IMG/VR virus record: IMGVR_UViG_3300011270_000016
Location: 1 to 28,851 of that record
Reading direction: 5' to 3' (one strand)
DNA: 28,851 bases
Source of the DNA: a virus
Shown: one piece after another, positions 1 to 28,851 of the stretch
Position numbering within the stretch: the stretch's first letter is position 1
Layout of the letters: the number at the start of each line of letters is the position of its first letter
Program-made: the position numbers and the translations under genes
Notes under the pieces: generated by a model
Databases searched by the model: none
Told to the model about the DNA's origin: nothing
The model's input: only the letters and a program-made list of their open reading frames with translations

Positions 1-408
1 AAGAAAATGACCGGCGAGCCGGTGACGACAACCATTGATTTTGTGCTGCCGAACCAGCGGTTGGAAGAGATTCACAGCGGGAAGTTGTGGTTTTCCAGTC
101 GCGCAGCGGTGACACCGGTGCGGCGCGACTTGTGCCGGATTGATTTCGTGGCCGGCTGGAACGTGGTTTTCCTGCCGGTGCCGATTTTCCGGGTGTTCGG
201 CAAGACCTTCCTGCGCCAGGATCAGGAGACGATGATCCGCCAGGCGGAAGGATTGAAGCACAACCCTCACTTGATGCTGATCGACGATGCCGACCGGCCC
301 GCGAAGTGGTATTTCGCGCTGAAAGCCAATCTGATCGAGTCGCGGCGCACGGGCACCCCCATGGTTCATCCGATGGCTGGGCCGGTGACGCTGCGCTGGC
401 GGTCGTAA
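1..408 (+). CDS. C-terminal part of a host-like protein, possibly Rieske-type oxygenase family (5'-truncated)
   Basis: The frame is open from base 1 (two Lys codons precede the first ATG at 7), so this is probably the 3' end of a gene that begins outside the window. The 133 visible residues have a run near position 68 (FLRQDQETMIRQAEGLK) that resembles the C-terminal catalytic region of Rieske non-haem iron oxygenases, where an acidic or Gln-rich helix follows a hydrophobic strand. No Rieske C-x-H...C-x2-H motif is visible because the N-terminus is missing. It is the only convincing + strand gene and it faces the phage cluster. I read it as flanking chromosome. The family assignment is tentative. 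Confidence 0.5.
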   Translation, partial: KKMTGEPVTTTIDFVLPNQRLEEIHSGKLWFSSRAAVTPVRRDLCRIDFVAGWNVVFLPVPIFRVFGKTFLRQDQETMIRQAEGLKHNPHLMLIDDADRPAKWYFALKANLIESRRTGTPMVHPMAGPVTLRWRS

Positions 409-720
409 CCCAGGAAACACCAAGGCTTACGCTCACTCGCCACAGGGGCGAATGAACTCTTTCTCTCACCATTCTTTCTGGAAACTCCAGCTTTTCCTTG
501 ACTTGTTCTGCCTTCTCTGTTATTCTAACAAATGGGTAAACCTACGTTTGGAACGTGGCAGCCCTGCTGTCGCTTTTCTTTTCCCCCGTGTCTTTCCCAG
601 TGCTGCAATCAATCAAAGATGCGCCTTTTAGAATCAATCACTTACGAAATGCAAATTTTGTAAGTCTCTTGTTTTGATATTCATACAGAATGGCGGGGGT
701 GTACCCTCTCTTTATTGCTC
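409..720. other. AT-richer non-coding stretch between host gene and phage cluster
   Basis: No convincing gene is seen. The composition is clearly more AT-rich than the phage genes to the right. A short inverted repeat (ACTTAC at 640-645, GTAAGT at 660-665, 14-nt loop) sits within it, followed by a G-run and a GTACCC motif near 692-706. From memory, this kind of sequence recurs between genes in acidobacterial chromosomes. The host/phage junction most likely lies near the right end of this stretch. Confidence 0.5.
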
Positions 721-784
721 CGGCCGCTCGATGTCAGTAAAACGGTCGCTCGGTGTCAGCGCACGGTCGCTCGGTGTCAGTAAA
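721..784. repeat. Three tandem ~21-bp direct repeats at the presumed prophage end
   Basis: Three consecutive copies are visible at 721-742, 743-763 and 764-784, each of the form CGGYCGCTCGRTGTCAG followed by TAAA(A) or CGCA. Copies two and three are identical for their first 17 bases; copy one differs at two of these. The array ends 20 bp from the stop codon of the last tail gene. In Mu-like transposable phages the genome ends carry several ~22-bp transposase-binding sites, so this may be such an end. IS21-family insertion sequences also have repeated terminal motifs, so a remnant of one is a second explanation. Confidence 0.75.
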
Positions 785-804
785 TGCATTCGCCTTCGCT
801 TTGC

Positions 805-1107
805 CTATGCGCCACGGTTAAGCGCACCGGGCGGAAGCTTCCCATCCCCGGCCAACTTCGCCAGCAGCGCCTCGCAGATGGCATCGAAATGCGCCTCTTG
901 AGCCCGCGCCCAGAATTCCACTGCCGTCGAGTCCGTATATGTGACGACATGCTTCCACCCGGAGTCCTTGTGCTCCAGGACGACTGAAAGGACCGGGCGT
1001 TCGGGATCCAAAGTCAGCGATACCGAGTGCAGTGTGAGCTCCTGCACAGTCACAGGATTGGCCAGGTCCCCGATCGTTACCGGCTGCGCGAATTTGTAGT
1101 TCATCAT
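805..1107 (-). CDS. Hypothetical protein at the end of the tail module
   Basis: This 100-residue protein has no family I recognise. It is predicted to be soluble, with alternating strand-like segments in the first 60 residues and an Ala/Leu-rich helix near 75-90. Its start ATG overlaps the stop codon of the large tail-tip gene (ATGA, 4 bases), so it is translationally coupled to it. It is the last gene of the - strand operon and its stop lies 20 bp from the 21-bp repeat array. By position it could be a small tail-fibre accessory or chaperone, but nothing in the sequence shows this. Confidence 0.65.
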   Translation of the reverse strand: MMNYKFAQPVTIGDLANPVTVQELTLHSVSLTLDPERPVLSVVLEHKDSGWKHVVTYTDSTAVEFWARAQEAHFDAICEALLAKLAGDGKLPPGALNRGA

Positions 1108-3974
1108 CCGAGCTCCACGATTTGGAATCTGCGGGCCGTGCCAACAGCCTCAAAAAATTTCCCGCTCGTGCCCACTTTCCAGCGCACATCGTACGTGTGG
1201 CTCGCCGCAGAGGGGGAATCGATAAAAGTAATTCCGACGATCAGCTTATGGTTCGCGAGGGCACTGGACCCGGCCGTACCGGGATCGAATTCGTAGTCCG
1301 TCGAGAGCTGAGTGCCGTCTTTGAAGATCGCCACGTTGTTCACGGGGGAATCGATGCTCCACATAGAAGCGGTGAACACCAAAAGCACCTTATTTCCTTT
1401 GAACGTTATCGTCTGCGTCATCTCCGGAATGACGGCGTACGTCGTGCTCGTCGTCGTCGGGCCAGACGTCGTCCCCACCGCATCGTTCACATTTTTCAGC
1501 AGCAAGTTCCCACTGCTGTCGACCGCTGCATTCTTCTGCGTCGTGGAAGCCCAAGCTGCTCGCGTACCGTCCGGAACGTTGTCCAACGATTTGTTCAGGT
1601 GGATCGCTTCGCTGAAATCGATCAACGGCTTGCCCGAGCTCAACCGCGACGCGAGCGGCCGGCCGTAGGTCGATTCAGCCAGGTCGTCGACGACCCCGGC
1701 GCCAACCTGAACCCACGCCGACCCCGTATCCCTGTACCACTTCCCATTCACCCCTTCGTTGGTCGAATGGAAGAGCCGTCCGGCAGTTCCTGCCGCCGGC
1801 CGGTTGGCGATGAGGTCCTCGAGCACGCGGAAGTATGAGCCGCCGTCCGGGATGTTGCCGAGGTGCTTGTTCGTGTACGACCGCGTGAAGTCCAAGCCCC
1901 CCGCGACGATGATGTTCGAGGAGTCGATGGCAGTGAAGCCGCGGTCCCCGCCGGTCTTCTGATTCGCTGTGGCCGCGCGCCGGTCGCTCGTCGCATCATC
2001 CGGCACGTTGCCGAGGTGCTTGTTGAGGTGGATCGCTTCGCTGAAATCGATCAGCGGCTTCCCGGAGCTGATTCGCGTCGATAGCGGCCGCGCATACGTC
2101 GTGCCGTCCGCCACGTCATCGAGATTCTTGGGGAACAGAGCCACATTGAATCGATCAAAATAGGCTGTCGTGGAAACCGTCATGCTGGCGACCGCGCTCT
2201 CGACGCGTCCAAAAAATGCGCTGGCGGGAGCTGTCCCTACAACCCGCGATTCAGCGTAGCTGGAAGATGAGATGTCGTTCCCATTCGTCACGCTCAGTTC
2301 CGTACTGCCATCGGAGGCGATCCAGGAGATCCGAACGTGGCAGCTCCCATCGCCCCCCGTTCTTTTTATCATTGCGGTCGCTAGAAGAACGTCGCCAGTC
2401 TGAATCGCGATCAAGATCGAATTCCGAAAAGCTGCGCCGCTCGATCCCAAGAATTTCGCTACCCACCCGCCGGAGTAGGCATTCGCGGCGTCATTTACGA
2501 TCGAGAAGCCGGCCTCCTTCGTCCAGTCCCGATCCCCGGCTTCCAGATCGGGATTGGCTATCATTGCCGATGAGGTCGAAAGCGGCAGCCCGGTTCCTGG
2601 CGTCGGCGCCTGCAGCGCCTGCTGCGTCGGCGCCGCATCTGGAAACGCGTTCGGCATATATTCCAGCCCGCGCAGACCGCGCGTGCCATCCGGATTCTCG
2701 TCGCATTCGAGCACCTCGAACAATTTCCCGCCATATTCTTCGCTGATCGATGGGTCGATGGTCACCACGTCGCCGGGCTCGACGGCCAGCGAATCCTCGT
2801 ATCCGATCCACTCGGCCGAGAACGGCGCATTGTAGACGCTGTTCGCGTCGACGTCGTCGCCCAGCTGCCGCACCAGCATCGCATCCAGGATCCGCCACAC
2901 CCGCTCCGGCGTGTTCACGCCCAGATCGAGCGCAAGCTCGGTGATCTTCGGGATCACGCTCAAGCCCGCGCCGCGCGCCCCCGCGATGCGCTGATGCGCC
3001 TCGTGGTTCACCTGCGGATCGGAAGCAATCGCGAATCGCGTCGCGTCGTCGCTGCTTCCCGAAGCCAGGCTCAGATCCCGGAAAGTTGGCGTCAGCCGGT
3101 TCGTCGCCGCGCGCAGGTTTCTCTTGTAGGCTTTGAACGACTTCGCCTCGACGTTGTCCGATGTGAAGGTGAACACAGATGCCCGCGCTTGGTCCGCATA
3201 GAGCGTAAATTTCCCGTTCCGTTCGAGAAGATAGCTGCGGCACATCAGCAGCATTTGCTCCAGCGCTTTGCCGGCCGTATCCCCGCTGTTCAGGAACACC
3301 AGGCCGCCGTCGCTGAAGCGCTTCTGCCCGCCGGAGAGCACCGCGTCGTAATACGTCGCCGCCGCCGAAAACGATGCCCAATCGAACCGCGCCAGCTCCG
3401 CGCTCACCAGCGGCTGATTGATCTTCCCTTCGCGCAGCACGAACTTATTGATCAGGAAGTCGCAGATGATCCACGCCCAGTTCTGCGTCCAGGCGAACGA
3501 AGTCTGATTTCCGCTCGAATCGAACTGCCGCACCTGCATCGCCTGGTAGTCCGCGAGCACGGTCAAGTCGGCCGTCGGCGCGCCCGGATCCGGAGCCACT
3601 TTCAGCGCCAGCCAAGCGTACCGGCTGAACGTCACTGGATCGAGGCCCCCTGGAACCAGCGTGAAGAACTGGTCGACATGCTGATCCCCTCCCGTCGAGT
3701 TTGCCGTCATCCCGTTGCCGATTTCGCCGTCATCGCCCGGATGGAAATGCACCGTCGTGCTCGAAGGCAGCGTGATCGCCTTGTTGTTGATCCACAGCCG
3801 CAGCAGCGAATCCCACCGGCCTTTCCCCAGGATGTAGAAGGCGACGCGCGTCTTATCCGTCAGCTCCTGCTGCAGGATCTTGTTCCCCGCTCCGCGCACC
3901 AACCCGTAGGCGAGCGTGTCCGGCAGGTCCAGGAAGGACGTCGAAAGATCGAATTGTGCCGCTTGCACCGCCAT
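1104..3974 (-). CDS. Tail-tip / host-specificity protein, lambda J-like position
   Basis: This is a large (956-residue) tail-tip protein that would form the central tip or fibre and contact the host. The N-terminal ~480 residues are globular, with a run near 390-460 (EPGDVVTIDPSISEEYGGK and neighbours) typical of the J/gp27-like baseplate fold. The C-terminal half is repetitive: a ~20-residue block ending in IDFSEAIHLNK occurs at about residues 634-655 and 778-800, with related NKHLGN-P-D blocks between. I place the start at 3974 rather than the upstream in-frame ATG at 4025. GGAG lies 4 nt before it, the preceding gene ends at 3976, and the 4025 ATG has no ribosome binding site. It follows a gpL-like gene, as in lambda. 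Confidence 0.85.
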   Translation of the reverse strand: MAVQAAQFDLSTSFLDLPDTLAYGLVRGAGNKILQQELTDKTRVAFYILGKGRWDSLLRLWINNKAITLPSSTTVHFHPGDDGEIGNGMTANSTGGDQHVDQFFTLVPGGLDPVTFSRYAWLALKVAPDPGAPTADLTVLADYQAMQVRQFDSSGNQTSFAWTQNWAWIICDFLINKFVLREGKINQPLVSAELARFDWASFSAAATYYDAVLSGGQKRFSDGGLVFLNSGDTAGKALEQMLLMCRSYLLERNGKFTLYADQARASVFTFTSDNVEAKSFKAYKRNLRAATNRLTPTFRDLSLASGSSDDATRFAIASDPQVNHEAHQRIAGARGAGLSVIPKITELALDLGVNTPERVWRILDAMLVRQLGDDVDANSVYNAPFSAEWIGYEDSLAVEPGDVVTIDPSISEEYGGKLFEVLECDENPDGTRGLRGLEYMPNAFPDAAPTQQALQAPTPGTGLPLSTSSAMIANPDLEAGDRDWTKEAGFSIVNDAANAYSGGWVAKFLGSSGAAFRNSILIAIQTGDVLLATAMIKRTGGDGSCHVRISWIASDGSTELSVTNGNDISSSSYAESRVVGTAPASAFFGRVESAVASMTVSTTAYFDRFNVALFPKNLDDVADGTTYARPLSTRISSGKPLIDFSEAIHLNKHLGNVPDDATSDRRAATANQKTGGDRGFTAIDSSNIIVAGGLDFTRSYTNKHLGNIPDGGSYFRVLEDLIANRPAAGTAGRLFHSTNEGVNGKWYRDTGSAWVQVGAGVVDDLAESTYGRPLASRLSSGKPLIDFSEAIHLNKSLDNVPDGTRAAWASTTQKNAAVDSSGNLLLKNVNDAVGTTSGPTTTSTTYAVIPEMTQTITFKGNKVLLVFTASMWSIDSPVNNVAIFKDGTQLSTDYEFDPGTAGSSALANHKLIVGITFIDSPSAASHTYDVRWKVGTSGKFFEAVGTARRFQIVELG

Positions 3975-3975
3975 T

Positions 3976-5154
3976 TCACTCCACAGCCCGCCGCCCTCTT
4001 CCTCCGGCGCCGGGCCCATCCCCATTGTCGCCGTCGCCGCGGCTGCCTCCCGTGCCCACGCCGGTCGGCCCGCTGATCGCCGTGATCTGCGGCTGCAGAA
4101 AAATAATTCCCGGGAAGCGCTCCGTCACGCCGCGCGTCACGCAGGAGCCGCGGTCTTTCGGACACGCACGGTAGACCACGACGAACACACTGGTTCCATC
4201 CGGAGTCGTCGTCCACGCCGGCGTGATCGTGAAGGTCGTCGCCGTATTGCTGGCAATCGCGCGGTTCTGCCCCGCGCCGGTCCCGGAGATGATGTACACC
4301 GCGCCGTCCGTGTCGCCATTCACCGTGCGCGCCAGGCCGCTGTTCCCGATCGTCGTCGAGGAAAAGATGTTCGCCGTCGTCGCGCCCACCTTCATCGCCC
4401 CTGCTCCGGTCGCGATGAATTTGCTGGTCCCATCGGGCGTCGTGCCCCAGTTCGCCTTCATCGTGAAAGTGGTCGCGGTATGCGATGCGATGTAGCCTTC
4501 CTGGCCGCTGCCTGTGCCCGCCAGGATCATCACCAGCTCGTTGCTGAAGAGGTTCGGCGTCAGCGTCAGCCCGCTCGCGCCAATCGTGCTCGCGCTGAAC
4601 GTCGTCGCCGTCGTCAGCGGCACAAAGAGGATCCCCCGCCGGTAGCCGCACTGCGCGGAGAAGAACCGCCAGTGGCATGCGCGCGTCTGCCGCTGGTCGA
4701 AGACCATCAGCTCGTTCGGCTGGAAGAGCTGCAGCATGCGCATCGAGATCTCTTCCGCCTCGACGCTCTGCTCGGTGATGAAGCCGTGGAACTCGAAGGG
4801 CGCCGCATCCAGCGGCACAAACCACGGCCGGTAGATCACGTACGCGCCCTCGAACTCTCCCGCCTTGAAGAGCGCCGCGACTTCGCGGTCGATGGTGTTG
4901 CCGCTCAAGTTCTGGATTTTGAAGTCGCCGCCATCGGCCGCCAGCGAGCGCGTCATTTTAACTGTCGGCGGCTGCGTCACCCAGGGTTTGTAGAGCTGCT
5001 GCGCGCCCGTCAGCCGCGAAAGGAATTGTCCCTCGAAGTCCGCCCAGAAATAGTTCGTGCCATCGCCGCGCTGCACGTCGAAGAGATGCACGCGATGCAT
5101 GGCGCGCCCTTGCTTCGCCAGCTCCGTCGCCATCCCTGCCGGCAAGGTCCTCAC
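3976..5154 (-). CDS. Minor tail-tip protein with gpL-type iron-sulphur cysteines (BR0599/DUF2163-like)
   Basis: This 392-residue protein has an N-terminal domain like phage BR0599/DUF2163 proteins and four cysteines with the lambda gpL layout: C160-x8-C169 and C331-x6-C338. In gpL these ligate a [4Fe-4S] cluster. In gpL the two pairs are about 22 residues apart; here 161 residues separate them. The insert is made of two tandem ~75-residue units (about 180-255 and 256-330), each with a GTGxGQ...IAS-TATTFT...TTPDGTS pattern. The C-terminal ~30 residues are Gly/Asp/Arg-rich. The start is GTG at 5154, with GGAG 7 nt upstream. It ends just before the tail-tip gene and follows the M-like gene, matching the lambda M-L-J order. 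Confidence 0.85.
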   Translation of the reverse strand: MRTLPAGMATELAKQGRAMHRVHLFDVQRGDGTNYFWADFEGQFLSRLTGAQQLYKPWVTQPPTVKMTRSLAADGGDFKIQNLSGNTIDREVAALFKAGEFEGAYVIYRPWFVPLDAAPFEFHGFITEQSVEAEEISMRMLQLFQPNELMVFDQRQTRACHWRFFSAQCGYRRGILFVPLTTATTFSASTIGASGLTLTPNLFSNELVMILAGTGSGQEGYIASHTATTFTMKANWGTTPDGTSKFIATGAGAMKVGATTANIFSSTTIGNSGLARTVNGDTDGAVYIISGTGAGQNRAIASNTATTFTITPAWTTTPDGTSVFVVVYRACPKDRGSCVTRGVTERFPGIIFLQPQITAISGPTGVGTGGSRGDGDNGDGPGAGGRGRRAVE

Positions 5155-5197
5155 GGTTCTACTCCGCTCGCCATGACCCTGAGCTGGGGCGAATGCG

Positions 5198-6025
5198 TCA
5201 CTGCATCACTTCCAACGCGTCGATATAAATCTGGACGCTAGTCGAAGACGCGTTCTTCGTTCCTGTGACGCGGACCTTCACGCGATAGAAATCGAGCGCC
5301 AGGTTCTGAATCGTAAGCAGGACAGAGCTGTTCTGAGTGGGAGACGTGTGGTACTGATCCACGTTCGCCGGTCCCGAGACGACTGAGCCGTCTCGAACTC
5401 GCGTGACGGTGACCTCCGCGATCCCTAGATTGAAGTCCGTGGGCATCCAGATGCGGCACCCATATCCGAGGTAGAGCCACTCCGCGGTCTCATTGGTCGT
5501 GCTCGATAGATAGGCGCCGCCGGGAAGCGGATGCAGGTAGGACTTGCTCGGCCCATCGAAGCTCCAGTTCGCCGGCGTGAGCAGCTTCACGAGGTCCGCG
5601 CCGAAGCCATCGCGCTCTTCTAGGAAAATGGCGTCGCGTGACCAATTCGAGGGGTACGCGAAGATCGCCAGGCCCGGCAGCTCGATGAACCGCCCGTGAA
5701 TGTTGTAGCGCTGGTTCCCGGCCGGGCTGTAGCTGAGCGGCCCTTCGAAGCGCCCGCTGAAATAGCGCGCGCGCTCCCAGTCGGCGAAGCTGAAAAAATC
5801 GTTTTCGTACTGCTGCGCCCACTGCTGCAGCGCGTGCTTCGTCGCCAGGTCGCGATTGTTCCACGCGAGGTCATAGACGCGCCCGCGCCCCATCTGCCGC
5901 CGCGCATACGCCTTCCCGGACATCGCCTGGAACTGCGAGCGCATCTCCGGCAGCCCTTCGGTGTAGCCCCAGTCCGGATTGAAGAGGCTCGTCTGCGCTG
6001 GATTCAGGATGTTCTGCTCGGACAT
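5198..6025 (-). CDS. Minor tail protein in the lambda M position
   Basis: This 275-residue protein lies directly after the tape measure and before the gpL-like gene, the place of gpM/distal-tail proteins in lambda-like tails. The first ~110 residues contain a basic patch (YARRQMGRGRVYDLAWNN) and an aromatic run (FFSFADWERARYF) typical of distal tail proteins that take up tape-measure ends. The C-terminal ~130 residues look all-beta, with a final strand-rich segment, possibly a carbohydrate-binding or jelly-roll module. The upstream ribosome site is weak. Function is inferred mostly from position. Confidence 0.7.
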   Translation of the reverse strand: MSEQNILNPAQTSLFNPDWGYTEGLPEMRSQFQAMSGKAYARRQMGRGRVYDLAWNNRDLATKHALQQWAQQYENDFFSFADWERARYFSGRFEGPLSYSPAGNQRYNIHGRFIELPGLAIFAYPSNWSRDAIFLEERDGFGADLVKLLTPANWSFDGPSKSYLHPLPGGAYLSSTTNETAEWLYLGYGCRIWMPTDFNLGIAEVTVTRVRDGSVVSGPANVDQYHTSPTQNSSVLLTIQNLALDFYRVKVRVTGTKNASSTSVQIYIDALEVMQ

Positions 6026-6052
6026 TTTCTATCGCTCGCCCATCTCGCTCAC

Positions 6053-8584
6053 TCAGAACGCCCCTTCGCGCTGCGCGCGCCGGAGCTCGCCGGCAATGGT
6101 CTTCGCTCCATGCGATCGCAGCATCTCCAGGAAGCTTTTGGCGTCGACAGCGTTGATGACGAAGGTGTCGCCTCCGCCGCCGCCCGAATTCATGTGGTCA
6201 AGCCTCCCGCGCCCCCAGCGCGCCACCGCTTCCGGCCGCATCACGTACTCGCCTTCGTGGAGCATCGCCGGCACCGCTCCGCCGCTCGCGAAGTGCATCG
6301 CCGTTCCCGCGAACCACGCGGGCGCAGGCGCGCCCAGATTCGGCCCGACGAAGCCCCCCACGCGAAATTGCGCGGGCCCGAACGTCAGCGCCGCGCGCCG
6401 GTTGCGCTCCGCCTGCGTCAGGTCGATTTCTTTTTCCGCCTTGTCGATCCACTGATCGACGTGGCCCACGCGCGATCGCGAGATATCTTTCACCCCCGCC
6501 TGCTTCAGCGCGTCCACGCCCGCTTGCCGAAGCTGTTCCAGCGCATCGCGCGAACTCGTCCAGTCGCTCTGGAAAAGGTTGTAGGAGTCCTCGATCGTCG
6601 CGGCCTTCCGCTTGATGTCCTCCTCGATCGCCAGCCGCGCCTTCTTCGTGCTGCCGTGCAGCAGTCCGCCAATTAATCCGGCGATGCCGCCGATGAGCGC
6701 TCCAAGGGGCCCGCCGATCGAGAAACCTAGCAGCGCGCCGCCGGCAGCTCCGCCAAGCGCGCCCAGAACTCCTCCTCTCCCCACGCTCGTCGATAGCAGG
6801 CCGATCCCCAGCGCCGCCAGCATCGTCCCGCTGACCGGCCCCGCACTATGCGAAAAAAGCTTCCCCAGCAAGCTGCTGATTCCGCCAGCCGGGCCGGCGC
6901 CCGAAGGCAACGTCGCGCCAGCGCCGCCGCCGCCCCCCGCGGATAGTCCCAAGCCAAGCGAGCCGAATAGGCCCCCCGTTGAGCCGAGCCCGCTGTCATC
7001 GCCGCCGCCAGCAAAACTGCCGACAAACGGAGGCGTTCCGCCTGGCCCGCCGCTCGCACCCCCGCCAAAAATTCCCCCGAGCCCGCCGCCTCCTCCGCCG
7101 CCTCCAAAAATTCCTCCGAAGATCGCGCCCAGAATTCCTCCGCCCGATCCCATGCTCTGCTGCGAAGCGCCGCGCATCTGCTGCATCCCCAGGATCCACG
7201 TCGCCACCATCTGGAAGACCAGGTGCTTGAACTGCTTCAGGAAAAATTTCCCGATCCCTCCGCTCGTGATCTCGTCGAACATGGACTCCAGGTCGCCCGC
7301 CAGCTTGTCGCGCATCTTCGCGAACTGCTCTTGCCACACGGCCGCCGTCTGCCGCGCCGCCTCGCTGCCGCTGATTCTCGTGTCCTCGAGGGCGCGCTGG
7401 ATTTCGCGCAGCCTGCGCTGCGTGTCGATCGAGATTTGCGCGTAGGACCGCTGCCACGCCGGGAGAATCGCCACCGCCGCGTCTTCCTCCATCCGTTTCG
7501 TTTCCTCGGCCGCTTGCCGGTGGATCTCCAGGCGCTGGCTTTCCCCGATCATCTCGTAGGAATTCCGGCGCTCTATATACGTCTGATCCTTGATGAGGCC
7601 CCTTTGCTTGAGGACGTCCAGCTCTTCGATCGCGAATCGCTCTCTCATCGTGCTTTCCGCAATGCCGTGGACCTGCGAGAGCAGCGCCTCATCCGCCAGA
7701 TGCCTGGTGACGTCGTACTCGCTCCTCGTGTACGCGATTCTTTCGGCTTGCGCCTTGCGATGGATCTCGTTGATCTCCGCGTTCCCCAGCCGATGGCTCG
7801 CGATTCGCGCGTTCATTTCCGCGCGGATCACCGCCGTCTCGCCGCGTTCCGCTTCGTTGATTTTCGCGATCCCCTGCAGGCCCGCCAGCCGCCCCGCGTT
7901 CTGCAGCTTCAGGATCTCGATCGGCTCCGTGCGCTTTTGCTCGTCCAGCAGCTTGGCCTGCTCCGCATAGAGCTCGTTCAGCAGCCCTTTCTCCTTGTCG
8001 AGCTCCTCCACCATCAGTTGCTTCTGCGCACTGTATTTCGCCAGGCCGCGGTTCAGCGCGCCGCCCCACAGGCTGTCGGTCAGCCCCAGTTGCTCGTTCA
8101 GCGCCGAAACGCTTTTTTCGGTTTGTAAAATCCTGGCGTTGGTCTGCTCCAGCGTTTGCGGCCCCATCAGCGTCTTGCTGGCCGCCGCCGCGCTTTGCAC
8201 CAGCTCCGCGTTTTGCTTCTCGATGGCTTTCAGCGCGGTGCCGAAGCCCGTGAGCTGCTCGACGGCCTGCTTCACGATCTCGATGAAGCCCAGCACCGCC
8301 AGCCCGCTAAACGCCGCCGTGAAGATCGGCCCCAGCAATGCGCTTTGCGCAATCGTCCCGCGCAGCGCGCGCGGAATCTTCACGCCAAATTCCTCGCCCA
8401 AGAGCGCCGCGCTTTCGCGCGCCTTCAGCGCTCCGCCTTCGATATTGTTGAACGTCTGTTCGGAGATGCGCTGCACCGGCTGCAGCGTCGGGCCGAGCCT
8501 CGCCGCTTCCGCGTTCACGCGCTGCAGCGCCGCCGTCGCCTGCGCGTCTTGCACTTCGATGACGATGGATGCCGTCGCCGCCAT
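6053..8584 (-). CDS. Tail tape measure protein
   Basis: The protein sets tail length and is ejected during infection. Its 843 residues contain a hydrophobic segment near 80-105, a long charged helical region from about 120 to 480, a Gly-rich hydrophobic stretch at roughly 490-650 (poly-Gly runs), and the C-terminal signature GGAVPAMLHEGEYVMRPEA at about 768-786, which is common in tape measures of Gram-negative siphophages. At about 1.5 angstrom per residue the tail would be around 125 nm, close to lambda, whose gpH has 853 residues. It follows the chaperone-like genes and precedes the M-like gene. Confidence 0.95.
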   Translation of the reverse strand: MAATASIVIEVQDAQATAALQRVNAEAARLGPTLQPVQRISEQTFNNIEGGALKARESAALLGEEFGVKIPRALRGTIAQSALLGPIFTAAFSGLAVLGFIEIVKQAVEQLTGFGTALKAIEKQNAELVQSAAAASKTLMGPQTLEQTNARILQTEKSVSALNEQLGLTDSLWGGALNRGLAKYSAQKQLMVEELDKEKGLLNELYAEQAKLLDEQKRTEPIEILKLQNAGRLAGLQGIAKINEAERGETAVIRAEMNARIASHRLGNAEINEIHRKAQAERIAYTRSEYDVTRHLADEALLSQVHGIAESTMRERFAIEELDVLKQRGLIKDQTYIERRNSYEMIGESQRLEIHRQAAEETKRMEEDAAVAILPAWQRSYAQISIDTQRRLREIQRALEDTRISGSEAARQTAAVWQEQFAKMRDKLAGDLESMFDEITSGGIGKFFLKQFKHLVFQMVATWILGMQQMRGASQQSMGSGGGILGAIFGGIFGGGGGGGGLGGIFGGGASGGPGGTPPFVGSFAGGGDDSGLGSTGGLFGSLGLGLSAGGGGGAGATLPSGAGPAGGISSLLGKLFSHSAGPVSGTMLAALGIGLLSTSVGRGGVLGALGGAAGGALLGFSIGGPLGALIGGIAGLIGGLLHGSTKKARLAIEEDIKRKAATIEDSYNLFQSDWTSSRDALEQLRQAGVDALKQAGVKDISRSRVGHVDQWIDKAEKEIDLTQAERNRRAALTFGPAQFRVGGFVGPNLGAPAPAWFAGTAMHFASGGAVPAMLHEGEYVMRPEAVARWGRGRLDHMNSGGGGGDTFVINAVDAKSFLEMLRSHGAKTIAGELRRAQREGAF

Positions 8585-8587
8585 GCC

Positions 8588-9001
8588 TCAGCTTCCCCTT
8601 TGCGCCGCCGCCGCGCGCTGGCAATCGTTACAGGTCCTGTCCCACTCGTTTTGCAGCGGCTTGCCGCATCCGCTGCACGGCGGATGCATCCGCTGGAATT
8701 TAGCCCGCGCCTGGCGGAGGATCGAAAGCGCCATCACTTCGTCGTGGTCAAGCCGCGCCGCGTCGAACGTCAGCCCTGCTTCGAGCGGCTCGGCGATTTC
8801 TTCCGCCACGTATTCGAGCCACAGGTAATAGCCCGGCGAAAGCGTCCGCTTCGGCTCCGCGGCCGACAGGACGCTCTCGGCGTTCTCGCTGCGCTCCGCC
8901 AGCGCTTCGTTCTTCTCGCGCTGCGGCGCGTCGAATGCCTCTTCCATCAGCTCGAATGCCGCCGTGCGCAATCCTTCCGCGTCTTGTGCCACTGCGATCA
9001 T
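8588..9001 (-). CDS. Zinc-ribbon protein preceding the tape measure
   Basis: This 137-residue protein has an acidic helical N-terminal part and a C-terminal zinc ribbon: C109-x2-C112 and C124-x2-C127. I start it at the ATG at 9001 rather than 9172. The extension would translate the GGAATTAACACAGAGG-type repeat and an Arg-rich antiphase of the previous gene, neither of which looks like protein. It sits between the 279-residue gene and the tape measure, where tail assembly chaperones (lambda G/T) are normally found, so a role in tail assembly is likely. No programmed frameshift joining it to the upstream gene is apparent. Confidence 0.7.
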   Translation of the reverse strand: MIAVAQDAEGLRTAAFELMEEAFDAPQREKNEALAERSENAESVLSAAEPKRTLSPGYYLWLEYVAEEIAEPLEAGLTFDAARLDHDEVMALSILRQARAKFQRMHPPCSGCGKPLQNEWDRTCNDCQRAAAAQRGS

Positions 9002-9062
9002 CAGCTTCTTCTCTGTGTCCTCTGTGTCCTCTGCGTCCTCTGTGTTAATTCCTGGGGCTCGT
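9002..9062 (-). repeat. GGAATTAACACAGAGG-type 9-bp repeat array
   Basis: On the - strand the spacer reads GGAATTAACACAGAGGACGC followed by further CAGAGGACA-type 9-bp units and a final GAGAAG. The array proper occupies about 9011-9052. This is one of five such arrays in the window, all in the same orientation as transcription. Confidence 0.85.
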
Positions 9063-9902
9063 TCATTCCCGCGGCTGCTCCTCCGGCGCATTTTCTTCGT
9101 CGATCCCGCTCGAAGTTTGGAAGAGCCGCGCGACCACGGCCGCCTTGTGGAACGCATCCATCTCGCGCGCAATCTGATCTCTGCCGGCCAGCGCGCGGCC
9201 GCCGGCGGAATAGCCTTCCACGCTTTCGATCAGCTCGTCGTAGAGCCTCACCAGCACCGGATGTCCCGAGGGAATCAGCGTCGTCCCATTGCGGCTTCCG
9301 CCCACCACGAACGAGCGATTCTTCGCTTTCAGCACGCGCCGGCGGTGCTCCGCCTTCGGCATCGCGAAATGGTGGACCAGCCCGCGGTATTGCTTCATCG
9401 CGCCGGCTTCGCCTTCGTTCCACATCGCGTCGATCCGCACGCTCACGCCTTCCGCCTCCAGGAGCGATTCATCTCCCGCTTCGCTGTGCGTGATGTTCAT
9501 AATCAGCCCCATCGCCGCCAGGCGGTGATGCTGCGGAACGCACTCGGGCCACGCGGGCAGCTCTTCGGGCCTGCGTCCGTCGCGCGTCGTGTAGCCTTCC
9601 ACTCGCGCGATCCGCGACGACCAGACGGTGAGCGACGGCGACTCCAGATCCACCACCTGCGCCATGCCGCCTTTTTCTTTTCTGAACTCCACCACCACGC
9701 CGGCGTAGAACCTTTCCCAGTCGGCCGCCGTGAATCTCCGGAAGACGTGGCGATACGTTTTCCCGCTGGACTTGAAGACCGCCACCCGCTCCGGCGCGTC
9801 GAGCGGCAGCAGATCTTCTTTCTCCGGCATTTTCTCCGGCGCGCGAAGCGGAGTGATCGATTCCGTGATTTCCTGCGGAAGCGTTGTTTGCAGTGCATCC
9901 AT
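9063..9902 (-). CDS. Hypothetical tail gene, possible tail assembly chaperone
   Basis: This 279-residue soluble protein lies between the tube region and the tape measure, the slot of the lambda gpG-type chaperone. It has an N-terminal acidic stretch, a central region with FTAADWERFYAG and VVEFRKEKGG segments, and a charged C-terminus. I do not recognise a family. The start codon at 9902 and its ribosome binding site (AGAGG) fall in one arm of a 10-bp inverted repeat (9902-9911 with 9949-9958), which suggests translational control. Chaperone identity is inferred from position only. Confidence 0.6.
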   Translation of the reverse strand: MDALQTTLPQEITESITPLRAPEKMPEKEDLLPLDAPERVAVFKSSGKTYRHVFRRFTAADWERFYAGVVVEFRKEKGGMAQVVDLESPSLTVWSSRIARVEGYTTRDGRRPEELPAWPECVPQHHRLAAMGLIMNITHSEAGDESLLEAEGVSVRIDAMWNEGEAGAMKQYRGLVHHFAMPKAEHRRRVLKAKNRSFVVGGSRNGTTLIPSGHPVLVRLYDELIESVEGYSAGGRALAGRDQIAREMDAFHKAAVVARLFQTSSGIDEENAPEEQPRE

Positions 9903-9958
9903 GAGACACCTCTTCCCCGCCCGGCAAGGGCGGCAGATAAACGTCGTCAGGTGTCTCA
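9902..9958 (-). promoter_or_regulatory. Nested hairpin over the start of the 279-residue gene
   Basis: A perfect 10-bp inverted repeat, TGAGACACCT (9902-9911) and AGGTGTCTCA (9949-9958), flanks an inner hairpin CCGCCC-GGCAA-GGGCGG (9917-9933). On the mRNA the proximal outer arm contains the AGGTG of the ribosome binding site and the A of the ATG. If folded, translation initiation would be blocked. There is no T-run, so it is not an intrinsic terminator. Confidence 0.55.
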
Positions 9959-10081
9959 GGCTCGGAGTTCGCGCGGGATTGCGTGAAGCTCGCTGGGCTC
10001 AAGTGCGTCAGCCCTGAGTTCTCCCCGGCCAGCTTGTTTGCGCTGTGGAAGCGCCCGTTCCGGGGTACTGATGCTGCCTTG
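9959..10081. other. Non-coding spacer within the tail module
   Basis: The spacer continues from the hairpin to the stop codon of the 85-residue gene. No reading frame with a ribosome binding site and no palindromic repeat is visible. Confidence 0.4.
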
Positions 10082-10339
10082 CTACTGCGCCGAAGGCTCC
10101 GCGGCGGGGACCAGCGGCAGGCACTCCTTCAGCGTCACACACTCGGGATACTGAGCCTGCGCCGGATACCACGCGCCATCGCCCCACCTGTGGGCGAGGG
10201 CGAGCACCGCTCCGTTGCAGGAGTCGGAACCGGGAGTAATCGAAACCAAAATTCCCAGGGTCTTTTGCGCACCACTGGCCTCCATGTTCACGACGACGTC
10301 GCCAGCGCCCGCCGGCGCGCCGTTCGCATAATGTGGCAT
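10082..10339 (-). CDS. Small hypothetical protein after the tail tube gene
   Basis: This 85-residue protein has no recognised family. It is rich in Gly and Ala, with predicted strands (GDVVVNMEA, GILVSIT) and two cysteines in the C-terminal third. A strong AGGAGG lies 6 nt before the ATG, so the gene is very likely real. It follows the tube gene by 21 bp, a spacer that includes a T7 run on the - strand. A tail-decoration role is possible but not shown. Confidence 0.6.
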   Translation of the reverse strand: MPHYANGAPAGAGDVVVNMEASGAQKTLGILVSITPGSDSCNGAVLALAHRWGDGAWYPAQAQYPECVTLKECLPLVPAAEPSAQ

Positions 10340-10360
10340 CTAAGTCCTCCTCAAAAAAAG

Positions 10361-11419
10361 CTACACCAGGAAGCTCGTCTCCAGATTCTCGCAGGTCACC
10401 GTCACCACGTCCGCGGCGCCTTGCTTCAGGAAGTGATTCGACGCGATCGAATATTGGTAGACCGACTTGTCGCCGCTTTGCCCGAGCTGCACCACGGTCG
10501 GCACCACCGCCAGCCCGCGAATCGAAATCCGGTGGAACTCCGCGGCCGCGATCAGCGGCCCGTTCACGCTGAAGAGCACTTCCTGGATCGTGTCCGCCAG
10601 CCAGTCGTCGTTCGGCGTCGAAACCGCGTCGTCAATGTAGCGCTGGAAGTCCAGCGTGAATTGCGGCACGCCCACCCACGCCCGCGAGCGATACAGGCCG
10701 CCGCCCGGCGCGCGGGAGTTGCCGTCGTCCATGTTCCAGCTGAAGCCGAATTTCACGCTGCCCGCCACGATCTGCGAGCTGACGTCCGCCGGCGCGCCCT
10801 GCGCCCCATATTTGAACACCATGTCGTTCGACATCAGCGGCACGAACGCCGAAACCGTCGGCTGCGAAGCCAGCAGCCCCGTCGTCACCTGGCCCGATCC
10901 CACCAGGTTCGCCGTGGCCTTCAGCGGCGCGCTCTTCGGAAATTCCAGCGTCACGTCTTTCACGCACATGGACGCCAGCCGCCGCTGCAGGTTCGTCACG
11001 TTCGCGCTTTCGCTGTAGATCGTCGTCACCGGCAAATCTTTCCCCGCGCTCGATGGATCGAGCGGCTTGATGACGTGCTGCCACGCCGTCGGCGCGCCGG
11101 CCGCATTCGGCTGCGTGCTGGCCACGTTGCCCATCGCAAACGCGAAAAGCCACGCCAGCAGCCAGGAATCTCCCAGGAACGAAAGCCCGAACGCCAGGTC
11201 GCGTTCCACTTCCTGCACCTGCGTCCCGTAATCGTGCCCCTGCATCGAAAGCGCCTCGTTCGACCAGCGCTTGATCGCTGGCTGCCCGAAGACCGCCGCG
11301 TCCGGAGCGAACCGTTTTCCCCCCTGCAGCTGCACGTCCGTCAGGAGCGTCGCGTAGTTCGTCTGTTTCAGCTTCGACAGGATAAGCGGCCTGTCTTCCA
11401 TTCTTGACGGAATGGCCAT
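10361..11419 (-). CDS. Major tail tube protein (probable)
   Basis: This 352-residue protein has the size and strand-rich composition of phage tail tube subunits. It lies after the tail completion and terminator genes and before the chaperone-like and tape measure genes, where the tube gene is expected. It has repeated short strands with Ser/Thr/Val alternation (VTLEFPKSAPLKATANLVGS, YSIASNHF) and an Ile-rich segment close to the C-terminus. GGAGG lies 8 nt before the ATG. It is longer than many tube proteins (about 150-250 residues), so an extra surface domain is likely. Confidence 0.7.
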   Translation of the reverse strand: MAIPSRMEDRPLILSKLKQTNYATLLTDVQLQGGKRFAPDAAVFGQPAIKRWSNEALSMQGHDYGTQVQEVERDLAFGLSFLGDSWLLAWLFAFAMGNVASTQPNAAGAPTAWQHVIKPLDPSSAGKDLPVTTIYSESANVTNLQRRLASMCVKDVTLEFPKSAPLKATANLVGSGQVTTGLLASQPTVSAFVPLMSNDMVFKYGAQGAPADVSSQIVAGSVKFGFSWNMDDGNSRAPGGGLYRSRAWVGVPQFTLDFQRYIDDAVSTPNDDWLADTIQEVLFSVNGPLIAAAEFHRISIRGLAVVPTVVQLGQSGDKSVYQYSIASNHFLKQGAADVVTVTCENLETSFLV

Positions 11420-11422
11420 GTG

Positions 11423-11680
11423 CTATTCCTCCATCTTCGAAATCGCAATCGTTTTTCGCGGGCGCGCCGCGTCGCGCGCGGCCTCCGCGGGCGGAGCGAT
11501 TTCCACTTCCGCGTGCGGCGCCAGGACGTTTTCGAATTCGCCGCGCGTGATGGGCGAGCCATCCAGCCATTTGTCCGCCGTCTCGCCGGCCGCCAGAATC
11601 AGCGAGCATCGCCCGTGAGAGAAGGCCAGCGCGCCGCCGTTCTTCGTCTTCACCGCCACCAGCTCCTCGCGATTCGTCAT
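11423..11680 (-). CDS. Small hypothetical protein in the head-tail junction region
   Basis: This 85-residue protein has an N-terminal strand-rich half (VAVKTKNGGALAFSHGR) and a disordered Ala/Arg-rich C-terminus. Its stop is 3 bp from the tube gene start, and the ribosome site of the tube gene lies in its last codons. No family is recognised. The equivalent position in other siphophages often holds a small neck or tail protein. Confidence 0.55.
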   Translation of the reverse strand: MTNREELVAVKTKNGGALAFSHGRCSLILAAGETADKWLDGSPITRGEFENVLAPHAEVEIAPPAEAARDAARPRKTIAISKMEE

Positions 11681-11693
11681 TGTCGAAAACTCC

Positions 11694-12173
11694 TCACTGC
11701 AAATATCTCGGCGTCACTTTCATCGCGATTTCCGCGTGATGGCACAGCACCTTGTGCATGCCCACTTCTGCGAAATTGAAGGGCCCGCGCAGCTCCGGCG
11801 GATCCGCCGTCTGCACGAAGCCATTCAGCTTCGTTCCTCCCGGCCCCGCCCGCCGGTCGGCGTTGATCGCCTGCAGCACGCCGTCCACGATCAGGTCGAA
11901 CATCTCTTCCGTGTCGTCCGCGTCCTTCACGCCGTAGAAGCCTTCAATCACCAGCGTGTCCACCTGGTCCGTGAAGTTTTGGTTGACCACGTTATCCGTC
12001 AGCGCCGTCATCTCGCGGTAGATGTGCCAGAAGTGCAGCCGCCCGTCCGCCGCCGTCAGTTGCGCCATGTCGATTTCGGCTGTCAGGTTGCGCCGGTAGG
12101 TGTATACGTTCGTCACTCCGCTCACCGTCTTCATGCGCGCCGCGATCCGCGCCTTGATGTCCTTCAGCGCCAT
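11694..12173 (-). CDS. Putative tail terminator (lambda U-like position)
   Basis: This 159-residue protein starts with a helical ALKDIKARIAARMKTVSGV segment followed by TNVYTYRRNL, a pattern seen in tail terminator and minor tail proteins that begin with an Ile/Arg-rich helix. It directly follows the gp10-like gene (stop and start adjoin) and precedes the tube gene. Terminators cap the tube at the head-proximal end. Family assignment rests on order, size and the N-terminal pattern. Confidence 0.55.
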   Translation of the reverse strand: MALKDIKARIAARMKTVSGVTNVYTYRRNLTAEIDMAQLTAADGRLHFWHIYREMTALTDNVVNQNFTDQVDTLVIEGFYGVKDADDTEEMFDLIVDGVLQAINADRRAGPGGTKLNGFVQTADPPELRGPFNFAEVGMHKVLCHHAEIAMKVTPRYLQ

Positions 12174-12701
12174 CTATTTTCTGCCCAGTCCCACGGCTTC
12201 GAGCGCTTTCCCGATCTGCGCCTGGAAGATTCCCGTCAGCTCGCCTTCAAGCTGCGCCAAGGCCCGCGCGAACATCCCGAACGCGGAGACGCCGCGCTGC
12301 GCGATTTTCCGCGCCACCGCGAACGCGATCGAGAGCGCCTGCCTCTCCGTCCCTGGCGAGAATTTCTTTTTCACCCACAGCAGCAGCGCCGAGGGCGGAG
12401 GAAAGTGCGGCCCCGTTCCCGCTTCGACATAGCCCGCATACTGGTCCGCCGGCGCGCCCGCGAACACCACCGCGCGGGAAATTCCCGCTTCCTGCGAAAC
12501 CTGAAACGTGATGCTGTTCACCAGGTTCCCCGTCGCCACCGCCGCCGGCCGGCCCAGATAGCTGCTCGAAATCTTCTCCTTCACCAGCGCCTCCGCGCGC
12601 GCTCCGGCTACCGCCAGGCCGTTCCGAACGCCCGTCGCCACCGCCGCCTTCACGCTCGCCGTCGCCGTGTCGAATCCGCGAATCGTGATCCTCATCGCCA
12701 T
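12174..12701 (-). CDS. HK97 gp10-like tail completion / neck protein
   Basis: This 175-residue protein has the run GYVEAGTGPHFPPPSALLLWV in its middle (the last residues are given by position, about 95-115), typical of the HK97 gp10/tail completion family. In that family a Tyr/Ala-rich segment ending in GT-PH-PP precedes a Trp-containing helix. The N-terminal half is helical with many Ala residues. It sits between the connector and terminator genes, the usual place for this family. It would help join the tail to the head. Confidence 0.8.
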   Translation of the reverse strand: MAMRITIRGFDTATASVKAAVATGVRNGLAVAGARAEALVKEKISSSYLGRPAAVATGNLVNSITFQVSQEAGISRAVVFAGAPADQYAGYVEAGTGPHFPPPSALLLWVKKKFSPGTERQALSIAFAVARKIAQRGVSAFGMFARALAQLEGELTGIFQAQIGKALEAVGLGRK

Positions 12702-12715
12702 CTTTCCCGCTTTTC

Positions 12716-12830
12716 GTAGCGGCGGCCTTTAGGCCGCCATCTTTCCTGCTCTTGTAGCGGCCGGGCTTTAGCCCGGCATCTGTTTTCTCCGTGCCCTCCG
12801 CGCCCTCTGTGGTCTCTGCGTTAAATTCTT
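12716..12830 (-). repeat. Triple repeat cluster between connector and completion genes
   Basis: Three different repeats are packed into one intergenic spacer. A hairpin GGCGGCCT-TT-AGGCCGCC lies at 12721-12738, a hairpin GCCGGGCT-TT-AGCCCGGC at 12760-12777, and a CACAGAGG-type 9-bp array at about 12787-12826. Each hairpin is preceded by GTAGC and followed by ATC. None is followed by a T-run on the - strand. Confidence 0.9.
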
Positions 12831-12834
12831 TCTT

Positions 12835-13554
12835 CTATCTCGAAGCCTTCCGATGCGTCAGCCGGTCCAGACCCATGCCCAGCGTTTCGTGGATACTTCC
12901 CGTCGCGATCGCCGGCCCCACTTCCGTGGCTTTGTCGTCCGCCGGAATCCCCAAATGGTTGAAGTAGCGTTTCGCCGCCGCCTTCGCCAGACCGGCGTAT
13001 TCCTGGCTCTTCGTCCGGTAGTTCACCGAATCCGCCATGATGGTCGCATCGCCCGTCTGCGCGTAAACGCCCGCCAGCGCTTCGTAGCAGAGCGCCGCGG
13101 CCCAGTCGCACACCGCCTCAAAGTCCACGTCCGGCACCGTCGAGGCGTCGCTCTTGTGCCGCGCCGTCCAGGTAATCCGTACCGTGTCGCTCGCCCCCGG
13201 CGTCGACGCCAGCAGCATGATCTGCAGTCCCGTCGGCGAGCGGTAGAGCTGGAAATCCTCCTCGAGCACCAGGCTCGGCGGAATGATGCCGATCGGAAAC
13301 TCGATCGTCCGAATCGTCGAGAAGCCATCCTCGAAGCTTTCGAGCGTCGGTCCCGCTCCGATCGACGGCGTCGCGATCAGCGCCGTCCCGTTGCCCGCCT
13401 GGTCGCTCACCAGTTCCCGCGGGCGGTCTTTCGAGTATCGCTGCAGGATCGCCTGCTGCAGCAGCGCGTCGCGGTCGCCCGAGGGCAGCTTGCCCACCGC
13501 GTCCCGGAGGACGACGTCGCGCTGCGCCTGGAATTGATCGAGCGTCTTCGTCAT
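12835..13554 (-). CDS. Putative head-tail connector protein
   Basis: This 239-residue protein lies between the capsid region and the tail completion gene. It has helical N- and C-terminal parts and a central strand-rich section (EFPIGIIPPSLVLEEDFQLY). The C-terminal helix region (YRTKSQEYAGLAKAAAKRYF) resembles the pattern of connector proteins that report a Tyr/Ala-rich helix before a short tail. I cannot name a family with confidence. Its ribosome site is weak. Confidence 0.5.
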   Translation of the reverse strand: MTKTLDQFQAQRDVVLRDAVGKLPSGDRDALLQQAILQRYSKDRPRELVSDQAGNGTALIATPSIGAGPTLESFEDGFSTIRTIEFPIGIIPPSLVLEEDFQLYRSPTGLQIMLLASTPGASDTVRITWTARHKSDASTVPDVDFEAVCDWAAALCYEALAGVYAQTGDATIMADSVNYRTKSQEYAGLAKAAAKRYFNHLGIPADDKATEVGPAIATGSIHETLGMGLDRLTHRKASR

Positions 13555-13579
13555 CTTTCTTTCTCTTCGCCCTGTAGCG

Positions 13580-13632
13580 GCCGGGCTTTAGCCCGGCATC
13601 TTTCTTTCGCGCCCGCCTGCGGTAAGCAGGCG
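13580..13632 (-). repeat. Two hairpin repeats in the decoration-connector spacer
   Basis: GCCGGGCT-TT-AGCCCGGC occupies 13580-13597 and CGCCTGC-GGTAA-GCAGGCG occupies 13614-13632. The second has a GGYAA pentaloop like the hairpins at 9917, 26960 and 27021. Neither is followed by a T-run in the direction of transcription. Confidence 0.9.
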
Positions 13633-13639
13633 CATAAAA

Positions 13640-14116
13640 TCAACTTTCTTCCAGCACCAGGTGCAGATACACAGACAAATCCGCCGAAGCCGCGCCCGGA
13701 ATCGCCAGCACGTCCACGCGGTAGTAATCGCCCGGCTGCACGCGCACGCCCGCCTCGGGGCCGCCGAACGCCGGCGTCAGCACGCCGCTGCCCGATCCGC
13801 CCGTCGGCAGAATCACCGGGCCCGCCGCGTCGCGCCGGCGCTTGGTCGCCGCGTTGAAGGCGATGCTCGGCACGGTCGAAAAAATCGAAACCGTGTTGAG
13901 CTTCCCATCCACCGTCGTCGCGCCCGCCGTGGTCCCGATGTTCCCGAGGTACGTCTCCACTTCCACGATGCGCCCGCGAAATTCGAACTCATATCCGGCC
14001 ACGTCGTTTGCCACCGCCAGCGCGGCCGCCTTATGCAGGTGAATGACGACCCTGCGCGGGCCAAATTCGGCCGATCCGCCTGCCCGTGATGGCCCGGCAT
14101 CTTTTCCGTATTGCAT
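13640..14116 (-). CDS. Hypothetical structural protein next to the capsid gene, possible decoration protein
   Basis: This 158-residue protein begins at the ATG at 14116, which has AGGAG 6 nt upstream. A longer frame to 14140 would start at a GTG inside a hairpin repeat and is less likely. The protein is strand-rich, with a central GKLNTVSIFSTVPSIAFNAA segment and a C-terminal SADLSVYLHLVLEES. Its place immediately after the capsid gene is that of head decoration or cement proteins. The function is inferred. Confidence 0.55.
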   Translation of the reverse strand: MQYGKDAGPSRAGGSAEFGPRRVVIHLHKAAALAVANDVAGYEFEFRGRIVEVETYLGNIGTTAGATTVDGKLNTVSIFSTVPSIAFNAATKRRRDAAGPVILPTGGSGSGVLTPAFGGPEAGVRVQPGDYYRVDVLAIPGAASADLSVYLHLVLEES

Positions 14117-14137
14117 CGCGTTCTCCTCTTCTAGTGG

Positions 14138-14246
14138 CACAGGCTCTTAGCCTGTGTCCGAAATCTGCGGCCAGGGCCCCGGATCTCGCCCAGGGCCCCG
14201 CCGGAATCCCAATCGCTCCTGTAGCGGCGGCCTTTTTAAGGCCGCC
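14138..14246 (-). repeat. Hairpin and direct repeats in the capsid-decoration spacer
   Basis: CACAGGCT-CTT-AGCCTGTG lies at 14138-14156 and GGCGGCCTT-TTT-AAGGCCGCC at 14226-14246. Between them the 10-mer CCAGGGCCCC occurs twice, at 14171-14180 and 14190-14199. The spacer thus holds three repeat types in about 110 bp. Confidence 0.9.
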
Positions 14247-14252
14247 TTGTTT

Positions 14253-16949
14253 CTACGGCACCACTTCCTTGAACACCCCGCGGAAATCGATCGGCTTTCC
14301 GCCGAACACGAACTTCACCTTGTACTGCAGCTGGTCGTTCGTGAACTGCGTCCCCTGCGTCGGCAGGTTCGCCAGGAAGATTTGCGGCGTCTCGTAGCCG
14401 TCCAGGAAGCCGATCTCGAGGAACGGCGCGTTCCCCTGCATCGTTCCGCCGTACCAGTCGTTGACGTCCGTCAGCAGCGGGTTCACGATGATGTTCTCTT
14501 CGTTCACCCCGAACTTCTGGTACCAATTGTTCGTCGCCAGCATGTTGCGGTTGATCTGCATCGCCGCCGGCCGCAGGTCGATTGGGATCATGATCCAGTC
14601 GAGCGTCAGCCCAAGCCGGTTCGTCGAATCCTTCTCCGACTGCTTCGCCAGCGCGATCGCGCGGGTATCCAGCTCCGCCGAAGAGAGCGCCGTCACCCCC
14701 GTGTTCGTGTGCGTCGCGTGGAACCATGCCAGCCCGTCCGGATCGTAGTTCGGCGGCGTGATGAAGAAGTTGCTGATGAACGTCGCCAGCGTGTGCCGTG
14801 CCGCGCGCGCCATGCGGTTCGGGAACTGCGCGATCTTCTGCAGATCGTCGTTGCGGATGGTCTCTTCCGAGATGGTCAGCAATCCGCCCTTCTTCAGGAT
14901 CGAATAGGTGATTTTTTCGTCGGTGGGCTTCGCCAGCTCCGTATAGACTCCCGCTTCCGCCACCGTCGGCAGGTCGCTCAGGTAGCCCAGCCGCACGCGG
15001 TCCTGCGGCTTGTAGTCTCCCAGCCGCGTCGTGGTGTACAGCTTTTCGAGGTTCGGCACGATCTGGAACTCGATGTAGTCCTGGATCAGCTTTTTCGTCA
15101 GCGACGAAAGCAGGATGTTCGGGAAGTCCGTCGTGGCGATCGCTTCCGACACGCGGAAGAAGCCGCCCTGGCTGAAGGTCATTTCGCGGTCCCCGGTGCA
15201 GTAGCTGTACGCTTCGCGCAGCCCGCGGAACGCCCGCACTCCCTTGTCCTTCAGCGCTTCCTTCACCCCCATCATCGCGTCCATCGCCAGCTGCAGCTTG
15301 TCCTGGCTGTTGCGGCCGACTTCGATCGAGCCGGTCTCGCGCCCGATGCTCGCGAACGCCGCGTACGATTCGCGCACCTTCGCGATGAAGCCGTCGACGG
15401 CCTTGTCGTCCGCCACGTTGCCGTTGAAGTGTTCCCTCACGATGGACTGCGCCGGCATCGGCAGCTTCGATTCCGTCAGCTTCCGTTCCAGCGTCGCCGC
15501 GAAGGTGATTTTCTTCGCTTCGCCCAGCGCCTGCTGCGCCCGCAGCATCACGTCATTGTTTTGCGCCGCCAGCGCGGATCTCGCCGCCTCGGACAGCATG
15601 TCGGCCACGGCTCTGCCCGCCGCCGCGTCCGTCACCACCGCCGATGGAAGCTTCTCCGTCACCGCTTCGCTCACCCTCGCAAAGAATTCGAATTGCTTGT
15701 CGTCCGGACAGCTTTCGAACTCCTTCGCAAGCACCGAGGCGCGGTCGGCATCGATTCTCCGGAGCGCCTCGAGCACTTTTAGAATTGAATCACGCATGCT
15801 CGTTCCTCCTTGATTTCGGCCAGCGCCTTGCGGGCTGACGCCATTCCCCGTCGCTGCGTTTCTGGTCGCAACGGGTGAAATTCTTTTCACTGCTTTTTTC
15901 TGCAGCGCGGAAATCTCCGCCAGCGTGTCGCGCGATGCCGCCACCTGCAGGAACTTTCCGCCTGCTCCCGGCTCCGCGCATAGATCGAGCCCCACGAACT
16001 TCTGCAGCGCCGTGGCCACCAGCGCGGGCTTCCCTTCCACCTTCGCGCCTTTGAATCCGAAGTATCCGAAAATCGAAACGCTGAAGAGGTCCAGCTTGCC
16101 CGCCTCGCGCGCCGCCATCAGCTTCGCACGGATGTCGGTTTCGCTTCTCAGCAGGTTCACCGTCGCCAGGGCCGCCGCTCCCGCCATGCGCCCGTTCGAA
16201 AGCCACCCGGCCGTCAGCTCCGGTGCGTTCGCGCCGTCGCCCGTTTCCGGATGCCGCCTGCGGAAGCGCGCGCCGCTCGCCGCCTGCGCCACCTGCGCCA
16301 CCACTTCCGGCGGGAAATAGTGCGCCGCCATCACCTGGCCGCTCGCGTCTTCCACCGATCCGTGCGCCCAGCCCGATTCCATCACCTGCACTGGCCAGAC
16401 CCAGCCGTCCTGCGTCGACGCCTCCGTGGCCAGGAACTTCGCATGCTCCGCCACCGGCACATAGGCCGTCTCCACCTGCTGCGGCTCGCCGAATTTGATT
16501 TCGTCGCCGTCATCCGTGTAGCCGATCTGGTAAAGCTCGCCATCCGGCCCGCGCGCGATCACATAATCCGGAAACGTCTCGACCAAACAGAACCGCCGGT
16601 AGCCGCTCGTGTCCAGCCCGAAATCTTCGAGCAGCGCCTGGTCCAGCTCCTGCATCTGCTCTTCGTACGATTCGTCCGCCTCCGCCTCCGAAGTTTTCAT
16701 ACCGTGCTCGCTCGCGAACCCGCTCGCATCGATCCCGTATTTCTTCGCCGCCGCCAGCAGCTTCCGCGCCACTTTCGCTTTCGCTTCCGCCGGCAGCTGC
16801 GTCTGGTTGAAACGCGCCAGCGCGTCGCGAACATGCGCTTCATCCGGAATCGGCAGATGCCAGGTGCTGATGTCTTCGGGATCGCCGACGTACGCGAACG
16901 CTGAGGCGGGGTATTCCTTCCCCCCCACGCTCTTTGTTTTGCCTGCCAC
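14253..16949 (-). CDS. Prohead protease-major capsid protein fusion
   Basis: One open frame of 898 residues joins parts normally encoded separately. Residues ~16-75 (STWHLPIPDEAHVRDALARF and following) match DUF6582, often fused to phage proteases. Residues ~185-340 look like a prohead protease: HP at 233-234, FSVSIFG near 289-295, and a final LDLCAEPGAGGKFLQVAAS. Residues ~385-640 are helical, scaffold-like. The rest has HK97-fold capsid features (PNILLSSLTKKLIQDYIEF, FRVSEAIATTDFP nearby). The start is GTG with AGGAGG. An internal ATG at 15797 (residue 385) has a perfect AAGGAGG (15805-15811) 7 nt upstream, so a separate 514-residue capsid product is likely. Confidence 0.9.
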   Translation of the reverse strand: MAGKTKSVGGKEYPASAFAYVGDPEDISTWHLPIPDEAHVRDALARFNQTQLPAEAKAKVARKLLAAAKKYGIDASGFASEHGMKTSEAEADESYEEQMQELDQALLEDFGLDTSGYRRFCLVETFPDYVIARGPDGELYQIGYTDDGDEIKFGEPQQVETAYVPVAEHAKFLATEASTQDGWVWPVQVMESGWAHGSVEDASGQVMAAHYFPPEVVAQVAQAASGARFRRRHPETGDGANAPELTAGWLSNGRMAGAAALATVNLLRSETDIRAKLMAAREAGKLDLFSVSIFGYFGFKGAKVEGKPALVATALQKFVGLDLCAEPGAGGKFLQVAASRDTLAEISALQKKAVKRISPVATRNAATGNGVSPQGAGRNQGGTSMRDSILKVLEALRRIDADRASVLAKEFESCPDDKQFEFFARVSEAVTEKLPSAVVTDAAAGRAVADMLSEAARSALAAQNNDVMLRAQQALGEAKKITFAATLERKLTESKLPMPAQSIVREHFNGNVADDKAVDGFIAKVRESYAAFASIGRETGSIEVGRNSQDKLQLAMDAMMGVKEALKDKGVRAFRGLREAYSYCTGDREMTFSQGGFFRVSEAIATTDFPNILLSSLTKKLIQDYIEFQIVPNLEKLYTTTRLGDYKPQDRVRLGYLSDLPTVAEAGVYTELAKPTDEKITYSILKKGGLLTISEETIRNDDLQKIAQFPNRMARAARHTLATFISNFFITPPNYDPDGLAWFHATHTNTGVTALSSAELDTRAIALAKQSEKDSTNRLGLTLDWIMIPIDLRPAAMQINRNMLATNNWYQKFGVNEENIIVNPLLTDVNDWYGGTMQGNAPFLEIGFLDGYETPQIFLANLPTQGTQFTNDQLQYKVKFVFGGKPIDFRGVFKEVVP
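15795..15811 (-). promoter_or_regulatory. Internal ribosome binding site and start within the fusion gene
   Basis: AAGGAGG at 15805-15811 precedes an in-frame ATG (15795-15797) by 7 nt, optimal spacing. It lies at the protease-capsid boundary, exactly where two separate genes would normally meet. It probably gives independent, abundant synthesis of the capsid part. Confidence 0.8.
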
Positions 16950-16978
16950 GGCTCCTCCTTAGTTCTCGCCGCCCTGTG

Positions 16979-16998
16979 GCACAGGCTTTAGCCTGTGC
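16979..16998 (-). repeat. Hairpin repeat GCACAGGCT-TT-AGCCTGTGC
   Basis: A perfect 9-bp stem with a 2-nt loop lies in the spacer between the 117-residue gene and the fusion gene. It is the same family as the hairpins at 17371, 23574 and 24858. Confidence 0.95.
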
Positions 16999-17000
16999 GC

Positions 17001-17354
17001 TTACTCCTTCGCGCCGCCCTTGGCTGACTTCTTCTCCGGCTCAGGCGGCGGAATCGGGAACGAGTATTTCTTCCCGTCGATCGTCACCAGTTTCAGCACG
17101 CCGCCGGATGGCTGGCGATGAAGCACTTTCCAGTTCTCGATGCCCATCGCCTGCTCGTAGTTTTCCGGCTCATCCACCGCGAACAGCCGGTTGGCTTCGC
17201 GCGTGGCCACCGCGCGCTGCTCCGTTTCATCGCCCGGATAGTTCACCTCGGCCGCCCGGAACGCTTTCGCCCAGACCTGCTCCCAGCGGCCAGCGAAATC
17301 TCTCGGCATCCCTCCGAAGTGCGGTGCCGCCGGAACATTCACTTTGTCTGCCAT
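17001..17354 (-). CDS. Small phage protein, possibly ChaB-like
   Basis: This 117-residue protein has a helical N-terminal half with Trp/Ala/Asn positions (RWEQVWAKAFRAAE, then ATREANRLF) reminiscent of ChaB-like small proteins found in phages, then a basic C-terminus with a VTIDGKKYSFPIPPPEPEKK tail. GAGGAGG lies 5 nt before the ATG, so the gene is well supported. It lies between the minor head gene and the protease-capsid fusion. The ChaB resemblance is tentative, and its job is unknown. Confidence 0.65.
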   Translation of the reverse strand: MADKVNVPAAPHFGGMPRDFAGRWEQVWAKAFRAAEVNYPGDETEQRAVATREANRLFAVDEPENYEQAMGIENWKVLHRQPSGGVLKLVTIDGKKYSFPIPPPEPEKKSAKGGAKE

Positions 17355-17370
17355 CGCTTCCTCCTCAGCG

Positions 17371-17390
17371 GCACAGGCTTTAGCCTGTGC
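17371..17390 (-). repeat. Hairpin repeat GCACAGGCT-TT-AGCCTGTGC
   Basis: A second exact copy of the 20-bp hairpin lies in the next junction upstream, between the minor head gene and the 117-residue gene. Confidence 0.95.
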
Positions 17391-17412
17391 TCCTCTCTTT
17401 TCCTTACGCCGC

Positions 17413-18324
17413 TCAGCGGGTCACTGAAACCTCGAGCCCTGCGTCCTTCAGCGTCTTCAGCTGCGCCGGCGTCGGCTTCAGGTCGCTCTCGTCCATGTAC
17501 GGCGCCAGCAGGCAGTGGCAGTTGATGGTGTTCTCTGGCGACCCGTTCGGATCCCGCGGGTACATCAGCTCCTCGCCCCCCACCTCGAAGGAATCGCCCA
17601 CGTCCTGCACCTGCCCGCTCGCGATCATGTGCGAGATCCGCGGCACGCGCGACGCCATGATGTGGATCCACTGCTTCTTCACTCCCGGCACCCTCTGCTG
17701 CAAATCCTCGAGCCGCGCCTGCCCGGCGATCGAGTGCACCCGCAGGATCTCGTTCAGCGCGATGGTTTCCGCGCGGTCTCCGATCGGCCCGAAAAGCCCC
17801 GTAAATTTCTCTCCCGCCACCGCGCGCCCCACTTGCGCGATGATATCGCTCACCGATTGCCCGCCCAGGAATGCCCTTTGGATCGCCGCGTTCAGCTTCG
17901 CGCTCGCATCCTTCGAGAGTCCCGCAATCAGGTCCGCGGTGTAGCCTTGCGCGATCCCGAGCGCCGATTCCGAAACGCCCGCGAAAGAAGGCGTGGGCAG
18001 TCCGGCCCCTTTGAAAAATTCGTCCAGCGGCTGATCGATCCCGATCTCGCCCAGTTGGAACGCATCATCCTGCGCCGCCGTCACGTAATCCGAAAACTCC
18101 GATCCGAACTTCTTCAGCGCCCCATCGATCTCGCGCGCCAGCACCCGCAGTTGCGCGCCTTGAAAGCTCGCCGGATCCACGTTCGAAATATCGCCCACCA
18201 CTTTCTTCCGCGCCTCTTCGAGCAAACTCATCACGCGTTCGCGCACCGCCGGGCCAAACTCCCGCGCCTGCTTGATCAGCTCCACCACCTTGGCCGCGAA
18301 TTTTTCCTGCGCGCTCACCGGCAT
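17413..18324 (-). CDS. Minor head / head morphogenesis protein (Mu gp30, SPP1 gp7-like)
   Basis: This 303-residue protein follows the portal gene and carries the phage head morphogenesis domain in its C-terminal half. Visible elements are NEILRVHSIAGQAR (191-204), a His at 232 in RISHMI, GDSFEVGGEELMYPRDP (243-259) and the closing ETINCHC-type motif (ENTINCHC, 264-271). Such proteins sit inside the capsid by the portal and are often ejected. The N-terminal half is helical. AGGAAGG precedes the ATG within the end of the 55-residue gene, and the two genes overlap by 10 nt. Confidence 0.9.
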   Translation of the reverse strand: MPVSAQEKFAAKVVELIKQAREFGPAVRERVMSLLEEARKKVVGDISNVDPASFQGAQLRVLAREIDGALKKFGSEFSDYVTAAQDDAFQLGEIGIDQPLDEFFKGAGLPTPSFAGVSESALGIAQGYTADLIAGLSKDASAKLNAAIQRAFLGGQSVSDIIAQVGRAVAGEKFTGLFGPIGDRAETIALNEILRVHSIAGQARLEDLQQRVPGVKKQWIHIMASRVPRISHMIASGQVQDVGDSFEVGGEELMYPRDPNGSPENTINCHCLLAPYMDESDLKPTPAQLKTLKDAGLEVSVTR

Positions 18325-18482
18325 TCCTTCCTCTCGATGACGAACGCGTAGATCGGCACGTTATAGCAGTTCAAGGGAAGCTCGATTCGCACGAAGCCCT
18401 CCGGCTGCAACGTCACGAGCGCGAGGCGCTTCACCGCCTTGCAAAACGCGGAGAAATCGAGTCCTTTGGCCTGCCCGAACAT
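18315..18482 (-). CDS. 55-residue protein between portal and minor head gene
   Basis: This frame of 56 codons is too short for a usual gene list but well placed. Its ATG (18480-18482) shares one base with the TAA stop of the portal gene (TAATG), and its stop overlaps the next gene by 10 nt. The translation begins MFGQAKGLDFSAFCKAVKRL and ends in VIERKECR, with a central hydrophobic/aromatic segment (ELPLNCYNVPIYAFVI). The tight overlap on both sides suggests a real, translationally coupled gene. No family is recognised. Confidence 0.6.
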   Translation of the reverse strand: MFGQAKGLDFSAFCKAVKRLALVTLQPEGFVRIELPLNCYNVPIYAFVIERKECR

Positions 18483-19984
18483 TACTGCGTCACCTCCGTC
18501 GCCGGCGCCATGTCCTTCAGCGCTTTCGCCTTCTTCAGCGCGTCCGCCAGGTTCGCCTGCGGATCCAGCGCGTTCTGCTGGCTCGCGTCTCGCGCCGTCT
18601 TCGCCGCTTGCGCCTCATCGAATTCATCCGCGTCCACTTCCACGCCAATCTGCGTCATCACCGTGATGAAGAGCCGCGCCGCCGTCTCCGGCCGGATCCA
18701 TCCGCGGTCCTCGCCCGTTCCCGCCGCGTTCGCAATCGTCTGCAGGGCCGTCGAAGCCGCCACCATGTCCTTCACGCGCAGGTCCGGCACCTGCAGTTGG
18801 TAGGCCAGATTCGCCGTCCGAGAGAGCACGCCGTGCGTCACCGCCTGCTCGATCACGTAATCGAGGATCTGCGTCGTCATGCGCCGGAAAATGTTTTGCC
18901 GGCTCGTCAGCATCTTCCCCGTCGGCCCCGCCATTTCGTCCGCCGTCGCGCGGTTCGTGTTTCCCGCATCCGCGAAAAACCATGGCGGCAGTCCCGCTCC
19001 GCCCAGGCCGTAATTCTTCACCACGCGGTCCGCGTCGATCATGTCGGAGCCCTTCAGGTCCGGCGTGCGCGCCTCGATCGAGATCTGGTCGTTGGTCACC
19101 TCGACTCCGCCCTGCCGCGGCGGCGATTTCATCACCTTGTCGCGCAGCTTGTTCACCTGCGTCTCGTCCGCGCCCTTCGCGATGTAGTGCCACACGAAGG
19201 AATTCAGCAGCCGCACGCGGTCCGCGAAGTCGAACACCATGTTGTCGAAGACGTCTAGCCAGTCCGCCAGCGAAAAGATTTCGGAGATGCCCCGCGACGC
19301 CGCCTTCACCTTGTTGATCGCGAAGTAGAAGCAGTCGCCTTTCAGCTGCCCCCAGCTTCCGGATCCCAGGTCCTCGTCCACGTTGATGATCGCGAGCCGC
19401 CGTCCTTCGCTTTCTCCCACGCGCTCGCGCAGCCGCACCGCCGTCGCCGTGGTGATTTCCTGCGACACTTCGGTCTGCATCAGCCCGAACTGCACCGACT
19501 CGATCGATTGGGGGTCCACGTAGCCGAGCGTCACGAAGCCATCCACAGGATTCACCGCCGTCGGCAGGCACAGCTCGCCGAACACCAGCGTCTCGACCGC
19601 GTAGGTGTCCAGCATTTCCGCCATGTTGTTTCTCGGATGCTTCCAGAATCGGTCGATCACTTCCTGGACCTGGGGATCCTCCGCGATCGGCTTGAATCCC
19701 TCGCCCACCACGTAATCCACCATCACGCGGATGATCCGCCGCCCGAATGGCGTGGTCATGAAGAGGTAGAAGCACACCTGCTGCATCCGCTGGTGCATCG
19801 CCGGGTTCAGGTCGCGCATCGTCGCCGGCGAAGTGATTCGCCGGAACTTGGCGTCCTCGGAATCCCCCGCGATCAGCGAAAAGAGTTCCGGCGCCACCGC
19901 CTCCTTCGCGCTCGCGTTCTTCCGCTCTTCCTGCAGGCGATAGATCTTCGCCGCATCCCCGAGCTTGAGCAGCGTCAGCTCCAT
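18482..19984 (-). CDS. Portal protein
   Basis: This 500-residue protein would form the dodecameric DNA-entry ring. It follows TerL and precedes the minor head gene. The N-terminal third has the portal-like segment TPFGRRIIRVMVDYVVGEGF (about 79-98), then a strand-rich wing and a stem region. DAGNTNRATADEMAG around 340-355 precedes the helical crown (RRMTTQILDYVIEQAV). The C-terminus is an Ala/Asp/Gln-rich helix. I do not see a clear match to the Mu gp29 (DUF935) pattern, so the portal family is left open. Confidence 0.88.
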   Translation of the reverse strand: MELTLLKLGDAAKIYRLQEERKNASAKEAVAPELFSLIAGDSEDAKFRRITSPATMRDLNPAMHQRMQQVCFYLFMTTPFGRRIIRVMVDYVVGEGFKPIAEDPQVQEVIDRFWKHPRNNMAEMLDTYAVETLVFGELCLPTAVNPVDGFVTLGYVDPQSIESVQFGLMQTEVSQEITTATAVRLRERVGESEGRRLAIINVDEDLGSGSWGQLKGDCFYFAINKVKAASRGISEIFSLADWLDVFDNMVFDFADRVRLLNSFVWHYIAKGADETQVNKLRDKVMKSPPRQGGVEVTNDQISIEARTPDLKGSDMIDADRVVKNYGLGGAGLPPWFFADAGNTNRATADEMAGPTGKMLTSRQNIFRRMTTQILDYVIEQAVTHGVLSRTANLAYQLQVPDLRVKDMVAASTALQTIANAAGTGEDRGWIRPETAARLFITVMTQIGVEVDADEFDEAQAAKTARDASQQNALDPQANLADALKKAKALKDMAPATEVTQ

Positions 19985-20015
19985 TTGCTCCTGTCCGTTT
20001 CCTGCTCCTGTACCG

Positions 20016-20073
20016 GCCGGGCTTTAGCCCGGCATCCTCTCTTCGTCCTGTAGCGGCCGGGCTTTAGCCCGGC
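20016..20073 (-). repeat. Two copies of hairpin GCCGGGCT-TT-AGCCCGGC
   Basis: Copies at 20016-20033 and 20056-20073 are 40 bp apart in the TerL-portal junction. Both have an identical 8-bp stem and TT loop. Confidence 0.95.
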
Positions 20074-20078
20074 GTCTT

Positions 20079-21740
20079 TCAGCTCCACAGCGAACTCCTT
20101 TTCCGCTCGATCCGGGTGACGTGCCGTTCCTCGCCCCGTTCCGCCGCCGCCTGGCTCGCCACCAGCTGAGAGAGCACGCCGCGCGGCTCGCGCACCGCGC
20201 GCGGATCCGGAGCGTCCGCGTGCGCAAAGGCCGCCGCCGGCGCTCCCGCCGCCGCGAAGTCCGCCATCGCCTTCGCCCAGAAGGAATCCGCGTGCGCGTA
20301 AACTTTTTTCTTTTTCCCCCCGGCCGTCGCGGTGTCCACTTCGATTCGCGGCGCATCGAACTTCACCGCGCCGCCCGCGTATTCTTTTTTCACCGCCTGC
20401 AGCTCCTGCCGGATTTGCAGATCGTGCGGGATGCGGTTCCTTCCTTGTTCGAACCGCTGCTTCAATCGCACCGCCAGGTCTGTCTTGATCTTCACGCTTC
20501 CGCTCGCGGCCTGATACGCCGCCGGCACGTTGTCGCCCTTCGGCACGGAGCCGCCGAAGTTCAGCCCAATGACGTGGCCGGGAACTTTCGCGGCCAGAAA
20601 TTCGAAGAGTCCCAGTCCGATCCCGGTCGAGTCCATCGCCGTGCGGTCCGCCAGCTTCACCCACGGCAGCAGGAGATGCGCCTGGTCGTTGCTCGCGAAC
20701 TCGCCGTCCGGCGTGAAGAATGGCGCGCTGCTGAGCCGCAGCACCATCCGCGTCCACGCCACGTCGCCGATCTCCTCATCAAGCCAGGCGATGGTGCGGT
20801 CGCCATCGCGCCCCACGTCGATCCCCAGCGAAAGCTTCCCCATCGGCAGATAGCCGCTCGGCCAGTCCATCGTCGCCGCGGGATCTTCCGCGCGCGCGAT
20901 CAGCTCGAGCGCCAGCCACGATCCGACCGCCTTCAGGAACGCGCACAAAAATTCCTGCGCGAATGTTTCGTCATCCCCGCGATAGAGCTGGCGCATTTCG
21001 TTCAGATCGATGGGGCAACCCTCGGCGATCGCCATGTTGATGTCCACCCAGTGCCAGGACCAGGCGCCCTGCTTCGCTGGATTTTTCGCCGGAGCCGCGC
21101 CGTCGGCCACGCCGAACTCCCGCGCCAGGTCGAAGAATTTTCCGTGCTCTCCGTTCGGCGTCGAAAGGATGCGCATCTTGTGCCCCAGCGCGATCTGCCG
21201 GGAGACCGCCGCCCAAATCGAATAGGAATCCTCGTGGTGCGCGTATTCGTCCAGGATCACGTTGCCCGGATAGCCGCGCGCCGTGCGCGGATTCGAAGGC
21301 AGCGCCAGGATGCGCGAGCCGTTCCCGAAGTGCACCCGCGTCACCTGAATGTCGGTCGCGCCCAGCTCGTCCGCGAAAAGCTCTTGCGTCGTTTCCGCCA
21401 CCGCGCTCATGGCCTCGATGATCGGCGCCGCGCCTTTCTCGATGAATTCCTGCGAGCCGCTTTTCGAGTGGCTCAGAACCGTCCAGGTCGTTCCCGGATG
21501 CTCGATGCAGTCGAGCACCGCTTCCGCGGCCGTCGCGAACGAAAATCCGATGCGCGCGCTCTTCACCGCGCCCTTGAAGCGCGAATCGTCGTCGATCCAC
21601 CGCTGCTGGTACGGCCTAAGCTGCAGTACCGGCGGCAGACTTTCGCTCGACGGGCGGGAGCCCAAAGGTCCGCTCACGGAGACGATTGATGTCGTCGATG
21701 GTGAGCTTCCCGCCTTTCCCGATTTTCTTTGCTGCTTCAT
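20079..21740 (-). CDS. Terminase large subunit (Mu gp28-like)
   Basis: The packaging motor ATPase-nuclease has 553 residues as drawn. Motifs: LRPYQQRWIDDDSRF (41-55) as in Mu gp28-type terminases; a deviant Walker A, KSARIGFS (60-67); Walker B VILDEYAHHED (161-171); coupling motif ILSTPNG (191-197); RNase H-like nuclease acids D308 (LGIDVGRDGD), D370 (MDSTGIG) and D485 (HADSFWAK). The start is uncertain. The ATG at 21740 gives a 125-nt overlap with TerS and has a weak ribosome site, and its first ~35 residues are Ser-rich and unlike a terminase, so a non-ATG start near the TerS stop is possible. Confidence 0.92.
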   Translation of the reverse strand: MKQQRKSGKAGSSPSTTSIVSVSGPLGSRPSSESLPPVLQLRPYQQRWIDDDSRFKGAVKSARIGFSFATAAEAVLDCIEHPGTTWTVLSHSKSGSQEFIEKGAAPIIEAMSAVAETTQELFADELGATDIQVTRVHFGNGSRILALPSNPRTARGYPGNVILDEYAHHEDSYSIWAAVSRQIALGHKMRILSTPNGEHGKFFDLAREFGVADGAAPAKNPAKQGAWSWHWVDINMAIAEGCPIDLNEMRQLYRGDDETFAQEFLCAFLKAVGSWLALELIARAEDPAATMDWPSGYLPMGKLSLGIDVGRDGDRTIAWLDEEIGDVAWTRMVLRLSSAPFFTPDGEFASNDQAHLLLPWVKLADRTAMDSTGIGLGLFEFLAAKVPGHVIGLNFGGSVPKGDNVPAAYQAASGSVKIKTDLAVRLKQRFEQGRNRIPHDLQIRQELQAVKKEYAGGAVKFDAPRIEVDTATAGGKKKKVYAHADSFWAKAMADFAAAGAPAAAFAHADAPDPRAVREPRGVLSQLVASQAAAERGEERHVTRIERKRSSLWS

Positions 21741-22305
21741 TCGTTTCTTTCTCGGCGATTCGAATAATCTGTTCGAGCTTCTTGCTCTCCAGCTCCACGC
21801 GCTGTTTCGCGATGTCTGTCCGCTTGAACCGCGTGAGCACCAGCGCCAGCCCTTCTAGCGCTTCCTGGAACTTTGCCGGGTCCGCGGAGAGCCTCCTCTG
21901 CTTGAAGACCACGTCGGTCAGCGCGTTCTTCACCGATTCGTCCAGATTTTCGAAGCCCAGCGCGGCGAACTGCTCCACGATCTGCAGCGAAATCGCGCGT
22001 TCCTCGTCGGCCTCTTTGAGCTCCTGCACCATGCGCACGTCGTACCAGCGGTGCAGCGTCGTATGCGGGATGCGCTTGTCCGCGAAGTGCGAGAGCGCCA
22101 GCTCCGGATCGGACTCTTCGAGCTTTTTCCATTCGAAGTTTTTTGTCTCTTCCTCGATCTGCTCCCAGGTCAGCCATTTCGCGCGCCACTTGACGATCTG
22201 CTCGCGCCACTCGGTCGGCAATTTGTCGATCGCGAAGGGCTGCTGCGTCTCGCGCTTTTCTCCGGTGCGGGGCCGCCGATACCCCGGCTTGTGCTCGCCT
22301 TTCAT
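21616..22305 (-). CDS. Terminase small subunit (Mu gp27/DUF3486-like)
   Basis: This 229-residue, mostly helical, highly charged protein is followed by TerL. The segment IDKLPTEWREQIVKWRAKWL (26-45) and the following PHTTLHRWYDVR match the LP-x-E-R and S-x-L-x-R-Y pattern of the DUF3486 family, which supplies the small terminase subunit of Mu-like phages. This includes a predicted helix-turn-helix for DNA recognition. Its start overlaps the stop region of the preceding winged-helix gene. Confidence 0.7.
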   Translation of the reverse strand: MKGEHKPGYRRPRTGEKRETQQPFAIDKLPTEWREQIVKWRAKWLTWEQIEEETKNFEWKKLEESDPELALSHFADKRIPHTTLHRWYDVRMVQELKEADEERAISLQIVEQFAALGFENLDESVKNALTDVVFKQRRLSADPAKFQEALEGLALVLTRFKRTDIAKQRVELESKKLEQIIRIAEKETNEAAKKIGKGGKLTIDDINRLRERTFGLPPVERKSAAGTAA

Positions 22306-22617
22306 TCATTCCACTTCCACGGCGGGATTGCTGCTCGTTTTCTCGATGATGTCCCGCCCCCCCGGCGTGATCTGGATTTGCCGGATCGCGCTCGTCCCCG
22401 TCACCCTGTTTCGCTCCAGATCGAAATTGATCAGCCTGCGCTCTTGGAGGTCTTGCAGGATCTCGCGCACCAGGTTCACATACACGTCGAATTGCAGCCG
22501 CTCGAGCACGCCCGTCAGCGTCACGTCGTCCAGGCGATGTTTCTGCGATTCGTGGTTCTCGTAGATCAGCTTCAGCACCACGCCGCGAAGCCGCCGTTTT
22601 TGCTGCGGCCCCGTCAT
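22306..22617 (-). CDS. Winged-helix-like small protein before TerS
   Basis: This 103-residue protein has three predicted helices followed by a beta-wing (LINFDLERNRVTGTSAIRQI), a winged helix-turn-helix pattern. Its ATG overlaps the previous gene's stop by one base (TGATG). Mu-like phages carry a small winged-helix protein just before the terminase small subunit, which fits this position. A DNA-binding or packaging-related role is inferred. Confidence 0.6.
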   Translation of the reverse strand: MTGPQQKRRLRGVVLKLIYENHESQKHRLDDVTLTGVLERLQFDVYVNLVREILQDLQERRLINFDLERNRVTGTSAIRQIQITPGGRDIIEKTSSNPAVEVE

Positions 22618-23024
22618 CAGCTCGGCGCTCCCATTGCCGTCAGCCTTCTCAGAATTTCGTCGCTCTGCCGCGCCTGATGATTGATGGTCAGCTCCAGCTC
22701 CCGCGCGCGCTGCTCCATCGCTTCGTCGCGCAGCACCATCTTTGCCGCCAGGCCGCCCAGGTTCGTCGCCAGCAGCTCCGCCGCGGACACCGTGCGCTCC
22801 TGCACGGCCAGGAAGCGGTCGGCTTTCCGGTCGATCAGCACCATCGCGAAAATCAGCGCCGCGAAAAACAGGAATCCGCCGTTCAGCAGCAGCGGCACGA
22901 ACTCCGGCCGGTATCTGATCGCCTGGATGGCGGCGACCCCGATCGTCACTCCCGCGCCGCCGCCCAGTCCCGCCAGCGCCCAGCGGAATTTCCCCGCCTT
23001 CAGCGTGGTCCTCAGCTCGCTCAC
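22617..23024 (-). CDS. Two-TM coiled-coil protein, DUF2730-like position
   Basis: This 135-residue protein starts at the GTG at 23024, which overlaps the stop of the holin-like gene (GTGA) and is preceded by an AAGGTGG ribosome site. The upstream in-frame ATG at 23111 is not needed. Two hydrophobic segments (ALAGLGGGAGVTIGVAA, and FLFFAALIFAMVLI about residues 50-63) are followed by a charged helix to the C-terminus. Mu-like phages have a DUF2730 membrane/coiled-coil protein at this place. It could also assist lysis. Confidence 0.6.
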   Translation of the reverse strand: MSELRTTLKAGKFRWALAGLGGGAGVTIGVAAIQAIRYRPEFVPLLLNGGFLFFAALIFAMVLIDRKADRFLAVQERTVSAAELLATNLGGLAAKMVLRDEAMEQRARELELTINHQARQSDEILRRLTAMGAPS

Positions 23025-23563
23025 GGGCCCACCTTCGCGCCCGCCAGCAATTCCGTCTTGCGGTCGCTTCCGCGCGAAGATCCGAAGTAGTACGACGTCA
23101 CTCCCACCCACGCCGTCCCCAGTGTCCCCACCATGATGTTGGCCATGTCGCGCACTTCCGGCTTCACGCCGTGCACGAAGACGAAGAGCAGCGTCGCGAA
23201 AAATCCGAGCGTGATGGAGAACGCCAGGATCGCCGGCGTCCTGTCTTTCACCGCCGCTTCGCGTCCGCGCGCGCTGGCGCGGTCGTCCGCCATGATTTTT
23301 TCCAGGTCGTCGACCGAATCGATCTCGAGCTGCTTCATCTGCAGCGCGAACTGCTGCTCGCTCGTTTTCAGGTCGGCGATGAATTTCTGCTGGTCCGGAG
23401 TCTTCGCGAACGCCGCCGCCAAATCCTCGGCGCTTCCGATGTTCGCCCCGCCGGTCACGGCCGTCAGCACCGTCCCCGCCATCGCGCCCACCGGCCCGCC
23501 AAACTCCAGCGCCTTGGCCACGAAGGGCGCCGCCTTCTTCAGAAATCCCAGCACGTTCGCCAT
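23021..23563 (-). CDS. Holin-like protein (3-TM superfamily)
   Basis: This 180-residue protein has an N-terminal hydrophobic segment, a long charged middle (residues ~50-100) and two C-terminal membrane segments (about 108-132 and 142-158), followed by YYFGSSRGSDRKTELL. The DRASARGRE plus YYFGSS-GS-RK signature is characteristic of the 3TM holin superfamily found in phages and gene transfer agents. It would form or regulate the membrane lesion that releases the transglycosylase. Confidence 0.75.
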   Translation of the reverse strand: MANVLGFLKKAAPFVAKALEFGGPVGAMAGTVLTAVTGGANIGSAEDLAAAFAKTPDQQKFIADLKTSEQQFALQMKQLEIDSVDDLEKIMADDRASARGREAAVKDRTPAILAFSITLGFFATLLFVFVHGVKPEVRDMANIMVGTLGTAWVGVTSYYFGSSRGSDRKTELLAGAKVGP

Positions 23564-23573
23564 GCTCTCAGTG

Positions 23574-23593
23574 GCACAGGCTTCAGCCTGTGC
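23574..23593 (-). repeat. Hairpin repeat GCACAGGCT-TC-AGCCTGTGC
   Basis: This copy has loop TC and a perfect 9-bp stem. It lies in the spacer between the 62-residue membrane protein and the holin-like gene, and ends 19 bp before the ribosome region of the latter. Confidence 0.95.
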
Positions 23594-23607
23594 TCCTCTC
23601 CATCCCC

Positions 23608-23796
23608 TTACTGATAGATCTTGTCGTACACGAATCCGGCCAGCGCCACGAACAGGCCTACCACGCCCACGCCCTTCGCAATGTGCGCCGTCACTCCCTG
23701 CGCATCGATCAAATAGAGCATCACCGCCGCCAGCGCGATCCCCACGAATACCAGAAACGCCGGAAGCTTCACGAACTTCTCGATATCAAACGCCAT
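23608..23796 (-). CDS. Small two-TM membrane protein
   Basis: The ATG at 23796 has GAGGAGG 6 nt upstream and gives a 62-residue protein (MAFDIEKFVKLPAFLVF...). Two hydrophobic segments, roughly residues 11-30 and 38-56, make it holin- or antiholin-like. It is one of several tiny membrane proteins between the lipoprotein and the holin-like gene. Confidence 0.65.
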   Translation of the reverse strand: MAFDIEKFVKLPAFLVFVGIALAAVMLYLIDAQGVTAHIAKGVGVVGLFVALAGFVYDKIYQ

Positions 23797-23806
23797 GCGG
23801 TCCTCC

Positions 23807-23908
23807 TCATCTGTAGTTGTCCGGATTGCTGAAGAAGCGAATCCCAGCAATGATCGCGCCGACCACCGCCGTAAGAAGCAGCGCGACCACGACGTACTTC
23901 AAATGCAT
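23807..23908 (-). CDS. 33-residue single-TM protein
   Basis: This short frame starts MHLKYVVVALLLTAVVGAII and ends in a polar FFSNPDNYR tail, with one clear membrane helix. AGAGG lies just upstream of the ATG, the start overlaps the end of the preceding gene, and the stop is 10 nt before the next start. It has the form of a small membrane regulator or holin accessory. Confidence 0.5.
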   Translation of the reverse strand: MHLKYVVVALLLTAVVGAIIAGIRFFSNPDNYR

Positions 23909-24087
23909 TTCTGCCTCTTCATCTGAAAAAAGAAAAACGCGTCGCCCACGATGTGCACCGCCATGCCCACGCCCATCGTCAGCAGCCCGGCGAGGAGATC
24001 GGCGCTCAGGCCGATCGCGAATCCGACGGCCGCCGCCACCGCCCCGCCAATCTGCATCGGCAATCCGATCGCTGCCAGGTCTTTCAT
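23899..24087 (-). CDS. Small membrane protein of the lysis cassette
   Basis: The ATG at 24087 overlaps the previous stop (ATGA), and GAGGCGG lies 7 nt before it. The 62-residue product is nearly all hydrophobic, with two Gly/Ala-rich membrane helices (about 8-28 and 33-53) and a basic Lys/Arg tail. A holin-like role is possible. The much longer frame extending upstream to 24282 is not used because its first 65 residues are antiphase of the coupled genes. Confidence 0.55.
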   Translation of the reverse strand: MKDLAAIGLPMQIGGAVAAAVGFAIGLSADLLAGLLTMGVGMAVHIVGDAFFFFQMKRQKCI

Positions 24088-24191
24088 GCCGATTCCGCCT
24101 CGAGCTTCTCCAGGAACCGCTGCCATTCCCTTTTTGTAAGCAGCACGTATTCGATGTGCGTTCCGTTCTTCACCAAATGGATCCTGATCAT
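24084..24191 (-). CDS. 35-residue protein coupled to the lipoprotein gene
   Basis: The ATG at 24191 overlaps the lipoprotein stop (ATGA). The translation is MIRIHLVKNGTHIEYVLLTK plus a charged, helical WQRFLEKLEAESA end. It is soluble, with a strand-strand-helix look. The same ATGA overlap at its own stop couples it to the next gene. Function unknown. Confidence 0.5.
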   Translation of the reverse strand: MIRIHLVKNGTHIEYVLLTKREWQRFLEKLEAESA

Positions 24192-24385
24192 TTCTCCCCG
24201 CACCTGAATCTCGTCGTGCTCTTCGGGCAACGCACTTCGATTCCCCCGGCGATGTCTTGCTTGTAGCAGCCTGGGCCAACATAAACCTCGGCGCCGGCGC
24301 ATCCTGGAACTGCCGCGCGCCGCTTCTGCGCGGGACAACCCATCATCGAAATGCTCGCCAGCATCATCATCGTCGCGAAGATCAC
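24188..24385 (-). CDS. Small lipoprotein, possible o-spanin-like
   Basis: This 65-residue protein starts at a GTG (24385) that overlaps the stop of the nuclease gene (GTGA). The N-terminus is a hydrophobic signal with a lipobox-like Cys at 17 (SISMMGC). The mature part is small, Cys-rich and positively charged. Outer-membrane spanins are small lipoproteins of this kind in lysis cassettes, but no paired inner-membrane spanin is identified. Confidence 0.6.
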   Translation of the reverse strand: MIFATMMMLASISMMGCPAQKRRAAVPGCAGAEVYVGPGCYKQDIAGGIEVRCPKSTTRFRCGEK

Positions 24386-25581
24386 CGCTCGCTTGATTCA
24401 CGTCCTCGCTTTTTGTTGCATTCGCCGAGGCCGCATTCCCGGTCCTCGCAGATCTCCTCGCACGCGCAGGTTCTGGTCCGCTCTGCGTCCTCTGCGCTCT
24501 CCGTGCCCTCTGCGCTAATTCCCGGTTTTTCCACCGTAGCTGCTTTTACGCCGCCATCCGGCTCTTCGTCTGGCTTTTGTAGCGGCGGCTTTATGCCGCC
24601 ATCCGGCTCTTCGTCTGGCTTTTGTAGCGGCGGCCTTTTAAGACCGCCATCTTTCTTCGTCCTGTAGCGGCCGGGCTTTAGCCCGTCATCCGTCACTCCC
24701 GACGCAGGTGCCTTCTCGCACCGCACGCCCAGAAGTCTGGTCAGCCCGATTCTGTAGAAGGCAAGCCCGAGCGCCGTGGGCTCCGCGTGCCATCCCTTTC
24801 TTGTCCACTGCCAGCAATCCCATCGCGCGGCCCAGTGCGGGGCATCCGCCGATGGTGGCACAGGCTTCAGCCTGTGCAGGCCCGCCTCGAGGTAAACCGC
24901 GTACCAGTCCTGCGCGACCTTCTGCTGCGCGTCTTTCAGCTCCATCTTTCCCGCGCATACTTGCTTGTGCAGCCAGTTCTCGACCGCGTCTTTTTCGTGC
25001 GCGCCCGGATGCGCATAGTAGGGCTGCGGCATCAGGTTCTCTTTCACGTCCGCGCCGGCCAGCTCCAGGGAGTCGACGTGATCGATTTCATACATCGGCA
25101 GCTTCGTCTTGTGCCCTTTATTTTTCTTCGCCCATTCCTCGTCCGTGTCGCAGACCACGCTTCCGGTGCAGAAGACCGCGCGGTTGAACCCGTGCTTGTC
25201 CACGCCGTATTCGGCGAAGACTTCTTCCTTCAGCGCTTCCGTCGTGTTGCGGAACTGATCCGTCCATCCGGCCGGCTGATCGCAAATCTGCGATTTGTCC
25301 GTCGTCCGCACCGCCCCGGGAGTCCCTTTGAGGTCGTTCAGTGCCACGCCATCGTGGAAGCGATACCGCGCCGCCGCCTGCGCGAACGCCGCCTGCCCGC
25401 AGGCCATGCACACAAATGTTAGGAGAAGCGCTGGAAAAAGACTGCCCGAGGTCCTCCCAAGTCTCTTCACCGCTATCCGCAGTCGTTCGTGATCCCGGCC
25501 GGGCGGGCCGTAAATCGTCCCGGACCGGGGCGCCAGAAACGCCCATTTTTTCTCGCGGGATGCAGTCTCTGCCTTCCCCAT
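24382..25581 (-). CDS. Signal-bearing HNH nuclease with a repeat-derived C-terminus
   Basis: The 399-residue frame has an AGGAGG site 9 nt before its ATG. A ~45-residue basic N-terminal region precedes a hydrophobic segment (48-66) with a signal-peptidase-like AFA-QA site, so the protein is exported or anchored. The HNH core reads YEIDHVDSLEL...ENLMPQP (164-187; H168, N182), then a helical domain ending in AQDWYAVY (223-230). Beyond this the family usually ends. Here the frame continues ~170 residues through a hairpin repeat (LEAGLHRLKPVPP), several PPLQKPD-type repeat translations and a CACAGAGG array, to a Cys-rich end. The downstream lipoprotein start overlaps the stop. Confidence 0.75.
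   Translation of the reverse strand: MGKAETASREKKWAFLAPRSGTIYGPPGRDHERLRIAVKRLGRTSGSLFPALLLTFVCMACGQAAFAQAAARYRFHDGVALNDLKGTPGAVRTTDKSQICDQPAGWTDQFRNTTEALKEEVFAEYGVDKHGFNRAVFCTGSVVCDTDEEWAKKNKGHKTKLPMYEIDHVDSLELAGADVKENLMPQPYYAHPGAHEKDAVENWLHKQVCAGKMELKDAQQKVAQDWYAVYLEAGLHRLKPVPPSADAPHWAARWDCWQWTRKGWHAEPTALGLAFYRIGLTRLLGVRCEKAPASGVTDDGLKPGRYRTKKDGGLKRPPLQKPDEEPDGGIKPPLQKPDEEPDGGVKAATVEKPGISAEGTESAEDAERTRTCACEEICEDRECGLGECNKKRGRESSER
24481..24523 (-). repeat. CACAGAGG-type 9-bp array inside the nuclease frame
   Basis: On the - strand the region reads AATTAGCGCAGAGG followed by CACGGAG and GCAGAG units. It is translated in the nuclease frame as SAEGTESAEDAE. Confidence 0.85.
24550..24688 (-). 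repeat. Tandem 45-bp repeats and hairpins inside the nuclease frame
   Basis: GCCGCCATCCGGCTCTTCGT and the 20 bases after it occur twice with a 45-bp period, starting at 24550 and 24595. The repeats contain hairpins GGCGGC-TTTAT-GCCGCC (24584-24600) and GGCGGCCTT-TT-AAGACCGCC (24629-24648, one mismatch). An imperfect GCCGGGCT-TT-AGCCCGTC copy follows at 24670-24687. The whole block is open in the nuclease frame and gives repeated LQKPDEEPDGG peptides. Confidence 0.9.
24858..24877 (-). repeat. Hairpin repeat GCACAGGCT-TC-AGCCTGTGC within a coding region
   Basis: An exact copy of the family found between genes at 23574 lies here inside the nuclease frame, where it encodes part of GLHRLKPVPP. 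It falls close to where the HNH domain family normally ends. Confidence 0.95.
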
Positions 25582-25614
25582 TGCCGCGCTCCTCCTAAGT
25601 CCGAGTCAAAACTC

Positions 25615-26073
25615 TCATCGGTAGCCGCTCATGCGCTCCAGCACTTCCGTCGCATAGCTGGCGTCCGCTCCGCCGTTCCATAGCAGCAGCGCGCGGGCCA
25701 CGTTGCCCTCCGCCTTTTCCAGTTTCCTTGCCAGATGCGCGCAGCCGAGCTCCAGCGCGCGGTCCGGATCGCAGATCTCGGTCAGGAAGGGAACATCGAG
25801 CCCGCTTTCGCGCGCCACCTCTCCCATCACCTGCATCAGCCCGAACGAGCACGAACGCGTCGTGGCCTCGGTTTCGATCGATGCGCCAAAAGTTTTCAGC
25901 TGGCCGCGCAGCTTCAGCGGCGCGATGTATTTCGCCTGGAACGCCGGCTCGTAGCGCACCGCCCAGGGATTCCAGTTCGATTCCTGCTCGATCACCGCGC
26001 AAACGAGTTCGGGAGACAGCGAGAACTGCTGCGCTCTCAATCGCGCCAGCTGCACGAGCTCTTGCTTCTTCAT
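25615..26073 (-). CDS. Lytic transglycosylase endolysin (SLT domain)
   Basis: This 152-residue enzyme would cut the peptidoglycan glycan strands during lysis. Visible motifs are CAVIEQESNWNPWAVRYEP (25-43) with the catalytic Glu at 31, SFGLMQVMGEVARE (76-89) and the C-terminal ALLLWNGG-YATEVL region, all typical of SLT family 1 enzymes. There is no signal peptide, so holin-dependent release is expected. The start is the ATG at 26073, which overlaps the stop of the 76-residue gene (ATGA). A longer frame to 26370 only adds antiphase of that gene. Confidence 0.9.
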   Translation of the reverse strand: MKKQELVQLARLRAQQFSLSPELVCAVIEQESNWNPWAVRYEPAFQAKYIAPLKLRGQLKTFGASIETEATTRSCSFGLMQVMGEVARESGLDVPFLTEICDPDRALELGCAHLARKLEKAEGNVARALLLWNGGADASYATEVLERMSGYR

Positions 26074-26300
26074 CGCTCTTCCCGCTTCGGCCAGCTCCAG
26101 CAATATCGGGCCGCGCCCTCGGAAACGCTCGTCTTCCACACGTCGGTGGGGCCATCCGTGAAGATTTTCAGGTTCGCGTACGTGTCGCTGAATACGGTGA
26201 CGACAATGGCGGGCAGCTCTGTCGCGCCGTTGCTTCTCAGCTCCGGCGGATCGTTTTCTCCGACGTGGTAGATGACGATTCTTCCAATGGTCAGCTTCAT
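26070..26300 (-). CDS. Small phage protein upstream of the endolysin
   Basis: This 76-residue protein starts MKLTIGRIVIYHV and ends in YCWSWPKREER. It resembles small beta-rich proteins common in phages, in which a K-x-T-x-G-R-I-V-x-Y start, a central LKIF strand and a C-terminal W-x-W-P motif recur. It is coupled to the transglycosylase by an ATGA overlap. Its function is unknown. Confidence 0.75.
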   Translation of the reverse strand: MKLTIGRIVIYHVGENDPPELRSNGATELPAIVVTVFSDTYANLKIFTDGPTDVWKTSVSEGAARYCWSWPKREER

Positions 26301-26474
26301 CGCGCGCTTTCAGGAGCGGGCCGGGAAGGACATCCTGGCGGAAATCCGCCGGCCCGCCGGTTCCAGCCATCCAGCGCAGTTTGCGGGATTTCTAAATCGC
26401 CCGTGCGGAGTTTGCGTTATTTTCTTTGTCCGGCTTTTGTAGGTGCGGCCTTTTAAGGCCGCCATCCGGGTTCT
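26301..26474 (-). promoter_or_regulatory. Candidate late control region
   Basis: This 174-bp gap separates the helix-turn-helix gene from the lysis and head genes. It holds the near-identical 12-mers GCGCAGTTTGCG (26374-26385) and GCGGAGTTTGCG (26405-26416), 31 bp apart, about three helical turns. Between them lies a 12-bp dyad GATTTCTAAATC (26387-26398). A hairpin GCGGCCTT-TT-AAGGCCGC sits at 26445-26462. In Mu, an activator gene precedes the late lysis promoter in the same way. No clear -35/-10 pair is seen. Confidence 0.5.
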
Positions 26475-26663
26475 TCACTTCTGCTTTGCGCCGTACGCGA
26501 TCACGGAATCGTACTCGATTCGCCACCAGCCGCGTTTGGTGATCCTCCGCGCGCGGAGGAGGCGCGCCGCGCAGAGCCGCGCAACCGTATCGTGCGAGAC
26601 TTTCAGGATCCGCGCCGCCGTGGACACCGTCACTTCCGCCGCGCATCTCTTCCCCCGCGTCAT
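26475..26663 (-). CDS. Helix-turn-helix DNA-binding protein (excisionase/MerR-like)
   Basis: This 62-residue protein is almost entirely one winged-helix-type domain: VSTAARILKVSHDTVARLCA (about 13-32) is the HTH and the following RRITKRGWWRIEYDSVIAY (38-56) is the wing with a terminal Tyr, as in excisionase/AlpA-like proteins. Its ATG overlaps the stop of the preceding gene (ATGA). It sits immediately before the candidate late control region, so it may be the activator or repressor acting there. Confidence 0.75.
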   Translation of the reverse strand: MTRGKRCAAEVTVSTAARILKVSHDTVARLCAARLLRARRITKRGWWRIEYDSVIAYGAKQK

Positions 26664-27286
26664 CGCGCCTCTACCTGCTCGGGATGCGCTCTCTTCTCTG
26701 TGTCCTCTGCGCTCTCTGTGTTCTCTGTGTTAATTCCCGCTGTTTCTTTCGCTTTTTCCGCCCGTCTCCGCATCCCTTTCAAAATCCAAATCACACGGTT
26801 CGCCTCCGCCAGCGTCCGCACTCTTCCGCTGCGCACCGGAGATTTGCTCGACCGCAGAAACGCATCCAGCCGTTCGCGCGTCCATCCAAGCGCGGTGCAG
26901 AGGTTCGCCAGCAGTTGCAGCGTCCCCGCATCCGCCATGCGCACCGCGCCGCCCGCATTCGCGCCGGCAAGGCGCGACCTGCCAGAAGTCCCGTACGCCT
27001 GCGCCGTCTCGCGCCCCGGTCGCGCCGGCAAGGCGCGGCGTGAAGAAGATCTCGTCAGCAGCTCCGCCGGCAGATGCTTCTGGATCGCGTCAATCGCCGT
27101 CTTCGCTTCCGCCGCGCTCAGATCCTTGAACGATCCAATCTGCCTCCCGATCGTTTCCCCCACCCAGAGAAGCCTCGCGGCACGGGGCTCGGGGTTTGTA
27201 CTTGCAAACCCCGATTTAACAAAGATTCCCCACAGCGTCTGCAGCCGCTTCATCTGCTTCCCCGAAATTTTCGCAGCGTCAGCCAT
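26660..27286 (-). CDS. Possible GemA (Mu gp16)-like protein carrying repeat insertions
   Basis: The 208-residue protein begins with a helical KISGKQMKRLQTLWGIFVKS and has a C-terminal ANRVIWILKGMRRR helix with a preceding LANLCTALGWTRERLDAFL, a layout like the GemA/DUF1018 family of Mu-like phages. Three hairpins interrupt it: TCGGGGTTTG-TACTTG-CAAACCCCGA (27189-27214) and two identical CGCGCC-GGCAA-GGCGCG copies (26960-26976, 27021-27037). The last ~25 residues (INTENTESAEDTEKR) are a translated CACAGAGG array. The stop overlaps the HTH start, so this read-through tail is presumably translated. Confidence 0.55.
   Translation of the reverse strand: MADAAKISGKQMKRLQTLWGIFVKSGFASTNPEPRAARLLWVGETIGRQIGSFKDLSAAEAKTAIDAIQKHLPAELLTRSSSRRALPARPGRETAQAYGTSGRSRLAGANAGGAVRMADAGTLQLLANLCTALGWTRERLDAFLRSSKSPVRSGRVRTLAEANRVIWILKGMRRRAEKAKETAGINTENTESAEDTEKRAHPEQVEAR
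26694..26736 (-). repeat. CACAGAGG-type 9-bp array at the 3' end of the GemA-like gene
   Basis: On the - strand it reads GGGAATTAACACAGAG followed by AACACAGAG, AGCGCAGAG and GACACAGAG units. It is translated in the GemA-like frame. Confidence 0.9.
26960..27037 (-). repeat. Two identical GGCAA-loop hairpins inside a gene
   Basis: CGCGCC-GGCAA-GGCGCG occurs at 26960-26976 and 27021-27037, 61 bp apart, within the GemA-like frame. The pentaloop matches hairpins at 9917 and (as GGTAA) 13614. Confidence 0.95.
27189..27214 (-). repeat. 10-bp-stem hairpin inside a gene
   Basis: TCGGGGTTTG and CAAACCCCGA pair perfectly around a TACTTG loop. It lies in the GemA-like frame, encoding part of KSGFASTNPEPRA. 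Confidence 0.95.
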
Positions 27287-27578
27287 CCGCCCCCGGCTCC
27301 CAAAGAGTTTCCCAGTCCACCATCGGCACGGTCTTACCGGCCAGCGCGTGCTGGCAATCGCCGAGGAACTGGATCATCCCTTCCATCAGGTAAACGTGGC
27401 ACATGATCTTTCCCTGCATCCGGATCGAGGGCGTTACCGTCGGCTTCTCCATCGACCCGTTCCACGTCCACGTCGGCTCCGGTGCCGTCGTCCTGAACCA
27501 ATGCCCGCACTCGCAGCCCGGGCACCACCACATCCATCTCCCGTCCGCCGACGATCGACGCAGCAGCAGCGTGCTCAT
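27279..27578 (-). CDS. DUF6527-like small phage protein
   Basis: The ATG at 27578 gives 99 residues, with a GGGGG just upstream. The sequence has CPGCECGHWF near 22-31, a WTWNG-KPTVTPSI pattern near 44-60, and a CHVYLMEGMIQFLGDCQHAL segment near 68-87. Paired Cys/His residues of this kind are seen in the DUF6527 family of phage proteins. A metal-binding role is likely. A longer frame extending upstream to 27671 overlaps the preceding gene further and passes through the 18-bp palindrome. Confidence 0.6.
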   Translation of the reverse strand: MSTLLLRRSSADGRWMWWCPGCECGHWFRTTAPEPTWTWNGSMEKPTVTPSIRMQGKIMCHVYLMEGMIQFLGDCQHALAGKTVPMVDWETLWEPGADG

Positions 27579-27810
27579 TAGCCCCCAAAACCAGCGCAAG
27601 CGCCTTCCGCACAAAGCCGACCTCGATATGCCTCCTGCAGTAAACCCTCGTAGGAATGCGTTGCAACGCATTGTGGGCCGCCCCTGTGCGTTTGGCGGGC
27701 CTCCTAGGGTGCTCTGCGTTCCAGAATCTCCATCGGCAATGGGCCTCGAAGAACTTCTGCCACGGCCTTGTCCTCTCGATCTCCCGGCCGCAGCCGCACG
27801 CGCAGACCAT
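27334..27810 (-). CDS. Small Cys/His protein with an unclear 3' end
   Basis: The ATG at 27810 opens a frame starting MVCACGCGREIERTRPWQKF followed by FEAHCRWRFW: C3-x-C5-x-C7 and H24-C25, typical of small phage zinc-binding proteins of about 40-60 residues. The frame then runs through an 18-bp palindrome (27655-27672, translated around NALQRIPT) and 245 bp of the DUF6527-like gene in another phase, with no stop until 27334. I think the first ~40 residues are the original protein and the rest is read-through caused by the repeat insertion. Confidence 0.55.
   Translation of the reverse strand: MVCACGCGREIERTRPWQKFFEAHCRWRFWNAEHPRRPAKRTGAAHNALQRIPTRVYCRRHIEVGFVRKALALVLGANEHAAAASIVGGREMDVVVPGLRVRALVQDDGTGADVDVERVDGEADGNALDPDAGKDHVPRLPDGRDDPVPRRLPARAGR
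27655..27672 (-). repeat. Perfect 18-bp palindrome AATGCGTTGCAACGCATT
   Basis: A loopless perfect palindrome preceded by GTAGG, reminiscent of the GTAGC that precedes other hairpins in the window. It interrupts the small Cys/His gene. Confidence 0.95.
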
Positions 27811-27813
27811 GGC

Positions 27814-28197
27814 TCACGGCGCCAGGGTCTTTCTGACCTTCACCACCGCGTCAAATTCCCAGTGCCCTATGAAGCCTCCCGCCGCCGTCAGGTCCACGAT
27901 GATCCGGTATCCCGGCTTCACCGGCGGATTGAAGACGCTCGTGATCAGGAACTGGTAATTGCCGTTCGAGGCCGCGATGTATGTGGCCGGCGCCGTCGTC
28001 AGATTCCCCGGCCCGATCACCAGCGGCGTCCCGCTCGGGTCCAGCACCTGCACCGTTCCCGTCGCATTGTTGATGTACGTCGGCGTCGGATTCGTGGTCA
28101 CGCCGTCCGGCAGCTTCGCCGTCGTCCCGTCGATCAGCCCGTAGAGCACGTAGTACTGATTGTTCTGCTGCGTCAGCGTGTAGATCGTCGGCGGCAT
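27814..28197 (-). CDS. Hypothetical beta-rich protein, possibly virion-associated
   Basis: This 127-residue protein is Tyr/Thr/Val-rich, with many short strands (YYVLYGLIDGTTAKL, ATGTVQVLDPSGTPLVI, GYRIIVDLTAAGGFIGHW). Such composition is typical of small phage structural or Ig-like proteins. AAGGT lies upstream of its ATG, and its stop is 3 bp from the next gene's start. No specific family is recognised. Confidence 0.55.
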   Translation of the reverse strand: MPPTIYTLTQQNNQYYVLYGLIDGTTAKLPDGVTTNPTPTYINNATGTVQVLDPSGTPLVIGPGNLTTAPATYIAASNGNYQFLITSVFNPPVKPGYRIIVDLTAAGGFIGHWEFDAVVKVRKTLAP

Positions 28198-28271
28198 CTA
28201 GACCTTCGTCCTCTTTCCCTTCATCCTCTTCTCTGTGTCCTCCGTGTTCCCCGCGGCCTCTGTGTTGATTC
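28198..28271 (-). repeat. CACAGAGG-type array in the spacer
   Basis: On the - strand the spacer reads GGAATCAACACAGAGG followed by divergent CCGCGG, GAACACGGAGG and ACACAGAG units at about 28229-28270. It is the fifth array and has the same orientation as the others. Confidence 0.8.
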
Positions 28272-28851
28272 CTACTCCCTCACAATGATCGTGAACCCCG
28301 ACGCCGCCATCGCCGAAAACGTCGTCGCTCCCTTCGCCGCCAGCCCGCTCAGCGTCGTCGCCTGCCCCGCCGCCATTCCTTGGATCGCCGTGTCCGTCTT
28401 CGCCGCCAGCGTGTCCAGTGTGACCGCCTGGCTCGCTTCGAGCGATTGCAGTACCGCGAAGCCGCGCTCGACTCCCACGAACGGCCCGGTGAGCAGCGTG
28501 ATGAACACTGGCTCGTTCAGCGCTTCGGGCCGCGACCAGAACCGATTCACCGCCGGCCGCGCTTGGGTCGCCGTCCATGCCGCGACCGAAGATGCTATGG
28601 CCGGCAACGATCTCTCCGGCCCTGCAGAGGCTGCGGGTTGCGCGAACTTCGGTGCCGCGGACGGCCGCGGCTCGGGCTGCGCCCAGCTCGAAACGAATAC
28701 AATCGCCGGCGCAGCGATGTTGAATTTATCCGGCGCGGCAAACGATCCGCGGCCGTAGCTCTGCGGCTGCGCCGCCGGCCCGATGGTCGGCGACCAATGG
28801 CTCAGCGTCACCGCCGCGGGCGGCAGCGTCTTCGCGGGCGCGCTGAAAACA
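28272..28851 (-). CDS. Hypothetical protein, 5' end outside the window
   Basis: The frame is open to the last base. Codons upstream of the apparent GTG at 28811 continue as VFSAPAKTLPPAAVTLSHW, so the start probably lies beyond 28851. At least 190 residues are visible: a low-complexity Pro/Ala/Ser section, then a GPFVGVERGFAVLQSLEA segment, then a run of Ala/Thr-rich repeats (TLAAKTDTAIQGMAAGQATT, SGLAAKGATTFSAMAASG) that would form a helix or coiled coil. I recognise no family. Confidence 0.5.
   Translation of the reverse strand, partial: VFSAPAKTLPPAAVTLSHWSPTIGPAAQPQSYGRGSFAAPDKFNIAAPAIVFVSSWAQPEPRPSAAPKFAQPAASAGPERSLPAIASSVAAWTATQARPAVNRFWSRPEALNEPVFITLLTGPFVGVERGFAVLQSLEASQAVTLDTLAAKTDTAIQGMAAGQATTLSGLAAKGATTFSAMAASGFTIIVRE

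Follow-up and report, generated by a model that had tools for sequence, protein, structure and literature searches.

A tail-tip hub protein of the Fe-S type with a tandemly doubled module between its conserved cysteine pairs

The window, i.e., the whole stretch of 28,851 nucleotides (28.85 kb) of an IMG/VR virus record that was analysed, encodes a tail-tip hub protein in the gene order tape-measure, Dit-like, hub and gpJ-like (Table 1), in which the Dit-like and gpJ-like calls are based on position and weak matches. The Dit-like gene matched no family in Pfam or PHROG, and tblastn linked the gpJ-like gene with a tail fibre protein of a Roseobacter phage (E 8e-6). Because close homologues are 73-82% identical over about 361 residues and because the open reading frame is flanked by the Dit-like and gpJ-like genes, the hub ORF was taken as a real gene. 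The record also contains terminase, portal, MuF-like, capsid and tail tube genes. Elsewhere in the window, an 898-aa protein (14253-16949, minus strand) presents a DUF6582-like N-terminus fused to a capsid part of the Phage_capsid_4/head-maturation-protease type. Besides, dispersed 53-nt repeats (TCTGTGTCCTCTGTG...TTAATTCC) were found at 9001-9062, 12768-12829, 24471-24523, 26677-26738 and 28221-28273, and a second repeat set (GTAGCGGCCGGGCTTTAGCCCGGCATC) lies close to gene ends. The dispersed repeats of the window look like host-genome rather than phage repeats.

Table 1. Features of the hub gene and of its neighbours (positions are those of the window).
Feature	Coordinates	Strand	Details and basis
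Tail-tip hub protein of the Fe-S type, two tandem modules	3976..5154	minus	392 aa, GTG start; ORF, phrog_778 and Foldseek
Attachment (HDI-like) domain, residues 1-159	4678..5154	minus	21-row alignment and model
Cysteine pair one, C160-x8-C169	4648..4677	minus	Kept in 11/11 two-module and 13/13 zero-module hubs
Module 1, residues 175-250	4405..4632	minus	Repeat alignment, module tree
Module 2, residues 251-330	4165..4404	minus	Repeat alignment, module tree
Cysteine pair two, C331-x6-C338	4141..4164	minus	Cysteine columns of the hub alignment
Dit-like distal tail gene, upstream of the hub	5198..6025	minus	Position and sequence; homologues at this location in L002-L004
gpJ-like tail hub/fibre gene, downstream of the hub	1104..3974	minus	Weak phrog_1727 match, E 0.004

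The hub protein contains exactly four cysteines (160, 169, 331 and 338), with a spacing of x8, x161 and x6, against x8, x22 and x6 in lambda gpL, whose C173, C182, C205 and C212 were modelled around an Fe-S cluster (PMC10721106). An iron-sulfur cluster coordinated by four conserved cysteines was also described in the hubs of RcGTA (PMC7296036) and R4C (PMC10276861). The C-x8-C and C-x6-C motifs were kept in all 24 hubs compared (11 with two modules, including that of the window, and 13 with none). Among the two-module hubs, the four cysteine columns were invariant (11/11) and any other cysteine column was occupied in at most 3 of the 11. Judging from this conservation, a [4Fe-4S] cluster is very likely retained in the hub.

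The 161 residues between the two cysteine pairs consist of two units of about 76-80 residues each, with 56% identity across 70 aligned positions and the same six predicted strands in both. Their local alignment scored 181, whereas none of 1000 shuffles exceeded 60. In the module tree, all copies of module 1 were grouped against those of module 2 (support 98/93), and therefore one duplication would have preceded the divergence of these phages. Every two-module record searched had exactly two modules, with no third copy within the window. From alignment and tree, the paired modules are thus read as a true tandem duplication, arising from one old event.

Residues 16-340 of the hub protein matched phrog_778 (tail assembly protein; E 4.4e-9), the same PHROG as matched by JBD30 gp50 (1e-104) and by the R4C hub (2e-51). 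The latter two proteins also matched TIGR02218 (phage/gene transfer agent baseplate hub protein). The hub protein itself did not match TIGR02218, reached 13.3 bits with PF09356, under the cut-off of 22.9, and (as P0002) did not match PF05100 (Phage_tail_L), to which lambda gpL itself scored 338 bits. Sequence-only PDB searches with the hub gave no relevant match. An AF2 model was then built from 21 alignment rows (mean pLDDT 68, against 37 with only 7 close rows), the zero-module rows being truncated past the second cysteine because full-length MAFFT misplaced their third and fourth cysteines. The pLDDT was mostly 60-88 over residues 21-140 and fell under 50 near each of the four cysteines (143-172 and 331-340), where the convergence of the pairs is not readable from the model. 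When this model was compared with the PDB using Foldseek, the top six matches were all hub or tail-tip chains: RcGTA 6tba (E 1.7e-8), JBD30 8rk3, phage Chi 8vjh, R4C 8gtc, Sf11 tail 9occ and lambda gpL 8iyk (8iyk_L, E 8e-5). TM-scores by query length were low, near 0.25, in line with the uncertain domain orientation of the model. These profile and fold matches place the protein in the gpL/GTA-gp13 baseplate-hub family, as a divergent member.

Comparison with known hubs places the doubled insert within an established plan. The RcGTA hub is organized as attachment (1-142), ion-binding (143-167 and 250-263), oligosaccharide-binding (168-249) and clip (264-296) domains (PMC7296036). Like the window hub, RcGTA g13, the R4C hub and JBD30 gp50 (TIGR02218, PF09931 and PF09356, phrog_778) share an attachment domain, the C-x8-C and C-x6-C pairs split by a beta-domain (the first pair being x9 rather than x8 in R4C) and the tail-gene order, with the hub after the distal tail gene; identity to the window hub in structural alignments is about 13-15%. 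They carry one inserted domain, the gap being 76-89 residues in the 15 one-domain phage hubs examined (JBD30 and R4C included), whereas window-type hubs carry two, with gaps of 161-166. Lambda gpL (PF05100) has the attachment domain and the iron-binding domain, with four cysteines spaced x8 and x6, but its gap of 22 residues holds no inserted domain. The zero-module acidobacterial-type hubs (L015, L021, L018, L127 and others) have an attachment domain up to 47% identical, the same x8 and x6, and a gap of only 7-8 residues without any module. The hubs of the giant Caulobacter phage CcrKarma and Brevundimonas phage Domovoi (L029:583-2208 and L030:571-2244) belong to the same family with the same cysteine spacing and also have an insert much larger than one domain; their gaps of 339 and 356 residues, however, hold one RcGTA-type domain and an extra insert of about 250 residues, with no tandem duplication. 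The original prediction of a gpL-type Fe-S hub protein, with lambda-like cysteine spacing and two related units of about 75 residues filling the widened gap, was borne out, but its view of any module in this loop as unusual found no support. Hubs of the RcGTA, R4C and JBD30 type regularly have a single homologous domain of about 80 residues at precisely this position; the novelty lies in the tandem doubling of this plan, not in the kind of architecture.

The module is also found outside this family of hub proteins. The search of the module against phage proteins proposed originally gave at least 456 confirmed matches in viral contigs, together with a repeat protein of Pseudanabaena phage Pam2 (UQS94946), which has several copies of the same module of about 70 residues but no hub domain; with module 2 alone, tblastn found no match in cultured phages. 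Among the matches listed, the carriers included gpJ-like proteins of about 1300 aa, a Dit-like protein and proteins of about 480 aa weakly matching kelch, in addition to the cyanophage repeat protein. In the gpJ-like ORFs (L051:385-4281 and similar ones in L052 to L061), a single copy lies near residues 870-945, at a conserved position. An 809-aa ORF (L071:2017-4443), which we read as Dit-like from its sequence, has two module copies and neither C-x8-C nor C-x6-C. By its distribution, the module is a mobile domain, carried by various virion proteins lacking the cysteines, gpJ-like and Dit-like ones among them; the suggestion that it grows from the Fe-S site is therefore not upheld.

The protein is probably the HDI/iron-binding hub of a siphophage tail tip of the lambda/RcGTA type, in which a loop pinned by the cluster carries a doubled beta-domain on the outside and would provide extra glycan contacts. 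The gene, its family, the conservation of the cysteines, the duplication with its relative age and the homology of the module to the known hub domain have a direct basis here. Three copies of the hub and the gpJ-like protein would form a ring below Dit, and the two cysteine pairs of each hub would fold together around the [4Fe-4S] cluster. The cluster would pin the base of the loop, the chain leaving and re-entering the site via the two tandem beta-domains of about 80 residues, and the paired modules would project outward, on the outside of the tip. The inserted domain was named oligosaccharide-binding in RcGTA (PMC7296036) and R4C (PMC10276861); in RcGTA, this name is based on resemblance to one domain of LKA1 gp49 rather than on a binding assay with the hub. 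In the proposal of the RcGTA authors, the tail has 21 oligosaccharide-binding sites, three of them in the hubs, whose dynamic binding aids passage through the capsule. By analogy, the doubled domain would most likely add weak contacts with host-surface glycans, raising their number per tip from three to about six. The surface-binding role suggested at the outset is plausible.

Alternatively, with the same hub and cluster, the paired modules could be structural, packing on the gpJ-like protein or on neighbouring hubs and lengthening or bracing the tip, with no sugar binding. Conservation across the 11 two-module hubs was 69% for module 1, 57% for the attachment domain and 54% for module 2; the higher value for module 1 than for the attachment domain is more in line with a structural role than with a receptor contact that evolves fast, and the RcGTA authors likened their single hub domain to a domain of the T4 hub. 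However, the occurrence of the module in many unrelated virion proteins is as expected for a portable surface domain, and the zero-module relatives build a hub without it. We regard a purely structural role as rather unlikely.

A comparable, low likelihood is given to the modules having been taken from another mobile copy and not being the RcGTA-type hub domain, their likeness in position being convergent. Indeed, they match the Pam2 repeats (E 2.5e-16) far better than the hub domain (hhalign 91%, E 1.1e-6, score 35.6), and the zero-module relatives are close. Yet the hhalign score exceeded those of 100 column-permuted controls (maximum 16.5) and of the reversed control (9.3). Furthermore, L071, which has two modules but not the Fe-S cysteine pattern, matches phrog_778 at positions 157-222 (E 5e-8), i.e., the inserted-domain part, this being its only PHROG match and falling at its modules. 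The hub profile thus recognises free copies of the module, and therefore the module and the hub domain belong to one superfamily; at profile level, the module is homologous to the oligosaccharide-binding domain of RcGTA-type hubs. That the cysteines bind another metal, such as zinc, or merely brace the fold is improbable, given the Fe-S density at the same four cysteines in the RcGTA, R4C and lambda structures (PMC7296036, PMC10276861, PMC10721106), even though only a putative metal is given at C147, C156, C238 and C245 of JBD30 gp50 (PMC11445458) and cluster-less hubs are known (LSH1 paper).

Relatives of the doubled hub were located via neighbouring genes, then by alignments. In direct searches, the whole hub protein had no match in viral and genome contigs and, in cultured phages, only the module match in Pam2. 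Ten environmental homologues have two modules (L002, L003, L004, L005, L010, L014, L019, L020, L049 and L065) and 13 hubs have none (L007, L015, L016, L018, L021 to L026, L045, L127 and L128). In the tree, the zero-module hubs formed one clade (100/100) beside the two-module hubs, except for L128, whose position is unsure (distant, long branch). Because no one-module form was found among the 24 related hubs, loss of the pair, gain of the pair and doubling of an inherited single domain all fit. Of the zero-module hubs, L018 lies in an Acidobacteriaceae MAG, while L127 and L128 come from two further genomes of the acidobacterial set that was sampled, and on account of these relatives the host of the window phage is likely acidobacterial; a two-module hub was found in none of the 396 acidobacterial genomes. 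Two of the environmental hubs (L014:3001-4167 and L019:3001-4164) have identical modules and differ over their first 75 or so residues, which suggests recombination inside the hub gene. The zero-module hub ORF of L018 (2986-4029; also in L126) continues into a Hint/intein-looking segment (CTKKGT...EHPVYTDRGKTW) that matched no Pfam family.

Hubs with zero, one or two domains in one loop, and with nearly always identical cysteine spacing, constitute a natural series, from which one can ask whether the cluster is a staple that allows the loop to accept domains. The widespread module also provides a searchable marker of adhesion-type domains in uncultured soil phages. More tentatively, and with somewhat less than even confidence, a siphophage lineage may have fixed a tandem carbohydrate-binding pair between the Fe-S ligand pairs, switching between zero and two as a unit, the same module decorating several other tail proteins across phages. 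If true, the fixed module pair would double the surface contacts of the tail tip.

Follow-up and report, generated by a model that had tools for sequence, protein, structure and literature searches.

GTAG-tagged REPs carry an unpaired GTAG (GTRG) tag at one end, a stem of 5-13 bp and a short loop that is often TY. Head-to-head dimers predominate in the genomes described and head-to-tail ones are rare, and tyrosine transposases of Acidobacteria were already mentioned there (PMC3733652). The RAYT gene together with its cognate REPs is referred to as a REPtron (PMC8266576, PMC2817692). Related short repeats, the REPINs, are known as well (PMC3116915, PMC8049555), and a model paper considered their replicative horizontal transfer to be unlikely (PMC8049555). 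The window analyzed here is the whole of a 28.9-kb IMG/VR virus contig from a soil phage, in which the minus strand carries a late operon with terminase, portal, head morphogenesis, capsid, connector and tail genes.

Tagged hairpins in the phage late region

The original prediction placed 15 short hairpins of three families at named positions in the window and described them as concentrated at gene junctions. All 15 were found at these positions, nearly all of them at junctions. The window contains 15 perfect stems of 8 bp or more with 2-3 nt loops, whereas the 60 dinucleotide shuffles of the window that defined the chance level averaged 2.1 (maximum 7); when a GTAG or GTGG tag was also demanded, 11 were counted against a mean of 0.18 (maximum 1). 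The tag was GTAG or GTGG in 13 of the 15 copies, as in GTAG-tagged REPs, and was mutated in the other two, at 17371 (GCGG) and 20016 (GTAC). The GC-rich stems were mostly 8-9 bp long with a TT or TC loop in most copies, again agreeing with this superfamily, and were broken or shortened at 24584, 24629, 24670 and 26445, so that tag or stem was altered in 6 of the 15 copies (two tags, four stems). The GTAGC seen in front of the hairpins was confirmed as the REP tag, always on the plus strand, while the ATC behind them was mostly confined to families A and B. The GGCY-TT-RGCC core assigned to all families was absent from family B, and YT-TT-AR describes the shared core better. A search of Rfam gave no matching family.

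All copies lie on the plus strand. The first is a family-B copy (12716-12738), consisting of GTAGC, GGCGGCCT-TT-AGGCCGCC and an ATC tail, followed head-to-tail at a distance of 39 bp by a family-A copy (12754-12777). Another family-A copy (13574-13597), with ATCTTTCTTTC on both flanks, is located between the genes 13640-14140 and 12835-13554. A family-C copy with a variant loop (14134-14156) precedes the gene after the capsid gene, and a family-B copy with a longer loop (14221-14246) lies directly behind the capsid gene stop. Between 17001-17354 and the capsid gene, a family-C copy (16976-16998) occupies a gap of 51 bp, compared with 9 bp in the relative L008. The copy tagged GCGG belongs to family C (17367-17390; between 17413-18324 and 17001-17354), and that tagged GTAC to family A (20010-20033). 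The latter forms a head-to-tail pair, 40 bp apart, with a second family-A copy (20050-20073), and this pair separates the terminase and portal genes. A family-C copy (23571-23593) then lies between 23608-23850 and 23021-23563. Farther on, a degenerate copy additional to the 15 (24536-24555) opens a head-to-tail array continued by a family-B copy with a shortened stem (24580-24598), a family-B copy with one stem mismatch (24624-24648) and a family-A copy with one stem mismatch (24664-24687). It is followed by a family-C copy at 24855-24877. The last, a family-B-like copy with a shortened stem (26439-26462), falls outside the range originally given; its flanks resemble a shorter REP-free spacer in the relative L006.

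Ten of the 15 copies lie in or at gene gaps, four (24584-24877) inside the 3' extension of the minus-strand ORF 24382-25581, and one near a gene end; the tail genes (1-12700) contain none. Close pairs are all head-to-tail. The window holds neither the head-to-head dimers typical of GTAG REPs nor REPIN-type inverted pairs, all copies being on one strand.

The 15 copies, grouped in 11 clusters, all lie antisense to the genes. If both orientations were equally likely, such agreement among 11 clusters would have a probability of about 0.001. The T-rich tail of the phage REPs consequently faces the antisense direction. The REPs are the strongest terminator-like sites of the window, all on the plus strand, where five of them are terminator-like; none is so on the minus (gene) strand, and a U-run is lacking in gene sense. 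Co-directional gene pairs in the sampled host loci, with genes approximated by long ORFs, carried REPs both ways (41 sense, 26 antisense). Both orientations were also present in the viral contig L086, which has a terminase gene (3973-5436) and seven host-type REPs at 3594-10366. Two readings of the uniform orientation remain, namely single-strand-specific insertion and selection against insertions that terminate the late operon. Strand-specific insertion as the sole cause is possible, but the REPs of L086 argue against a strict strand rule.

REP families and RAYT genes in Acidobacteriota

The original prediction interpreted the hairpins as host-like REPs spread by a host REP system, a reading that their absence from the host chromosome would have contradicted. 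When counted in likely host relatives, the families were present. The family-C pattern occurred mostly in Acidobacteriota, with few matches in other phyla, among the matches listed. Exact family B was found in six genomes of one Terriglobia family, which includes a MAG named Candidatus Acidiferrum typicum. Allowing at most one mismatch, it was found in 18 of 81 genomes of this family, and the reversed pattern, applied to them as a control, gave zero matches. Exact family A was detected as one copy each in two of the 399 genomes of the class sampled (G039 and G216), where it shares the CATCTT tail with the phage, and in 7 of 34 genomes with at most one mismatch; the family-A 27-mer had no match in the genome contigs and viral contigs searched. 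In the sampled Acidobacteriota loci the hairpins were repeated and mainly intergenic, as expected of GTAG REPs in bacterial genomes, with a T-rich 3' tail and with pairs mostly in +- orientation. Tagged hairpins numbered 0.5-1.8 per 10 kb in the sampled chromosomes of likely host relatives; the same rule gave about 3.5 per 10 kb for the window with two non-REP hairpins left out.

The check proposed for a TnpA-REP (Y1 transposase) gene in likely host relatives was also positive, as RAYT genes were present in 11 of the 12 REP-bearing genomes tested. Indeed, a RAYT of G039 with HUH (PDHLHF) and YIRMNP motifs sits between hairpins with the family-A stem (L239, L269), which is the arrangement of a REPtron. 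A cognate RAYT flanked by the same REP was found for family A in this genome only, and not for exact families B and C; the window itself encodes no Y1 transposase (RAYT). The occurrence of the families in Acidobacteriota, the RAYT genes there and the one flanked by the family-A stem supported the proposed host REP system well. In addition, a terminase 71% identical to that of the window was found on a phage-like 20.4-kb contig in a MAG of the REP-bearing bacterial family, indicating that this group of phages corresponds to the hosts of the REPs. Among the host loci compared, no homologous pairs were available for detecting empty REP sites in related genomes, and a directed search found none spanning a REP.

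Empty sites in phage relatives and rarity among viral contigs

Relatives of the phage were found with its terminase large subunit (20079-21740, minus) as the query. Tagged hairpins occurred only at background level in the loci of 80 terminase relatives (1.15 Mb), and a looser hairpin pattern had no match in 21 full relative records. In the closely related G411, whose terminase is 90% identical and which is syntenic with the window from 1104 to 28578, the locus examined contained none of the hairpin families. Hairpins shared with other phages at matching positions, which would have pointed to old conserved signals, were not found in the related phages. Alignments to relatives broke at the hairpins, and several hairpin sites had empty counterparts. 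The terminase and portal genes, separated by two REPs in the window, overlap in L008, L009 and L011, and TGGAGCTGA is present on both sides of the REP pair; other junctions of the window are about 40-140 bp longer than in L008. The protein encoded by ORF 24382-25581 (minus), a conserved protein with a YEIDHVDSLEL motif, gave a further example. The 24858 copy begins exactly at the end of its conserved part and is translated as LHRLKPVP. Together with the array that follows, this copy supplies part of a long C-terminal extension (LHRLKPVPP, DGGLK repeats) that is new and replaces the native tail; the related proteins stop about 15 residues past the conserved part with a tail of their own. As the relatives lack the hairpins and show empty sites, these comparisons of sequence indicate that the hairpins are recent host-derived insertions and not old phage signals. 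Flank repeats of at least 9 bp accompanied only 3 of the 11 clusters, one of them GC-rich and weak and the clearest being TGGAGCTGA, and a general target-site duplication was rejected on this ground.

No tyrosine integrase, sought as evidence of lysogeny, was detected in the 21 relatives, and almost no family matches were obtained for the outer genes of G411. Separately, a palindrome AATGC...GCATT with a varying centre was observed in the window (27655-27672) and in L007 (4812), L008 (4343), L011 (5231) and L016 (9632); it perhaps marks a corresponding site in the relatives and, unlike the REPs, may be a true phage signal.

In keeping with the statement that phages seldom carry so many REPs, nothing comparable appeared among the matches inspected when the E. 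coli and P. putida REP consensus sequences were compared with 50,697 phage records. The E. coli consensus matched 74 of these records. The 25 inspected consisted largely of unannotated short fragments, Salmonella records of chromosome size, two records labelled Campylobacter and one transduced locus, along with one 33-kb E. coli phage (two entries) with a single REP place. The P. putida consensus matched none of the 50,697. Of 2.9 million viral contigs, only seven besides the window matched any of four patterns of its own families. In one of these, L089, which has portal and tail genes, a REP adjoins the portal stop, and L086 is possibly a second REP-loaded phage or prophage. The REPs lie near contig ends in L331 (5-27), L332 (112-135) and L088 (53-75); assembly breaking at REPs may therefore leave REP-bearing phages under-represented. 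No report of a REP-loaded phage was found among the titles listed in the literature searched; REPs of this type are already known.

Origin of the insertions and comparison with known systems

The copies match the host families in tag, stem, loop and often, in A and B, the ATC tail, and are therefore of host type. Probably, GTAG-superfamily REPs of an Acidobacteriota (Terriglobia) host were recently copied into the phage, with a host RAYT as the putative agent. The RAYT, a Y1/HUH enzyme acting on single-stranded tagged hairpins, would insert single or head-to-tail REPs, in units of about 40 bp each, into phage DNA during phage replication or while the phage DNA is resident in the cell. Selection would then retain those insertions that fall at junctions between genes or at the 3' ends of genes, possibly with the further demand that the T-rich tail be oriented so as not to terminate transcription within the late operon; effects on mRNA, if any, would be incidental. 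Four observations count against this explanation, namely the presence of exact family A in only 2 of 399 class genomes, the flank repeats at 3 of 11 clusters, where a Y1 enzyme would be expected to leave none given that larger target duplications are not made by IS200/IS605 elements (PMC2817692), a second class of repeat that needs another explanation, and the lack of REPIN-type inverted pairs in the window.

This second class is a purine-rich 9-bp ACACAGAGG-like repeat that forms five arrays, at 9010-9045, 12786-12820 (minus; adjoining the 12754-12777 REP of the pair 12716-12777), 24481-24515 (minus; beside the REP array), 26695-26730 and 28230-28247 (minus). All five are on the minus strand, in gene sense, most behind GAATTA-like leaders. 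The strict pattern occurred at 13 per Mb in the sampled Acidobacteriota host loci versus none in 1.15 Mb of virus relatives, and a looser pattern gave 7.7 (host loci) versus 0.9 (virus relatives). The repeat could not be traced in a literature search. Its distribution suggests repeated uptake of host intergenic repeats by the phage, and as it has no tagged hairpin, a RAYT offers no obvious explanation for it.

The arrays bear on another possible route, by which host junction repeats, including the 9-bp repeat and the flank duplications, were copied by recombination or template switching with no RAYT involved. Such copying would account for a host-type repeat that lacks a tagged hairpin yet forms five arrays in the window and none, by the strict pattern, in relatives, and for the duplication of TGGAGCTGA at the terminase-portal junction. 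We regard it as rather unlikely, because the REP set alone has the tag and structure recognised by RAYTs (PMC8266576) and the family-A stem does occur in linkage with a RAYT. A role in the phage itself, as RNA elements selected for stabilising or processing the polycistronic late mRNA and for setting expression gene by gene, was judged distinctly improbable. Nearly all copies do lie between genes transcribed together, following a stop or immediately ahead of a ribosome-binding site, and their folding energy in gene sense is -10 to -18 kcal/mol, but selection against gene disruption would give the same placement, and 80 relatives with the same gene order have tagged hairpins only at background. 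The original suggestion of such mRNA elements found no positive support, given these hairpin-free relatives, the missing U-run in gene sense and the altered tags or stems in 6 of 15 copies.

An origin as old conserved signals of the phage, for instance packaging sites or intrinsic terminators, is scarcely conceivable; five hairpins are terminator-like on the plus strand, but none is on the minus strand, which encodes the genes, and the hairpin-free relatives with their empty sites contradict this. An assembly artefact, in which repeats joined unrelated pieces, is just as hard to credit. Three other viral contigs (L088, L331, L332) have a REP near an end, but most junctions in the window have phage genes on either side, in the order of the relatives and with both genes intact. 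Beyond the copying of host REPs itself, a bolder and decidedly tentative reading is that intergenic repeats of the host use the phage as a working vehicle. REPs and the 9-bp purine repeat would be inserted repeatedly at junctions, separating genes that overlap in relatives with both frames kept, bringing along purine tracts resembling ribosome-binding sites and travelling between hosts, so that REP populations would not be strictly vertical.

REPs have been thought to be tied to the host chromosome, and the phage shows that this repeat class can reach a virus. With some 15 recent insertions and several empty sites in relatives, it provides a natural experiment on unit, orientation and target choice. 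The findings suggest that REPs could help in assigning phages to their hosts and that REP families might be carried from one bacterium to another by phages. Compared with the GTAG-tagged REP superfamily (PMC3733652), the window copies have the same GTAG/GTGG tag, 8-9 bp stem, TY loop and intergenic position, but differ in residing on a phage, in head-to-tail arrays and in a single orientation. The REPtron is matched by the family-A-stem hairpins that flank the RAYT of G039, whereas the phage carries REPs with no RAYT, so that their mobility would depend on the host. With REPINs (PMC3116915, PMC8049555) the window copies share small size, lack of autonomy and presumed copying by a RAYT, but they form no inverted pairs.
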